Shown one piece after another: positions 1 through 64,000 of a DNA stretch of 64,000 nt. How positions within the stretch are numbered: the first letter of the stretch is position 1; every line of letters begins with the position of its first letter. The notes under the pieces were generated by a model. That model was not told the DNA's origin, searched no databases, and was given only the letters and a program-made list of their open reading frames with translations. Origin of the DNA: Desulfosporosinus acididurans (GTDB taxonomy: Bacteria; Bacillota; Desulfitobacteriia; Desulfitobacteriales; Desulfitobacteriaceae); the NCBI RefSeq assembly GCF_001029285.1, contig NZ_LDZY01000003.1, forward strand, positions 124,001-188,000, written 5' to 3'. Both the position numbers and the translations under genes were made by a program.

Positions 1-90
1 TCCGTTAGAACTGGCACCTGTGGTACCGCATCCAGCGAGCAGGCTTAGGCTCAATACTGCGGCAGTAGCCATTGCAAATAGTTTCTTCAT
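1..90 (-). CDS. Lipoprotein, N-terminal 30 residues only (cut by window edge)
   Basis: The first 30 codons of a minus-strand gene that runs off the left edge. The translation begins MKKLFAMATAAVLSLSLLAG followed by CGTTG, a type II signal peptide: two lysines, a hydrophobic core and a lipobox (L-A-G-C) with the lipidated cysteine at residue 21. The mature product would be anchored to the outer face of the membrane. A strong ribosome site (GGGGGAG) lies 10 bases before the ATG and a good promoter lies about 140 bases upstream. Such signal peptides are typical of ABC-transporter substrate-binding proteins, but nothing of the mature domain is visible, so no substrate can be given. Confidence 0.8.
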   Translation of the reverse strand, partial: MKKLFAMATAAVLSLSLLAGCGTTGASSNG

Positions 91-229
91 TTCTACTTCT
101 CCCCCTAAAATCTCTTTCTTTAATTGTATCTTTGGCTATCGTTCAAAGATGCTTTTTTAAGTGTTGCTCCCACCTCCGCATAACCTTTTTGGAAAAAACT
201 AAGGTTTGCCAAAATTCCCATTTATGCAT

Positions 230-258
230 ATTCTATATTTTATACATTAATGTGTCAA
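230..258 (-). promoter_or_regulatory. Sigma-A-type promoter for the lipoprotein gene
   Basis: On the minus strand, TTGACA (253-258) and TAGAAT (230-235) are separated by 17 bases. It would start a transcript with about 130 bases of 5' leader before the lipoprotein ATG at 90. The rest of the 350-base gap (91-440) holds only this promoter and a terminator. Confidence 0.55.
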
Positions 259-395
259 TCACTAAACTGTGTTAGTACAAAATTTCGACGTATTTTTTCT
301 TTAGTTACCTTAATTTACCAATTATTCAACCTCTTTAACAATAATTTGTCAAAGATGTCTTTTCATATCGTCTTTTTTCCGACAAGTGCCCCCCT

Positions 396-436
396 AAAAA
401 AAATCCCCCAGACAAAAAGTCCAGGGGATTTTTTTT
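396..436 (-). terminator. Rho-independent terminator, probably bidirectional
   Basis: An A-tract plus CCCC arm (396-408) pairs with GGGG plus a T-tract (424-436). It lies just past the stop of the GtrA gene and has a T-run on either strand. Confidence 0.75.
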
Positions 437-440
437 ACTG

Positions 441-854
441 CTACTTAAAAACTACTTTACGATAAAGAACGTAATTCCATATTGTTATACAAGCCATAGT
501 GGTTATTTTTGCAAATATCTCAACAAATCCAAGCCTGACCATTATTCGTATTGCATTAGTGCTAAACGTTAAGTTTAGTAAGAATAGAGTAAGATATAAT
601 ATGAAACTTCGTTTTAAGTTTGAACTAGTGGAAAATGACCATCCTCTGTTGACAAAGAAATTGAATACGGTCGCTAAAACGACAGCAATAATATTGGATA
701 TCGTAAGATCAATGAATAACATCCTTAAAAATGAGAATATCAAAAGCTCAATTAACGCAGACGATCCGCCAACAATTAAATATTTAATATACCTTGGCAA
801 AGAATACTTTCCTTTATCCTTAAAGTTAGTAGAACCTTCCATCTCTTTATTCAT
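441..854 (-). CDS. GtrA-family membrane protein
   Basis: A 137-residue protein with four predicted membrane segments (about residues 23-43, 50-70, 84-100 and 108-128), the usual size and layout of the GtrA family. These proteins are thought to help move polyprenyl-phosphate-linked sugars across the membrane for decoration of cell-surface polysaccharides or teichoic acids. The motif around N-F-F-V-N-R-x-W-S-F is typical of the family. GtrA genes usually stand next to a DPM1-like glycosyltransferase. Here the neighbour is only a decayed fragment 12 bases upstream, so the gene may have lost its partner. Family call is fairly sure; the sugar is unknown. Confidence 0.75.
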   Translation of the reverse strand: MNKEMEGSTNFKDKGKYSLPRYIKYLIVGGSSALIELLIFSFLRMLFIDLTISNIIAVVLATVFNFFVNRGWSFSTSSNLKRSFILYLTLFLLNLTFSTNAIRIMVRLGFVEIFAKITTMACITIWNYVLYRKVVFK

Positions 855-865
855 TATTAAGTCCT

Positions 866-1093
866 TTACCTCGTATTCTTGAAACTCAAATATCTGGGTC
901 TATACCTATGTTTCACTTCTTCATAAATCTTTGAAATATAAACCCCTATGTTATGAGATCTATCATTCACCATCAGAACGATTGAGTTTTCTACTTGATT
1001 GTACTCTAAGATGTATATTTCTTGCGAAACGTTCGAATAGATCTGACTTCCTTCATTATAAACAGGCATAATCACTGAATCAACCAGAAGCAC
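866..1093 (-). pseudogene. Glycosyltransferase family 2 fragment (N-terminal remnant)
   Basis: A 75-codon frame whose start resembles the nucleotide-sugar binding beginning of GT2/DPM1-like enzymes (VIMPVYNEG, then VLMVNDRSHN where VVDDGSxD is expected). The catalytic aspartates and the remaining ~200 residues are missing and the frame ends early. A ribosome site (GGAGGGTG) overlaps the called GTG start. Immediately downstream is the GtrA gene, the usual partner of such an enzyme. This is best read as a remnant of a glycosyltransferase-gtrA pair that lost most of its first gene. A short functional protein is unlikely. Confidence 0.55.
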
Positions 1094-1141
1094 CCTCCTG
1101 GTGGTCTTTCACCCCTTCCATCTGATGCCCTAACAATGTAA

Positions 1142-1173
1142 ATGACCCAATAGATATTTTTCTACTGGGTCAT
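1142..1173 (-). terminator. Hairpin after trpS
   Basis: ATGACCCA-type arms of 12 bases (1142-1153 and 1162-1173) form a stem just past the trpS stop codon. There is only a weak T-run after it, so termination strength is uncertain. Confidence 0.5.
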
Positions 1174-1202
1174 AGCTTTATGCATCACCTATTTCCGAAC
1201 AC

Positions 1203-2216
<1,014 letters not shown>

Positions 2217-2225
2217 CTAAAATAA

Positions 2226-2490
2226 AAAAGTCCAATCATCCTAAAAGGGACGATTGGACCGTGGTACCACCCATAATTATTTAATATTACATATATTAAA
2301 TCACTCTTTCCGTACTAAAAATAATACGGCACCTTTTGTAACGTGTGGATTATCACGTCAACTCCTACTACCATTTCGGGTTGCTGCTCAAGAGGCCATT
2401 CAATATTTACTCCACACTGATTCTCACCAACCATCAGCTCTCTAATGCTTCCTAAACATTTACTCTTCTCTATCATCGCTTTTAATTACT
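2226..2490 (-). promoter_or_regulatory. T-box riboswitch, tryptophan specific
   Basis: The trpS leader carries the conserved T-box sequence (GGGTGGTACCACGG, about 2259-2272) followed by a terminator stem (2231-2260) and a T-run. Further upstream are the AGAGAGCTGATGG-type stem I features and a specifier codon TGG (complement of 2396-2398) in the context GAA-TGG-CC. By established T-box mechanism, uncharged tRNA-Trp would pair with the specifier and the T-box bulge and favour the antiterminator. The 5' limit is approximate. Confidence 0.92.
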
Positions 2491-2616
2491 ATTTAATTGT
2501 TGAACACTAGTTTAACAGTTTAAAGACATTAAATCAAGTTTTGTTCCTCGCCAGCATCTTCACCCAAACAAAGGAGAGCAGAAGCCCAACACAAACTTGT
2601 TCAGTGTTTGACTGAA

Positions 2617-3525
2617 CTAATGCCCAACTGTCAACGTCGCAGTTGTTGTAACATTGCTGTTTGAGTCAACACCAGTTATTGTAATGTTAGTAAGTGATTC
2701 AGAATTAATATTCGAGAAAAAACTCAATGTGATTAAACCACGCTTAGCCGTAATTGTCCCCACATTTGAGGTGAATTGAATATTATTGGCCAGAGAAGTA
2801 CTTGTAATATCAGCGCCGTATTGATCATACACGGTATATGTCGCATAACCTACCCTTTGATTACCGTAAGGTAAGGGTATTCCCAATTTCGTTGAGTTAA
2901 TTGCAATTTTACTGACCTTTTGATCTGAGTATTGATTGGAGCTTGAAACTTCAGACGCAGAATTATTAGCGGGGGCAGTATAAGAGCCTGCGCCGGAAGA
3001 AGAATCAAGAGTCGCAACATTTCCGGTAGTTAAGTCTACCAGTGTAATAATTATTGATTTATCACTATCTGAAGCAGAATTATAGGTTATCGTACCTAAA
3101 CCTTTGTTTGGATCCAGGGTAATTGATGAACTTACGGAGGTTACCGCTGATAACTGTGCAGCCGGAACAGTTGACGTAATATCTTTTCCGCTTTCATCGA
3201 GTACTTGGTAGTTAAAGGTTGCCGTAGTAGTCCCAACTTTTGAGAAACTGCTCATATTAAGAGTTCGATGTGTTCCAAATGAGACAGCTCCAGTCGCAGG
3301 GATGGCATTGGGCGAAGAGGAATTATAACTCACAACTTTTCCGGTAGTTAAGTCCGTAAGTGTAATAATAATTGGTTTATCAAGATCTGAAGAAGATTTA
3401 AAGGTTATCGTACCTAAACCTTTGCTTGAATCTAACGTAATTGATGAACTTAGGGAGGCTATTGCTGCTAACTGTGTAACAGGAACCGTTGACGTAATAT
3501 CTTTCCCGCTTTCATCAACTACTTT
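2617..3525 (-). pseudogene. 5'-truncated surface protein with Ig-like repeats
   Basis: An open frame encoding at least two and probably three Ig-like repeat units, each with the pattern V-x-D-x-x-G-x-DITST followed by a Ser/Thr-rich beta-strand segment. An internal ATG is at 3333, but the frame is open and repeat-like up to about 3525, where it runs into the 3' end of the neighbouring lipoprotein gene in another frame. There is no signal peptide, no ribosome site and no plausible start. Such repeats are common in S-layer and cell-wall proteins of this bacterial group. I read it as the C-terminal remainder of a larger exported protein whose 5' part was deleted. It is unlikely to be expressed on its own. 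Confidence 0.6.
3015..3525 (-). repeat. Diverged ~190-bp direct duplication within the surface-protein remnant
   Basis: The stretch 3015-3220 and the stretch 3334-3525 are clearly similar at nucleotide level and encode nearly the same unit (V-DESGKDITSTVP ... SSSITLD..KGLGTIT ... IIITL-DLTTG). They are tandem Ig-like units about 310 bases apart. Confidence 0.8.
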
Positions 3526-4763
3526 ACCGATGATTTCACCTTTGTGTTTGCGTTCAGAGAGTTGACTAAATCCTGGTAATCAAATGAATTGCTGCTGTCA
3601 ACTTGCGGCATCTCAATCACAGGCAGACTGTTAATATCCGACACATCGGTCGCAAAGTTGATTGCCAAATTCAATGTTCCCTTCGCAGTGGAAGACTGAA
3701 CGGCATCTTTCTGTTCACTGGTTTGTTGACCTTGAGCATTTAGAGTCGGGGGCAGTGTATTCATGAACTGACTGAGCTGGGCCAAGTCAAGCTTAAGATC
3801 CACGGTTCCGCTTTCTTTTACAACATAACCGCTGGAAATATCATACTGAATATCTATGCCTTTGTCTCCCAAAATCGTGACGTTCTGCAATTTGTCCATG
3901 ACCGTGTTGAATTGGCTGAGAAACGCCGATCGGTTGGCTTTGAACTGAGCAAAGGCCTGGTCGAATTGACTGATGATCTCGTCTTTATCGGGAGTCTGGC
4001 TGAACTGGAGGCTGGAATCCATCAGTTCTTTGACATAGTTCATTGCATCAGCATTTTGAACAAAGTTATTGACCGCATAGCGAATAAGTTTCTTAAACTG
4101 AGCGTCATTCAGCTTGATTTCATAAATTCGGGCCGGAACCGTGCCCTTACTCGTCTCGATGTCTTTAACACCTTGATCAATGACATCGATGTCGGGATTG
4201 AACTGCTGAGCATAAGCCGTCAAGAACTGCATTGTTGCGGCTTGTAGATTCTTGTTTAAATTCATGAACGCTGTGGCGTCTATGTTCTCCGCAGCCTTGT
4301 CGAAGGGCTTAAAAACCATGTATTCCTTGCTTGCGAACTGCGAAGGCAAAGAAGCTGCTGCGAGGGTAGGGACTTTTACAATCTCTGTGACTTCAGGGGT
4401 TTTCCCCTCCATGTTGGAATTCACCCAGACAGGCACATCGATATTCATACCCTGCAGCGCCAGTTTCATTTCCATCTCTGCAGTCGAGGCCGTTTTTTGC
4501 TCGTTGCTGTTGGATTTAACATCAAGATCCAGCTTGGCGTTGTTTAAAACCGCGAGGACCCTGTCAACTTGCTGCTGGTCACTTGGAGAAAATCCCGACC
4601 CGTCGGCCTGAAATGTCAGGGTCGTGTGCTCCTGCAAGGAGTTAGCATTTCCAAGATTCATGGACGCCTGAAAAATTTGAGATTGGTTCGGGCTGCACCC
4701 GGTTGCAACTAGGAGCATAGAGACCCCAAGCGCGGCTGAGATTAATTTTTTTCTTGGTTTCAT
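3519..4763 (-). CDS. Exported lipoprotein, unknown function, possibly 3'-truncated
   Basis: A 414-residue protein with a clear lipoprotein signal (MKPRKK, hydrophobic stretch, lipobox V-A-T-G-C with Cys at residue 23). The mature part is rich in Gln, Asn and Ser and has long amphipathic helices, like the N-terminal half of exported proteins of this group that often continue into a copper-amine-oxidase-like stalk domain. No such domain is present. The last codons (NTKVKSSVK) lie exactly where the out-of-frame surface-protein remnant begins, so the natural C-terminus may have been lost. The start is supported by a ribosome site and by a strong promoter overlapped by a palindrome. The function cannot be assigned. 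Confidence 0.7.
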   Translation of the reverse strand: MKPRKKLISAALGVSMLLVATGCSPNQSQIFQASMNLGNANSLQEHTTLTFQADGSGFSPSDQQQVDRVLAVLNNAKLDLDVKSNSNEQKTASTAEMEMKLALQGMNIDVPVWVNSNMEGKTPEVTEIVKVPTLAAASLPSQFASKEYMVFKPFDKAAENIDATAFMNLNKNLQAATMQFLTAYAQQFNPDIDVIDQGVKDIETSKGTVPARIYEIKLNDAQFKKLIRYAVNNFVQNADAMNYVKELMDSSLQFSQTPDKDEIISQFDQAFAQFKANRSAFLSQFNTVMDKLQNVTILGDKGIDIQYDISSGYVVKESGTVDLKLDLAQLSQFMNTLPPTLNAQGQQTSEQKDAVQSSTAKGTLNLAINFATDVSDINSLPVIEMPQVDSSNSFDYQDLVNSLNANTKVKSSVK

Positions 4764-4813
4764 AGTATTCCCTCTCTTTCTTTTAGATATTAGGGCTTAC
4801 CTGCCAGTAAGGA

Positions 4814-4860
4814 GTTTCATCTGTATATATACATTATATACAGATGAAACAGTATGTCAA
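4814..4860 (-). promoter_or_regulatory. Strong promoter overlapped by a 14-bp perfect inverted repeat (candidate operator)
   Basis: On the minus strand a consensus TTGACA (4855-4860) and TATAAT (4833-4838) are 16 bases apart, upstream of the lipoprotein gene at 4763. A perfect inverted repeat with arms GTTTCATCTGTATA (4814-4827) and its complement (4837-4850), 9-base spacer, covers the -10 box and the start site. This is the layout of a repressor operator, for example of a TetR-type protein. No cognate regulator is adjacent. Confidence 0.7.
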
Positions 4861-4878
4861 GGTAATTCATTGACTATT

Positions 4879-4925
4879 TTGAGTTCAGCTAAAGCTAAAC
4901 CACTCCCGCTTGTTAAGACTTTTCG
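4879..4925 (+). repeat. Short degenerate fragment of the dispersed right-end repeat (copy G)
   Basis: Contains GAGTTCAGCTAAAGCT followed closely by ACTCCCGCTTG and AAGACT, in the order seen in other copies but with much of the middle and the hairpin lost. Weak match; see the finding on the repeat family. Confidence 0.3.
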
Positions 4926-4973
4926 ACAACAATAAATGAAAACGGCTGGACTAGCAAAATAATATGAACTATA

Positions 4974-5039
4974 AAAGACAAAAAACGATTAAATAAGCTA
5001 AAATAGTTTCTTAGCCATATTTAATCGTTTTTTGTCTTT
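4974..5039 (-). terminator. Long hairpin after the DUF4317 gene, terminator-like
   Basis: A 21-base perfect inverted repeat (4974-4994 and 5019-5039) with a further small inner stem. Read on the minus strand it ends with TTTTTTGTCTTTT, so it could end the transcript of the 5110-6261 gene. The length of perfect pairing is more than a terminator needs. Confidence 0.55.
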
Positions 5040-5052
5040 AATTGTGTTGTGA

Positions 5053-5095
5053 CATACTCCAACCACCTACGCTAACGCTTAGAGGTGGGTAACTT
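5053..5095 (-). repeat. Palindromic repeat fragment (copy E)
   Basis: CCACCT and AGGTGG arms bracket a short loop (about 5060-5086), with flanks resembling the hairpin end of the other repeat copies. It sits just past the stop codon of the DUF4317 gene. The assignment to the family is tentative. Confidence 0.3.
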
Positions 5096-5109
5096 CTTGG
5101 CGAACGAGG

Positions 5110-6261
5110 TTAAAATTCCTCTGTACTCAATTCAAAGCCTTCCAAAATTGCAGGGTCATCAATCTCAATTAGTAAATACTGTCGCCCATTCCTCTTGACT
5201 TGTTTGATGCGTTTTAAGTCCTCATGACGAATTTTAATTTGGGCGACGTTGCTTTTAATTTCAATCACCTTGCTGCTTGGTAACAGGTTGGTCGCCTTAA
5301 ATTCATAATCTGCCTTTTCCGTATTGACTAAAAATGAACTTTCTAATTTGCGTGTATCTTCAATTCCGCTTTTGACAAGTATTTGTTCAATAGCCTTGAC
5401 GCCAAGAGTCGGGATCTCGCCGTCTTCATTGGCATCAAGGATGCAATCACTTATCTGTTCATAAACATTGGCTATTACTTCAGGTTCAACCTGATCTCCG
5501 GCGACATCTTTGATAATCGTTAAAAACCGTTCTTTATCATCTTGAGCTGTTGGGACTAGTTCGCAATTTAAAACATGGTGAATGAAAGCTTCACTAGGTT
5601 GATTATCCTTTTTAGTATAATAAATGACCTTATTCGTATCTGCATACCCATCACTCATGGACGGAAACACAAATCCCTCTTCAGGTGATACGGCATTGAT
5701 ATAAACATTCATCGGGATATCAACTCTAAAGTTTTTTTCCTCAAAATCAAACATTAAGGCCCGTTTGGGACTGGACACCAAGTTGACTGTACCCATCATA
5801 AATTGAAAAGCATTAACAACATCGTTTTTCGCTGCGTCATCTTCGCCCACTTCGTTTTTTGCAGGGATCCAAAATTCCCCACGGGTAAATGAAATCATAT
5901 AATCCGATTCGTAGGATTCGCTGTGATCCATGATTTTTTTCACAATGTGCCCAATCTGTTCTTTGAAATCTGAGTTTAGGGCCTCAAACAGGACCTTTTG
6001 CTCCGGGTTTTCACCAAGTTTATTGTCCGCAAAACTTAGTTCAAATATTTTACTATCCAGTTGACCTGTAAGGAGCTTTTTAAATCCTTTGAGGTAAAAC
6101 TCTTGTTTTAATTCGTCCATTTGCTCAAAATATTCGGTTTCCACCCCAAGAATTTGTGCATTATCTTTTTTGATATAAACACTGCAAATTTCCCCTAATT
6201 TTAGCCCATCATTGCCTGCCTTAAATTCTTTTCTGAGCTTGGCGAGATCATTTTTGTCCAT
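5110..6261 (-). CDS. DUF4317 family protein
   Basis: A 383-residue soluble protein matching, by overall sequence feel and opening (MDKNDLAKLRKEFK), the DUF4317 family found in clostridia. No signal peptide, membrane segment or recognisable catalytic motif is visible; the composition is acidic, with many Asp and Glu. The function of the family is not established to my knowledge. The ATG at 6261 follows a weak purine-rich site. It stands alone between a repeat fragment upstream and a long hairpin downstream. Confidence 0.7.
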   Translation of the reverse strand: MDKNDLAKLRKEFKAGNDGLKLGEICSVYIKKDNAQILGVETEYFEQMDELKQEFYLKGFKKLLTGQLDSKIFELSFADNKLGENPEQKVLFEALNSDFKEQIGHIVKKIMDHSESYESDYMISFTRGEFWIPAKNEVGEDDAAKNDVVNAFQFMMGTVNLVSSPKRALMFDFEEKNFRVDIPMNVYINAVSPEEGFVFPSMSDGYADTNKVIYYTKKDNQPSEAFIHHVLNCELVPTAQDDKERFLTIIKDVAGDQVEPEVIANVYEQISDCILDANEDGEIPTLGVKAIEQILVKSGIEDTRKLESSFLVNTEKADYEFKATNLLPSSKVIEIKSNVAQIKIRHEDLKRIKQVKRNGRQYLLIEIDDPAILEGFELSTEEF

Positions 6262-6320
6262 TCTTAATCCCCTTAGTTATATAATTTCTCAATATCTTAA
6301 ATGTTAACATAGTCGGATAT

Positions 6321-6345
6321 GAAAGTGAACTCGCTCAGCTAAAGC
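6321..6345 (+). repeat. Short fragment of the dispersed right-end repeat (copy F)
   Basis: Reads AAAGTGAACTCGCTCAGCT then AAAGC, the first block of the dispersed family in plus orientation, truncated after about 25 bases. The remaining bases of the 6262-6533 gap hold only the terminator below. Confidence 0.4.
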
Positions 6346-6482
6346 AAAGAAATTAGTGGCTGCGTTGATCCATCTGCCTTACCAAATAGTTTGGAGCTGC
6401 TACTGGTACCATATATATAATTTTTAGAGAGCCATCGCAATAACTAGTGAACGTCGTTCCCCCCAACCTAAGAGCAAAAATA

Positions 6483-6514
6483 AACGGTCATCTGGTTATT
6501 AACCAAATGCCGTT
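6483..6514 (-). terminator. Terminator after phoU-like gene
   Basis: AACGGCAT...ATGACCGTT arms with an inner GGTTA/TAACC stem, followed on the minus strand by TATTTTT. It lies about 20 bases past the stop at 6534. Confidence 0.7.
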
Positions 6515-6533
6515 ATGTCTTGATCTTAGTCTA

Positions 6534-7184
6534 TTATGATATTTCTGCATCTAGGCGCTTCTTTCCTGTTTTTATATAAAAAAGAGTCTCTGCCACGTTA
6601 ACAATATGGTCCCCCATTCGTTCAAGTGTCCGAGCAACAAGTATACTTATACCCAGCTGCCCCTCATCGCTTTTTGTTAGATTGCCTTTAGCCAAAGCGG
6701 TTTTTAATCTGTGATAGGCTTCATCTAACAGATCGTCCTGATCTGCCAAATCTTCAGTATACTCTTTTTCTCCTTTTAAGACATTAACTGTATACTCCAT
6801 CATTTCAAGTAAATGCTTTGCCATTTGTAAAACATCTTCGAACCAATTTCTATCCGGTTTGAGATCACTCAATTCAGTGATATCGCAAGCATAGTCTGCG
6901 ACACGTTCTAGTTCTTGGGCAATACGCTGAAAACCCAAAATCCAGCGTAAATCCTGACTTCTAAGCTGCTGCAGGCTCATGATATACAAACAACGGTTTA
7001 TTATATTGTCCCGCATTTGATCGATAATATCGTCACATTGCTCCCAGTCTTGGGTGATGGCTTTATTAGCTAAAGTCTCAATCGCCAAAGAAATTTGTTT
7101 TTGAACAGCCTCCGCCAATTCTATGGTCATCACCGGTAGATTCATTAATACTTTATCATACCCTGATGTACGAAAAGCTCCCAT
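6534..7184 (-). CDS. phoU: PhoU-like phosphate regulator
   Basis: A 216-residue, all-helical protein with two PhoU repeats; the second contains the E-R-x-x-D-H-x-x-N-V signature (ARTLERMGDHIVNVAE). PhoU proteins damp phosphate uptake through PstSCAB or Na/Pi transporters and the PhoR/PhoB system. I choose the ATG at 7184: AAGAGGTA lies 9 bases before it. A longer reading from 7253 is unlikely because it would run across a TATAAT-like box (7237-7242). The gene is in a cluster with a glycerophosphodiesterase and a Na/Pi cotransporter, which fits phosphate handling. No pst genes are in the window, so its partner is probably the Na/Pi transporter. Confidence 0.8.
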   Translation of the reverse strand: MGAFRTSGYDKVLMNLPVMTIELAEAVQKQISLAIETLANKAITQDWEQCDDIIDQMRDNIINRCLYIMSLQQLRSQDLRWILGFQRIAQELERVADYACDITELSDLKPDRNWFEDVLQMAKHLLEMMEYTVNVLKGEKEYTEDLADQDDLLDEAYHRLKTALAKGNLTKSDEGQLGISILVARTLERMGDHIVNVAETLFYIKTGKKRLDAEIS

Positions 7185-7408
7185 GAAGCAGTACCTCTTT
7201 TCATAAATATTTACATGTATTTTCAGGGGTATCCCTATTATACAAGATGCCATTTAATTTAGTTACGGCTATTTGATGTTTATCACTGCATTTATGAAAG
7301 CGGCTTCTCTTCGTCTCTCAGCCTTTTACATTTCAAGTTTTCATTAAAAACACAGATATTTATATCTCAATACCACTGAATTACACAAAAACGAAATTGC
7401 CAAATCTT

Positions 7409-8113
7409 TTACCTGTTTTTTACAAACCGTTCCGGATAATTTGTAATAATCATATCCACTCCTGACTCTAGGACATGTTCCATTTGCCACGGTTCATTCA
7501 CTGTCCATGTATTAATACCAATACCTCGGCTATGGCTTTCTGACACTAACTCCGGATTAACAAAGGCAAAATGAGGGTGAAGATTAACAGCTCCCAAATT
7601 CTGGGCATAAATCCAAGGGTTGATTGGCCCACAATCATATAGCAATCCTGTACTGATTTGAGGATGGTTCTTGATCACTTCAACGATTGTCTTATGTTCA
7701 AACGAAGAAATAATACTTTGATCGGTCACTCCGAACTTATCAAGCAATTTAACCACTTTGTCTACAATTCCCGGATATGGTATAAGCCCCGTCTTTATTT
7801 CAACATTAAGTGTAAGAGACCTGCCTTTTAACATTGCAAGTAATTCGTAGAGTGTCGGAATGGGGGCATATTTTTCAAAGGCCACTCCAAAATTAAGCTG
7901 CTTGAGTTCCTTTAAGCTAAAATCCTTAACCCAGCCAACGCCATCGCTCGTACGATCAACGCGCTCGTCGTGACAAATTACGATTTCTCCATCTCTTGAA
8001 AGCTGTACATCAAACTCAAAACCATCGACCCCATATTCAAGGCCTTTTTCAAAGGATACTAACGTATTTTCCGGAGCTGAGCCAGCCGCTCCTCGATGAC
8101 CTATAATCTTCAT
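7409..8113 (-). CDS. Glycerophosphodiester phosphodiesterase, cytoplasmic
   Basis: A 234-residue GDPD-family TIM barrel. The N-terminal HRGAAGSAPENT carries the catalytic His-Arg and Glu, and FEFDVQLSRDGEIVICHDE carries the metal-binding Glu/Asp and the second catalytic His. It hydrolyses deacylated phospholipids such as glycerophosphocholine to glycerol-3-phosphate and an alcohol. There is no signal peptide, so it resembles the cytoplasmic UgpQ type, not periplasmic GlpQ. It lies 17 bases after the Na/Pi transporter and probably shares its transcript. Its product is the substrate of the GlpABC enzymes encoded nearby. Confidence 0.9.
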   Translation of the reverse strand: MKIIGHRGAAGSAPENTLVSFEKGLEYGVDGFEFDVQLSRDGEIVICHDERVDRTSDGVGWVKDFSLKELKQLNFGVAFEKYAPIPTLYELLAMLKGRSLTLNVEIKTGLIPYPGIVDKVVKLLDKFGVTDQSIISSFEHKTIVEVIKNHPQISTGLLYDCGPINPWIYAQNLGAVNLHPHFAFVNPELVSESHSRGIGINTWTVNEPWQMEHVLESGVDMIITNYPERFVKNR

Positions 8114-8130
8114 CTTTTTATCCTTCCTTA

Positions 8131-9741
8131 TTAAACAATTCCCATGATGACCTGAGCAATATTTACTGTATGCTCATCTACAAGATACAGTAAACTAATT
8201 AAGTCTAATACAGCATAACGGAATATCTCTTTATTCCTGATCTCATTGTCTGCCTCATTTTGCGGGTTTTGAGCCAAATAATTAAACTGTAAGGTGCGCT
8301 GCAGGCGAACTGTCTCTGGATGGTCCCGTATCACTTCCCCTGCTGCCTCCGAATCCCAATGCTTTAATGCCTTGACGACAATTACAAGATGCTCGAATAC
8401 TTGTTGATATAACTCATCTAAGTGTTCCCAGCTTTCTTTTTGACCATTTAACTTTTCAAGATGCAATTTCTTAAACAATTGAATCATTGCCATGACTGCA
8501 TCTCCAATATCTTCAAATTCCTTGAGGATAAACTGGATATTCATACTTTCTTCCGCTTGTTCATCCGTTAAGCCTTTTTGAGATAAAATTGCCAAGAAGC
8601 GCATGATGTGTCGGTAATACCAATCCACATGCTCTTCAGCCTTCTCAACGTTCTCTGCTAAATTCTCATTATCCTCTAAATAAGCTTCCGGAATTCTCTG
8701 CAACATTTTAGTACAAATAAAATCTCCTAAAAGACAGATTTCCTGATTCGCCTGTTTCAAGGCAACTGCCGACACTTCCAAGGAATCCTCATCGATAGCC
8801 CTGAATTTTAATTCGCTGTCTTGGCCAGTGCGATCCTGAATCAAACGATTCAAGGCTTTAGCTATTAGGTTATTAAAGGGGAAAAATATTATAACCATGA
8901 AAACCGCAAACAGTAAATGGGCATTCGCCACCTGCCGCTGTACATCGCTCGTTGTCCATTTAATAAGATAGGAAAATTGTGTCATAAAGGGATATACTAA
9001 AACTGCTGCTATGACCTTATAAGCCGTATTCGCTATTGCCGTACGCTTAGCATCCATTTTTTGGGCCGTAATGCTGGTTAGTAACGTTGTTACCGTACCA
9101 CCGATATGTGCACCGATAACTAACGGAACGATAGCAGCCAAGCCTAACAAATGATGACCTGCCAGAGACATCATGATTGCAAAGACACCGGTGCTGCTTT
9201 GAATTACTGTCGTTAAAATCAGCCCTACTATAATTGCTAATAAAGGCCTTGATCCCAATTGGGACAAAAACGTATAGACCTGAGGAATATCGCGAAGCGG
9301 AGCCGAGGCTGTAGACATATCAGCCATCCCGACAAAGATCAAACCAAATCCGATCAGTGATTGGCCTAAATGCTTCCACTGTTTATTTCCTGCAAAATAA
9401 AGTATAAACCCAATAAATAAAGCACCTAAGGCAACATCGAGGATTTGAAAAGCGATAAGCTGAATAGAGATTGATGTTCCTACCGCAGAACCTAAGACAA
9501 TTCCCAAGGCCTGGGCAAGATTGAGCAACCCTGTATTCACAAACTCAACAACTAAAACTGTTGTCGCGGCGCTGCTTTGAAACGCAACTGTCATGATAAC
9601 GCCAAATAAAACCGCTAAAAATTTCTTCTTTGTAATGGACTGTAGGATTTGTTTCAAACGATTGGCAGCAAATTTTTGTAATGCTTCTGAAGTTGTTTGA
9701 ACCCCATACATAAAAATAGCCAATCCACCTAAGAAATACAA
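8131..9741 (-). CDS. Na/Pi cotransporter family protein with PhoU-like C-terminal domain
   Basis: A 536-residue member of the NptA/YjbB Na+/phosphate cotransporter family. The first ~310 residues carry two inverted Na/Pi repeats with the paired QSS motifs (TVAFQSSAATT and TVIQSSTGVFA). The last ~200 residues are a helical PhoU-like cytoplasmic domain. It should import, or possibly export, inorganic phosphate using sodium. The called start is TTG at 9741, about 30 bases from the ribosome site AAGGAG. An in-frame ATT at 9760-9762 lies at the proper 10-base spacing and would add seven residues, so the true start may be this rare codon. A leader hairpin (9828-9870) lies upstream. Confidence 0.88.
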   Translation of the reverse strand: MYFLGGLAIFMYGVQTTSEALQKFAANRLKQILQSITKKKFLAVLFGVIMTVAFQSSAATTVLVVEFVNTGLLNLAQALGIVLGSAVGTSISIQLIAFQILDVALGALFIGFILYFAGNKQWKHLGQSLIGFGLIFVGMADMSTASAPLRDIPQVYTFLSQLGSRPLLAIIVGLILTTVIQSSTGVFAIMMSLAGHHLLGLAAIVPLVIGAHIGGTVTTLLTSITAQKMDAKRTAIANTAYKVIAAVLVYPFMTQFSYLIKWTTSDVQRQVANAHLLFAVFMVIIFFPFNNLIAKALNRLIQDRTGQDSELKFRAIDEDSLEVSAVALKQANQEICLLGDFICTKMLQRIPEAYLEDNENLAENVEKAEEHVDWYYRHIMRFLAILSQKGLTDEQAEESMNIQFILKEFEDIGDAVMAMIQLFKKLHLEKLNGQKESWEHLDELYQQVFEHLVIVVKALKHWDSEAAGEVIRDHPETVRLQRTLQFNYLAQNPQNEADNEIRNKEIFRYAVLDLISLLYLVDEHTVNIAQVIMGIV

Positions 9742-9827
9742 TATAGTCTCTATACTGCTAATACCCTCTCAACTCCTTCCCCAAAATATCACTAAGTAAA
9801 GGTTCTAAGTATCTCGATAAAATAAAA

Positions 9828-9870
9828 AAAGCACAAATAAACCTGTACATACAGATAAATTTGCGGCTTT
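9828..9870 (-). promoter_or_regulatory. Leader hairpin of the Na/Pi transporter transcript (candidate antitermination site)
   Basis: On the minus strand a stem begins GAGAAAGCC and ends GCTTTTTTTATTTT. Arms 9828-9847 and 9850-9870 pair with a few mismatches. It lies in the 5' leader between a TATAAT-like box (9942-9947) and the start codon, and so looks like a leader terminator. It resembles the leader hairpins at 15062 and 17018. The rest of the 9763-10069 gap is AT-rich and shows nothing else. Confidence 0.55.
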
Positions 9871-10069
9871 CTCTATACCTCTTGCCTAGCCTATCAAATT
9901 TTGTAAAGACTCAAAAAATAAAAAAATATCTTATCATTTCCATTATAATATAAAATCACCGTTTTATAAATACATCGATTTCTTAAAACAACTGAACTAT
10001 TCCACGCGAGCCTTCTCAACTATAATGAATACTTCGTTAAACTATGAATAGAGTCCTGCAGATACCGGT

Positions 10070-11293
10070 CTATAAATCATACGCTCTTATCAGGTACCAC
10101 ACAGGATGCTCTGTTTTAACACCGGACCCATGCTGAATTTGAACCTGACACCCTCCGCATTCAGTGGTCATTGTCTGAAATCTCCCCTCCGCAACTCCTT
10201 GTTGAACGCTCTGATACAATGGTTTCCCGATTTGCATGGCTATATCATACTTTTCTTCTTTAAAACCGTAACTTCCAGATAAGCCACAGCATCCGGCGTC
10301 GAGATCTTGGATCTGCACTCCGGGAATTAAGCGCAGCAAGCGCACCGAGGGCGTACCAATTCCTTGAGTCTTTAAATGGCAAGGCGCATGATAACCTAGA
10401 GAAACCGGCACCGATTGAAAGTCTTCACGGAGCTCTCCCCGTTCGTGCAGCTCCCACAGGAACTCAAATAAGTCATACGTTTGCTGTCCGATGTATTCTG
10501 CGCCTGCGGCAGCAAGTTCAGGATATTCTTCCTTAAGTGCCAAACCACAGCTGGTACAAGAAGTAATAACAGGTAGGCCGGCCTTCAAATACGGCTCCAT
10601 AAGGGCCAGGTTCTTCTTGGCGTTTTCTCTTCCACGAGAAAAGTAACCGTTGGCTTGCAGCGGAACTCCACAGCAGTGGAAATTAGGAACAATCACTTGG
10701 TAACCATTGTGCTCTAATACTTTAACAACCGCCTGTGCCGTCTGGGCATCATTATACTTGGCAAAACAACCGGGAAAATAGACGACCTGTTTGTCTGATT
10801 GGACAAAGCTTCCTTGAGGTTTGAATTTGGTATGATACGAAGGCAGAGGGGCATGACGACTGAGACCCAAGATCTGTTCCATCAAAACACGCATTAAAGA
10901 TATACTTAGCACTGTATTTGTCATACTCGGCCAGATTGTACCCAAGCGGCCTAAATATTCCGCTCTGCCCAAGACGAGATCTCGGAATCTGTGTTGGAGT
11001 GTCTTCCCGTCACTATGCTTACTCTGTTTGGCTCTTTCCCTGGCTCCCAGGATCATTGATGTAATTCTTACACCGGAGGGACAGGTTACCTCACAGGTCT
11101 TGCAATTTGAACAATAATTAAGACATTTTATATCCATCTCGATTCCTTCAAGTCTAAATCGTTCGGCATCCGGTCCAACACTCTTCGGACCCGGGAAAAG
11201 TGGGTTCACTGCGGCTACCGGACACAGAGCTGTACAAGCGCTGCATTTAATACAAGCATCCAAATTTTTAACGTTGTCCTGTTTCAGATCCAT
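10070..11293 (-). CDS. glpC: Anaerobic glycerol-3-phosphate dehydrogenase subunit C (first copy)
   Basis: A 407-residue iron-sulfur subunit that hands electrons from GlpAB to the quinone pool at the membrane. Two 4Fe-4S motifs are visible near the N-terminus (CIKCSACTALCP and CSNCKTCEVTCP). Two CCG domains follow (FHCCGVP and CCGLSGSYGFK), as in HdrB-like proteins. The start at 11293 lies 15 bases past glpB, so the genes are co-transcribed as HAD-glpA-glpB-glpC. A second copy at 25564-26811 is roughly 60 percent identical by eye. Confidence 0.93.
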   Translation of the reverse strand: MDLKQDNVKNLDACIKCSACTALCPVAAVNPLFPGPKSVGPDAERFRLEGIEMDIKCLNYCSNCKTCEVTCPSGVRITSMILGARERAKQSKHSDGKTLQHRFRDLVLGRAEYLGRLGTIWPSMTNTVLSISLMRVLMEQILGLSRHAPLPSYHTKFKPQGSFVQSDKQVVYFPGCFAKYNDAQTAQAVVKVLEHNGYQVIVPNFHCCGVPLQANGYFSRGRENAKKNLALMEPYLKAGLPVITSCTSCGLALKEEYPELAAAGAEYIGQQTYDLFEFLWELHERGELREDFQSVPVSLGYHAPCHLKTQGIGTPSVRLLRLIPGVQIQDLDAGCCGLSGSYGFKEEKYDIAMQIGKPLYQSVQQGVAEGRFQTMTTECGGCQVQIQHGSGVKTEHPVWYLIRAYDL

Positions 11294-11308
11294 TATCCCG
11301 CATCCTTT

Positions 11309-12541
11309 CTATAAGATCTCTCCGGCTAACCATCCGGAAGCGAGTGACACCCCTCCGCCACAATGATCCAACCAGGGATCCCAATGAGCCAATAGGCGCC
11401 CAACGATCCGAACATTATCGAAGAGCGGTTCCTGATTTCCGGCAGCGAGCGGACGAAGTTCAGGATCAACCTCAACCCCCATCTTGGCATAGGGCTGTTC
11501 ACCTAAAAATTCACTGTTTGTCCATTGAGCAGGTACGTATAAAGGCAGCCCCATAACAGACTCATTTGCATCTTTAGGCCCTACCTGAATTCCTCCTCCG
11601 AAAATGCCACCCGTCGCCAGGATAAATGACTGCGCAGAAAAAGTGACATCTTTGCCTTTGCTCTTTACAATGACCGTATGACAGCGTTTCCCTTGAAACT
11701 CTACTTTCTTGACACCGGTCCCCACAAGTAATTCCCCGCCAAGTGCTTTAAACTTCTGTTTCAAGGCTTCATACAGGAACTGTCCGCTGGCAGAAGGCGG
11801 AAAAGCAGTCATTTCGACGATTGGCAAGGGAACTTCCTCGAGAACTCCTTTTAAGACATTTGAAAAACATGCTGCCAACCCAGGAAAGATAATTGCGCTC
11901 TTTTCGCCTTGCTTTTCGCCTGAAGTTGCCCCAGAGGAACTACAAGCCATTTCTTCGGTAAGTTTACCTAGGATATTTTTTAAATTGACTGCTCCCTGAT
12001 CTGAACGCCAGTATTTTGCATAATCCATTCCCGTTATTAATTTTCCAGAATTACGCCAAATGTCAAAGGCTTCAACTGCAACAGGGTATATCTCAATCTT
12101 GGCTTTGGAATAAACTCGCTCTAACTTGGCTTTGATGACCTCCGGAAAAAAGTCTTTCATTCCTTCGGGAGCTATCAGCACAATTTCCTTGGCTTTCTGC
12201 AAAACTCCCGCATTTAGCCCAGTTGGCACCAAATCGGCCTCTCTCGGGGAGCCTAAAGGAGTAAGTACCTGCTGGGAATTCTGCCATGCTCCTTGATAAT
12301 CCGGAAAAAGCCTTTGAAAATACTCCATTCCCGCTCGCACCACTGTTTCACCCATTAAAGCATACGGATGATTCTTTTCTTCCTTTAGGCGTTCAACATC
12401 TCCAAAATCCATAACCCCCGAACTATAGGTCAAGCTTCCCACGCCTTCAGAAATCACCAGCATCCGCTTGCCTTTTTCAGATGCCCGAATTCCTGCTATA
12501 AGCCCGGAGAGGCCCCCACCAATGACAATTCCATCCCACAT
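11309..12541 (-). CDS. glpB: Anaerobic glycerol-3-phosphate dehydrogenase subunit B (first copy)
   Basis: A 410-residue flavoprotein with an N-terminal dinucleotide-binding motif (GGGLSGLIAGIRA) and a C-terminal region ending in CGGGVSLASGWLAG, both as in GlpB. In the GlpABC complex it is thought to bind FMN and relay electrons from the FAD of GlpA to the iron-sulfur subunit. It is 12 bases downstream of glpA and 15 bases upstream of glpC. It is paralogous to the gene at 26850-28097. Confidence 0.92.
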   Translation of the reverse strand: MWDGIVIGGGLSGLIAGIRASEKGKRMLVISEGVGSLTYSSGVMDFGDVERLKEEKNHPYALMGETVVRAGMEYFQRLFPDYQGAWQNSQQVLTPLGSPREADLVPTGLNAGVLQKAKEIVLIAPEGMKDFFPEVIKAKLERVYSKAKIEIYPVAVEAFDIWRNSGKLITGMDYAKYWRSDQGAVNLKNILGKLTEEMACSSSGATSGEKQGEKSAIIFPGLAACFSNVLKGVLEEVPLPIVEMTAFPPSASGQFLYEALKQKFKALGGELLVGTGVKKVEFQGKRCHTVIVKSKGKDVTFSAQSFILATGGIFGGGIQVGPKDANESVMGLPLYVPAQWTNSEFLGEQPYAKMGVEVDPELRPLAAGNQEPLFDNVRIVGRLLAHWDPWLDHCGGGVSLASGWLAGEIL

Positions 12542-12553
12542 GGGAATACCTCC

Positions 12554-14170
12554 TTATTCACCTCGGTTATCGTTCAGCTGAAGGATACTTGCATAAATCG
12601 CCCGAGTTAACTCCGTTTCCCTCAGCTGTTGTCCCCAGAGAACCGGGTGGATTCCTTTCCAGCGCTGATTAATAAAGAGTGTCAATTCTTTTTCTATAGG
12701 GTCATATTTCCCCTTATCCTTCCATAACAAGGGCAGGGCACGGTAAGTACAGAAGGCTCCTTGGCAAGTTCCCATACCTAAGCGTGTCTTACGCCGTATG
12801 TCTGCTAAATGATGTGTATCTTGGTCTGAAGCTATCTTTTCAACTTCTGCAACACTGACCATTTCACATTCGCAAAGCATTTTTCCTTTGCCGGGGTTTC
12901 GTTCAATCTCTGCCAAAACACTGTCAGCATCCTCACCCAGGCGATCAATCATTTTTTCAGCAGCAGCACAGGGCAAAAGCCGCCGTGCTTTTTCATGAAC
13001 GGTATTGGGGACCTCTGACAAACATTCCTCTGCCGTGCGGCAAGGTGTGGCATTTCCTAACTTATCGGAAACCCAATCCGTAACCTTCTCAGCCATTAGC
13101 CGATAAGTGGTAAACTTTCCGCCAACGATGCTCACAATCCCACGAACTCCATCTCGGAGCTCATGGTCAAGTAAGGCGAACGTTCGGCTGACTTCCCGGC
13201 CTTCTTCCGCTGCCCCTGGAACATCACTGTCTTCCCGATGAAGAGGCCGAACTCCGGCAAAAGCCCTTATAACTCGATATTTTTCCAGCTCAGGCAACAC
13301 CTCTTCTCCTATTGCCAACAACTTCCTTGCTTCTTCCTTTAAGGGACTGTTTTCTCGGGGAGAATCAACAATTTCCGAAGTCGTTCCTAAAATCGTTATC
13401 GTTTCATGGGGAACAAAAATATCTCCATCTCCAGGCGTATGCAGCCGATTGATAACCCGTTGGAAGAGTCGTTGATTAAATGCCAATAGCGTTCCTTTGT
13501 CGCAAATGACCTCTAATGAAACCCCCGCGAAAGCAGCAATCTTAGATGCCCATGCTCCCGCCGCATTGACAACAATTTTGCAAGAGATCGTCAACATTTC
13601 TCCATTCAAAAGGTTTCGAGCGATCACACCCGTAACCCTTCGGTCCTCAAATTGAAAGCTCTCAACTTGATGGTAGGTTTTATAGTGTCCACCATAACGT
13701 TTAGCGGATTTCGCATTCGCCCAAACAAGTTTAAAACCATCAACCGCGGCATCGGGAACTTCGAATACCCTTACTATTTCCTTACTTAACAAAGGTTCTT
13801 TTTCATAGGCCTCGGATAGAGGCACTTCATGGATCGGAATTTGGGCTTGAGCACATCCTTTAATCCATTGCTCAACAAACGACGAATCATCCTCAACCGT
13901 CTGTACGAACCAGCCGCCTGTGTTGGATATGCAAGGTGCTGCAATTTTCTTGAGAATCAGATTCTCCTCAATGCATTCCGAAGCGGAAATGGGATCCTTT
14001 ACTGCGTAACGTGCCCCGCTGTGCAGTAATCCATGAAACCTAGAGCTTGTTCCATGAGCGAGATCACCCTGTTCTAAAAGTAAAGCAGTAATCCCCCGCA
14101 TGCTTAAATCCCGTAATATTCCTACCCCAGTTGCGCCGCCTCCAACGATGACAACCTCATAATCGATCAT
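12554..14170 (-). CDS. glpA: Anaerobic glycerol-3-phosphate dehydrogenase subunit A (first copy)
   Basis: A 538-residue FAD-dependent enzyme that oxidises glycerol-3-phosphate to dihydroxyacetone phosphate. The FAD motif VGGGATGVGILRD is at residues 8-20 and the family stretch HGTSSRFHGLLHSG follows. The C-terminal ~100 residues carry a BFD-like [2Fe-2S] region (CECEMV and GTCQGAFC), which separates GlpA from aerobic GlpD. The ATG at 14170 has GAGGTGGAGG before it. It follows the HAD phosphatase gene by 38 bases. The paralogue at 28094-29713 is very similar in the first 100 residues. Confidence 0.95.
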   Translation of the reverse strand: MIDYEVVIVGGGATGVGILRDLSMRGITALLLEQGDLAHGTSSRFHGLLHSGARYAVKDPISASECIEENLILKKIAAPCISNTGGWFVQTVEDDSSFVEQWIKGCAQAQIPIHEVPLSEAYEKEPLLSKEIVRVFEVPDAAVDGFKLVWANAKSAKRYGGHYKTYHQVESFQFEDRRVTGVIARNLLNGEMLTISCKIVVNAAGAWASKIAAFAGVSLEVICDKGTLLAFNQRLFQRVINRLHTPGDGDIFVPHETITILGTTSEIVDSPRENSPLKEEARKLLAIGEEVLPELEKYRVIRAFAGVRPLHREDSDVPGAAEEGREVSRTFALLDHELRDGVRGIVSIVGGKFTTYRLMAEKVTDWVSDKLGNATPCRTAEECLSEVPNTVHEKARRLLPCAAAEKMIDRLGEDADSVLAEIERNPGKGKMLCECEMVSVAEVEKIASDQDTHHLADIRRKTRLGMGTCQGAFCTYRALPLLWKDKGKYDPIEKELTLFINQRWKGIHPVLWGQQLRETELTRAIYASILQLNDNRGE

Positions 14171-14208
14171 GTGTCCTCCACCTCTTCTTTGATAGTGCCA
14201 GTGAAGCG

Positions 14209-15018
14209 TTATTCAATAATTTCATTACAAACTTTTGGCAGTTCGCGAACAGAATTTATTGTAAAATCAGGCTGCACACCGTTCGCTGGAATAACTGTCT
14301 TAGACTCTTTAAACCCAGGGTTTACCCAGATCGTTTTCATTCCGCCTTCGCTACCGAACTGTATATCAGTTGTCAGCCTGTCCCCAATTACTATGCAATG
14401 GTCTCTTGTAATTCCTAAATCCTCTATTATTTGCAGCGCTAAATCCTTGGATGGCTTACCGAAAATCATTTCAACTTTTCGCCCAGTCGTAGCCTCAAAA
14501 GCTGCGATAATTGCTCCTGCATCAGGTAAGCCATCATTCCGGTAAGGGCATACTGGATCGGGATTCGTGGCAATAAATGCAGCGCCCTTTTTCAGGGCAC
14601 GATGCCCGTTGAGCAGCTTTTCGTAATTCAATGTTGTATCAAAACTAACAAGTACAGTTTCCGCTGAGGAGTCTGCAGAAATTGCTATGCCGGCTTTTGT
14701 AAGCTGCTCAATCAGCTCCTGTTCACCAATTACATAGAGGCGGCCATACTTTTGCTTTCGCTTTTTTAGGTAGTTGGCTGTGATTACTGCAGAAGTAATT
14801 ACTTCTTCTGGAAGGGCGTATATCCCTAGTCCCTTTAATTTTTTTACATAATATTCAACACTAAAACGAGGATTATTAGTAAGAAATCTAACCTTTGCAT
14901 CTTTAGACCTTATCCATTCCAAAGCAGATGGTGCACCCTCGATAATTTCATCACCTATGTATAGTGTTCCGTCGAGATCAAATATAAAGGCATATCCGCT
15001 AAGGTCGTCGTTAAGCAT
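14209..15018 (-). CDS. HAD-IIA family sugar-phosphatase-like hydrolase
   Basis: A 269-residue HAD hydrolase of the NagD/pNPPase class. The nucleophile motif FDLDGTLY is at residues 13-20, motif II is TNNPR, and GDRLTTDI near residue 217 carries the terminal aspartates. A cap of the C2 type lies between. Family members act on small phosphate esters such as glycerol-3-phosphate or phosphoglycolate. As the first gene of a glpABC operon, a role as a glycerol-3-phosphate phosphatase or overflow valve is reasonable but inferred. The gene has a long leader with a hairpin and a consensus promoter. Confidence 0.85.
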   Translation of the reverse strand: MLNDDLSGYAFIFDLDGTLYIGDEIIEGAPSALEWIRSKDAKVRFLTNNPRFSVEYYVKKLKGLGIYALPEEVITSAVITANYLKKRKQKYGRLYVIGEQELIEQLTKAGIAISADSSAETVLVSFDTTLNYEKLLNGHRALKKGAAFIATNPDPVCPYRNDGLPDAGAIIAAFEATTGRKVEMIFGKPSKDLALQIIEDLGITRDHCIVIGDRLTTDIQFGSEGGMKTIWVNPGFKESKTVIPANGVQPDFTINSVRELPKVCNEIIE

Positions 15019-15061
15019 TATTCAACCCCCTTATTTCTAAGCTAAGACATCGTTAAAACAA

Positions 15062-15114
15062 AAAACCGCAACCTTATCTATCCTTTCAAGAAGGAAATTT
15101 AAGGCTACGGTTTT
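15062..15114 (-). promoter_or_regulatory. Leader hairpin of the HAD-glpABC operon (candidate antitermination site)
   Basis: Arms of 24 bases (15062-15085 and 15091-15114) pair with few mismatches. On the minus strand the structure starts GAGAAAACCG and ends CGGTTTTTTGTTTT. It sits between the promoter at 15245 and the first gene, so as a terminator it would block the operon unless bypassed. GlpP, encoded at 24872, is the obvious candidate antiterminator. Confidence 0.65.
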
Positions 15115-15244
15115 CTCACATCTCCAAACCATAGTTTTCCACAGCTTTTGTTTTTCTGATGACTAACGAGGCCATTTTTAATCCACGGAATTTCATTAAA
15201 AAATATGGATTACAATCATATAATCCTTCACCGAGTATTTTTGT

Positions 15245-15273
15245 AGTATACCTTAGTCTTCAATTGATGTCAA
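15245..15273 (-). promoter_or_regulatory. Promoter of the HAD-glpABC operon
   Basis: TTGACA (15268-15273) and TATACT (15245-15250) on the minus strand, exactly 17 bases apart. The transcript would have about 220 bases of leader containing the hairpin at 15062-15114. No other feature is seen in the 15019-15420 gap apart from this, the hairpin and the MFS terminator. Confidence 0.75.
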
Positions 15274-15355
15274 CGCAGATCTTTGGTTAAATCATTGCTG
15301 ATGCTGGTGTATGACCGACTTCGGCACGTAGTCCCGCTTGATGTGATGAAGCAGG

Positions 15356-15415
15356 AAAAGCTTGAACGCCTTGCAAATACCAGAGTACCGACAAACACAA
15401 GGCATTCAAGCTTTT
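15356..15415 (-). terminator. Terminator between MFS gene and HAD operon
   Basis: An 18-base inverted repeat (15356-15373 and 15398-15415, one G-U pair) immediately downstream of the MFS stop codon; T-runs flank it on both strands. Confidence 0.7.
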
Positions 15416-15420
15416 TAAAA

Positions 15421-16833
15421 TCAACGTGCTGTCGTTTGCAGTCTTATTTCCTCTCTAACTTCTTCGTCCTCTCGTTCAATGTCTTTACCAACGGGTTCCC
15501 ATTTAATAATTAATGCTGAAATCAAGCCAATTAGTGGAGCTAATGATAAAATAAGCATGGTTTTGGAAAGTCCGAAGTTCGTAAGAATAATAGGAAAAGC
15601 GAACGTACCAATCATACTGCCTAAGCGACTTGATCCCTCAACGAACCCTGAACCGAGTCCACGAAGGCTTGTTGGAAATGATAACGCCCCCATAGTCATT
15701 CCATTTGACCCTGGACCAGCCGAGTGTCCAAAGAGAAATAAAGCGACTAATAACGCTATGACCCACATCGGGACCCCACCATATGAAAATCCGATAGAAA
15801 GCATGGCGATAATAACAATTACGTAACCAAAAATTGACAGTTTGCGCGAACCCAGCTTAAATGTTAATTGAGCTCCGATAAACCCACCGAGAATCCCTGC
15901 CAAATTAATTAAAGCTGTTCCGCCAAGACTCTGCAGTTTCCCTTCACCCATTACAAAGACTGCGATAAGCGGAATGTATAATCCTACAGCATAATACTGC
16001 AAGCTTTGGGTCGTTTTTATAGCAGTTGCCAATATTGTGCGTGGCCTATATCTTTTGTTAAAGAGGATCTTTAAAGGTACTTTTTTCAGATGTTTGTCTT
16101 CGCTTACATCTGGTTGTTCCAATTTAACCTTAATTTTGTAGGTTTTTTCTAAAATCTCCGTTGCCTCTTTTAAGGGCAAATTTTTCGCTGCCCACATTGG
16201 ACTTTCCTTTAAGAACATTAACCGCAGAATCAGAACAGCCAGAGCAATGAGTCCACCCCCAGCTACACTCCATCTCCATAATGTATTTCCAGTACCTAAA
16301 CTATAAAGTCCTATTACCACTAAAGCCGAAGATGTTGTGGCAAGATACCAAAACACTTGCCAATAATTAGTGTACTTCCCTCTTGATTTGAAATTACTAA
16401 GCTCTGTAATAAAGCTAAATGCTATGGGGACATCAATTCCAATTCCAATCCCCAGAAAAAATCTGAAAAAGCCCAGAATCTGCGGACTAGGGGATAAAGC
16501 GGCGCCGAAAGAACTTATCACGAGTAATATTAAATCAATTAGAAACATCAATTTGCGTCCAAATCGATCTGTGTATAGTCCTCCTACAAGCGCTCCAATC
16601 ATCCCTCCGAAAGGCATTATCGTCATAATAACCGACAAACCAGCAGCTGTTAGGTGGAATTGCTTGATTAATTGATCGGTGGCTGTTCCTAAGATGGTCA
16701 GATCGTAGGCTTCTAGGAAGATACCCCCAAGTGCAATCAGAACAAGCATGAATGCACGTTTTTGAGTAGGATTCTGATCAATAAATCGGATAATATCATC
16801 TTTTGTTTTAACGACAAATTCACCGTTTTTCAT
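15421..16833 (-). CDS. MFS transporter, sugar-porter-like
   Basis: A 470-residue major facilitator with 12 predicted membrane helices. The loop 2-3 signature is GGLYTDRFGRK and LKESPMW follows helix 6, as in the sugar porter and related MFS groups. A cytoplasmic loop of about 60 residues lies between helices 6 and 7. The substrate is unknown. The gene is preceded by a promoter and a leader hairpin like that of the glpABC operon, so a glycerol-, glycerol-phosphate- or polyol-related substrate is a fair guess. It does not look like a standard GlpT. Confidence 0.82.
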   Translation of the reverse strand: MKNGEFVVKTKDDIIRFIDQNPTQKRAFMLVLIALGGIFLEAYDLTILGTATDQLIKQFHLTAAGLSVIMTIMPFGGMIGALVGGLYTDRFGRKLMFLIDLILLVISSFGAALSPSPQILGFFRFFLGIGIGIDVPIAFSFITELSNFKSRGKYTNYWQVFWYLATTSSALVVIGLYSLGTGNTLWRWSVAGGGLIALAVLILRLMFLKESPMWAAKNLPLKEATEILEKTYKIKVKLEQPDVSEDKHLKKVPLKILFNKRYRPRTILATAIKTTQSLQYYAVGLYIPLIAVFVMGEGKLQSLGGTALINLAGILGGFIGAQLTFKLGSRKLSIFGYVIVIIAMLSIGFSYGGVPMWVIALLVALFLFGHSAGPGSNGMTMGALSFPTSLRGLGSGFVEGSSRLGSMIGTFAFPIILTNFGLSKTMLILSLAPLIGLISALIIKWEPVGKDIEREDEEVREEIRLQTTAR

Positions 16834-17017
16834 GCTAACCCCCCTCTTTCAATGAATTAAAATTAGTTCGCCAATACTCGCTTTTTCACCCCCTGACATA
16901 TTACCGTTGCGCTTCGTAATACTCATAATTCAGCATACTTTCTTGTATCCATTTTTTTATAATTACGCTTCATTGTGAATTACGAAATGGACATTACAAG
17001 CTGGTAAAGATAAAATA

Positions 17018-17069
17018 AAAAGCCTTCTTCTAAGGCATACGTTCCCGTACGTCTTAAAAAAAGGCTTTT
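17018..17069 (-). promoter_or_regulatory. Leader hairpin of the MFS transcript (candidate antitermination site)
   Basis: AAAAGCCTT (minus strand) pairs with AAGGCTTTT (arms 17061-17069 and 17018-17026), with an inner stem around ACGTACG/CGTATG. The structure begins GAGAAAAGCC and ends GGCTTTTTATTTTATC, almost the same ends as the Na/Pi transporter leader hairpin. Confidence 0.65.
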
Positions 17070-17121
17070 CTCTTTAAACTCCAGCCAATCCATATACAGC
17101 ATTAACAGTAATTATGGCTTA

Positions 17122-17150
17122 ATATTAGCACAATTTTGAATAATTGTCAA
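17122..17150 (-). promoter_or_regulatory. Promoter of the MFS gene
   Basis: TTGACA (17145-17150) and TAATAT (17122-17127) on the minus strand with 17-base spacing. It gives a leader of roughly 280 bases that contains the hairpin at 17018-17069. Nothing else is visible in the 16834-17218 gap except the tmRNA terminator. Confidence 0.7.
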
Positions 17151-17183
17151 GCAGACCCTGGTCTTTACCCCATAAAAACAGTT

Positions 17184-17206
17184 AAACCCGCATGAAATGC
17201 GGGTTT
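17184..17206 (-). terminator. Terminator of tmRNA
   Basis: A 10-base perfect stem (AAACCCGCAT / ATGCGGGTTT) with a 3-base loop, 13 bases past the CCA end of the tmRNA. Confidence 0.85.
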
Positions 17207-17218
17207 TCAGACAAATTA

Positions 17219-17570
17219 TGGCGGAGGCGAGGGGACTTGCACCCCTGTATCGAAGAACGACCACAAAAGCGTCTACGCGTGTGTCCTTTAATTTAAGTTT
17301 CGCCGGTCGTGACTCCTAAAGGCAAGGATTCATTTCAGGCTAGCTCGATCATCTTAGCTAATGTCTCCGAGCATTGACATTAGAGCGTCCTACTAATTTG
17401 ACACCCTGAACCCTTCACCGTAGGTCAGAAGGCAGGATGCTAGCGGCACTTAGGCAGCTAGAGCGAAATTATCTTCGTTAACTATTTGTTTCCACCGTTT
17501 AACGAGACCAGGTGGAATCTCGACGCGCAACTTTTGCCACCGCTTCCCCGAGCGAGTCTAAAACGCCCCC
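17219..17570 (-). ncRNA. ssrA: Transfer-messenger RNA
   Basis: A 352-base tmRNA. The 5' end GGGGGCG pairs with CGCCTCC before the 3' GCCA to make the tRNA-like acceptor stem, and the T-arm reads GTGCAAGTCCCC. The tag frame reads VNEDNFALAA then TAA (about 17451-17483). The resume codon therefore appears to be GTT (Val) following ATA, where most bacteria have an alanine codon; with the alanine carried by tmRNA itself the tag would be A-VNEDNFALAA. A TATACT -10 box lies at 17588-17593. SmpB, its protein partner, is encoded about 310 bases upstream. Confidence 0.96.
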
Positions 17571-17680
17571 GAATTAATTACATAATTAGTATATCATATT
17601 TAAGCATAAAACAAACAAATTTTCTTTGGAATATCAGGATTATCATGGTAAGTATTTATAGTTATTTTAATTATCATGTC

Positions 17681-17791
17681 TTCGTTAACTTCAGGTGGGG
17701 TAGAGTTCTCCTTCGCCGCTAAGTATTTCTTTTGGGAAAAGCGGCTCGACAATAATGTCATGTTCAGCTTTAGCTGAACGAGTTCACTAGA
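17681..17791 (-). repeat. Dispersed right-end repeat, copy A
   Basis: On the minus strand it begins AGTGAACTCG and has a perfect GTTCAGCT/AGCTGAAC hairpin with a 2-base loop (17762-17779). It continues with a GC-rich stretch that matches copy B for about 85 bases (AGCGGCGAAGGAG, CTCTACCCCACCTGAAGTT, then AACGAAG). It ends without the terminal CCCACTT hairpin. No open frame of note. It occupies most of the tmRNA-smpB gap (17571-17877), the rest of which is AT-rich. Confidence 0.6.
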
Positions 17792-17877
17792 AATAAATCT
17801 ATAGTTTATAAACAGTTATAAATAATTAAATAACTATAATCAGTGGGATTGATATTGGCAAAAATGTCTTTACTCTA

Positions 17878-18345
17878 TTAACTTCTGTTCCGATCTTTTA
17901 ATGCTCGTTCAATATCTCGTTTACTTTCCTTTTCGGCCAGTGCTTGACGCTTATCGTAATTCTTCTTCCCTTGAGCAACTCCTAATTCGACTTTTGCCAA
18001 GCCCTTTTTCAAATACATTTTAGTTGGAATTAGGGTTAGGCCTTGCTGCTGAATCTTTCCGACTAATTTGCTAATTTCTGACCGGTGTAATAGCAGCTTT
18101 CGAGGCCTTAACGGATCATGGTTAAAGCGGTTTCCTTGTTCATAAGGACTGATATGCATTTGATACACCCAAATCTCGCCATTATCTAAATGGGCATAAC
18201 TGTCCTTTAAGTTTACACGCCCATTCCTGATTGATTTTATCTCAGTTCCGGTAAGGATTATTCCAGCCTCGAGTCGGTCTTCTATGAAATAATCGTGAAA
18301 AGCTTTACGGTTTTCAGAGACAACCTTTATCCCTTCAGAAGGCAT
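17878..18345 (-). CDS. smpB: SsrA-binding protein
   Basis: A 155-residue SmpB, which binds tmRNA and delivers it to stalled ribosomes for trans-translation. Family stretches are present: [10 protein letters not shown] near the start, G-I[11 protein letters not shown] in the first third, and a basic C-terminal tail ([14 protein letters not shown]). The ATG at 18345 has AAAGGAGG 8 bases upstream. An ATG six codons earlier is part of that ribosome site and is rejected. Confidence 0.96.
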
Positions 18346-18465
18346 ATGAGTTCCTCCTTTCATCTATAGCATACAACAACTTATTATACAATAAATCATC
18401 CCAATTCCCTATTTTATCCATGCTCTAAGCATTTCATCTTTCCACTAAAACTGCCTATAAAACCA

Positions 18466-19245
18466 TTATAGAAACTTATTATATCTTTGAAGAAACTCAT
18501 GAACCTTGAGGACAACCTCGTCTCGTTCAGTCCCCAGCGTCAAGATATGTCCGGAATGTTCCCAATAAAGCACTTCGGGTTCACAAGCCTGGATGTACTT
18601 ACGAATCATTTGAACACTGGCTGAGTCAACGGTGAAATCTTTTCGGCTTTGCATCAATAAGGCCGGGCATTTTATATGTTTAAGTTCGCGGCGAACTTTG
18701 TGAATGGCTTTGTTCAAGGATATCAGAGAATCAATAGGGATTTTATCGTAGACAAAACGTTCCGGTTTTAATTGAGTTACCCGAGAATCCGAAGGAACTT
18801 GGGCAGTAATAGGCGGCTTTGGTTTTGTGACAAATTTTCGGAATGGACGGATCAAGCGTACATACCGTGTTCTCCGATCAGCCAGCAGCATCGGTGAATT
18901 CATGGATACCAGGCCATCAACTAAATCTAGTGTTGCCAAATGCAGAGCTAATAACCCTCCCATTGAAAGTCCCATTCCGATTACCTTGGAACATGTCTTT
19001 CTTAACTCAGTTACACCTGCTTCTGCATCACTGACCCAGTCCTCCCAACGGGTATTTGCCATTTCTTCCGGCGTGGTCCCGTGCCCTGAAAGTCGAATTC
19101 CCAGAACTGTCCAGCCGAGGGCAGCCAATCGCTCGCCTAAATAACGCATTTCAGAAGGCGATCCTGAAAAACCATGAATAAGCAAACAGCCTACAGGATT
19201 TCCCGGAAAATAAAATGGATCCACCAACCGTTTCTGCGGTTTCAC
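18466..19245 (-). CDS. Carboxylesterase, alpha/beta hydrolase
   Basis: A 259-residue alpha/beta hydrolase similar to the Est30-type carboxylesterases of Firmicutes. The oxyanion stretch is LLIHGFSGSP, the nucleophile elbow is GLSMGG (Ser about residue 97), and the acid and base are likely in SRKDFTVD and EHSGHILT. No signal peptide, so it acts in the cytoplasm on short acyl esters. In Gram-positives this gene often sits between secG and smpB, as here. Confidence 0.88.
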   Translation of the reverse strand: MKPQKRLVDPFYFPGNPVGCLLIHGFSGSPSEMRYLGERLAALGWTVLGIRLSGHGTTPEEMANTRWEDWVSDAEAGVTELRKTCSKVIGMGLSMGGLLALHLATLDLVDGLVSMNSPMLLADRRTRYVRLIRPFRKFVTKPKPPITAQVPSDSRVTQLKPERFVYDKIPIDSLISLNKAIHKVRRELKHIKCPALLMQSRKDFTVDSASVQMIRKYIQACEPEVLYWEHSGHILTLGTERDEVVLKVHEFLQRYNKFL

Positions 19246-19380
19246 TCGATCCCCTCCTGTCTAAATTCACTACACAAAACATAGCACGAAAGGGGCACCT
19301 CATATGAAGTGTCCCTTATGTATCATAACTATAGCGCAGTTCGGACTTTGGAACGAACCATCAAGGCCAAACTCCTCTTG

Positions 19381-19605
19381 TTACTGAAGCATTGCTAATC
19401 CCAGCGAGCTTAAAAGAAAGACAGCAGCCAAGACAGCTGTAACTTTAGCAAGTAATTCATCCATGCCCTTCTTTTTCCCAAAAATGGATTCGCCGGCACC
19501 AGAGATTGCTCCGGACAGCCCCGCACTTCTTCCAGATTGGAGAAGGACAGTGGCAATCAATCCTATAGAACTAAGCACTAAAACCACGATCAAAGCAATT
19601 TTCAA
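19381..19605 (-). CDS. secG: Preprotein translocase subunit SecG
   Basis: A 74-residue protein with two membrane helices and the family stretch LLQSGRSAGLSGAISG between them. SecG stabilises the SecYE channel. I choose the TTG at 19605, which follows a run of Gs at correct spacing; an upstream reading to 19629 would start inside that site. It is the last gene of the pgk-tpiA-gpmI-eno-secG cluster, 118 bases after eno. Confidence 0.92.
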   Translation of the reverse strand: MKIALIVVLVLSSIGLIATVLLQSGRSAGLSGAISGAGESIFGKKKGMDELLAKVTAVLAAVFLLSSLGLAMLQ

Positions 19606-19723
19606 GTAAACACCCCCCCAATACAACACTCTGCTGTATCGTCACCGTAAATAGTCAGTAGGACTATTTTAGCACAAGCAGCCTGAAAACTCAACAAACA
19701 TAAAAGGATGTTGGCCGGAGTAA

Positions 19724-22574
<2,851 letters not shown>

Positions 22575-22597
22575 TTCTAGTTTCCTTCCACGCGTGC

Positions 22598-23362
22598 CTA
22601 AACTGAAGCAGCGTTATGTATTAATTTGGAAAATCCCTGAGGATCAAGGCTAGCCCCTCCGACGAGTGCCCCGTCAACATCGGATTCCGACAATAATTCG
22701 GCAATATTGTCCGCCTTAACACTTCCTCCATAAAGAATCGGCACCTTTTCGGAAGCTGCTCCCATGAACTCGGCAAGTGTGGAACGTATGGCGGCACACA
22801 TTTCTTGAGCATCTTGACTCGAAGCCGTTTCCCCCGTTCCAATAGCCCAGATAGGTTCATAAGCAATAACAACCCGGCTAAGATCTTCCGGAGAAATACC
22901 TTCCAAGGCCTTAGACACCTGACCCTGCACTCGTTCAACAGCTTTTCCTTCTTCACGAATGCTGAGATTTTCTCCTACGCAAAGAATAGGAGTCAGCCCT
23001 GCAGCCAAGGCCTTGCGGACCTTCTTGGCAATAATTTCGTCGGTTTCGTCAAACATTTCTCTGCGCTCGGAGTGTCCTAAGATTACGTAAGTACAAGCAG
23101 CTTCTAACAGCATCTGAGCCGATATTTCACCTGTATAGGCACCTTGATCAGCCCAGGACATATTTTGTGCCCCTAAATGGACAATACTTTCTTCCATTTC
23201 ATTTTTAAGGGAATAGAGGGCAGTAAAGGGAGCACAGAGAACAATATCAAGAGCAGTGACGTCTTTAATTTCCTCTAAAAACGTTACTGCATAATCTTCA
23301 GCTTCCTTTACGGTTTTAAACATTTTCCAGTTGCCCGCAATGACAGGTCTTCTCTTTGCCAC
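22598..23362 (-). CDS. tpiA: Triosephosphate isomerase
   Basis: A 254-residue TIM. NWKM near the N-terminus carries the substrate lysine, GHSERR carries the catalytic histidine and AYEPIWAIGTG carries the catalytic glutamate. It interconverts dihydroxyacetone phosphate, the product of the nearby GlpABC enzymes, and glyceraldehyde-3-phosphate. I choose the GTG at 23362 after GGGAGG; a longer start at 23380 lies on the ribosome site. Confidence 0.98.
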   Translation of the reverse strand: MAKRRPVIAGNWKMFKTVKEAEDYAVTFLEEIKDVTALDIVLCAPFTALYSLKNEMEESIVHLGAQNMSWADQGAYTGEISAQMLLEAACTYVILGHSERREMFDETDEIIAKKVRKALAAGLTPILCVGENLSIREEGKAVERVQGQVSKALEGISPEDLSRVVIAYEPIWAIGTGETASSQDAQEMCAAIRSTLAEFMGAASEKVPILYGGSVKADNIAELLSESDVDGALVGGASLDPQGFSKLIHNAASV

Positions 23363-23392
23363 AGTTAATTCCTCCCGCAATCAATTGAAACT

Positions 23393-24577
23393 TTACGCAT
23401 CCTGTAAGGCCGCAACACCCGGCAGAACTTTCCCTTCTAAAAATTCGAGAGATGCTCCCCCGCCTGTCGAAATATGCGTCATCCGCTCTGCCACACCGGT
23501 CTTTTCGACAGCCGCTACAGAGTCTCCGCCCCCGACAATCGTAGTCCCTTGACAATCTGCAACAGCCTTAGCCACTCGTTCAGTTCCTCGAGCGAAAGCA
23601 TCCATCTCAAAAACTCCCATAGGACCGTTCCAAACAACAGTTTGGGCTGAAGAAATAATGGTACTAAACCGCTCAGCACTTGCCGGACCGATATCTAAGG
23701 CCATTTCGTCATCCTGAATATCTGATAAAGCAGCTATACGATGTGAGGCCTCAGCGGCAAATTCCTTAGCTGCAACAACATCAATGGGCAATTCTAAAGC
23801 GACGCCTTTGCTTTTTGCCTTCTCGATCAATTGTTTCGCTAGATCGAGCTTATCCTCTTCCAGCAAAGATTTACCAACCTTATAACCTTGAGCTTTGAGA
23901 AAGGTGTTAGCCATTCCCCCGCCGATAATCAAGGCATTAACCTTATCCAAGAGGTTTTCAATAACTCCGATCTTATCACTTACTTTCGCTCCGCCGATAA
24001 TTGCCACAAAGGGACGTTCAGGCCGTTCCAAAGCATTTCCCATAAACTCCACTTCTTTTTGCATCAGCAGCCCTGCCACAGCAGGAATATAGTGCGTAAC
24101 TCCCTCCGTCGAAGCATGAGCACGATGTGCTGTTCCAAAGGCATCATTAACGAAGATATCTGCCAGGGAAGCCATCTCACGAGCAAACTCCGGATCATTC
24201 TTTTCTTCTTCTTTATGAAAACGAACGTTTTCCAACAAAAGGACTTGACCATCTTGTAACTTATCGACAGCCTCTTCAGCCGCTTCTCCAATACAATCTT
24301 GAACCAAGGCAACATTTTGCCCCAATCGTTCGCTCAGTCGTTTAGCAACAGGCGCCAAAGAATATTTCGCATTGACCTGGCCCTTGGGGCGTCCCAAATG
24401 AGAAGCAAGAATGACACGGGCTCCCTCTTTAACGAGATATTCAATGGTGGGGAGAGAAGCACGTATGCGTGTATCATCCGTTATTTGCCCTTGATCGTCT
24501 AGCGGCACATTAAAATCCGCCCGAACTAATACTCGCTTTCCCTTAACAGTGACATCTTTGACACTTTTTTTGTTCAT
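23393..24577 (-). CDS. pgk: Phosphoglycerate kinase
   Basis: A 394-residue kinase that makes ATP from 1,3-bisphosphoglycerate. The N-terminal [10 protein letters not shown], the HLGRPKG loop, the hinge region and the nucleotide-binding GGGDSVAA and [13 protein letters not shown] are all present. The ATG at 24577 follows AAAGGGG. It is the first gene of the cluster. The usual upstream gapA is not adjacent; the glp cluster stands there instead. Confidence 0.98.
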
Positions 24578-24871
24578 ACAAAAATCCCCTTTCTTAGGCA
24601 CAAGGGTTTGGTGTTTCTCAGTGTTTTATATAACTTCAATAATATATCTTAGTATACCGAGAAAAGAAACTTCCTACTCTCCCAAACTCCAAGTTTATAA
24701 AACTATTGATGGCATCTTCTCCAGAGGAGTTTCAGATTCAAATAGTAAAATAGTTCATTAGAACTTAAATTCTTCGTTAAAACATGAGATTCCTGCCTGA
24801 CGTTACTATGTTTCTCGCTATTAACAATATCTTAATCTCTATTTAACGTTAAGGATACCTATCAAAAAACC

Positions 24872-25447
24872 TCAGTCAAAGCTCATATCCCATAAATGGC
24901 GCAGGCTTGTAGAAACAGCATCAATTCCCTTTGCTAAAGCAGTCGTGACGTCTTCTTCAGTTCTTAATAATCCACCGCCAAGAACGGGTATCCCCAAGGA
25001 ATCTTTCATTTCCTGGATAACAAAGCGCGGGATCGTGGCCGGTAAAATTTCCACGGCATTTGGTTTGACAGCGGCAGCCATTTTTATCCCTGTTTTAACA
25101 GACTCCGAATCTAAAACAAACAGACGCTGAATCACCACCATACCTTCGTCAAGCGCATATTTAACCAAGTTTGGCTTCGTCGTGACAAGACCGCGCAGTC
25201 CCATTCTCGCCAACAAATGTATCCCCGCCTTGTCCTTTCCGGCACCTTCCAGCATGTCAAGATGGACCATCAAAACTTTATTATCACCATGAACCTTTTT
25301 CACAATGGAAGGCAGGAGATTAATGTTTGCACCTAAAAGAAAGATAGCGCTGATATTGGGATGAAGCATGGCTTCACTTAAATCCTCGACTCTCCGAATT
25401 GTTGCACCAACCCTTTTTCCCTTCATAACAGTACTTAAAAAATCCAT
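24872..25447 (-). CDS. glpP: Glycerol-3-phosphate-responsive antiterminator
   Basis: A 191-residue member of the GlpP antiterminator family. By knowledge from Bacillus, GlpP with bound glycerol-3-phosphate binds leader mRNA of glp genes and lets RNA polymerase pass a terminator. Recognisable stretches are HLDMLEGAGKD, GLVTTKPN and GGGLLRTEEDV. I choose the ATG at 25447 after GGGGGAT; an upstream reading to 25492 lacks a ribosome site. It lies 116 bases after glpC2 and may be the last gene of glpK-glpA-glpB-glpC-glpP. Candidate targets are the hairpins at 9828, 15062, 17018 and 29743. Confidence 0.9.
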   Translation of the reverse strand: MDFLSTVMKGKRVGATIRRVEDLSEAMLHPNISAIFLLGANINLLPSIVKKVHGDNKVLMVHLDMLEGAGKDKAGIHLLARMGLRGLVTTKPNLVKYALDEGMVVIQRLFVLDSESVKTGIKMAAAVKPNAVEILPATIPRFVIQEMKDSLGIPVLGGGLLRTEEDVTTALAKGIDAVSTSLRHLWDMSFD

Positions 25448-25563
25448 GTTACTATCCCCCAAGGTTTTATTAATTAACTTATTCATTATCAAATCAAGAC
25501 CCGCAGCAGTCTTTGATTATATCACAAGCCGAGGATTAAACTATACTCTTTGCTGCCCCAAGC

Positions 25564-26811
25564 TTATTCGAGTATTATCTTATATGCTTTTGCCAAAATA
25601 CGCAAAGGGTGTTTCGTAGGAATAGAAGTACCATGTTGAATTTGAACTTTACAAACCCCGCATTCCGTTAACATTTCCTGAAAGTCTCCTCGTTCAACTC
25701 CGACATTGACCGCCTCAAAAAGAGGGTTTCCAATTTTCATTGCCTTATCATACTTTTCAGCTTTAAATCCATAACTCCCGGATAAGCCGCAGCAGCCGGC
25801 ATCAAGATTGCGTATTTTAACACCGGGGATTAAGCGTAAAATGCGCAAAGCAGGAGTTCCGATCCCTTGAGCTTTTAAGTGGCATGGGAGATGGTACCCA
25901 AAACAAGCTTTGACCTCTTGAAAGTCCAGAGGCAATTCTCGCTTTTCGTGAAGCTGCCATAGAAATTCGAACAAATCATAGGTCTGAGCCCCAATCATCT
26001 GAGCCCCCGGTGCCGGCAGCTTAGGATAGTCTTCTTTCAAGGTCAGGCCGCAGCTGGTACAGGAGGTTATAACAGGCACTCCTGCCTCCAGATAGGGGCG
26101 CATTAATTCCAAGTTATAAAGTCCGTTCTTACGGGCCTTGTCGAACTGGCCATTAGCCTCTAAAGGTAAACCGCAACAATGAAAATTAGGCACAATGGTT
26201 TTATAGCCAATATGCTCTAAAACTTTGATCATGATTCGGCCTGTATCCCCTTCATTATAACGCGTATAACAACCCGGGAAGTAGATAACTTGCTTACGGA
26301 ACGCGCCTCCAGCTCTTCCGCCTTTATCCTCAATTACTTCTAAAGGTCTTCCATAAGCAGGCAAGGGACCTTTTTGACTAACCGCAAGTCCTTTGTCAAG
26401 GGCCCACCGTACTAAATTTAGTTTCAAGGCTTGATTGGCCATCCCAGGCCATAAAACCCCGAGCTTGCCAAGATATTCTGCCCGGCCCAGAACATATCCT
26501 CTTAAGCGTAATTTGAGGCTGAGCATCGTTTTATGGGGCCCTTTACGGGCTGCCCTCCGGGCTTCAAGGATCATCTCTGTAATTTTTACCCCTGAGGGAC
26601 AGGTTACTTCACAAGTTTTGCAATTTGAGCAATCATCCAAAGTTGTCTCCCCTGGAATAAACTGCCCCCTGCGGAATCGTTCCATATCCGGTCCTAAACC
26701 TTTCGGTCCCGGAAAATGAGGATTTACTTTGGCCACCGGGCACTGAGCCGTACATACATTACATTTTTGGCAAGCATCCAACCGTGCCGTCAATTCATTT
26801 CTTACATCCAT
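25564..26811 (-). CDS. glpC: Anaerobic glycerol-3-phosphate dehydrogenase subunit C (second copy)
   Basis: A 415-residue iron-sulfur subunit with 4Fe-4S motifs CQKCNVCTAQCP and CSNCKTCEVTCP and two CCG domains (FHCCGLP, CCGLSGSYGFK). The final cysteine pair reads TECGVC where copy 1 has TECGGC. I choose the ATG at 26811 with GGAGG upstream. It completes a second glpABC set directly linked to glpK and glpP. Confidence 0.93.
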   Translation of the reverse strand: MDVRNELTARLDACQKCNVCTAQCPVAKVNPHFPGPKGLGPDMERFRRGQFIPGETTLDDCSNCKTCEVTCPSGVKITEMILEARRAARKGPHKTMLSLKLRLRGYVLGRAEYLGKLGVLWPGMANQALKLNLVRWALDKGLAVSQKGPLPAYGRPLEVIEDKGGRAGGAFRKQVIYFPGCYTRYNEGDTGRIMIKVLEHIGYKTIVPNFHCCGLPLEANGQFDKARKNGLYNLELMRPYLEAGVPVITSCTSCGLTLKEDYPKLPAPGAQMIGAQTYDLFEFLWQLHEKRELPLDFQEVKACFGYHLPCHLKAQGIGTPALRILRLIPGVKIRNLDAGCCGLSGSYGFKAEKYDKAMKIGNPLFEAVNVGVERGDFQEMLTECGVCKVQIQHGTSIPTKHPLRILAKAYKIILE

Positions 26812-26849
26812 TGTCAAGGATCCTCCTTTCCGTCTCAAGTGGATAGGAC

Positions 26850-28097
26850 CTAAATAATTTCAGCCGCAGCACAGCCTGAGGTTACCGATACACCTCCGCC
26901 GCACCGTTGAGTCCAGGGATCCCAATGGGCCAGCATTCTTCCCACGACGTGGACATTATCCCAGATAACTCGTCCTTGATTAGTGTCCAAGGGACGCAGA
27001 CATTTATCCGTTTCTACGCCAATTTGGGCAAATGGCTGGGAAGCAAAGAACTGGGAAGTGCTCCATTCCTGCGGCACATATAAGGGCAAATCGAAAACGT
27101 CTTCTTGAATCAATTTTCTTTCTATGCCCACTTTAATTCCGCCGCCTAAGAGTCCGCCGGTAGCCAGAATAAACTTCTTGGCTTTTAAGTGCAAAACTTT
27201 ACCCATACTCTGGACTATTATTTCCTGACAGGACTTAGGCTGCTTAGCCGACATCGGCTTTCCATTCAGAGCAGCCGCGCGCGCTCCAATCATTAATTCA
27301 CCGCCCAAATCCGTAAATTGATGCTTTAAATATTCCGCAAAGTAACGGCCATGCGGACTTGGTAGAAAGGAACTCATTTCTATGACCGGCAAGGAATAAT
27401 CCTGCACGTAAGTTTTAGTACGCGAAGCATCAAAGTACTCGCTTACCAGACTGGGCAAAACCACAGCGATTTTTCCCGATCTGCTGCCTGCTCCTTGATG
27501 TTCTCGTTTAATCGCCTCAATTTCCTGGGCGAGAAGGTTTTGCCCCTCCTTTGATCGCCAGATTGCCGCATAATCAATACCGGATGCACTCTTGCCCATT
27601 CTTTGCCATTCTCCAAAATTTTCCGCGTGTACTCTCTTTACGTTCACTTGCCATCCGGGAAATTCGCGAACCAGGTTCGACACTACAATTTCCGGAAAGA
27701 AATCCTTCAATCCTTCAGGCACTAATAGTACGAAGCTCCCCTGTTCCTGGTGATTCGGCAGAACCATGCTGCGGGGCATAAGATCACCTTGACGGGCTGT
27801 CCCTAATACCGTTAAAGCATGCTGGGACTTGTTAGTTTCTATATATTCCGGACAAAGCTCTTGGATAAAGTGTTTGCCGCGATCAATTGCCTCAGCATCA
27901 AATAAGGAATAAGGGTGTTTCGGCAAATGGCGCAAACTCTCCAAATCTCCATAATCAAAAATCCCTGAGAAATAATAGAGTGTACCGACTCCTTCTGTCA
28001 CAATAAGCACCTTTTTGCCCCGTTGTGCGGCACGAATTCCTGCTGTCCAACCTGCTAAACCGCCCCCCACCACTATGGCATCCCACATTTTGCTCAT
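26850..28097 (-). CDS. glpB: Anaerobic glycerol-3-phosphate dehydrogenase subunit B (second copy)
   Basis: A 415-residue flavin subunit with the N-terminal VVGGGLAGWTAGIRA and the late CGGGVSVTSGCAAAE stretch. It is paralogous to 11309-12541 but more diverged than the A subunits. Its ATG overlaps the glpA stop as ATGA, which implies translational coupling. It lies 38 bases before glpC. Confidence 0.92.
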   Translation of the reverse strand: MSKMWDAIVVGGGLAGWTAGIRAAQRGKKVLIVTEGVGTLYYFSGIFDYGDLESLRHLPKHPYSLFDAEAIDRGKHFIQELCPEYIETNKSQHALTVLGTARQGDLMPRSMVLPNHQEQGSFVLLVPEGLKDFFPEIVVSNLVREFPGWQVNVKRVHAENFGEWQRMGKSASGIDYAAIWRSKEGQNLLAQEIEAIKREHQGAGSRSGKIAVVLPSLVSEYFDASRTKTYVQDYSLPVIEMSSFLPSPHGRYFAEYLKHQFTDLGGELMIGARAAALNGKPMSAKQPKSCQEIIVQSMGKVLHLKAKKFILATGGLLGGGIKVGIERKLIQEDVFDLPLYVPQEWSTSQFFASQPFAQIGVETDKCLRPLDTNQGRVIWDNVHVVGRMLAHWDPWTQRCGGGVSVTSGCAAAEII

Positions 28098-29713
28098 TCC
28101 TCACTTTCAACTGCCTTAAAATCCAAAACGTTCAAATACAAAGCACGTGCCAATTCGCTCTCACGCAGCTGATCTCCCCAAAGCACCGGGGTTATCCCCC
28201 GCCAGCGTTCGCTTATTAAAATCCGATATTCTTTCAAGGTTCTCTCCCAACTGCCAAAGGCATCTTTGAGCATAGGCGTCGAGCGATAGGTACAATAGGT
28301 TCCTTGACAGGTCCCCATTCCCAGCCTTGTCTTACGGCGCAGATCATCAAGGGAATGAACCGCAGGATCTTGGAGTGCATGGAGAACTTCGGCCTGTGTG
28401 ACCATTTCACATTCACAGATAAATTGTCCAAGTTCAGGCTGTTTTTCGATGACTGCTATGACAGAAGCGGCTTCTTCGTTCAAACGTTCCATCATCTTAT
28501 CCGCGGCTGCAGCTCCCAGCAGTTGGCGCGCCTTATTCCAGACGTCTGCCGGGAGTTCATGATGCAAAGGCTCCTCAGCTGTGCGGCAAGCGGTTGTAAC
28601 ATTTAATCTGGCGGCCGCCCAATCCGTCACTTTTTCAGCCATTAAGCGATAGGTCGTTAATTTACCGCCCACTATACTTACCAGCCCGTGAACTCCGTCT
28701 CTTTTTTCATGGTCAATGAGAGCAAAGTTGCGGCTTACCCCTCGTCCTTCATGCTCTGAGGCATCTTCACTTTCATACAAGGGACGAATGCCTGCAAAAG
28801 CACGCAGAACACGGTGCTGTTCAATTCCTTCCGCAAGATCTTTGCCCATTTCCAACAAATATGAAACATCTTGTTCTCTGACCTGATTGTCATCCGGCAG
28901 ATCAACCATCTGTGAGGTCGTCCCTAAGATCGTTACGGTTTCATGAGGCACAAAGATATCCCCATCACCCGGAGTTCGCAAACGATTAATTACTCGATTG
29001 AACATCCGTTGATTAAACACTAGGAGTGAACCTTTATTTTTCAGCATATGCACATCAAACCCGGACATAGCAGCAATCTCAGCCGACCAAGGACCCGCAG
29101 CATTGACGACAATTTTACTGCGGACTTGAATCATTTCCCCGGTAATGAGATCCTCGGCGTACACACCTTTGATGTCTTTATTCTCTAACCACAGGGATTT
29201 TACTTTGCAATACGTACGATACGATCCTCCGTATTTTTCTGCTGATTTCACATTGGCCCATAACAATTTAAAACCGTCGACCGTAGCATCCGGAACTTCA
29301 AAAACCCGTGCTGTTTGTCGTGATAATAAAGGTTCGAGGCGAAAGGCCTCTTCAAGGGGAACCTCCTTCACAGGTATTCCAGCTTGATCGCATCCTTGAA
29401 GCCATAACTGTAAATAGCCCGGATCATCCCCTTTTAAATATACAAACCAGCCGAAGGTATCTTCGATACAATGAGCCGCAATGTGTTTCACAATCTTATT
29501 TTCCTCGATACACTCTTGGGCTGCTTTAGCATCTTTAACTGCATAGCGCGCACCGCTGTGCAAAAGTCCATGAAAGCGTGAACTTGTCCCATGTGCCAGA
29601 TCTCCTTGTTCTAACAAAAGCGCCGGGATACCACGCATACTCAAGTCTCTTAATATTCCAACCCCTGTCGCTCCTCCGCCGATTACCACAACTTGGGTCT
29701 CAATCTCACACAT
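28094..29713 (-). CDS. glpA: Anaerobic glycerol-3-phosphate dehydrogenase subunit A (second copy)
   Basis: A 539-residue FAD dehydrogenase with VIGGGATGVGILRD near the N-terminus and the BFD-like cysteines (CECEMV, GTCQGTYC) near the C-terminus. I choose the ATG at 29713, after AAGGAGGAG. The frame is open to 29800, but that extension is encoded by a hairpin (29743-29785) and has no family match, so it is leader and not protein. The gene follows glpK by 126 bases. Confidence 0.95.
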   Translation of the reverse strand: MCEIETQVVVIGGGATGVGILRDLSMRGIPALLLEQGDLAHGTSSRFHGLLHSGARYAVKDAKAAQECIEENKIVKHIAAHCIEDTFGWFVYLKGDDPGYLQLWLQGCDQAGIPVKEVPLEEAFRLEPLLSRQTARVFEVPDATVDGFKLLWANVKSAEKYGGSYRTYCKVKSLWLENKDIKGVYAEDLITGEMIQVRSKIVVNAAGPWSAEIAAMSGFDVHMLKNKGSLLVFNQRMFNRVINRLRTPGDGDIFVPHETVTILGTTSQMVDLPDDNQVREQDVSYLLEMGKDLAEGIEQHRVLRAFAGIRPLYESEDASEHEGRGVSRNFALIDHEKRDGVHGLVSIVGGKLTTYRLMAEKVTDWAAARLNVTTACRTAEEPLHHELPADVWNKARQLLGAAAADKMMERLNEEAASVIAVIEKQPELGQFICECEMVTQAEVLHALQDPAVHSLDDLRRKTRLGMGTCQGTYCTYRSTPMLKDAFGSWERTLKEYRILISERWRGITPVLWGDQLRESELARALYLNVLDFKAVESEE

Positions 29714-29742
29714 CCATAGCTCCTCCTTGCCAGAAATTAAGA

Positions 29743-29785
29743 GCCACCAAAGAAACCGTTGTTTCGCAATGGCCTCTTTAGTGGC
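29743..29785 (-). promoter_or_regulatory. Intercistronic hairpin between glpK and glpA
   Basis: GCCACTAAAGA pairs with TCTTTGGTGGC around a 21-base loop on the minus strand and is followed by TCTTAATTT. It may be an attenuator or partial terminator setting the GlpK:GlpA ratio, and could be a GlpP target. The T-run is weak. Confidence 0.5.
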
Positions 29786-29839
29786 TTCACTTATTCTCAA
29801 GCCGCCTTATCTATTCTTATCGGAGTTTACAAGCGCAGC

Positions 29840-31354
<1,515 letters not shown>

Positions 31355-31499
31355 CTATAATATCTTGATATTTTCTTTAGATATCTCGTATTTTCATAGA
31401 ATTCCTAGCTAACCAAATTAGCTCACCACGGATAGAATTCGCATAAAATGTCTAATTCGGAGAAATTGGATATGGCAAAGCCAACGTCTACTATTTGTG

Positions 31500-31772
31500 G
31501 ATATGTTGGCCGTTGTAAACCCATGATTCTCACGGTGGTAAACCTCCCATGTCTAACAGGGTCAAGATTATAAATCTGCCCTAAATTCCTTCGTTCCACC
31601 TATCCATGATTGGGTGTCAGTTATGCTCCTCTACCGAGTCCTTGCTCTAATGGAAAAATATGCGACTGACTACCAGCTCTTTTGTTTTGCTAGGTTACCT
31701 GGATTGCTCGCTTCTGTGGTGACGCTTTAACCCACAGATCGTTTGTTTCTTATGGTTTCGCTGCTATTCTAA
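31500..31772 (-). ncRNA. Candidate bridge RNA region of the IS110-type element
   Basis: IS110/IS1111 elements are known to encode a structured bridge RNA in the non-coding end. This segment follows the transposase stop and shows stems, for example CTGTGG/CCACAG (31714-31736) and AGATT/AATCT inside GGG/CCC (about 31559-31580). No open frame is present. Guide loops cannot be assigned by eye. Confidence 0.4.
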
Positions 31773-33056
31773 TTACGCTGCTAAATGCTCAACTGGACGA
31801 TGAATGTCCTTAATTAGCTTTTCTGGATCGTATTCTGTACCTTTTGTTAATATTGCATAGAACACCCGAATTAGTTTACAGCTTAAGGCAATTAGTGATT
31901 GTTTCTTCTTCAGGGGATTCTTGATCCTTGTTGTGTAGTAGTTGTGTATCTCTGCAAACTCTGCGTTTTTTGCGACTAGCGGCATCACTGCTTGAAATAG
32001 GATTGCCCTCAGTCGTGCGCGGCCGCGCTTACTGATCGTGGTCTGTCCCTTGTGCTTACCTGAGCTGCTTTCTCGTAAGGCTAAGCCCGCAAGCTTTTGG
32101 ATCTGCTTTGGAGAATTAAAGCGTCTAATATCTCCAACTTCGGAGAGAAAGCCTGCCACGGTAACAAGGCCAACACCTTTAATTTCAAGTAACTTCGCTA
32201 CTTCTGGTATCTGACGGCACAACTCATCGATGGTTTCTATGACTGCCTGATATTGTGCTGTTTTAGTGTGATAGTCTTGGAGTAATAGCTGAATTTCCAT
32301 TCGGGAACAAGACTCTCCTTCGGTGCAACCAATGCTCTTCTGAGCAGCTTCATACAGGCTCTTAGCCCTTTTCATTCCGACTGCTCTCAACTTGTTGTCT
32401 CTCCAAATTCGGTTTATTCCTTCTACTCCAAGTCTTTTGATATCCCTAGGTTGCGGGGCAACTTGCAGAACCAGCATGCTACTTGTCGCATCAAACTTTC
32501 CAAACACCGTTTCATGCTCGGGAAAGTAGATTTTCAGCCACCTCTGAATGCGATTTTTTATACTGCTCATTTCCTTTTGGATGCGCATTCTGCAAGCCAT
32601 CGCTATTCGCAGTTCTGCATAGATCCCCTCCGGGATATAGGGCTCATTGTATCTCCCCTCGATGACCAGCTTAGCAATTGTTTTGGGGTCCTTAGCATCC
32701 GTTTTGCTGGGGTGGTTGTCATCAAGCTCCTTACTACGCTTTACATGGAATGGGTTTACGAGGACTAGCTTAATGCTTTGCTCTTTTAGATATGATGCCA
32801 GGCCGAACCAGTAATGGCCGGTTGGCTCTGCGCCTACCACTATGCAGTCCTTTTGTGCTTGACCTTTTAAACGTTCAATCCATGCATAGAAATCCCTGAA
32901 TCCTTCAGCACTGTTTTCAAACTTGAATACTTTGCCCAGCTCTACTCCTCGCCAGTCGAAAGCCCTGGCGTAATGAAGCTCGCTGGCGATGTCCACTCCG
33001 ATAACAATACTTCTTTCAGAAAGTTGCTTTAGTTTCTCGTTTTGTGTAAAATTCAT
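31773..33056 (-). CDS. IS110-family transposase
   Basis: A 427-residue DEDD recombinase. The N-terminal RuvC-like domain has GVDIAS (first Asp), GAEPTGHYW (Glu) and the pair in KTDAKD. The C-terminal Tnp20 domain has LLEIKGVGLVTVAGFLSEVG and GLALRESSSGKHKGQT, whose serine would attack DNA. GGAGGT precedes the ATG. The gene appears intact, so the element may be active. Confidence 0.95.
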   Translation of the reverse strand: MNFTQNEKLKQLSERSIVIGVDIASELHYARAFDWRGVELGKVFKFENSAEGFRDFYAWIERLKGQAQKDCIVVGAEPTGHYWFGLASYLKEQSIKLVLVNPFHVKRSKELDDNHPSKTDAKDPKTIAKLVIEGRYNEPYIPEGIYAELRIAMACRMRIQKEMSSIKNRIQRWLKIYFPEHETVFGKFDATSSMLVLQVAPQPRDIKRLGVEGINRIWRDNKLRAVGMKRAKSLYEAAQKSIGCTEGESCSRMEIQLLLQDYHTKTAQYQAVIETIDELCRQIPEVAKLLEIKGVGLVTVAGFLSEVGDIRRFNSPKQIQKLAGLALRESSSGKHKGQTTISKRGRARLRAILFQAVMPLVAKNAEFAEIHNYYTTRIKNPLKKKQSLIALSCKLIRVFYAILTKGTEYDPEKLIKDIHRPVEHLAA

Positions 33057-33340
33057 TTGGGATGACCTCCGTTATTTTGATTGGATTCTGTTGGCCAACA
33101 GTCCTTTCAAATTGTAACGTGAGGTCTTCTTTTTGACAAAGCTCATTTTTTCCTACTACAGGAATGCTCCTCTTCTAATTATAGTTAAGTTTTTATGAGT
33201 TTCTAGCCAAAGAATACGATTTTCCTTTTCCAAGTATCGGGAATATTATGAAAGCAATTCTAGGCAAGGTACGTATGAACAGAGAATTTGGGCAAAATCC
33301 CTAGTTATTGAAGTATTCTTAACCTATTAGAAAAACAAAA

Positions 33341-33388
33341 AGCCCAATTATACTAGTCATTCATTAAAACAACTAATATAATTCGGCT
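33341..33388 (-). terminator. Hairpin between rpoN and IS110 element
   Basis: Arms AGCCCAATTATACTAGT (33341-33357) and its near complement (33372-33388) with two mismatches, followed by TTTTTG on the minus strand. It could end the rpoN transcript. The rest of the 33131-33540 stretch is AT-rich and shows no gene. Confidence 0.6.
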
Positions 33389-33540
33389 TCTCTGATACTC
33401 TGCCACATATTGGATTATCTAATTAACTTTCAAATTCATGACATTATTCTATCTTTGCTATTAGTCTATTCTTTCTCTTAGCGTTTTTCAATACTAAAAT
33501 GCTAAAATAATAAAATTTCCAATAATTCTTATTCCTTTAT

Positions 33541-33780
33541 CTAGTTTTTATGGCCCCCACTTCTATAAGTGGAGGTGGGTCCTTCGTTAACTTCAGGTGG
33601 GGTAGAGTCCTCCTTCGCCGCTAAGTATTCCTGTTGGGAAAGACGGCTCGGCAATAATGTCCACTGGACATTATTGTATCTGAAGCCCCGATGTTCAGCT
33701 TTAGCGTAAGCGAGTTCACTGTATCGTAAGACTCCCAAATCTACAGGTGAGAGTGATTCCCATACCTTGCTTCACTCTCC
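33541..33780 (-). repeat. Dispersed right-end repeat, copy B (most complete, with part of a second unit)
   Basis: Read on the minus strand: a tail resembling the end of one unit (AGCAAGGTATGG ... GGGAGTCTTACGAT, 33780-33723), then a second unit starting CAGTGAACTCG. The second unit has an 11-bp hairpin CAATAATGTCC/GGACATTATTG (33652-33676), the AGCGGCGAAGGAG block, and a terminal hairpin CCACTT-CTAT-AAGTGG (33557-33572). A 65-codon frame runs through it and shares A-K-x-E-H-R-G-F and V-x-W-T-L with copy C. This may be the C-terminal tail of a lost TnpB-like gene. Confidence 0.6.
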
Positions 33781-33830
33781 TATACTAGAAATATTAACAT
33801 TGTACTTTTGCTCAATTCAGAAAGAATTTA

Positions 33831-35231
33831 TTAATATCGTTTTCTTACCGTAGCCGTAGGTATTCCCAGCTCATCGCGATACTTAGCTACCGTCCGCCTG
33901 GAGATCTCCATATTTTTAGCTTTAAGCAGATCCGCTAATTTCTGGTCAGAGTAAGGACTCTTCGAGTTCTCCAAAGAAATGATCTCTCTCAGGGCAAGCT
34001 TAATCTCCTCTGTTGTGATGTTTGACTCGCTGCTATGCCCACGCCCCATGCCGTTGGCAAAGAAAAATTTAAATTCATAAATTCCTCGCGGCGTCTGAAC
34101 ATATTTATGAGAAGTTGCCCGGCTGACCGTCGACTCGTGGACCCCGATTTCCTCAGCAATATCCCTTAAGGTAAGTGGTTTAAGATGGTGAATACCATAG
34201 CGCAGAAAATCGGTTTGCCATTTCACAATGGCATTAGCAACTTTATAGAGTGTTAAGCGCCGCTGCTCAATGCTGCGAATCAACCAGGCAGCTGCGTTTA
34301 GTTTTTGCTCGACAAACTTGCGGGTATCCGTTTCTTCCTCACGGCTTAGAGCCTCACGGTAGGCTTTATTAATCCCAAGGCGAGGAACAGTAACATCATT
34401 AACCAAAATAATAAACTCTCCGCCAATCTCTTCGATGACAACGTCGGGAACAATATAGCGCACATCTCCAGGACCAGAAAAACGCAGACCAGGCTTAGGG
34501 TCTAATTTTCGAATCATATCTGCAAGTTCTTGAACACGAGTAATCGACAGTTTCAGAGTATGGGCGATCTTTTGCAGACGTCCTGCCGCCAAATCTTCAA
34601 GATACTTTAATAACTCAGACAGTTCATCAGGGCAATCGGGAATGAGCGGGAGCTGGAGTCTCAGACATTCTTCAAGGTTTCGCGCTCCTACGCCTAATGG
34701 GTCCAAAGTTTGCACGTCCGCCAAAGCCTTTTCCGCTGTTTCCAGAGAAACATGAGTCTCCCGAGCTATATCTTCCAAGGTCAAGGTCAAACCGCCATTA
34801 TCATTAAGATTCCCAACAATATACTCAGCAACATTTAAAGGAACCGAGATCTTTTGAACATGAAGTTGTTCCAGCAAATGCTCCTGAAGAGTCGGTGCAG
34901 CAGATATAAAAGGATCAAATCGCTGCTTTTCGTCAGGAGTTACCCGTTCTTGCCGGGGGCGATTTTCATCTTGATCATGGAAATAATCCTGCCAATCAAC
35001 ATCCCATTTATTGTCTAAAGGGCTTTCTTCCGCACTATTATGCTCAGATTCTCCTTTAACCTCCGAATTTTCTTCCTGTGTTTCCAGTAAAGGGTTCTCT
35101 AGCAGCTGTTCCTCAACATATGTGGACAATTCAAGTGCGGACAATTGCAAAATAGTAATCGCCTGTCGCAATTCCGGAGTCATAATTAGTTTTTGAGTCT
35201 GCTCTAAACTTAAGCCATATCCTAACCGCAC
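33831..35231 (-). CDS. rpoN: RNA polymerase sigma-54 factor
   Basis: A 466-residue sigma-54. The glutamine-rich region I (LSLEQTQKLIMTPELRQAI), an acidic linker at about residues 55-110, the core-binding region and the C-terminal RpoN box (SRRTVAKYRDELGI) are all present. It recognises -24/-12 promoters and needs an AAA+ activator. It follows whiA by 50 bases. In relatives this locus often continues into cggR/gapA; here the next things are a repeat remnant and an IS110 element. Confidence 0.96.
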   Translation of the reverse strand: MRLGYGLSLEQTQKLIMTPELRQAITILQLSALELSTYVEEQLLENPLLETQEENSEVKGESEHNSAEESPLDNKWDVDWQDYFHDQDENRPRQERVTPDEKQRFDPFISAAPTLQEHLLEQLHVQKISVPLNVAEYIVGNLNDNGGLTLTLEDIARETHVSLETAEKALADVQTLDPLGVGARNLEECLRLQLPLIPDCPDELSELLKYLEDLAAGRLQKIAHTLKLSITRVQELADMIRKLDPKPGLRFSGPGDVRYIVPDVVIEEIGGEFIILVNDVTVPRLGINKAYREALSREEETDTRKFVEQKLNAAAWLIRSIEQRRLTLYKVANAIVKWQTDFLRYGIHHLKPLTLRDIAEEIGVHESTVSRATSHKYVQTPRGIYEFKFFFANGMGRGHSSESNITTEEIKLALREIISLENSKSPYSDQKLADLLKAKNMEISRRTVAKYRDELGIPTATVRKRY

Positions 35232-35281
35232 CTAATCCCCCCATCTCCTCTAAATGTCGCGGGATCGTTATTCAAAACATT

Positions 35282-36241
35282 TTAAACCATAAGCTTAGAA
35301 TTTCCTGTCTTTTCGTTCCTAATTCGTTCGGCTAATTCTTCGATTTTGCGCATCCGATGATTAACGCCTGATTTGCCGACTTTAGGCTGGAGCATTTCGC
35401 CAAGTTCTTTTAAACTGGCATCCGTATATTCCAGACGCAGCTCAGCCATACCCCTCAGGGTTGGCGGCAAGGCCTGAAGTCCAATTGTATTTTGAATAAG
35501 CTGAATATTTTCCAGCTGTCTTACGGCAGCATCGACAATTTTATCCAGGTTTGCCGTTTCGCAATTGACAAGACGGTTAACTTGATTGCGAACATCTTTA
35601 AGAACCCGGACATTTTCAAATTCTAAGAGGGCGTGATGTGCTCCAATAAAGCCGAGGAACTCCACAATTCGTTCACTTTCTTTAATATAAACAACATACC
35701 AATGCTTCCGCATACTAACTTTAGCCCCTAATTTAAAGCAATTAACCAACTGACATAATGCTTGGGCATGTTCCTCGTCATTGCTGACGATTTCCAGGTG
35801 ATACGTTCCTTCAGGATTATTAATGGAACCTCCGGCCAAAAAAGCCCCCCGCAAATAAGCCCTTTGATCACAGCGTTTTTTGATTAAATCCGGCGAAATA
35901 CCATGGTATATTTGCCCATCTTCATTAAGTAAGCCAAGACTCTGCAAGTCTTCTGTTCCCCGGGGATAAATTCGAACCATATAGGAATTATTCTTACGCA
36001 GCCTTAATTTACGCCGGACGACGATATCTACGGGTCTCCTCAGGACATCTTTCGCTAAGCGATAAATTTTGCGGGCTACAGGCGCACTTTCCGTGATAAC
36101 ATTCAGAGTGTATTGTTGATGAGCACTAATTTGAAGGGTACCATCCATGCGGACTAAAGCAGCTAATTCTGCCAGCTCACAACACGGCTTTTTTTCGGAC
36201 AAACGTGCCAACTCTTCTTTGGTTACAGCACTAAAGGACAA
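35282..36241 (-). CDS. whiA: DNA-binding protein WhiA
   Basis: A 319-residue WhiA with an N-terminal LAGLIDADG-like fold and a C-terminal helix-turn-helix ([18 protein letters not shown]). WhiA affects cell division, chromosome segregation and, in actinobacteria, sporulation. I choose the TTG at 36241, which follows AAAGGAGGG and gives the family start [12 protein letters not shown] longer start at 36349 would overlap yvcK. Confidence 0.95.
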
Positions 36242-36308
36242 TGCTAAGCCCTCCTTTATCGAGGTTTGAACACCAGGATAGAAGCTTGACTCACATAATT
36301 CAAAACCT

Positions 36309-37682
36309 TTATGAATTTTTACGGAGCTTCTGGGACAGTAAATAAGCATCGACTAGAGCAATACGTTCACCCATAGGTTTTAAGCGAAACAGTAAACGGA
36401 TGAGTTCCTTTGCCAGAAGATCGGGATCATGACGGACGACATTTCTCTCCTGAACAAGGTTAGCTTCAAAATACCTTGCACCTAACCGCTCCACTTCTTT
36501 AGGATCCGTGACTACCGGAGCAGCCTCTTCCTCAACGTATCGCTGCAAAATTGAGGCTGTAATTTCTCCTTTGGTTGCCAATACTGCATCCACAAAACCA
36601 GGTCCGCAGTGATCCAAGATTGCTTTTAAATGATCCGACACACTGTAGCCATCAGTTTCCCCTTTTTCGGTCATAACATTGCAGACGTAAACGCAGGGAG
36701 CATTGACCTTACGAATTTTATCGCGAAGACCGTTAACTAAGAGGTTCGGCAAAACGCTGGTATAAAGGCTTCCGGGACCTAAAACGATAAGATCGGCCTC
36801 TTCCAAAGCTTGTAAAGCACCAGGTAAAGGGGTACAGTTACTGGGATCTAAAGAAACTCGGCAGATCTTACCATCAGTTTCCCGCACAGATGTCTCGCCT
36901 CTTATATGTCGCCCGTCTTCAAAATCAGCCATTAACTCAACTTGTTCCAAGGTTGAAGGAAAAACCTTGCCGCGCAGGGCAAAGACTTTACTGACTCGTT
37001 CTATTCCCTTCTGAAAATCGCCAAAGGTATCGGTCAGGCCTGCCAAGAGTAAGTTTCCCAGGCTATGGCCTTTAAGAGTCCCGCTTTCAAAACGGTAAGA
37101 AAACAAGGTATCCATAATTTCCTCGGTGTCGGCGAGGGCCACTAAACAGTTTCGCACATCACCTGGCGGCTGAATACCCATCTCCTCACGTAAACGACCG
37201 GAACTTCCGCCATCGTCTGAAACTGTTACGATGGCTGTAAGATTACGCGTGTAGTGTTTTAAACCGCGCAAAAGCGATGACAGCCCTGTTCCCCCACCTA
37301 CAACGACAATCTTGGGGCCCCTCATTAAATGTTGCCGAGCATAAATAACATCAACAATTTTACCTTCGTTTCCCGGTAAAACACCGGAAATAATCGAATA
37401 CAACATGCGCTTAAAACCGATAGCAATTGCTAAAACTCCAAGGACACTTATAATCAAGCCTGTCGGTATAGCTACGTGTTGAGTGCTTCCTGTAAGATGA
37501 TAAATTATCTCCCGAAATTGCAATTCCGCATATCCCAAGGCCACGCCATCATTCATAACGGCAAAACCTGTAGCAAAAAGGAAAATTCCAAAGACTGCTA
37601 CAAGGAACCATCGTTTTACTTTCAAATTTGGGTAAAGCCATTTCAGATATTGAGCAATCTTATCATGTCTTACACTTCTCAT
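36309..37682 (-). CDS. yvcK: YvcK/CofD-like gluconeogenesis factor with membrane anchor
   Basis: A 457-residue protein. The last ~320 residues are the YvcK (GlmR) domain, with [26 protein letters not shown] and [10 protein letters not shown]. It binds UDP-GlcNAc and links peptidoglycan precursor supply to carbon source. The first ~130 residues add two membrane helices (about 23-43 and 75-92), so this version is anchored to the membrane, unlike the ~317-residue Bacillus protein. Its ATG overlaps the rapZ stop as ATGA. Confidence 0.94.
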
Positions 37683-38569
37683 CGAGGGATTCCGCCCTTC
37701 CGATTTTTTGCGGCATCCCGATGTTTTATACTAATTGCATAATTGCGTTCCCTTAAAAATTGTCCAACCCGTTCAGCGATGGCCACGGAACGGTGCTGCC
37801 CGCCTGTACAGCCGATACCGATGACTAAATGAGTTTTCCCTTCTTTCACATAGTTAGGAAGAATATATTCGAGCAAGGCTAAATATTTTTCCATAAATTC
37901 TTGAGCCATTTGATTGCCGAAAACATAATCCTGCACTAACTTATCTTCGCCAGTCAAAGGACGCAATAATTCCACATAAAACGGGTTAGGCAAAAACCTC
38001 ACATCCATCAGTAAATCAGCATCGAGAGGTATTCCGTATTTAAAGCCAAAGGAAATTACAGATACCGCCATTTGCCTGCCTTGCCCTTTGGCAAAACGTT
38101 CGGCCACCTTTGCACGAAGCTGCGAGGCCGTTAAATCGGAAGTGTCAATAATTTCATCAGCTCGGATCCTTAACTCTTCAAGCTGCTGACGTTCTGCCTG
38201 AATCCCGTCTAAGACTCTTCCTTGAGGTGACAGAGGATGACGACGGCGAGATTCCTTATAGCGCCTGATCAAGGTTTTATCCGCAGCATCCAAAAAGAGG
38301 ACTTGAAGATGAAACCCTTCTTTCTCCAAATTAGTTAATGCTTCACTCAGTGAAGAAAAGAATTCCCCTCCCCGCAAGTCGCAAACAATAGCCGCTTTGG
38401 AAACCTTGCCGCGAGATTGAGCACACAACTCAGCAAATTTGACCAAGAAGGTTGGCGGCAAATTGTCGACACAAAAAAAACCTTGATCTTCAAGACTCTG
38501 CATGGCCTGAGTTCTTCCAGCCCCGGACAAGCCAGTAATTACAATGATTTCCAACCCCTCTTTATCCAT
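37679..38569 (-). CDS. rapZ: RNase adapter RapZ / nucleotide-binding protein
   Basis: A 296-residue P-loop protein of the RapZ/YvcJ family. The Walker A reads GLSGAGRT, with arginine where the usual lysine stands. Family stretches FFCVDNLPP, LDAADKTLIRRYKESRRRHPL and GIGCTGGQHRSV are present. In enterobacteria it guides RNase E to GlmZ; in Bacillus YvcJ binds and hydrolyses nucleotides. I choose the ATG at 38569, 9 bases after GAGGGG. It is the first gene of rapZ-yvcK-whiA-rpoN. Confidence 0.94.
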   Translation of the reverse strand: MDKEGLEIIVITGLSGAGRTQAMQSLEDQGFFCVDNLPPTFLVKFAELCAQSRGKVSKAAIVCDLRGGEFFSSLSEALTNLEKEGFHLQVLFLDAADKTLIRRYKESRRRHPLSPQGRVLDGIQAERQQLEELRIRADEIIDTSDLTASQLRAKVAERFAKGQGRQMAVSVISFGFKYGIPLDADLLMDVRFLPNPFYVELLRPLTGEDKLVQDYVFGNQMAQEFMEKYLALLEYILPNYVKEGKTHLVIGIGCTGGQHRSVAIAERVGQFLRERNYAISIKHRDAAKNRKGGIPR

Positions 38570-38603
38570 TCCTTTCACCCCCTCTGCATAGTTATATCTT
38601 CAT

Positions 38604-39785
38604 TTAAGAACTTTTCGTTAAAGCTTTTAAGGCTTGGGTCTGAGCATTTGTCAAAGCATCCTGCGGACTGAGACTTCCCGCCAAAGCACTGCTCCAGGCT
38701 GTATCCTGAAGAGAAATCAAGTTCCACTCCTGAGCACTGCCCGACAGGACCCAGGCTTTTGCAAAAGCTTGATAAGCTTGGGGATAAACTCCTGTTTGAG
38801 CTTCGGGTAACTTATAATAGGCCATATTCGCCGGCAGAAGGGATCCTGCCTTGACAAGAGCTCCCTCAGCCTCAGGCTGCAGAAGTCCCTTTTCAACGAT
38901 CTGGATCTCCGGGCCTAGATCTTTTGTCATGATCGCAGAATTCGCGATCCCGAAAGTTAAACCTAAAAGGGGCTCTCCCTGCCCCCCCGTTAAATCAGCC
39001 AGAGGAATACATCCCCATGGGACTTTCTGTTGATTTAAAAGTGCTGCCTGGCTCGCCCCGGCAATCACATAGGGAGTTTGACCATTTGCAAAGGCAGACA
39101 TAGCCTGCGGATCAATTCTCAGGGTCTTTGCGCTTTGCCAAGCTATTAGCTTCTGTAAAAACGCAAGATTACTGGGATCATCCAGAGAGGGTTTCCCGGC
39201 ATTCATCAACTTTCCGCCTTGTCCATTCCACCAAGCGGAAAGGGTCCCAGTATCCGCCGCAAGAACAGAAGTGCCTCCTTGGGATGAAAAGAGGCTGTCA
39301 AGAGTACTAGGAGTACTTACCATATCTGTTCTGTAATAAAGCAGAGGAACATCTGTTAACCAAGGTAAGGCATACTGGGTATCCCCAAAGCGAAAACCGG
39401 CCGAAGCAGCTGAAAAACTTCCTTGATCAGAATAGGCCGTCTTGGCTAAAGTTCCCTGACTATAGAGCTGGCGAATAACCTCTCGCCGGGCAATGAAAAT
39501 TTCCGGTCCTTCTCCGCCTGCTTCAGCCTGATAAGAAAAGGATGCAAACTTCTCTTCGGGAATATATTTAAGTTTAACGATCACCTCCGGATGAGCTTTC
39601 ATGATTGCCTCAGTCTGGGCCTGTAAGGCGTCTGCCTGGGCCCCGAGAAGAGAATGCCAAACTTCTATGACGGCGGGAGCCGGACCGCCTGGCTGTCCTG
39701 TCTGAGGTGCCTGAGCGCAGCCAATAACTAAGAAAAAAATGATTAATAAACAGAAAATACTGCGGGGTAGAGTACGGGAAATCAT
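38604..39785 (-). CDS. Extracellular solute-binding lipoprotein (family 1)
   Basis: A 393-residue lipoprotein with signal peptide and lipobox L-V-I-G-C (Cys about residue 23). The mature part starts with a Pro/Gly linker and continues VIEVWHSLLGAQADALQAQ, as in family 1 (maltose/glycerol-3-phosphate type) binding proteins of ABC importers. No permease or ATPase gene is adjacent. Since family 1 includes UgpB, a glycerol-3-phosphate role is possible but unsupported by motifs. Start chosen at 39785 after GGAGTG; it lies 15 bases from the stop of the gene upstream. Confidence 0.82.
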   Translation of the reverse strand: MISRTLPRSIFCLLIIFFLVIGCAQAPQTGQPGGPAPAVIEVWHSLLGAQADALQAQTEAIMKAHPEVIVKLKYIPEEKFASFSYQAEAGGEGPEIFIARREVIRQLYSQGTLAKTAYSDQGSFSAASAGFRFGDTQYALPWLTDVPLLYYRTDMVSTPSTLDSLFSSQGGTSVLAADTGTLSAWWNGQGGKLMNAGKPSLDDPSNLAFLQKLIAWQSAKTLRIDPQAMSAFANGQTPYVIAGASQAALLNQQKVPWGCIPLADLTGGQGEPLLGLTFGIANSAIMTKDLGPEIQIVEKGLLQPEAEGALVKAGSLLPANMAYYKLPEAQTGVYPQAYQAFAKAWVLSGSAQEWNLISLQDTAWSSALAGSLSPQDALTNAQTQALKALTKSS

Positions 39786-39800
39786 GATTCTGCACTCCAT

Positions 39801-41552
39801 TCATACTTGATAGCGATAAATCCTAGCTTGGCCCTGCTGATAAAGGAAGAGGAACCAGCCGGGACCAGATTCACCCACTTTTAACACATCTGTCTCGAAA
39901 TAAGCCACGGCTGTGTTACGATTCCACTGGCGACGATCCATGGCTGCAAACTCAGGAACTACATTGGCCCAGCAGCCATCTCGCTGAATCTCTTCGCCGG
40001 TTCTCTTTGCTTCCCCGCCGTTGGGCCATTCTCCCTGCCCTTCACTTCTGACAAAATAGTCAGGTAGTGTCTTGGGACGTTCCCATAAATAATAGTCGAA
40101 ACGCAAAGCATCCAGAAACCCTTTCCGGCTCACCCTTTGAGGTTGAACCCATTCTATAAACTCCCATAATTTATCAAATAATGCTTTACCCGGCCATAAG
40201 CGCTGAAACCAACCTTTCTTCTCCCAATACTCGGCCAATTCATGATAGAAGTCAAAGGCTGAAGGAAACATGTGAAGGGCTTCACGCAAAGAGTGAATGA
40301 ACTTCCCTGAATTATAATATTTGTCAAGAACCTCTTCCATACGCTGCAATTGAAGCATTTCCTCATGTGATAAGACAGCTGTTTCTAATATAGTATATGG
40401 CGGCTCAGGGGTAAACAGAAGGCCATACTTTTGGCTGTTCAGACGCAGGCCCGATCCTTTGAGGACTTTCAGAAACCCCAATTGGAGCATATCTGGTTTG
40501 ACAGCATAAACTTCATTGAAGGAATTCCGGAAATGCAACCAATTTTCGAGAGGCAGGCCGGCAATCAAATCGAGGTGCAAAGGAATTTGCGATTTCTTCA
40601 TTATAGGTACATACTTTTTCCAAGCATCGAAGTTTTGATGCCGGGCAACTATTTCTAATGTAGGTTGGTAGGTCGACTGAACACCAATTTCCAGTTGAAT
40701 CAAACCTGGAGGATAATTCTTGAAATAATCCATCCATTCGTCATCTAAAAGATCCCCCGCTATTTCACAGTGAACCCGTACCTGACCGGATAATCCCAGA
40801 GAGCAGCACTCGTCGCGAACAATATTTAAAATTTCGAAAGCATGTCGTTTATGGGCATTAAAGGTCCGGTCAACAAACTTAATTGTACGCGCACCTTGGC
40901 CTAAAAGACGGCGAAACATTCGGCGAAATCCTTCGGGCTCCAAATAACGAACACCTTGGAAGGTGGAGGACAGACAATACTGGCAGGAAAAAGGACAACC
41001 TCGAGTCGTTTCAACATATACAATTCGTCCGGAAAAATCCTCTTCATCTGCATAGGGAAAAGGAAGTTCATTCAAATTAAGTGATTTCCGACTAGGAGAA
41101 TTAACAATCACTTTTGCGTTATATTTCCAGGCTAAGCCCTCAACCTTTGAAAGGTCCTCTCCCTTCTGCCAAGCTAAAAGCAGGTCATTAAAAGATTTCT
41201 CGCCTTCACCAAGAATTACGGCATCCACTTCTTGATGAGAGCTTAACAGTTCTTCAACGTCAAAGGATACCTCCGGACCACCAAGTACAAAACGCACATC
41301 AGGGCAAACGGGATGCAGCTGCCTAACGACACTCAGGACTTCCTTGATGTTCCAAATATAACATGAGAAGCCGATGACATCGGCCCTGGTTTCATAGATT
41401 TCCCCGGCAATACGCTCAAGGCGATCATTAATACTATATTCTCGCAAAATTACATCCGAAGTTACGGAACGCAAAAGTCCTTCTTTCAAATAACGAAGGG
41501 CCAAATTGGTGTGGACATATTTTGCATTAAGTGCCACCAAGAGAACACGCAA
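39801..41552 (-). CDS. B12-binding-domain radical SAM protein (DUF4080 type)
   Basis: A 583-residue protein. Residues 1-130 form a cobalamin-binding-like domain without the full DxHxxG motif. A radical SAM domain follows with the cluster motif C-P-F-S-C-Q-Y-C (about residues 185-192). The C-terminal ~200 residues match the DUF4080 extension. Such proteins use S-adenosylmethionine and often cobalamin for methylation or rearrangement; the substrate here is unknown. The gene runs directly into the solute-binding lipoprotein gene. Confidence 0.9.
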   Translation of the reverse strand: MRVLLVALNAKYVHTNLALRYLKEGLLRSVTSDVILREYSINDRLERIAGEIYETRADVIGFSCYIWNIKEVLSVVRQLHPVCPDVRFVLGGPEVSFDVEELLSSHQEVDAVILGEGEKSFNDLLLAWQKGEDLSKVEGLAWKYNAKVIVNSPSRKSLNLNELPFPYADEEDFSGRIVYVETTRGCPFSCQYCLSSTFQGVRYLEPEGFRRMFRRLLGQGARTIKFVDRTFNAHKRHAFEILNIVRDECCSLGLSGQVRVHCEIAGDLLDDEWMDYFKNYPPGLIQLEIGVQSTYQPTLEIVARHQNFDAWKKYVPIMKKSQIPLHLDLIAGLPLENWLHFRNSFNEVYAVKPDMLQLGFLKVLKGSGLRLNSQKYGLLFTPEPPYTILETAVLSHEEMLQLQRMEEVLDKYYNSGKFIHSLREALHMFPSAFDFYHELAEYWEKKGWFQRLWPGKALFDKLWEFIEWVQPQRVSRKGFLDALRFDYYLWERPKTLPDYFVRSEGQGEWPNGGEAKRTGEEIQRDGCWANVVPEFAAMDRRQWNRNTAVAYFETDVLKVGESGPGWFLFLYQQGQARIYRYQV

Positions 41553-41612
41553 ATGAAAATCCCCCTTCGCCCTAAGTATAGCGTTTTAAACCTTTTAATG
41601 CAATTCTTGTGC

Positions 41613-41669
41613 CAGAATGCACGAGGGCCTTCCATTCATTATATTAATGGAAGGCCCTCGTGCATTCTG
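41613..41669. repeat. 24-bp perfect inverted repeat with 9-base loop
   Basis: Arms 41613-41636 and 41646-41669 are exact complements. The stem is GC-rich (ACGAGGGCCTTCC) and lacks a T-run on either side, so it is not a standard terminator. It lies between the FMN-dehydrogenase stop and the radical SAM start. Confidence 0.85.
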
Positions 41670-41688
41670 CTATGCTTGTTTCCTATTT

Positions 41689-42693
41689 TTAAAAGATGAC
41701 GTCCATACTGATATCATTCAAGGAAGCACATCCTGTCAAGATCATAGCTTGTTTCAATTCGTTTGTCAGCCTGCGAACAGTTAAGGCTACTCCCTCAGCG
41801 CCTCCGCCATAGGCAGCAATGACAAGAGGACGTCCAATCAGGACTGCATCCGCTCCAAGTGCCAGCATCTTTAAGACGTCAACCCCTGATCGAATTCCCC
41901 CGTCGACGAGAACAGCAATTCGTCCATCGACAGCTGCCGCAATTTCCGGCAGAGTCTCAGCCGTTCCCGGAGTATGATCAATCATTCGTCCTCCGTGATT
42001 AGAAACAACAATTCCCGCCGCACCGGCTTCAATTGCCAATTCTGCTTCATCAACAGTCATAATTCCCTTAAGGATCACCGGCAGCCTCGTACTGGATATA
42101 ATCAATTTCAGATCATCCAGCGGCTTAGGGCCTACAGCCATAGTAATCAAACCTGCAGCGTCAACATCCATGCCAACGGCAACAACGTTGGCTTCCTCAG
42201 CACGCTTAAGACATTTAATGACTTCTTCAGGCTCCCTGGGTTTTGTGAAAGGTATACCGCGTCCTTGAAATTTAGCGATTTGATCCACACCACTGTTATA
42301 CAGGGCTACGTCCGGGCCGTCACCGGTCGTTCCCAAAGATCCTTCGTCTTGACAACCTCGAAGAATAGCCTCCGCCCATTCCTCTTCGTTCAAGGCCCCG
42401 CCCATATTGAACTTATTGCCGGTAATCGGAGCGGCAATGATCGGGGTAGTCAATTCTTGTCCAAAAAGCTCCAGCTTTGTATTGGGATTTTTAGCCCCAT
42501 GGAGTGTCCTTAAATTAATCCGATAGGCAGCCAGGGCTTCAACGTTATTCTTAAAGGAAGCACCAGTGCCGGCACCGCCCATCCCCGGAACTTCTCCGAC
42601 ACAAGCTTTGCCATTACATTCAGGACAAACTCGGCAATATCCCTTAAGTTTTTCACGGGCGGCTTCGCGAACTGTCTTCATCGTCATTTTCAT
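41689..42693 (-). CDS. FMN-dependent alpha-hydroxy-acid dehydrogenase-like protein
   Basis: A 334-residue TIM-barrel flavoprotein of the lactate-oxidase/FMN-dehydrogenase family. It shows VSNHGGRMIDHTPGTAE (catalytic His-Gly-Gly-Arg), IAVLVDGGIRSG and DAVLIGRPLV (FMN phosphate binding). The N-terminus has a cysteine-rich extension, CRVCPECNGKACVGE, which suggests a metal or iron-sulfur site not found in classic lactate oxidases. The active-site loop is shorter than in lactate oxidase, and the substrate is not clear. It lies 70 bases downstream of uvrA and may be co-transcribed. Confidence 0.87.
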   Translation of the reverse strand: MKMTMKTVREAAREKLKGYCRVCPECNGKACVGEVPGMGGAGTGASFKNNVEALAAYRINLRTLHGAKNPNTKLELFGQELTTPIIAAPITGNKFNMGGALNEEEWAEAILRGCQDEGSLGTTGDGPDVALYNSGVDQIAKFQGRGIPFTKPREPEEVIKCLKRAEEANVVAVGMDVDAAGLITMAVGPKPLDDLKLIISSTRLPVILKGIMTVDEAELAIEAGAAGIVVSNHGGRMIDHTPGTAETLPEIAAAVDGRIAVLVDGGIRSGVDVLKMLALGADAVLIGRPLVIAAYGGGAEGVALTVRRLTNELKQAMILTGCASLNDISMDVIF

Positions 42694-42763
42694 TACTCAT
42701 ACCCCACATTCCTTTAATTAGCAGTGACCCAACACTCTCACAACTAGAGATTAGAAATCTCGA

Positions 42764-45619
42764 TTAAGAATTAATAATCTTTCCAAAATCCTCCGCCTGC
42801 GCCCGAGAAAGAAAACGTCCGAGATATTGTCCCGTATAGGATGAAGGAAAAGCGGCCACATCCTCAGGCGTCCCTGTGATAACAACTTCGCCTCCTTTAT
42901 CGCCTCCTTCAGGTCCAAGGTCGATAAGCCAATCGGCAGTTTTTATTACATCGAGATTATGCTCAATAATTAGTACAGTATCTCCGGCGTCCACTAAACG
43001 ATGCAGGACTTGGAGAAGCTTATCAATATCCGCCATGTGTAGTCCGGTAGTAGGTTCATCAAGAATATAGATGGTTTTTCCCGTACTGCGCCGGCTTAAT
43101 TCTGTGGCTAGTTTAATGCGTTGAGCTTCTCCTCCGGATAAGGTTGTCGCCGGCTGTCCTAAATGAATGTACCCGAGTCCGACATCCTGAAGGGTTTGAA
43201 GTTTCCTGGAAATTTTAGGAACGGCCTGAAAGAACTCTACGGCTTCATCTACGGTCATATCCAGAACTTGAGAAATGCTTTTCCCTTTATAACGAACTTC
43301 AAGGGTTTCCCGGTTGTATCGCTTTCCTTCGCAAACTTCACAAGGAACATAAACGTCGGGGAGAAAATGCATCTCAATTTTAATAATTCCATCTCCGTGA
43401 CACGCTTCACAGCGTCCGCCTTTAACGTTAAAACTAAACCGACCCGGTTTATAACCTCTCATCTTAGCTTCAGGAGTCAAGGAGAATAGCTCGCGTATCA
43501 GATCAAAAACACCTGTATACGTTGCCGGATTGGAACGGGGGGTTCGTCCGATAGGAGATTGGTCAATATCAATAATCTTATCCAGGTGCTCCAATCCTGC
43601 CAAACTATCGAAAGCACCAGGACGCTTCCGAGCTCCGTTTAGCTTTGCAGCCAGGCCTTTATAAATGATCTCATTGACCAGAGTACTCTTTCCCGACCCG
43701 GAAACCCCGGTAACACAAGTCAAAAGCCCTAAAGGGATCCGTACATTAATACTTTTGAGATTGTTTTCCCGAGCCCCGAGTACTTCCAACCATTTGCCAT
43801 TAGTTTCTCTCCGCTTCTCCGGTACGGGGATTTGTTTTTCCCCGCTTAAATACTGACCCGTTACGGACTTCTTATTGGCCATAATTTGTTGAATTGTTCC
43901 CTCAGCGACTACATAACCGCCGTGGGCCCCCGCCCCCGGGCCAATGTCAATAATATGATCAGCTTCAAGCATTGTGTCTTCATCGTGTTCGACGACAATT
44001 AACGTATTTCCTAAATCCCTTAAGCGTTTTAGGGTGGAAAGCAGCCGGGCATTGTCCCGTTGATGAAGCCCGATACTTGGTTCATCCAAGACATAAAGTA
44101 CGCCCATAAGGCTTGATCCAATTTGGGTGGCAAGGCGAATTCGCTGAGCTTCTCCTCCGGAGAGCGTACCTGCGGAACGAGCCATGGTAAGATAGTCTAA
44201 TCCCACATTGATTAGAAAGCCTAATCTCTCTCTGATTTCCTTTAAGATTTGATGAGCGATAGTTTCTTCTTTCGGCGTTAATGTCAAGTGATTAATAAAG
44301 TCAATCGCCTCCGTAATGGAAAGCCGGGATAAATCATCAATGGAAATACCGCCCACCTTTACTGCCAGGGCTTCAGGTTTTAAGCGTTTTCCCTGACAGT
44401 CAGGACAAGGCCGTTCCGTCATATAACTTTCGATTTCGGTACGTACCATGTCAGAGGCGGATTCCCGATAACGACGTTCAAACAGTGGGACTAGCCCTTC
44501 GAAGTTTGAATGATAGGTTTTTAACTGATCAAAAATATTATGGTATTGAAAGCGAATAGGTGTTTCTGTGCCATAGAGCAGACCCTGCCATTGTTTTTCA
44601 GAGAGTTCCTGCAGTGAAGTATCCATCTTAAAGCCGAGATTCTGGGCCGCGGCCTCCATCATTTTGGGATAGTAGGTCGAGGTCGATTTGGCCCAGGGTG
44701 CTATGGCGCCTTCGGACAAGGACTTAGAACGGTCCGGGATAATCAAGTCAATATCTACAACCAAATTAGCACCTAAACCCGTACATGTGGGGCAGGCACC
44801 ATAAGGGCTGTTAAACGAAAAAAGCCGGGGCGAAATTTCCTCCAGTGCTATACCACAGTCAGGACAGGCAAAATTTTCACTAAACAGCAGTTCGTCGCCC
44901 TCTGTGACATCGATAATAACATTTCCTTCGCCAAGCTTAAGTGCCGTCTCTAAAGAATCCGCCAAACGTTCAGCGCTCTCAGGTTTAAGAATTATTCTGT
45001 CAATCACGACTTCAATTGAATGTTTTTTGTTTTTCACTAATTTGATTTCTTCACTCAAATCATGAATTTCACCATCAACTCGGACTCGCACATATCCGGC
45101 TTTGCGGGCCTCCTCAAAAACTTTAAGATGTTCTCCTTTTTTCCCTTTGACCAAAGGAGCCAAAACTTGAAGTTTCGTACGCTCTGGCAGCTCCAAAATC
45201 TGATCTACCATTTGTTGAACAGTTTGTTGTGAAATTTCACGTCCGCATTTTGGACAGTGAGGGTGACCTATACGAGCATATAACAGACGCAAATAATCCG
45301 AAACTTCCGTTGCTGTTCCCACCGTTGAACGGGGATTTCGATTCGTTGTTTTCTGATCGATGGAAATTGCCGGCGAAAGTCCCTCGATAGAATCGACATC
45401 CGGCTTGTCCATTTGCCCTAAAAATTGCCGGGCGTAGGCAGAAAGTGATTCTACATATCTCCGCTGGCCTTCAGCATAGATCGTATCAAAAGCCAGCGAT
45501 GATTTTCCGGAGCCAGACAAGCCGGTAATTACGACCAGTTTGTCCCGGGGAATATCAATATTAATATTCTTCAAATTATGAGCGCGTGCTCCACGCACAC
45601 GCAAGTATTCTTGGCTCAT
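42764..45619 (-). CDS. uvrA: Excinuclease ABC subunit A
   Basis: A 951-residue UvrA with two ABC ATPase modules (Walker [11 protein letters not shown] near residue 35 and [10 protein letters not shown] near 640, each with an LSGGEAQR signature). Zinc modules CPKC/CPDC and CEACHGDG-x-CEVC are present. It finds distorting DNA lesions and loads UvrB. It follows uvrB by 48 bases. Confidence 0.99.
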
Positions 45620-45667
45620 GATTGCCTCCTAAATTGTATATACGGGACAAGAGATCCACTCCCTTGT

Positions 45668-47716
45668 CTAACTTGTTTTCTTTCTCTTTTTACTATTACT
45701 TTTAGCCCGGTTGTAACGACTTCCGCTTCCGCGCTGCTGGCTTGTCATCTTATACTTATTTTCTTCACCTTTTAATTCTATCATAGCATCACGAATTTCT
45801 GCCGCTCGTTCAAAATCCAGGTTTTGAGCAGCGAGACGCATTTCTTGCTCTAAGCTCGCAATAAGGGCAGCCAGCTCCTCGGGCGGAAGCTGCGATCCGT
45901 ATGCTTGTTTGGTTTCGGCCACTTTTGTTGCTTCCGGCGCATCATGAACTATCTTGCGAATCGTTTGCGGGATAATTCCCATCTTCTCATTATAAGCCAT
46001 TTGAATTGCCCGGCGTCGATTTGTCTCGTCGAGGGCAACTTGCATCGATTGAGTTATCTTATCTCCGTACATGATGACCTTTCCTTGAGCATTACGCGCA
46101 GCGCGGCCAATGGTCTGGATCAGTGAGCGATCCGATCTGAGGAAGCCTTCTTTGTCAGCGTCAAGAATGGCTACCAGGGAAACTTCAGGCAAATCCAGTC
46201 CTTCCCTCAGAAGATTGATCCCAACAACAACGTCAATCATGCCCAGGCGCAGCTCGCGCAGGATTTCCACACGTTCTAAAGTCTTAATATCAGAATGAAG
46301 GTATTTTACCTTTATTTCCAGGTTTTTTAAATAATCGGTCAAATCTTCAGCCATTTTTTTGGTCAGCGTGGTTATAAGGACTCTTTCGCTGCGAGAAATT
46401 CTCTCGCGAATTTCTCCCAATAAATCATCAATTTGACCTTTCGTCGGACGGACCACCACTTCCGGATCCAGGAGACCCGTTGGACGGATAATTTGTTCAA
46501 CAACTGTCGGGCAATGAGCTAGTTCATAAGGACCCGGTGTAGCACTGACAAAAACTATTTGGTTAATTATCCTTTCGAACTCGGTAAAGGTCAAGGGGCG
46601 GTTATCTAAAGCAGACGGAAGCCTAAAGCCAAAATCTACAAGCGTAGTCTTCCGTGAACGGTCTCCTTCGTACATTCCTCTCACCTGGGGAATTGAAACA
46701 TGAGATTCATCGACAAAAAGCAAGAAATCTTCTGGGAAATAGTGGAGCAAGGTATAAGGCGTCTCTCCCGGTTCTCGGAACGTTAAATGTCGGGAGTAAT
46801 TTTCAATCCCGTTGCAAAAGCCCATTTCTCTGAGCATTTCCAAATCATACCGTGTCCTCTGTTCAAGACGTTGGGCCTCTAAGAGTTTATTTTGCGATTG
46901 CAATACCTGCAGACGTTCAGTTAATTCGAGTTCAATATTCTCTGCAGCCTTCATGACCTTTTCGTGGGCAGTTACATAGTGAGAATTAGGAAAAATTGCT
47001 ACATGGTTTCTTTCGCCTAATATTTCCCCTGTTAAAACATTGATTTCGTAAATGTGTTCAATTTCATCACCGAACATCTCGACCCGAAGAACTTTTTCAC
47101 TAGATGATGCCGGATAAACTTCTACAACATCACCGCGCACACGGAAAGTTCCCCGAGTAAAAGCGATGTCATTACGGTCATATTGAATTGAAATCAATTT
47201 GCGTAAAATATCATTGCGGTCAATAACTTGTCCCTGTCGCAAAGAAAGCACCAGATCACGATACTCCTCAGGTGAACCCAAACCATAAATGCAGGAAACG
47301 CTGGCAACTACCAGAACATCTCGCCGCTCGAAAAGCGCCGCCGTAGCAGAGTGCCGCAATTTTTCTATCTCGTCGTTAATTGAAGCATCCTTCTCAATAA
47401 AGGTATCGCTGGAGGGAACGTAAGCCTCCGGTTGATAATAATCGTAATAACTCACAAAATACTCTACGGCATTTTCCGGGAAATACTCTTTGAATTCACT
47501 GTAGAGCTGCGCCGCCAATGTTTTATTATGGGCCAGAACAAGGGTTGGCCTTTGTACTTTCGTGATAATGTTTGCCATGGTAAAGGTCTTACCCGAGCCG
47601 GTGACCCCAAGCAGGGTTTGAAAACGCCGTCCTTCCTTCACTCCGGCTGCCAAAGATTCGACGGCTTGAGGTTGATCCCCCGAAGATTGGTATGGAGCAT
47701 GCAAACGAAATTCCAT
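45668..47716 (-). CDS. uvrB: Excinuclease ABC subunit B
   Basis: A 682-residue UvrB with Walker [11 protein letters not shown], the beta-hairpin region [11 protein letters not shown], helicase motifs ([17 protein letters not shown]) and the C-terminal UVR domain near residues 630-665 that contacts UvrC. The last 25 residues are basic and probably disordered. The gene starts the uvrBA pair. A GAAC-N4-GTTC palindrome lies about 270 bases upstream. Confidence 0.99.
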
Positions 47717-47987
47717 CCTTCGATCCCCTTTATTAAAGCAAGATAATTACAATAAGATAATTCTTATTTACGAAATATGCAAGTTAGTATTTAACTTAAG
47801 TGCAAAGCATATAATTATAATTTTTCTAAGTTTATTTTACCTCTAGAGAGATATGCATTCAACAAATCAGACCCTAGTTTACTTAAGCAGCCAAAAGATC
47901 CTTATTATTCTAAACCTTTGCGAAATCATTTAAATAAAAATGGTATGTTATTTGATACCTTTATTTTACTACATAGAGAACAACTTT

Positions 47988-48001
47988 GGAACTGGTGTTC
48001 C
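47988..48001. promoter_or_regulatory. Candidate SOS (LexA) box upstream of uvrBA
   Basis: GGAACTGGTGTTCC matches the Gram-positive LexA core GAAC-N4-GTTC with symmetrical ends. It is 272 bases upstream of the uvrB ATG, farther than usual. The rest of the 47717-48174 gap holds an imperfect GGGGAGCTT/AAGCTCC hairpin (about 48046-48082) and otherwise nothing I recognise. Confidence 0.35.
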
Positions 48002-48174
48002 GGTAATATTTTGAGACAGCGCTTCATCTCATCTATAGAGGATGGGGGAGCTTCTCGCTGCACCATATAAAAGCTCCTCCTTTTAGTAAATAGTTTTTCG
48101 TTTTTAAACCGTCCACTAAAAGGGGAGCTAATCAGTATGTTCCCCGTGACTCTTTTATTTGTATATGTTTTATG

Positions 48175-49566
48175 TCAGCCTCCGCTGTCTCCACTGCCTC
48201 CACTGCCGACTTTTTCTTGAGGTGACTGATCTCCCTGGCCTTGTGATGAACTTTGTGAGGATTGAGCTTTTTGTTCTTGCTGCAACATTTCCGGGGGCAC
48301 CGTTTTAACTTGTTCGTTGGTTGTTTTTTCCGTTCCTATGACTTTTCCCTGGCCATCTAAATACTCTCGCGTAGTTTCCGTCTTAACTGTTTCCGTAACT
48401 TTTTTAACCCCTGAAGGAACATTGCCTGAATTTTGGCCTTGATTTTCACTGCCGCCTGCCCCTTGCTGATCCCCTCCTTTGTTTTTACTGTCTCCTTGGG
48501 TTTTACTGTCTCCTTGGCTTTTGCTCTGAGGTTTAGCCTTTGCGGTCTGCTGTTTTTGATCTTGTTCAGCACTCTGCATCGTTTTAACATAACTCTTTTG
48601 AATAACAGCCAGATTTTCAGGAGTCACGGTTTTAACTTGAATTATCTTGGCAGGAATTTCTCCTTGCTCGCTGGTAATAGAATCACTGATATCAAGAGGC
48701 TCTTTGTTAATAATTTTTTGAGCCCACTGAAAGGCGTTTGCTCCTTGGAGATAGGGGTTGGTATCCACATCACTCACCTGACTTCCACTCGCCATCCGTT
48801 CCAGAGAAGGGATAGTTGCCTGCCCTCCAATCAGCAAAACCTTTTTAGCTAATTGTAATTGTTTCAAAGCATCGCTGGCGGCTTCCTCCAATTTTGCCGT
48901 ATGAGCCAAAACAGCCTGAACCTTTCCGGAATTTTTTTGCAAATAATCAGTCAGGCTTTGCTTCACTGTTGATTCCGAGCCCGAAGGACTGGCAAACGTT
49001 TGCAGGGATATTTTGGGGTACTTGCTGAGCACCGATTTATTCCCGGCCAAAAGTTCTTGTGAACCTGTTTCACTGGGATCTCCCTGTAAAATGACGACTT
49101 GCCCCTCTGAGACTTTGCTTACCAGGGCTTGGGCCATAAGTTCACCCGTTTTTTCTTGATCCGGCGTTACTACTCCTGCGAGGTTAATGCCTGCCGGTAC
49201 TTGACTGAGCGCTAGGACGGGAACTTTATTCGTCTGGGCATTTTTCAGAAGATTGGCGTTTCCTGCCTGATAGATCAAAACTTTAGCTCCTTTTAAGGCT
49301 GAATCATCTCCGGATCCGCTGGCACCAAGATATTTGACTTTAACCTCTTCTTTCTTTGCCAAATCATCAATGCCTTTAGTAATCAGCAATTTATTAGGAT
49401 CATTATCATTTAACGAAACTGCTATAGTTGAAGTTTTCGACGTGCTGGCTGAAGAAGTTTTGTTTTTGTTGCCTAAAAGGGCTTGAAGACCACAGCCACT
49501 TGTGGTTAAACTAAGACATAAACAAAAACTCAAAAAACTAACTAGGGTTCGTTTTCTTTTTGCCAT
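48175..49566 (-). CDS. Substrate-binding-like lipoprotein with low-complexity tail
   Basis: A 463-residue lipoprotein with lipobox T-T-S-G-C (Cys about residue 25). Residues 45-330 resemble periplasmic sugar-binding proteins of the RbsB/LacI type 1 fold (IAVSLNDNDPNK, VVILQGDPSETGSQ, LLIGGQ, VDTNPYLQGANAF). The last ~130 residues are a Gln/Ser/Gly-rich repeat-like tail (KTQGDSKNKGG) with an inserted KVTETVKTETTREYLDG segment. No ABC transporter genes are next to it, so it may be a sensor or orphan receptor. Ribosome site GAAAGGAG before the ATG. Confidence 0.75.
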   Translation of the reverse strand: MAKRKRTLVSFLSFCLCLSLTTSGCGLQALLGNKNKTSSASTSKTSTIAVSLNDNDPNKLLITKGIDDLAKKEEVKVKYLGASGSGDDSALKGAKVLIYQAGNANLLKNAQTNKVPVLALSQVPAGINLAGVVTPDQEKTGELMAQALVSKVSEGQVVILQGDPSETGSQELLAGNKSVLSKYPKISLQTFASPSGSESTVKQSLTDYLQKNSGKVQAVLAHTAKLEEAASDALKQLQLAKKVLLIGGQATIPSLERMASGSQVSDVDTNPYLQGANAFQWAQKIINKEPLDISDSITSEQGEIPAKIIQVKTVTPENLAVIQKSYVKTMQSAEQDQKQQTAKAKPQSKSQGDSKTQGDSKNKGGDQQGAGGSENQGQNSGNVPSGVKKVTETVKTETTREYLDGQGKVIGTEKTTNEQVKTVPPEMLQQEQKAQSSQSSSQGQGDQSPQEKVGSGGSGDSGG

Positions 49567-49717
49567 GGAAACGCTCCTTTCGAACTCCTAATTTTGTCTT
49601 GTCTTTAGTTTTCCCTTGTCCTTTAAAATAATGCAGTTTGTCCAACTGCTTGTTTAAGTGACATTCGACTATTTCTTAATTTGTATGACTTCTCAATAGC
49701 TTAAAGGAGTGCTGAAA

Positions 49718-50560
49718 TTGCCTGTCAAATTGGAACATATTCTTAATCGTGTTAACGCTCTTCCTCCTCTGCCTACTGCAGCCGTACAAGTCGTGACATT
49801 AACAAAAAATCCTTCTACTACAGTAAAAGAACTGGAAGCTGTTATTGGACAAGATCCTGCTTTAGCTGCCGGGATACTGAAACAGGCTAACTCCGCCTAC
49901 TATGGCTACGCTCGCCGCATTTCCTCTTTGCAAGAAGCAATCGTTATGTTAGGATTTCAGACAGTTCAAGGATTGGCCATGGCCTCTGCCGTAGCTCCAA
50001 TGCTTAAAACCGGTCTTATTGGCTACGAAATTGAACAAGAAGGTCTCTGGAAACATTCCATGCTCACAGCTATGGCAGCAAAGCGCCTATGTCAATATTT
50101 AAAACTTCCCTTTACCGAAGTAGCCTTTACCACTGGTTTGCTTCATGACATTGGGAAATTAGTTATTTCCATTTATATACAAGAAGTCAGTGCTGTTTTG
50201 GTTAGGAAAGTCCAGGAATCCGCCCTTTCTTATGTTGAACTTGAAGAAAAAGTAATTGGCTATGACCATGCAACGGTCGGCGGATACTTAGCCATCAACT
50301 GGAATCTGCCGGATGACCTGGTGGAAGGGATCTCTTACCATCATTCTCCCTTAAAGGCCCAAAACCACATTGATCTAGCATCAATCATCCATATTGCTAA
50401 TGGCTTGGCAAGCTTACTCGGTACCGGCGGCGGTGTAGACAGCTTCTTCAACCCCCTGCAGCAAGAAATTCTAGACCGCTTTAACCTCAAGGAAAAAGAT
50501 CTAGAACGTCTTATTGCAGAAGTTGGCGAGTACCTCGTTGATCCCTCCATTTTTGGCTAG
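49718..50560 (+). CDS. HDOD-domain signalling protein
   Basis: A 280-residue protein, one of the few plus-strand genes. The HDOD domain spans about residues 10-215 (LPPLPTAAVQVVTL, then LGFQTVQGLA). It retains an HD-like GLLHDIGKL, so it is close to true HD phosphohydrolases. HDOD proteins take part in signalling and stress control; the exact role is unknown. I choose the TTG at 49718, 8 bases after AAAGGAG; a GTG at 49709 overlaps that site. It converges with the ATPase gene, with 3 bases between the stops. Confidence 0.83.
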   Translation: MPVKLEHILNRVNALPPLPTAAVQVVTLTKNPSTTVKELEAVIGQDPALAAGILKQANSAYYGYARRISSLQEAIVMLGFQTVQGLAMASAVAPMLKTGLIGYEIEQEGLWKHSMLTAMAAKRLCQYLKLPFTEVAFTTGLLHDIGKLVISIYIQEVSAVLVRKVQESALSYVELEEKVIGYDHATVGGYLAINWNLPDDLVEGISYHHSPLKAQNHIDLASIIHIANGLASLLGTGGGVDSFFNPLQQEILDRFNLKEKDLERLIAEVGEYLVDPSIFG

Positions 50561-50563
50561 ACA

Positions 50564-51616
50564 TCAAACCCGCTTTAAATCACCCATTAATTTTAAGTCT
50601 CCCAAAATGTTATTGAGAATAGTTTCCCTGTAGCCATCGAGCCTTTCAAAATCTACGGTTTCGGTATAATAAGCTTTAAGCTGTGACCTGTGGGTCTGCC
50701 AAACTGCCAATGCTTCAATTAGTTTTTCACCAAATGGCCGTTCCAAACCCTGGTCAGCTAAGTTATCCGGATTCCCTTGCCAAATAGCCAAATGACGTTC
50801 CGGAAATACAATTCCTATGACTTCATCTGGGTTAAGAGGATGTAACACAATTTCGATCAATTGCCCAAGTTGTTGGGCTTCACTTAAAACCCAATCTAAG
50901 GCATCCAACGTTTCGTCTCCTTCAAGACGTATCTGATCGAAGTCCATGAGGAAATAAGGCGCAAGGTTAAGCCAGCCTTCTGCAGTCAAGCCATGCAAAA
51001 AATACGGATTAATACTACTCTTTTGCAGTAGTTTTACAGCATTCTCTGCCAGTGGCCAAGGACCGGTATTTTCCTTTTTCACCTTTAAATGAGCGGAATT
51101 GCTCAAAATCCAAGACATATCTTCACCTTTGTGCTTTCTTGCTGTGCTTCTCCCGATTAAAGAACTTAATTCAGCTGCCAATTCTTCTTCCACGTTCTGT
51201 TGAAGCAGCTGAAGCTGGGTTTCAAGCTTTAGAATATGTAACCGCTGCTTCTCAAGCTTTTGCTCATCGCAAAAATGATTGAAATCTATAAACGTCTCCA
51301 CTACTCCCGGCGCACGCCAGCGCAGTGGCGAGATTTCCATCATATCCAGCATCACCAGTCCCATACGCGGCATAATAAAACCTGCCATGGAATCCGGGTC
51401 TCGAGCAGAACGCATAAAATCAATCTCGTATCCCCGATCCAATAATTCCAAGCCAATTACTTTAATTAGGGTCGATTTACCCGTTCCGAGCCCCCCTAAC
51501 AGCACATAGACTCTTTGCCAATTAGGCATCATATTGGGCAGCAGGGAAATATACCCTCGTGTCGTTATTCCTTCACCAAAGTAATGTCTCACCCCTGTTT
51601 TATTTCCCATCCTCAA
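50564..51616 (-). CDS. P-loop ATPase, PRK06851-like
   Basis: A 350-residue ATP-binding protein with Walker A GGLGTGKSTL near residue 42. The opening HYFGEGITTRGYISL and the second-half match PRK06851-type proteins of Firmicutes as I remember them; in that family a second P-loop-like module is common, but here I see no clear second Walker A. A charged coiled-coil is at about 118-150. The cellular role is not established. A TTG (51616) or an ATG two codons later could be the start. Confidence 0.6.
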   Translation of the reverse strand: MRMGNKTGVRHYFGEGITTRGYISLLPNMMPNWQRVYVLLGGLGTGKSTLIKVIGLELLDRGYEIDFMRSARDPDSMAGFIMPRMGLVMLDMMEISPLRWRAPGVVETFIDFNHFCDEQKLEKQRLHILKLETQLQLLQQNVEEELAAELSSLIGRSTARKHKGEDMSWILSNSAHLKVKKENTGPWPLAENAVKLLQKSSINPYFLHGLTAEGWLNLAPYFLMDFDQIRLEGDETLDALDWVLSEAQQLGQLIEIVLHPLNPDEVIGIVFPERHLAIWQGNPDNLADQGLERPFGEKLIEALAVWQTHRSQLKAYYTETVDFERLDGYRETILNNILGDLKLMGDLKRV

Positions 51617-51695
51617 CCAACCCCCGTTGTTTTTTATATCAGCGTAGTCTATGCAACTGGGCCTGCGGGGGTGAATTTATAGCTAGTGGATAAAA

Positions 51696-51733
51696 AACGA
51701 GGTTGCTGCAAAATGGTTTGCAGCAACCTCGTT
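51696..51733 (-). terminator. Terminator after ctpA
   Basis: A 17-bp perfect stem (AACGAGGTTGCTGCAAA and complement) with a 4-base loop, followed on the minus strand by TTTTTTAT. Confidence 0.92.
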
Positions 51734-51775
51734 TAGTTTAGTTTAGTTTTCTACAAGTGGGAATCGTTCCCGAGT

Positions 51776-52957
51776 TCACTTAAATTTCCCTTGCAACGTT
51801 TGAACTGCTTTTAAAAGCTGAGGATCAAAATTAGTATCCGTCGGTGAAAGAGTAGCCTGCTGGCCCTTGCCCAGTTCAACCTTCACATCGGGCTCAATTC
51901 CAATTTTATGGATAGAGATCTTTTTAGGAGTAAGATATTTCGCCGTCGTTAGTTTAACACTCGTCCCTGCATCAAGAGGGAAAATTGTTTGGACTATCCC
52001 TTTGCCAAAAGTCTTCACGCCTACTAAAGTTCCGGTTTCATCGTCTTTAATGGCACCGGAGACAATCTCCGCAGCTGAAGCACTCTCTTCATTGACAAGG
52101 ACAACTAAGGGCATTCCTAGATATGTTCCGGCAGCCATTTTAGTATCTACGTTACCTTGTTTATCAACTATATACACTACAGGTCCCGATGGAACAAAAT
52201 AACTTGCAACCTGAACTGCCGCATTAAGCTCGCCGCCATGATTATATCTTAAATCTAAGATTATGCCTTTATATTTTTTGATATTCATGGTGTTTAATGT
52301 ATCTTTTAATTCATCGCCGGTATCTGAGGCAAACTGAGTAATATTAATATAAGCAATATTGGGATGCCCTGGCAATGTTTCCCCATCAACGGTGGGAACT
52401 GTAATATCTTCCCTCGTCAAGCTCACCGTATAATTTTTGTTTGTGCTCGCCCGATATAAGCCTAAGACGACCTTTGTTCCGGGGTCACCGCGCATCAAAT
52501 TAACCGCTTTATCTTGATCCATCCCGGCTGTATCAGTGTTATTAATTTTGTTTACAACATCCCCAGGCTGAATTCCCGCTTTGCTCGCCGGCGAATTTTT
52601 GATCGGACGCAAAACTACAAGTTTTTTAGGATCCTTTAAACTTAGAACGATTCCCACGCCGCCAAATTTACCCTCAAGGACTTGAAACAATTCTTGGTTC
52701 TCCTGAGCATTCATATAGGTTGAGTAGGGATCCCCTAAAATGTCAACAATTCCCTTCGTAGCCCCCTCTACTAACTGAGCATTCGAAACATTCTCGAGAT
52801 AATCGTTGTGAATAAGTTGGACAACGTGAACCAAACGTCCAATATTATCGACGTTGGCGATCACAATTCCGCCTACGGTGGCGGTTACCAGCACACAAAC
52901 TATAAGTAAGACAACGCCAATAGGTTTTAATATTCTTTTCCAATTCCACTCCTGCAC
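51776..52957 (-). CDS. ctpA: Carboxyl-terminal processing protease (S41)
   Basis: A 393-residue S41 peptidase with an N-terminal membrane anchor (about 10-33), a PDZ domain (ASKAGIQPGDVVNKINN) and a protease core. The catalytic serine is in NEESASAAEIVSGA and the lysine in TFGKGIVQT. It cleaves proteins from the C-terminus outside the membrane. The start is GTG at 52957. It is the last gene of ftsE-ftsX-M23-ctpA, which suggests a role in controlling the neighbouring peptidoglycan hydrolase. Confidence 0.95.
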   Translation of the reverse strand: MQEWNWKRILKPIGVVLLIVCVLVTATVGGIVIANVDNIGRLVHVVQLIHNDYLENVSNAQLVEGATKGIVDILGDPYSTYMNAQENQELFQVLEGKFGGVGIVLSLKDPKKLVVLRPIKNSPASKAGIQPGDVVNKINNTDTAGMDQDKAVNLMRGDPGTKVVLGLYRASTNKNYTVSLTREDITVPTVDGETLPGHPNIAYINITQFASDTGDELKDTLNTMNIKKYKGIILDLRYNHGGELNAAVQVASYFVPSGPVVYIVDKQGNVDTKMAAGTYLGMPLVVLVNEESASAAEIVSGAIKDDETGTLVGVKTFGKGIVQTIFPLDAGTSVKLTTAKYLTPKKISIHKIGIEPDVKVELGKGQQATLSPTDTNFDPQLLKAVQTLQGKFK

Positions 52958-53029
52958 TCAAAGTCAAACCCTTTCCTCAAGTCTTGCTCTATTATATGCT
53001 TATCCCCCTGCAGAAATACTGCTTATCCC

Positions 53030-54175
53030 TTAGTGGGGGAAAAATTGCAGTGGATCCGTTGGGTTTCCACCAACTCTTACCTCAAAATGTAAATGCGGAC
53101 CAGTGCTCCAGCCAGTGGAACCAACATAGCCAATCACTTGATTCGCTTCCACAGTTTGCCCTTCGGTAACATTCAATTTTGATTGGTGTCCATAAAGCGA
53201 AGAAATCCCGTGACCATGATCGATGATGACCATGTTGCCATAGGCAACATTCCAACCGGCCACGATAACGACCCCGCTTCCGGCAGCATGAATCTCGGTA
53301 CCCATGGGAGCCATTATATCTGTCCCCGTATGTAAGCTTTGCTGATGGGTAATAGGATGAGTCCGCCAACCATAAGGGTCACTGATCTCATAATGCCCAG
53401 GCAAGGGCCAGGTGGAGATAGTGCCGTCTCCTTTGTTTTTTCCGGCTTGAGCCGCCTGGAGTTTTCGAATCTTATCATTAAGAGCATCAGCCTCTGTTTG
53501 CAGACGTTCTACTTCGTCATAAGAAGCTTGTACTGCTTTCTGATTTTCCTCCAAGGCTGTTCGCTGTTGTGCCTTTTTGCCATCTAGGTCCGCTTTGGCC
53601 TTTGCCGCCTGAACTTGCAGCTGAGCGGCTTGATCCCTCTTTTTTTGCAAGTCTTGCGTCTTCTGAGTAATTTTTTCTTTTTGATCCTTAATGTCTGTTA
53701 ATAACTTGTGATCATTAGCTATCAATTTGTTAAAGTATTCCATCCTCGTTATAAAGTCACCCAAATTGGCAGATTGAAAGAGCAATTCAAAATAGCTAAT
53801 TTGCCCATTCTCATAAATTCCCCGCGCTCGTTTCCCGAGGGCGGTTCTGCGATCGTCTAACTCCTGTTGTTTCTGTGCCAATTCTTTCTGTGCAATCTGG
53901 ACTTGAGTTTGTGCCTGGGTAAAAGCAATCTGCTTTTGTGCTAGCAGCGACTGGGCGGCGGAAATTTGGGTATCCAACTGAACAAGCCGCACTTTCAATT
54001 TATCAGCAGTATAGGTCAATTGGTGTAATTTGTTCTGTGCTTGATTCTTTTGGCTGGAGATTGATTGCTGCTGCTCTACTGCGTCGTTAAGCTCGCTGGC
54101 CTGAGTGGGCACCCTTGAGGTTATAAGCAGCGCAAGACATAGTGTCACGATTAGGCTCACTTTTTTCTTGGACAT
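53030..54175 (-). CDS. Peptidoglycan hydrolase or activator, EnvC/PcsB-like M23 family
   Basis: A 381-residue exported protein: signal peptide (cleavage near residue 26), long coiled coil (about 27-245) and a C-terminal LytM/M23 domain. Zinc ligands are visible as HTGTDIMAPMG (His and Asp) and GPHLHFEV (His-x-His), so the domain looks catalytically competent, unlike E. coli EnvC. In other bacteria such proteins bind FtsX through the coiled coil and are activated by FtsEX during division. It lies between ftsX and ctpA, which fits exactly. Confidence 0.93.
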   Translation of the reverse strand: MSKKKVSLIVTLCLALLITSRVPTQASELNDAVEQQQSISSQKNQAQNKLHQLTYTADKLKVRLVQLDTQISAAQSLLAQKQIAFTQAQTQVQIAQKELAQKQQELDDRRTALGKRARGIYENGQISYFELLFQSANLGDFITRMEYFNKLIANDHKLLTDIKDQKEKITQKTQDLQKKRDQAAQLQVQAAKAKADLDGKKAQQRTALEENQKAVQASYDEVERLQTEADALNDKIRKLQAAQAGKNKGDGTISTWPLPGHYEISDPYGWRTHPITHQQSLHTGTDIMAPMGTEIHAAGSGVVIVAGWNVAYGNMVIIDHGHGISSLYGHQSKLNVTEGQTVEANQVIGYVGSTGWSTGPHLHFEVRVGGNPTDPLQFFPH

Positions 54176-54262
54176 ACACTCCCCCCCTAGGACTCACAGA
54201 TTCAAAAACGTGCTAAGGAATGCATTGTTACGCATTATCCTTAGCACATAACTCATTTTCGT

Positions 54263-55153
54263 TCAGGAATGCAGGAATTTCTGCAAAGAAACCCCGCTGC
54301 CAACAGCACCCATAGCCATACCGGCAAGTAAAAGCCCTCCTAATACTTGACGGAAGAGGACAACATTGCGCACAACCGGCAAAAAGGTAAGTGTTGACTG
54401 AATATACATTGTTATCCAATTGTAGCCCATTCCGACAACCAGAGCTGCGAGCCCCCCTCCCAGAAGGCCTAAGGTCAGGCCTTCAATCAGAAACGGCCAG
54501 CGTATAAATCCATTGCTTGCTCCAACTAATTTCATGATCTGAATCTCGCGGCGTTTGGAAAAGACATTCATTTTTACATTAATAGAAATAAGCACCACCG
54601 ACGCAACACTGAAGGCACCAACGACACCAAAACCGATCCAGCGCAGCCATTTAGTAAATTGCAATAGCTTATCCACATACCCTTGTCCATAACGTACAGT
54701 ATCAATTTCCGGTAAAGCCGATATGGCGGCGGCAAGGTTTTCAACATCTTGAGGATTGGTTGCTTTAATCGTTAACTTATCAGGAAAAGGATTAGTCCCC
54801 CCCAGATCTGTCACAAGATTACTTTGCGAACCTCCCATGTTTTTCCCAAAATCAGCCAAGGCTTGTTGCTTGGTTACAATAGTCACAGAAGCAACTCCCG
54901 TCATCCCTTGAATTTGACTCTGAAGAGTCTGAACTTGGACCGCGGTAGCATCGTCTTTGACAAAGGCTGCAATTTCAAGCTGAGATTCAAAGGATTGGGC
55001 CACATTGGAAGCGTTGGCTAAAAAGAAGATGGAAAAACCTAAGATAACGAGGGATACCATAACGGTCAGTACCGATGCAATACTTAGCCAAGGATTTCGT
55101 TTCATGGAGTGGCCGGTTTCGCGCAAAATATAGCGAGGAAAATTAAACGTCAT
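54263..55153 (-). CDS. ftsX: Cell division protein FtsX
   Basis: A 296-residue membrane protein with a short cytoplasmic N-terminus, first helix at about 22-44, an extracellular domain (about 45-165) and three further helices. This is the FtsX fold; the extracellular loop recruits the M23 hydrolase. I choose the ATG at 55153 after GGGAGG; it overlaps the end of ftsE by 11 bases. The longer reading to 55207 lies inside ftsE. Confidence 0.95.
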   Translation of the reverse strand: MTFNFPRYILRETGHSMKRNPWLSIASVLTVMVSLVILGFSIFFLANASNVAQSFESQLEIAAFVKDDATAVQVQTLQSQIQGMTGVASVTIVTKQQALADFGKNMGGSQSNLVTDLGGTNPFPDKLTIKATNPQDVENLAAAISALPEIDTVRYGQGYVDKLLQFTKWLRWIGFGVVGAFSVASVVLISINVKMNVFSKRREIQIMKLVGASNGFIRWPFLIEGLTLGLLGGGLAALVVGMGYNWITMYIQSTLTFLPVVRNVVLFRQVLGGLLLAGMAMGAVGSGVSLQKFLHS

Positions 55154-55829
55154 AACCGTATCCTCCCATTTCCTCATCTCGTGCAACTCGACCATTTTCA
55201 ATAGCAATTACTCGTTTTTGCATTTTATTAACAATAGCGCGAGCATGAGTAGCCATAACGATCGTTGTTCCTCGCTTGTTAATGTTAAAGAGTAAGTCCA
55301 TAATCCCCCATGCCGTCTCAGGATCAAGATTCCCTGTCGGCTCATCTGCTATTAATAAAGCCGGGTTGTTAATTATAGCACGTGCCACACAAACACGCTG
55401 CTGTTCCCCGCCGGACAATTCATTAGGAAAGGCATTCTCCTTACCCGCAAGCCCAACGAGTTCCAACATATTGCTGGTACGAGCCCGAACCTCTTTCCTA
55501 GAGACACCAATTACCTCAAGGGCAAAGGCCACATTTTCCTGAACAGTTTTATTGGGCAATAATTTAAAATCTTGAAAGATTACCCCAATACTGCGCCGCA
55601 GGTAGGGAACTTCCCTTTCTTTCATCCGAACTAAGTTTTTTCCGTTGATTTGAACCTGTCCCCGAGTCGGAGTTTCATCGCGGTAGAACAATTTAATCAG
55701 AGTCGACTTTCCGGCTCCGCTTGGTCCCACCAAAAACACAAACTCCCCTTTGTCAATTTTCAGATTGACATCTACGAGGGCTCTGGCACCATTCGGATAA
55801 ATCTTGGATACATTTCTTAACTGAATCAT
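55143..55829 (-). CDS. ftsE: Cell division ATP-binding protein FtsE
   Basis: A 228-residue ABC ATPase with Walker A GPSGAGKST, Q-loop, signature LSGGEQQRV and Walker B LLIADEPTGNLD. With FtsX it couples ATP hydrolysis to activation of peptidoglycan hydrolases at the septum. The ATG at 55829 follows AAGGAGG at 6 bases. First gene of the ftsE-ftsX-M23-ctpA operon, divergent from the GntR gene. Confidence 0.97.
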   Translation of the reverse strand: MIQLRNVSKIYPNGARALVDVNLKIDKGEFVFLVGPSGAGKSTLIKLFYRDETPTRGQVQINGKNLVRMKEREVPYLRRSIGVIFQDFKLLPNKTVQENVAFALEVIGVSRKEVRARTSNMLELVGLAGKENAFPNELSGGEQQRVCVARAIINNPALLIADEPTGNLDPETAWGIMDLLFNINKRGTTIVMATHARAIVNKMQKRVIAIENGRVARDEEMGGYGYDV

Positions 55830-55972
55830 ACAGTCCTCCTTGATTTTCGTGAGCCACGCCCTTTTTAGCATAACCCTTATTTATTCGACACCTCTCGCGA
55901 TTTTCCTGTTCATAAATTCAGCCAATTTCTTTTTAGATCTAAAGATTTTGTTAAACCTCTTTGACGGCACCC

Positions 55973-56020
55973 TTGACAATACCGCTCATACCGTATATAT
56001 TGTTCATACACAGTACGGGC
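55973..56020 (+). promoter_or_regulatory. Promoter of the GntR-ABC operon with possible operator
   Basis: TTGACA (55973-55978) and TATATT (55996-56001) with 17 bases between. A loose inverted repeat CCGTA...TACGG (55991-56018) overlaps the -10 box and could be the YtrA-type autoregulatory site. Confidence 0.65.
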
Positions 56021-56068
56021 GAACTGGAATTCAGGCAGCCTTATTTGGAAGGAAGTGATTGTCTGGCT

Positions 56069-56443
56069 ATGAACATCATTATTTCTAATTCTTCTCCTGA
56101 GCCTATCTACCAACAAATTGTTAACCAATTCAAACGCCTCATTCTCAATGGAGAACTCTCCGAAGCCGAAGCGCTCCCTTCCATTCGCTCTCTGGCGAAG
56201 GAATTGCAAATTAGTGTCATTACTTCTAAGAGAGCCTATGAAGATCTGGAAAGAGATGGTTATATAGAAACCGTCCCCGGAAAAGGTTCTTTTGTATCAG
56301 CTCAGAATAAAGAACTATTGCGGGAAAAACGCTTACGTGTTGTTGAGGAAAAGGTTTCTGAAGCTATTACCGCGGCCAGAATCGCTGGTTTAAGCCAACA
56401 AGAACTTCTGGAAATGTTCACGTTACTTTATGAAGACAGCTAA
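56069..56443 (+). CDS. GntR-family regulator, YtrA type
   Basis: A 124-residue regulator with an N-terminal winged helix (PIYQQIVNQFKRLILNG, LPSIRSLAKELQISVITSKRAYEDLERDGYI) and a short helical C-terminal dimer domain, as in the YtrA subfamily. I choose the ATG at 56069, where homology begins; the frame is open upstream to 55961 but crosses the promoter. YtrA regulators repress their own ABC operon and respond to cell-wall-active compounds in Bacillus. The two next genes are an ABC transporter. Confidence 0.9.
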   Translation: MNIIISNSSPEPIYQQIVNQFKRLILNGELSEAEALPSIRSLAKELQISVITSKRAYEDLERDGYIETVPGKGSFVSAQNKELLREKRLRVVEEKVSEAITAARIAGLSQQELLEMFTLLYEDS

Positions 56444-56497
56444 AACCTTGCGTGCAAGATTGAATTCCCACAAATTTTTTTCTAAGGAGGAAGCGGT

Positions 56498-57373
56498 ATG
56501 ACTTCAACAGATGATATCCTTTCTGTGCAAAATTTGACAAAACACTTTAAAGATTTTACCTTGCAATCGGTCAGTTTTAATTTGCCACGGGGTTATGTCA
56601 TGGGATTCATCGGTCCCAACGGCTCCGGGAAAACTACAACTCTTAAGTTAATTATGAATTTGCTGCGCAAAGACAGCGGAGAGATCAATATTTTCGGGCT
56701 GGATCATCAAGTCCACGCCCTAGAGATTAGAGAGCGAATTGGCTTTGTCTTCGATGAGAACCATTACTATGACGAACTAAGCCTGCGGGACATGAGTAGA
56801 ATCGTTGCTTCTTTTTATAAGTACTGGGATCCTAAGGTATTTGCCCGGTATTTAAAGGACTTCGATCTCAATCCTAAGCAAAAAATTAAGCAACTGTCCA
56901 AAGGAATGAAAATGAAATTTTCCCTTGCCATTGCTCTCTCTCATCAAGCAGAACTCTTAATTATGGACGAACCAACGGCAGGCCTGGATCCGCTGGTTCG
57001 CTATGAACTGTTGGAAATCCTAACCGCTCTGCTCCAAGATGAGCGAAAATCGGTCTTCTTCTCAACCCACATTACCTCTGATCTCGATAGGATCGCCGAT
57101 TTTGTTACCTTTCTTAACAATGGCCGAATTGTCTTAAGTTCGCCCAAGGATGACATTTTAGATAATTACGGAATTGTTAAAGGGGCACAAGAACTGCTAA
57201 CCTCTGAAACAAAACATCTATTCGTTGGCCTAAAAATAAACAGTTATGGTTTCGAGGGACTAATCAAGGATAAAAGAAGCTTAGCTCAAAGCTTTAAAGA
57301 GCGCGTCGTTTTGGAAAAGCCGACCCTAGAAGATATCATGCTTTATACCGTAAAGGGGGAATCTGCATGTTGA
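56498..57373 (+). CDS. ABC transporter ATP-binding protein
   Basis: A 291-residue ATPase of the BcrA/YtrB type. Walker A is GPNGSGKTT, Walker B is LLIMDEPTAGLDP, and the signature segment reads LSKGMKMK, where LSGG is usual; this substitution is common in the family. It probably powers export or defence against a lipid- or peptide-type compound with the permease that follows. A strong AAGGAGG precedes the ATG. Confidence 0.92.
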   Translation: MTSTDDILSVQNLTKHFKDFTLQSVSFNLPRGYVMGFIGPNGSGKTTTLKLIMNLLRKDSGEINIFGLDHQVHALEIRERIGFVFDENHYYDELSLRDMSRIVASFYKYWDPKVFARYLKDFDLNPKQKIKQLSKGMKMKFSLAIALSHQAELLIMDEPTAGLDPLVRYELLEILTALLQDERKSVFFSTHITSDLDRIADFVTFLNNGRIVLSSPKDDILDNYGIVKGAQELLTSETKHLFVGLKINSYGFEGLIKDKRSLAQSFKERVVLEKPTLEDIMLYTVKGESAC

Positions 57374-58065
57374 CCATCCTTAATCTGATTAAAAAAGATT
57401 TATTCATTTTAAAAAAGTCTTTATGGATTCCAATTTTTTATGGGTTTTTTGCTCTTATTGCTTTTGTTAACCTTAAAAGTGGAGTACTAAGCGCTGTTTT
57501 TGTCGGTGTAGCTTATAGTCTTATTACCCAAGCTTGTGCCCAGGACGAAAAAAACAAATCTGAAATTATGGTCATTTGTCTCCCCCTTTTACGAAGAGAT
57601 ATAGTCCTGGCTAAGTATTTCTCAGCTTTTCTCTACGGGATTATCGGCTTATTTTCTTATCTCCTGGCTCAGGTCGTCGTGTCGTTCTTAGGAATATCCC
57701 TTGAGGTCCAGAAAATCACGATTCCCGGACTTATAGGTGCTGCCAGTGCTCTCATTATCCTTGTTTCAATCTATTTTCCTCTTTACTTCAAATTCGGATA
57801 CCTTCGTTCCCGAATGTTCGGTATGATTCTCTTCTTTGCTTGTTTCTTTTCTATCCCTTTTGCCGCCGGACTTCTTGCTCATTCCCCTGGAATTGATCAT
57901 AGCCAGCTTCTGCAAACGGCTTCAGCGGCTTTGCTGAAGTTTGCCGTGTGGCTGAAATTCCAAACCGATTGGCAAATTGGCTGTTATCTGGCGGCGCTGA
58001 ACATTATTATGTTTAGTCTATCTGCCGGACTATCGCTGAGATTTTATGCCCATAGGGAATTCTAA
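57367..58065 (+). CDS. ABC-2 type transporter permease
   Basis: A 232-residue protein with six predicted membrane helices, the size of ABC-2 permeases linked to YtrA/BcrA-type ATPases. It overlaps the ATPase gene by 7 bases, so the two are translated together. The substrate is unknown. Confidence 0.85.
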   Translation: MLTILNLIKKDLFILKKSLWIPIFYGFFALIAFVNLKSGVLSAVFVGVAYSLITQACAQDEKNKSEIMVICLPLLRRDIVLAKYFSAFLYGIIGLFSYLLAQVVVSFLGISLEVQKITIPGLIGAASALIILVSIYFPLYFKFGYLRSRMFGMILFFACFFSIPFAAGLLAHSPGIDHSQLLQTASAALLKFAVWLKFQTDWQIGCYLAALNIIMFSLSAGLSLRFYAHREF

Positions 58066-58130
58066 GTCACGGGTATCTGATGACTAGCCTGAGTCTAATC
58101 TCCTTTATGCGTATGCTGGCTGATGTGGAC

Positions 58131-58552
58131 AAGTGAAAGAATGTATTAAAGCCCTCGGGTCAGGCGGCTTCACCCACACCGTTCACTCAGCATTCCAAGG
58201 CTCGCCCACTCGCTTGCGCGGGAGCTTCACCAAACCTCCGGGCAGTACCTGATGTGAACCATGGCTCCGCTCTCCTACGCAATCTTCGTGGACTTTGCCG
58301 CCTCTCCATGCAATGAGTTCACTTTTGTGGGCGAATCCACCTTTCTCTGAGGTCAAAAGCCTTTTAGAACAGCCTTCCGGGCGGATAGATCCAGTGAACT
58401 CGTCTGCTAAAACTGAACATCGAGGCTTCGGTGACGTAAGTGTCCTGTGGACACTTTCGCCGAAAGCGCCTAGCCCATAACAAATTCTATCGCGCTGAAG
58501 GATGGACTCTACTCTCAGCGAAGCAAGGTATGGAAAACACCCCACTTTTAGA
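58131..58552 (+). repeat. Dispersed right-end repeat, copy C (left part), interrupted by IS1182
   Basis: From about 58391 the plus strand reads CAGTGAACTCG, then TGAACATCGAGGCTTC, then a hairpin AAGTGTCC-TGT-GGACACTT (58438-58456), the GAAGGATGGACTCTAC block and CCCACTTTTAGA, where IS1182 begins. The order matches copy B read on its own strand. After IS1182, AAGTGGGAGCCTTACGATTGG (60252-60272) restores the terminal hairpin. The 58131-58390 part has high GC and no recognisable gene; it may be the body of the lost element. Confidence 0.55.
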
Positions 58553-58664
58553 GAGGCCACTGAAAAAGTCCTTATAGTAAAAAGGTATAACACCTCATAA
58601 TATAGAGGAAGTTATACCTTTTTTGTTTTATAATTATAGTATCAATTTCATGTAGGTGAGTTCT

Positions 58665-60116
58665 ATGATTCAAAAACAACAATCAATGATCCTCAGTCCA
58701 TTTATGGATATATATAATATAGTCGTACCAAAGGATAATCTATTGAGAAAAATGAACGAACTGGTTGACTTCTCTTTTTTGTATGACGAACTTAAAGATA
58801 AATATTGTCTTGATAACGGTCGAAATGCCATCGACCCTATTCGGATGTTCAAATATTTATTGTTGAAGACTATCTATGACTTGTCGGATGTTGATGTAGT
58901 TGAGCGTTCAAAATATGACATGTCTTTTAAGTATTTTCTTCATATGGCACCAGAAGAGGCAGTTATTGAGCCGAGTTCATTGACCAAATTTCGCAAACTG
59001 CGTTTGAAAGATCTCAACCTTTTGGATATGTTGATCAATAAAACCGTAAAAATTGCGATCGAAAAGGAAATCATCAAAAGCAAAGCTATTATCGTTGATG
59101 CCACTCATACGAAATCTCGCTATAATCAGAAGACCCCCAAGGAAATCTTGATGGATCGGTCCAAAAAGCTAAGAAAAGCCGTTTACAAAATAGATGAATC
59201 AATGAAGGACAAGTTCCCCGCCAAAAACACAACTGATGTATTGGAAGATGAACTATCCTACTGCCAAAAGCTTATTGAAGTGATCGAAAAAGAAGAAAGT
59301 ATTTCCCAGTATCCAATAGTAAAAGAACAGCTAAACCTATTAAACGAAATCATCGCTGAAGATATCGAACACCTCTGGATCTCGGGCGATCAAGATGCGA
59401 GAGTTGGACACAAAAGTGCAGACTCCTCATTTTTTGGGTATAAAACCCATCTCGCAATGAGTGAAGAACGAATCATCACTGCAGCGACGGTCACAACAGG
59501 CGAAAAAAGTGACGGGAAAGAATTAGTTACACTGATTGAAAAAAGTGTGGCTGCTGGCATGGAAATTGAGACAGTCATTGGAGATGCAGCCTATTCAGAA
59601 AAGGAAAATATTAAATATAGTAAGACCAACAACATCAAATTAGTTGCTAAATTAAATCCTTCGATTACTCAAGGGAATCGGAAAAAGGAAGATGAATTCA
59701 ATTTTAATAAAGATGCCGGAATGTATGTGTGTAAAGCAGGTCATATGGCAATTCGGAAGGCCCGACAAGGTAAAAAAGGTCAAGGCAGAAATCAAACAGA
59801 TACATATCACTTTGACATCGAAAAGTGCAAGAGATGTTTATTTAAAGATGGTTGTTATAAGGAAGGGGCTAAAAATAAAACTTATTCTGTATCTATTAAA
59901 TCAAATGAACATACAGAACAAGCAAATTTTCAAGAAAGCGATTATTTTAAAGGAAAATCTAAAGAACGATATAAAATTGAAGCTAAAAATAGTGAGCTAA
60001 AGCACAGGCACGGGTATGATGTTGCATCATCCTCGGGTCTAATTGGCATGGAATTACAAGGGGCGATGGCCATATTCAGCGTAAATTTGAAAAGGATATT
60101 AAAACTAATGGAATAA
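58665..60116 (+). CDS. IS1182-family transposase
   Basis: A 483-residue DDE transposase. The N-terminal DUF772-like part (DPIRMFKYLLLKTIYDLSD) is followed by a catalytic core with IIVDATHTKSRY (first Asp), VIGDAAYSEKEN (second Asp) and, late, RYKIEAKNSELKHRHGYD (Glu). A cysteine group (CKRCLFKDGC) lies near residue 400. I choose the ATG at 58665 after GTAGGTGAG. No frameshift or stop is seen. Confidence 0.95.
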   Translation: MIQKQQSMILSPFMDIYNIVVPKDNLLRKMNELVDFSFLYDELKDKYCLDNGRNAIDPIRMFKYLLLKTIYDLSDVDVVERSKYDMSFKYFLHMAPEEAVIEPSSLTKFRKLRLKDLNLLDMLINKTVKIAIEKEIIKSKAIIVDATHTKSRYNQKTPKEILMDRSKKLRKAVYKIDESMKDKFPAKNTTDVLEDELSYCQKLIEVIEKEESISQYPIVKEQLNLLNEIIAEDIEHLWISGDQDARVGHKSADSSFFGYKTHLAMSEERIITAATVTTGEKSDGKELVTLIEKSVAAGMEIETVIGDAAYSEKENIKYSKTNNIKLVAKLNPSITQGNRKKEDEFNFNKDAGMYVCKAGHMAIRKARQGKKGQGRNQTDTYHFDIEKCKRCLFKDGCYKEGAKNKTYSVSIKSNEHTEQANFQESDYFKGKSKERYKIEAKNSELKHRHGYDVASSSGLIGMELQGAMAIFSVNLKRILKLME

Positions 60117-60150
60117 AAAAACTACATACCCGCATACAAAGGTTAGAAAA

Positions 60151-60187
60151 AGACGATCTTCATTCGAATAAAGAATGAGGACCGTCT
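60151..60187 (+). terminator. Terminator of IS1182 transposase
   Basis: AGACGATCTTCATTC pairs with GAATGAGGACCGTCT using G-U pairs and is followed by CTTTTATTT. Confidence 0.8.
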
Positions 60188-60310
60188 CTTTTATTTGATT
60201 ACTTAACTACCAGGAAGAAAAACGTAAGTTTTTCAGTGGCCTCCTTTTAGAAGTGGGAGCCTTACGATTGGATAACAACGCTATACTACTAAGATAAGCT
60301 ATTAAAAAAT

Positions 60311-60353
60311 ATCCCGTGGGGAACAAAACTTAGAGTTTTGTTCCCCACGGGAT
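60311..60353 (-). terminator. Terminator of the prfB/transketolase transcript
   Basis: A 20-bp perfect stem (60311-60330 and 60334-60353) with a 3-base loop, followed on the minus strand by ATTTTTTAA. Confidence 0.92.
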
Positions 60354-60378
60354 TATTTACAGTCAGATAGATTTAAGT

Positions 60379-61317
60379 TTATTTTTTCGCCAGCGCTTCG
60401 CGAACGGCTTTCACGAGATCTTCTTTCCCTAAGCCAAATTTCTCAAGAAGTTCGTAAGGACGTCCGGACTCTCCAAAGGTATCTTTGAGACCGACCCGTA
60501 CCATAGGTGTCGGCAGTTTTTCTCCCAAAACCTCGGCAATGGCACTGCCCAGACCGCCGATAATGTTGTGCTCTTCTGCAGTTACTACAGCTCTTGTCTC
60601 TTTAGCCACACGCAGAATTGTCTCTTCGTCAAGAGGTTTTACTGAAGAGACATTAACAACACTGACGCTGATTCCTTCACCTGCTAATAGTTCAGCAGCT
60701 TCCAGGGCGACAGCTACCATCAGGCCGTTGGCCATAATAGCAACATCGGTTCCTTCTTTGAGAACCTTTGCCTTCCCGATTTCAAAATGATAGTCCTCAT
60801 CAAAGAGCACAGGCACTTCTAAGCGTCCCATGCGAATGTAAACGGGGCCTTGGTGCTCGGCAGCCGCTAAAACCATCTGGCGAGTTTCCTCCCCGTCTGC
60901 GGGAACTAGGACTACCATATTCGGGAGAGCACGCATAATAGCGACATCTTCGATGGCTTGATGAGAACCGCCGTCTTCCCCGACAGAGATCCCTGCATGA
61001 GTTGCCGCAATCTTTACATTCAGTTTCGGATAGGCAATGGAATTACGAATCTGCTCAAATGCCCGGCCGGTGGCAAAAATGGCAAAACTACTGGCAAAAG
61101 GAATCTTCCCGGCGGCAGCTAACCCCGCTGCCGTTCCCAACAAATTCCCTTCAGCGATGCCCATATTAAAGAAACGTTCGGGATAGTTCTTGCCAAATTC
61201 CGCAGTCTTCGTCGACTTCGATAAATCGGCATCTAAAACAACGACATTAGGATTTTCCTTCCCTAAGATAAGAAGAGCTTTGCCGTATGCGTCTCGTGTT
61301 GCTGCTTTATTAGCCAA
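60379..61317 (-). CDS. Transketolase, C-terminal subunit
   Basis: A 312-residue protein equal to the pyrimidine-binding and C-terminal domains of transketolase (RFFNMGIAEGNLLGTAAGLA with the thiamine-activating Glu; HAGISVGEDGGSHQAIED). With the N-terminal subunit it forms split transketolase, which moves two-carbon units in the pentose phosphate pathway. I choose the TTG at 61317 after GGAGGG; it overlaps the upstream stop by 8 bases. The 333-residue reading would begin inside the other gene. Confidence 0.93.
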   Translation of the reverse strand: MANKAATRDAYGKALLILGKENPNVVVLDADLSKSTKTAEFGKNYPERFFNMGIAEGNLLGTAAGLAAAGKIPFASSFAIFATGRAFEQIRNSIAYPKLNVKIAATHAGISVGEDGGSHQAIEDVAIMRALPNMVVLVPADGEETRQMVLAAAEHQGPVYIRMGRLEVPVLFDEDYHFEIGKAKVLKEGTDVAIMANGLMVAVALEAAELLAGEGISVSVVNVSSVKPLDEETILRVAKETRAVVTAEEHNIIGGLGSAIAEVLGEKLPTPMVRVGLKDTFGESGRPYELLEKFGLGKEDLVKAVREALAKK

Positions 61318-62140
61318 GGGATAGTCCCTCCTCTCGTAATTCTTTGAGGGCCTGTTCAGCTTGTTCGGCATTCGGTGCACTGCCGTGCCAACCCACTTGG
61401 TTTTCCATAAAGGAAACCCCCTTGCCCTTTACTGTTTTAGCGATGAGAATTGTTGGCTTTCCTTTAACCTGTTTTGCTTCAGCAAAGGCCTTTTCTAAAG
61501 CCTCAATATCGTGCCCATCAACTTCAATCACATTCCAGCAAAATGCACGCCATTTATCCGCCAAAGGCGCTGACGACATAACACTGTCTGTTGGTCCGTC
61601 AATTTGCAAGCCGTTATAATCTAAGATGGCTGTAAGATTATCCAGTTTATAATGGGCTGCAGCCATCGCCGCTTCCCAAACCTGTCCTTCAGCAACTTCT
61701 CCGTCACCAAGCAATACGTAAACACGATAGTCTTTCTTATCAAGCTTCCCGGCCAGAGCCATACCATTGGCTACTGAAAGGCCTTGTCCTAAAGAGCCTG
61801 AAGACATATCGACACCAGGCGTCCTTTTCATATCGGGATGCCCTTGAAGCATTCGGCCCGTTTGCCGCAGGCCCAAAAGTTCATCCTTGGGGAAATAGCC
61901 CTTTTCAGCAAGAGCAGCATAGAGAACTGGGGCAGCATGTCCTTTAGAAAGAACAAAACGATCTCGATCTGCCCAATTAGGTTCTTGTGGATTTATTCTC
62001 ATTTCCTTAAAGTACAAAGTCGCCACAATATCGGCAGCTGATAGGCTTCCCCCGGGATGTCCTGCCTTTGCGGGCACCAGCATGGTAATAATGTCTTGGC
62101 GAATAAGATTCGCTTTGCGTTTTAAATCAACAATGCTCAA
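61310..62140 (-). CDS. Transketolase, N-terminal subunit
   Basis: A 276-residue thiamine-diphosphate-binding domain with GHPGGSLSAADI, SSGSLGQGLS and the GDG...N motif (GDGEVAEGQ to ILDYNGLQ). I choose the TTG at 62140, which has AAAGGAGGG at good spacing and gives a family-like start; 62194 has no ribosome site. Split transketolases are typical of clostridia and archaea. Confidence 0.93.
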   Translation of the reverse strand: MSIVDLKRKANLIRQDIITMLVPAKAGHPGGSLSAADIVATLYFKEMRINPQEPNWADRDRFVLSKGHAAPVLYAALAEKGYFPKDELLGLRQTGRMLQGHPDMKRTPGVDMSSGSLGQGLSVANGMALAGKLDKKDYRVYVLLGDGEVAEGQVWEAAMAAAHYKLDNLTAILDYNGLQIDGPTDSVMSSAPLADKWRAFCWNVIEVDGHDIEALEKAFAEAKQVKGKPTILIAKTVKGKGVSFMENQVGWHGSAPNAEQAEQALKELREEGLSLG

Positions 62141-62218
62141 GAGATTCCCTCCTTTAGATCCCTTTTCCGAGTGAGGTTTTTCTTCAATACTCACAACAAG
62201 ATTATTTTATCGCTAAAA

Positions 62219-63329
62219 TTAACGGACTGTTTTTGTTTTTTGCAGGTACGCTGCAATAAAAGAATCAAGTTCACCGTCCATCACGGCAGACACATTTCCT
62301 GTTTCAACATTCGTTCGATGGTCCTTCACCATACTGTAGGGATGGAAGACGTAGGAACGAATTTGGCTGCCCCAAGCAATCTCTTGTTGTTCACCTCGTA
62401 GTTCCGAGATCTCATTTTCTTGTTCTTTACGTTTTAATTCCAGCAGCTTAGCCTGCAAAACCCTCATGGCAGCAGCTCGATTTTGAATCTGAGAACGTTC
62501 ACTTTGGCATTGAACAACAACTCCGGTAGGCAAGTGAGTAATCCGAATGGCCGAATCAGTCTTGTTGACGTGCTGACCGCCCGCTCCGCCTGAGCGGTAA
62601 GTGTCTACCCTCAAATCCTCCGGATCAATTGTAATTTCGCTGTCGTCGGCAACTTCCGGAATAACATCAACGGAAGCAAAGGAAGTATGACGACGACCAG
62701 AAGCATCAAAGGGGGAGATTCGTACCAGTCGATGGACTCCCTTTTCCGACTTAGCGTATCCATAAGCATTTTCACCGTTAAAAGACAGCGTGGCACTTTT
62801 TATACCCGCTTCCTCACCGGGTAAGAAATCCAAAGTTTCGACTTTAAATCCGTGTTGTTCGCCCCATCTGGTATACATCCGACAGAGCATTTGTACCCAG
62901 TCCTGGGCCTCGGTGCCCCCTGCACCGGCATGGAGCGTGACAATGGCATTATTCCTGTCATAGGGACCTGATAAAAGAAGTTCCAGTTCCAAGGCTTCAA
63001 ATTTGGTTAACAGTGCTTTAACTCCTTGCTCGACGTCCGGCTCAAGAGTTAGATCATCTTCCTCCATCGCTAACTGCCAAAGAGTTTCCGTTTCTTCCAG
63101 ATCCTTTTTTAACTCCTCATAGAGTTTTACCTTTCCCTGGTGAAACGCTAAGTCTTGCATAATCTTTTGAGCAAGAACAGGATCATCCCATAAATCAGGG
63201 CGATGAAATTCAGTCTCCAGAGCACTTATCTTTTCTATTCTCTGGGCGACGTCAAAGGGAAACCCTCAAATCTGCCAAGCGTGCATTTAAAGTTTCCAGA
63301 TCCTTTTTCCAATCAGAAAGCACTGTCAA
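62219..63329 (-). CDS. prfB: Peptide chain release factor 2, with programmed +1 frameshift
   Basis: Full RF2 of 369 residues made from two frames. The first frame starts at TTG 63329 (or GTG 63323) and ends after 25 codons at CTT-TGA (stop at 63252-63254). A +1 slip at CTT reads on as GAC (63251) into the main frame to 62219. An AGGG lies upstream of the slip site, 5 bases away instead of the canonical 3. The main frame has the SPF tripeptide (RISPFDASG) that reads UGA/UAA and the GGQ motif (GGAGGQHVNKTDS). Low RF2 permits the frameshift, so it controls its own level. Confidence 0.96.
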
Positions 63330-63375
63330 TTCACCCTTCCAAACCTAATTTTTAATAGTGTAACCTTTTCGTTTA

Positions 63376-63485
63376 TCCAATCGTAAGACTCCCACTTCTA
63401 TAAGTGGGAGTGGGTCCCCCGTACTCTTCTCGTTGTTCAGCTTTAGCTGTACGAGTTCACTTTGAGTTCACTTTGAGTTCACTTT
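63376..63485 (-). repeat. Dispersed right-end repeat, copy D, fused to the end of secA
   Basis: The minus strand begins with three tandem AAAGTGAACTC units (63453-63485), then a CAGCTAAAGCTGAAC segment. It then jumps to a perfect hairpin ACTCCCACTT-CTAT-AAGTGGGAGT (63388-63411) followed by CTTACGATTGGATAA. The middle blocks seen in copies B and C are missing. It fills most of the gap between secA and prfB. Confidence 0.6.
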
Positions 63486-64000
63486 GATTTCGCTTTGTCT
63501 TCTGCACCGCAGCATTTCTTATACTTTTTTCCGCTGCCACAAGGACAGAGATCATTCCGACCAATCTGATCCCCCGTATGCACAGGGGCGCTGGGTTCTT
63601 CCTCATAGCGGTTCTCAGTAATGTTTCGAGGCTGCTCTGAAGTTTCTTCCCGAACCTGAGGAGTCACTCGGAGAACATAACGAATAATATCATCTTGAAT
63701 AGAATCGATCATAGCCTGAAACATTTCAAATCCTTCACGACGATATTCAACCAAAGGATCTTTTTGTCCGTAAGCTCGCAGCCCAATTCCTTCCCGCAGC
63801 ATGTCCATAGCGTCAAGATGATCCATCCATTTGCTGTCCACCACTTGCAGCATAACCGCACGTTCAATTTCCCGCATTAGTTCTGAGCCAAATTCTTCTT
63901 CTCGTTTTTGATACAGTTCTTTTGCTTTTTCCAATAAGAATTCTTCGACCTCTTCACTGGAAAGATCGCCTAACTGCTCAGGATCCAAATGGGTCCCCGG
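63479..64000 (-). CDS. secA: Protein translocase ATPase SecA, C-terminal part (cut by window edge)
   Basis: At least 173 residues from the C-terminal end, continuing beyond the right edge; the internal start codon seen at 63988 is not real. It shows the helical wing/scaffold end ([38 protein letters not shown]) as separate shorter stretches and the zinc-binding SEC-C motif [13 protein letters not shown]. SecA drives export through SecYEG. The stop TGA (63479-63481) lies inside the first unit of repeat copy D. Confidence 0.95.

Follow-up and report, generated by a model that had tools for sequence, protein, structure and literature searches.

In the LicT, SacT, SacY and GlcT systems, a protein-stabilised hairpin (the RAT element) overlaps a terminator and blocks it, and in TRAP recognition proceeds via repeated purine triplets (NAG/GAG). 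The leaders described here share with the former group the working principle of a protein-stabilised hairpin set against a terminator, but involve another protein family, and have two RGAG repeats in a loop where RAT elements have bulges. With HutP and TRAP they share the repeated purine triplets, but only two repeats are present, both in one hairpin loop, and these would presumably be contacted by GlpP. The contacts of the LicT antiterminator and the recognition of repeated purine triplets by HutP are treated in the accessible part of PMC7430163. For Bacillus subtilis, the accessible parts of PMC9604022 and PMC7430163 describe GlpP antitermination at glpD, glpFK and glpTQ, with a terminator in the leader and glycerol-3-phosphate (G3P) as the signal; the former also assigns 'a GlpP binding site' to three promoters, and the text available of PMC7430163 and PMC7509114 gives GlpP a second role in glpD mRNA stability.

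GlpP antitermination itself is known from Bacillus, and the window studied here (the whole stretch of 64,000 nucleotides of Desulfosporosinus acididurans DNA) resembles the B. subtilis system in the regulator family (PF04309), the pathway and the leader terminators, and also by way of Cytobacillus, since the glpF and glpD leaders of Cytobacillus spongiae have the same architecture as the window element. It differs in its predicted targets, namely the anaerobic glpABC genes together with those for a HAD phosphatase and an MFS transporter, and a Na/Pi-gdpd-phoU group. Another leader attenuator, the T-box leader before trpS, lies in the same window and is matched by Rfam (RF00230, 2243–2485), whereas no family reaches the gathering score at the glp leaders.

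All features given below are on the minus strand. The gene glpP (24872–25492), for a glycerol-3-phosphate responsive antiterminator, scores 178.2 bits with PF04309 (cut-off 27) and is the sole match to that family in the whole genome; 3kts and 1vkf are solved relatives. The genes glpK, glpA1, glpB1 and glpC1 occupy 25564–31336, glpK being assigned by model and the other three through their resemblance to a second set of glpABC genes present in loci of relatives. A HAD-IIA family phosphatase (14209–15018; TIGR01460 142 bits, cut-off 100, with PF13344 and others) is the first gene after the HAD leader, and glpA2, glpB2 and glpC2, for anaerobic G3P dehydrogenase, lie at 10070–14170 (TIGR03377, TIGR03378 and TIGR03379 above cut-off). 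The MFS transporter gene (15421–16833) matches PF00083/PF07690, with no NCBIfam model above cut-off among the 25 of 31 matches listed. A Na/Pi symporter, a glycerophosphodiesterase (gdpd) and a PhoU-like protein are encoded at 6534–9741 (PF02690, PF03009, PF01895), PhoU domains being encoded by both the Na/Pi and the phoU genes. The sequence-only reading had linked 'phosphate import' to G3P, which describes this group in part only, as the Na/Pi gene is followed by gdpd and phoU.

That reading had placed terminator-like hairpins in three leaders, and these are real and resemble leader terminators. They are found where it had put them, at 15062–15117 before HAD-glpA2B2C2 (by fold and T-run), at 17018–17072 before the MFS gene (by fold, T-run and terminator scan) and at 9828–9873 before Na/Pi (by fold, and by its place in relatives), with 5' arms that start GAGAAA and 3' arms that enter T-runs; the Na/Pi and MFS hairpins have near-identical 3' ends, both reading GCTTTTT..ATTTTATC. 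The leader RNAs fold to -34.3 (HAD-glpABC, z -5.38), -33.0 (MFS, z -5.05) and -21.7 kcal/mol (Na/Pi, z -3.32), and for each, none of 200 dinucleotide shuffles folds equally well. Fourth and fifth hairpins, absent from the earlier list, lie at about 33335–33393 in a former glpF-glpK leader (z -5.89) and, terminator-like with a weak T-run, at about 29741–29788 in the glpK-glpA1 gap. A simple terminator scan of 9000–18000 did not exceed shuffles (8 found, 8.6 expected) and lists the MFS terminator, not the Na/Pi or HAD-glpABC hairpins. The ssrA gene, upstream of MFS, has a terminator-like hairpin of its own at 17206–17184.

An intrinsic terminator stands between promoter and gene in five of the six element copies described below, as judged by folds and T-runs, the promoters being consensus matches only, of which the scan found 23 against 17.5 expected. 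The promoter distances proposed earlier (130–170 bases) need correction: in the HAD leader TTGACA-17-TATACT ends at 15245, 128 nt before GAGAAA, and in the MFS leader TTGACA-17-TAATAT ends at 17122, just 50 nt before it. In the Na/Pi leader, credited with only a -10-like box, TTTATA-17-TATAAT agrees with the consensus at 10 of 12 positions; it ends at 9942, 69 nt ahead of GAGAAA. As a motif by itself GAGAAA was ruled out, because GAGAA is not enriched in the window (171 versus 180 expected); it is a real shared feature but only half of one, being the second of two RGAG(A) loop repeats in an upstream hairpin.

This antiterminator hairpin has the form GGCU–RGAG..RGAGA–AGCC, with a canonical loop of 13 nt (RGAG-N4-RGAGA), and precedes the terminator. 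In five of six window copies its 3' strand is part of the terminator 5' arm, so that the two structures are mutually exclusive. The six copies lie within or between genes for G3P, phosphate uptake and transport; three go beyond the earlier reading: one precedes glpK, one lies in the glpK-glpA gap, and one separates gdpd from phoU. They were scored with two models, R1, whose seed includes the HAD, MFS and gdpd-phoU copies, and R2, built without window sequences. The HAD-glpA2B2C2 copy, GGUUU-GGAGAUGUGAGA-AAACC (15109–15130; R1 23.9 bits), is the top window match of R2 (17.6 bits). The MFS copy, GGCU-GGAGUUUAAAGAGAAA-AGCC (17063–17086), scores 21.8 bits with R1 and does not figure among the R2 matches at E ≤ 10. 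In the glpK-glpA1 gap, GGCU-UGAGAAUAAGUGA-AGCC (29781–29803) stands outside the R1 seed, is the third-best R1 match genome-wide, and recurs in eight loci of relatives; the copy in the former glpF-glpK leader (33384–33405) aligns with the glpF leader of a relative. The Na/Pi-gdpd copy (9865–9891; R1 13.4 bits, R2 11.0 bits) is degenerate, with a GGC/GCC stem and the repeats AGAG and AGAGAA. The antiterminator-like hairpin of the gdpd/phoU gap, GGCU-GAGAGACGAAGAGA-AGCC (7301–7323; R2 17.4 bits), is the best R1 match of the genome (29.9 bits) and has no terminator, folding to only -9.5 with its 3' flank.

These are most probably protein-dependent antitermination leaders that are read by GlpP. Without G3P, the nascent leader would form the strong intrinsic terminator and transcription would halt before the genes. 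With G3P, the signal known from Bacillus, GlpP would bind and stabilise the small upstream hairpin with two purine repeats in its loop, and the terminator, whose 5' arm includes the hairpin 3' strand, would be blocked and transcription would proceed. In the nascent MFS and HAD leaders, the antiterminator taken alone is not the structure of lowest free energy. The predicted regulon would comprise HAD-glpA2B2C2, glpK-glpA1B1C1-glpP and the MFS gene; Na/Pi-gdpd-phoU would belong to it with less certainty.

The hairpin is conserved and covaries. In a set of 14 elements, 11 of them distinct, taken from Desulfosporosinus, from other Bacillota and from Bacilli, each of the five stem pairs changes on both sides. 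Stem cells are paired in 94.5% of cases versus 53.0% in shuffles, two-sided cells number 22 versus 6.5, and the covariation score is 1.16 versus 0.29, none of 500 shuffles reaching any of these values; weaker measures are pairs with two-sided change (5 versus 3.7; 117/500) and further pair types (13 versus 9.3; 15/500). Sliding the alignment destroys the signal. Whole-element MAFFT alignments misaligned the hairpins and short anchored alignments were used instead, with alignments A2, A4 and A6 left out of model building. The elements in alignment A7 were picked with pairing in view, and a pairing-blind search for the two-repeat loop served as a check: it gave 22 matches (16 loci, overlaps counted apart) in 7,500 bases lying directly 3' of 30 glpP genes and 36 in 201,330 other strand-bases, and stems of at least five pairs flank 16 of the 22 versus 6 of the 36.

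The element also largely tracks the regulator. R2 finds it beside glpP, glpF and glpD/A in other Bacillota; in the GlpP-encoding Bacilli G171 and G283 it lies before glpD-type genes. An antiterminator with overlapping terminator occurs within 250 nt downstream of glpP at 16 of 30 loci (19 matches in all versus 0.35 expected, by a descriptor written after R1 matches in 12 of the same loci were known); at 14 of these phylum-level loci no element is recognisable next to glpP. Among 80 genomes, from which seven phylum-level R2 seed genomes were left out and in which several glpP loci had previously been inspected, R2 matches at E ≤ 0.005, a cut chosen after the list was known, occur in 8 of 40 with GlpP and 0 of 40 without, 21 of the latter being so classed by absence from the PF04309 matches listed. 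The counts become 10 versus 3 at E ≤ 0.05 and 16 versus 9 at E ≤ 0.3, so that 30 GlpP-bearing genomes lack a match at E ≤ 0.05 under these stricter filters. Loci adjoining glp genes make up 14 of 21 from GlpP-bearing genomes versus 0 of 9 from the others (30 loci among 38 matches listed). Within the genus, whose genomes are not independent of one another, R1 matches (E ≤ 2) stand at glpF/K/A genes in all 14 genomes with a glp-linked GlpP and in none of nine without PF04309. G034 (90% complete) has no PF04309 match and carries a strong element before glpA (28.1 bits) and a weak one before glpK (14.9 bits). The conserved leader sequence that the earlier reading had proposed to look for across the genus thus exists, as a covarying RNA hairpin whose occurrence goes with glp-linked GlpP genes, and because the same switch accompanies GlpP in many Bacillota, the element is very probably its target. 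Antitermination by GlpP is graded copy by copy: for HAD-glpABC and glpK-glpA the prediction is well supported, for MFS, whose copy belongs to the R1 seed and escapes R2, fairly supported, and for Na/Pi weaker, since the window copy is degenerate and intact copies occur in relatives that have no GlpP. The earlier proposal that GlpP controls all three leaders is partly supported, its core, a GlpP antitermination regulon, being upheld.

In the searches of the own genome, 150 of 1,406 (R1) and of 1,539 (R2) candidates were scored, so that further members may exist. Four of five R1 matches at E ≤ 10 fall within the window, three of them from the seed, and the six best R1 window matches are exactly the six elements; among the R2 matches of the window, the Na/Pi copy comes only 10th and that of the glpK leader only 13th. 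Genome-wide, the best R2 match is C13:64374 (24.3 bits), which is intergenic and has no recognised glp gene beside it. Neither it nor the other matches (R1 C2:136600; R2 C3:220510, C1:347335, C7:10537, C5:191773, C1:136946) have a glp-type protein in their 3-kb loci; C2:136600, C3:220510, C1:136946 and C7:10537 are inside open frames, and C13:64374, C1:347335 and C5:191773, outside them, are by eye not followed by an overlapping terminator. A candidate in the glpP/pgk gap (24668–24695; R2 14.3 bits) has no counterpart in that gap in the relatives searched and is not counted as a copy, and weak matches in relatives (L167–L179) gave no glp gene by tblastn, the sole match being eno in L177. Rfam at E ≤ 1 over eight element-bearing loci returned nothing that explains the leaders; one microRNA-model match overlapping an element region (L100) is below threshold (24.5 bits, gathering score 49.5).

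All copies lie in intergenic gaps, and the Na/Pi hairpin follows glpC2 by 200 nt, as would be expected if these were ordinary intrinsic terminators of upstream genes. Since A-rich 5' flanks are common in terminators, GAGAAA could then be a mere A-rich tract pairing with the U-run. This is very improbable: a second, covarying hairpin precedes the terminators, ssrA upstream of MFS is already served by its own terminator-like hairpin, and in relatives the Na/Pi hairpin stands between rpoN and Na/Pi, which shows that it goes with the Na/Pi gene and not with glpC2. A main role of GlpP here in mRNA stability or translation, and not in termination, is improbable too, if a little less so; the gdpd-phoU copy without a terminator and the second role at B. 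subtilis glpD (accessible parts of PMC7430163 and PMC7509114) would fit, but terminator overlap is seen in five of the six window copies, and likewise at 16 of 30 glpP loci.

The Na/Pi copy gives most room for a regulator other than GlpP, PhoU-like or another RNA-binding protein, reading some copies of a real element. Relatives carry intact counterparts before Na/Pi, among them G006, G007 and G011, all without PF04309; the element is also present in GlpP-less G013 (67% complete). G019 and G002, which have GlpP, show a broken element before Na/Pi or lack it there. The PhoU domains of the Na/Pi and phoU products point the same way. Against this, the Na/Pi leaders of G006, G007 and G011 are near-identical, so that these may be one lineage, and glpP2 is missing in G007 and G011 at a site where relatives have it. 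G011 keeps the first codons of the lost gene (score 79, shuffled maximum 33), so that recent loss can account for the persistence of the element, and in the glpA2 copies of G007 and G011 the 5' half is gone. Another regulator for some copies is considered unlikely.

The covarying element is not in Rfam 15, and no description of it was found in the literature searched, mainly the accessible text of non-subscription sources, in which the reading of RNA by GlpP is poorly covered. It offers a concrete target for binding studies, makes sequence-based mapping of GlpP regulons possible and might be turned into an Rfam family. If the proposed control operates here, one signal would link G3P oxidation and the HAD phosphatase with the breakdown of glycerophosphodiesters and the uptake of phosphate. 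With somewhat better than even chances, the element may represent an undescribed Bacillota-wide RNA module, in which the stem sequence is free and the 13-nt loop RGAG-N4-RGAGA alone gives GlpP specificity, perhaps with each GlpP subunit reading one repeat. With the loop as the sole fixed part, the stem could match any terminator and the switch could have moved to new genes, here also to the MFS gene as a possible replacement uptake route after the loss of glpF. No PF00230 (MIP) gene was found in the genome by search. The element before glpK is separated from that gene by an IS110-like insertion, with a transposase frame at 31773–33056 (named by inspection) between the glpF leader and remnant and glpK. 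The remnant at 33158–33223 covers the glpF 3' end together with the sequence leading up to glpK, the remainder of glpF being missing, and its local alignment to a relative's locus (L022) scores 95 against a shuffled maximum of 41.

The window carries two anaerobic G3P-dehydrogenase sets, glpABC-1, accompanied by glpK and glpP, and glpABC-2, positioned behind a HAD-IIA phosphatase gene; separating and flanking these sets are a gene for an MFS protein and a cluster encoding a Na/Pi symporter, a glycerophosphodiesterase and PhoU. One PF04309 (GlpP) gene was detected in the genome, and the eight relatives found via GlpP are all Desulfosporosinus with a gene neighbourhood in common with the window. 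Terminator-like hairpins in the Na/Pi, HAD-glpABC-2 and MFS leaders had been noticed in the sequence-only reading; all three are present, end in a T-run and fold far better than shuffled sequences, while the promoter distances given for them proved partly off in a consensus promoter scan. A fourth hairpin, which opens in the same way, lies at 33.3-33.4 kb; its counterpart precedes glpF in six of the seven named relatives' loci with a whole glpK; in the seventh (L025) no such element was seen in the stretch upstream of glpF. The conserved leader sequence that the same reading had proposed to look for by alignment does exist: most of the relatives' glpF leaders having the counterpart share GGCUAGAGUAUUAGAGAAGCC, and in these leaders GGCU pairs with AGCC to form an upstream hairpin whose AGCC also begins the terminator.

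The element is thus a small hairpin with two RGAG repeats in its loop, of which the window has six copies. Its stem is GGCU/AGCC in the MFS leader, the glpK-glpA1 gap and the gdpd-phoU gap, GGUUU/AAACC in the HAD leader, and a weaker GGC/GCC in the Na/Pi leader and the leader before glpK. The last of these formerly served glpF, which is lost apart from a remnant of its 3' end, an IS110-like transposase now separating the leader from glpK (31773-33223 region); a search of the genome at E<=0.01 found no MIP/GlpF-family gene. Nascent leaders ending at the antiterminator have fold energies of merely -2.8 to -7.0 kcal/mol, with minimum-energy folds that differ from the antiterminator in MFS and HAD, whereas full leaders fold as terminators at -17 to -33 kcal/mol (gdpd-phoU excepted, at -9.5). 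This indicates that the terminator is the default state, as a protein-dependent antiterminator would require. GlpP is described as activating five genes through disruption of a terminator downstream of the promoter (PMC9604022). Here, GlpP would grip the two RGAG repeats and keep the upper hairpin closed, which would block the terminator. The two hairpins are mutually exclusive, the upper one covaries, its two-repeat loop is fixed, and it is associated with GlpP genes.

The element also occurs beyond the genus. R1, a covariance model built on the 23-nt hairpin, gave 12 matches at E<=2 in 30 phylum-wide glpP loci. All 12 share the strand of glpP and lie no more than about 150 nt past the end of its domain; their stems include others, for example GACU/AGUC or GGUUC/GGACC. 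A pairing-blind search for the two-repeat loop lands on the same places, with 22 matches (16 loci) in 7,500 bases downstream of glpP against 36 in 201,330 elsewhere; stems of at least five pairs flank 16 of the 22 but six of the 36. An element with an overlapping terminator occurs in 16 of the 30 loci (19 matches, 0.35 expected from shuffles), and the glpF and glpD leaders of Cytobacillus spongiae have the same build. In a gap-free alignment of 14 elements all five pairs vary on both sides; three of five covariation measures exceed all 500 shuffles, and the other two are weak, being reached by 117 and 15 of 500.

Within the genome, R1 gave five matches at E<=10, four of them inside the window, including one at 29781-29803 that was absent from the seed. 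With filters off, the six elements take the top six places in the window, and the match after them scores 11.3 bits. Among 24 genus genomes, the element sits at glpF, glpK-glpA or glpP-glpA in every one of the 14 with a glp-linked GlpP, against none of the nine lacking PF04309 (E<=2, weaker matches checked), a contrast with p = 1.2e-6 if genomes were independent draws, but they are related. The 24th (G017) has the Na/Pi element, and its GlpP is represented solely by a distant paralogue (29% identical). A third, distant GlpP paralogue of this kind (29-31% identical) occurs in G017, G022 and G012 (L003, L007, L018), with no glp genes within 1.5 kb either side. In one relative, represented by two loci of a single genome, an element (GGUUA..UAACC) lies immediately 5' of glpP (L023 9770-9794, L008 2276-2300), which suggests that GlpP may autoregulate its own gene there.

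R2, a second model seeded without window sequences but with four glpF elements and one glpP element from Desulfosporosinus relatives, was scanned against 40 GlpP+ and 40 GlpP- genomes. Matches occurred in 8 versus 0 genomes at E<=0.005, 10 versus 3 at E<=0.05 and 16 versus 9 at E<=0.3; the 30 loci fetched comprise 21 from GlpP+ genomes, of which 14 neighbour glp genes (11 directly 3' of glpK), and nine from GlpP- genomes, of which none does. In the window, R2 ranks the HAD, gdpd-phoU and glpK-glpA elements first to third. Its weak points are that the Na/Pi and old glpF leaders come 10th and 13th, that the MFS element is not recovered, and that the top match in the genome (C13:64374-64396; L130 1501-1523; 24.3 bits) is intergenic, with no glp-type gene inside its 3-kb locus and no terminator that clearly overlaps it. 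A strong match with an overlapping terminator in another genome (L138, G155:C1:1601447-1601469) has no recognised glp gene nearby and is a possible further regulon member. A weak antiterminator-like site lies between glpP and pgk (24668-24695, R2 14.3 bits); no counterpart was found in that gap of the relatives searched.

The Na/Pi element provides counter-evidence. The gene occurs in 12 of 29 genus genomes at E<=1e-60, and its leader element is kept in GlpP-bearing G001, G003, G041, G010 (at a contig end) and, degenerate, in the present genome, but also in GlpP-less G006, G007 and G011, as well as in G017 and the incomplete G013. There is no glpP2 in the gap upstream of glpA2 in G007 and G011 (L079 3830-4047, L080 about 3327-3560), G011 retains a stretch resembling the first codons of glpP2 (alignment score 79, shuffled maximum 33), and the glpA2 antiterminator lacks its 5' half while the terminator hairpin is still there. 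GlpP thus appears to have been lost from both, and these scars read as natural glpP deletions, which softens the objection from persistence of the Na/Pi element without removing it. G019 and G005 show the reverse pattern, with the GGCU half lost and the Na/Pi terminator retained, and in G002 Na/Pi lies downstream of phoU without such a leader.

The proposal that GlpP controls all three leaders holds unevenly. Judged from sequence, membership of the GlpP regulon is well supported for HAD-glpABC-2, as it is for glpK-glpABC-1-glpP, and likely for the MFS gene; for Na/Pi-gdpd-phoU it is possible but weaker, given the copies in GlpP-less relatives. HAD homologues (E<=1e-40) were found in this genome alone of 29 in the genus and MFS homologues (E<=1e-80) in two, the second 43% identical, so that within the genus these leaders are particular to this strain. 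A HAD hydrolase gene lies one or two genes past glpP in a Planococcus and on a Peptoclostridium plasmid (L127 5887-8909, L129 6034-7650), a neighbourhood resembling the HAD membership proposed here.

GlpP antitermination itself is already known, and a 'GlpP binding site' is mentioned for three B. subtilis promoters in PMC9604022. The motif is absent from Rfam 15, and the main text of a premature-terminator survey mentions neither glp genes nor glycerol. The mechanism is a known one and its recognition element seems to be newly defined, although older GlpP papers may already have noted the hairpin for B. subtilis. The window also contains a T-box leader upstream of trpS (2243-2485; Rfam RF00230, 137 bits).
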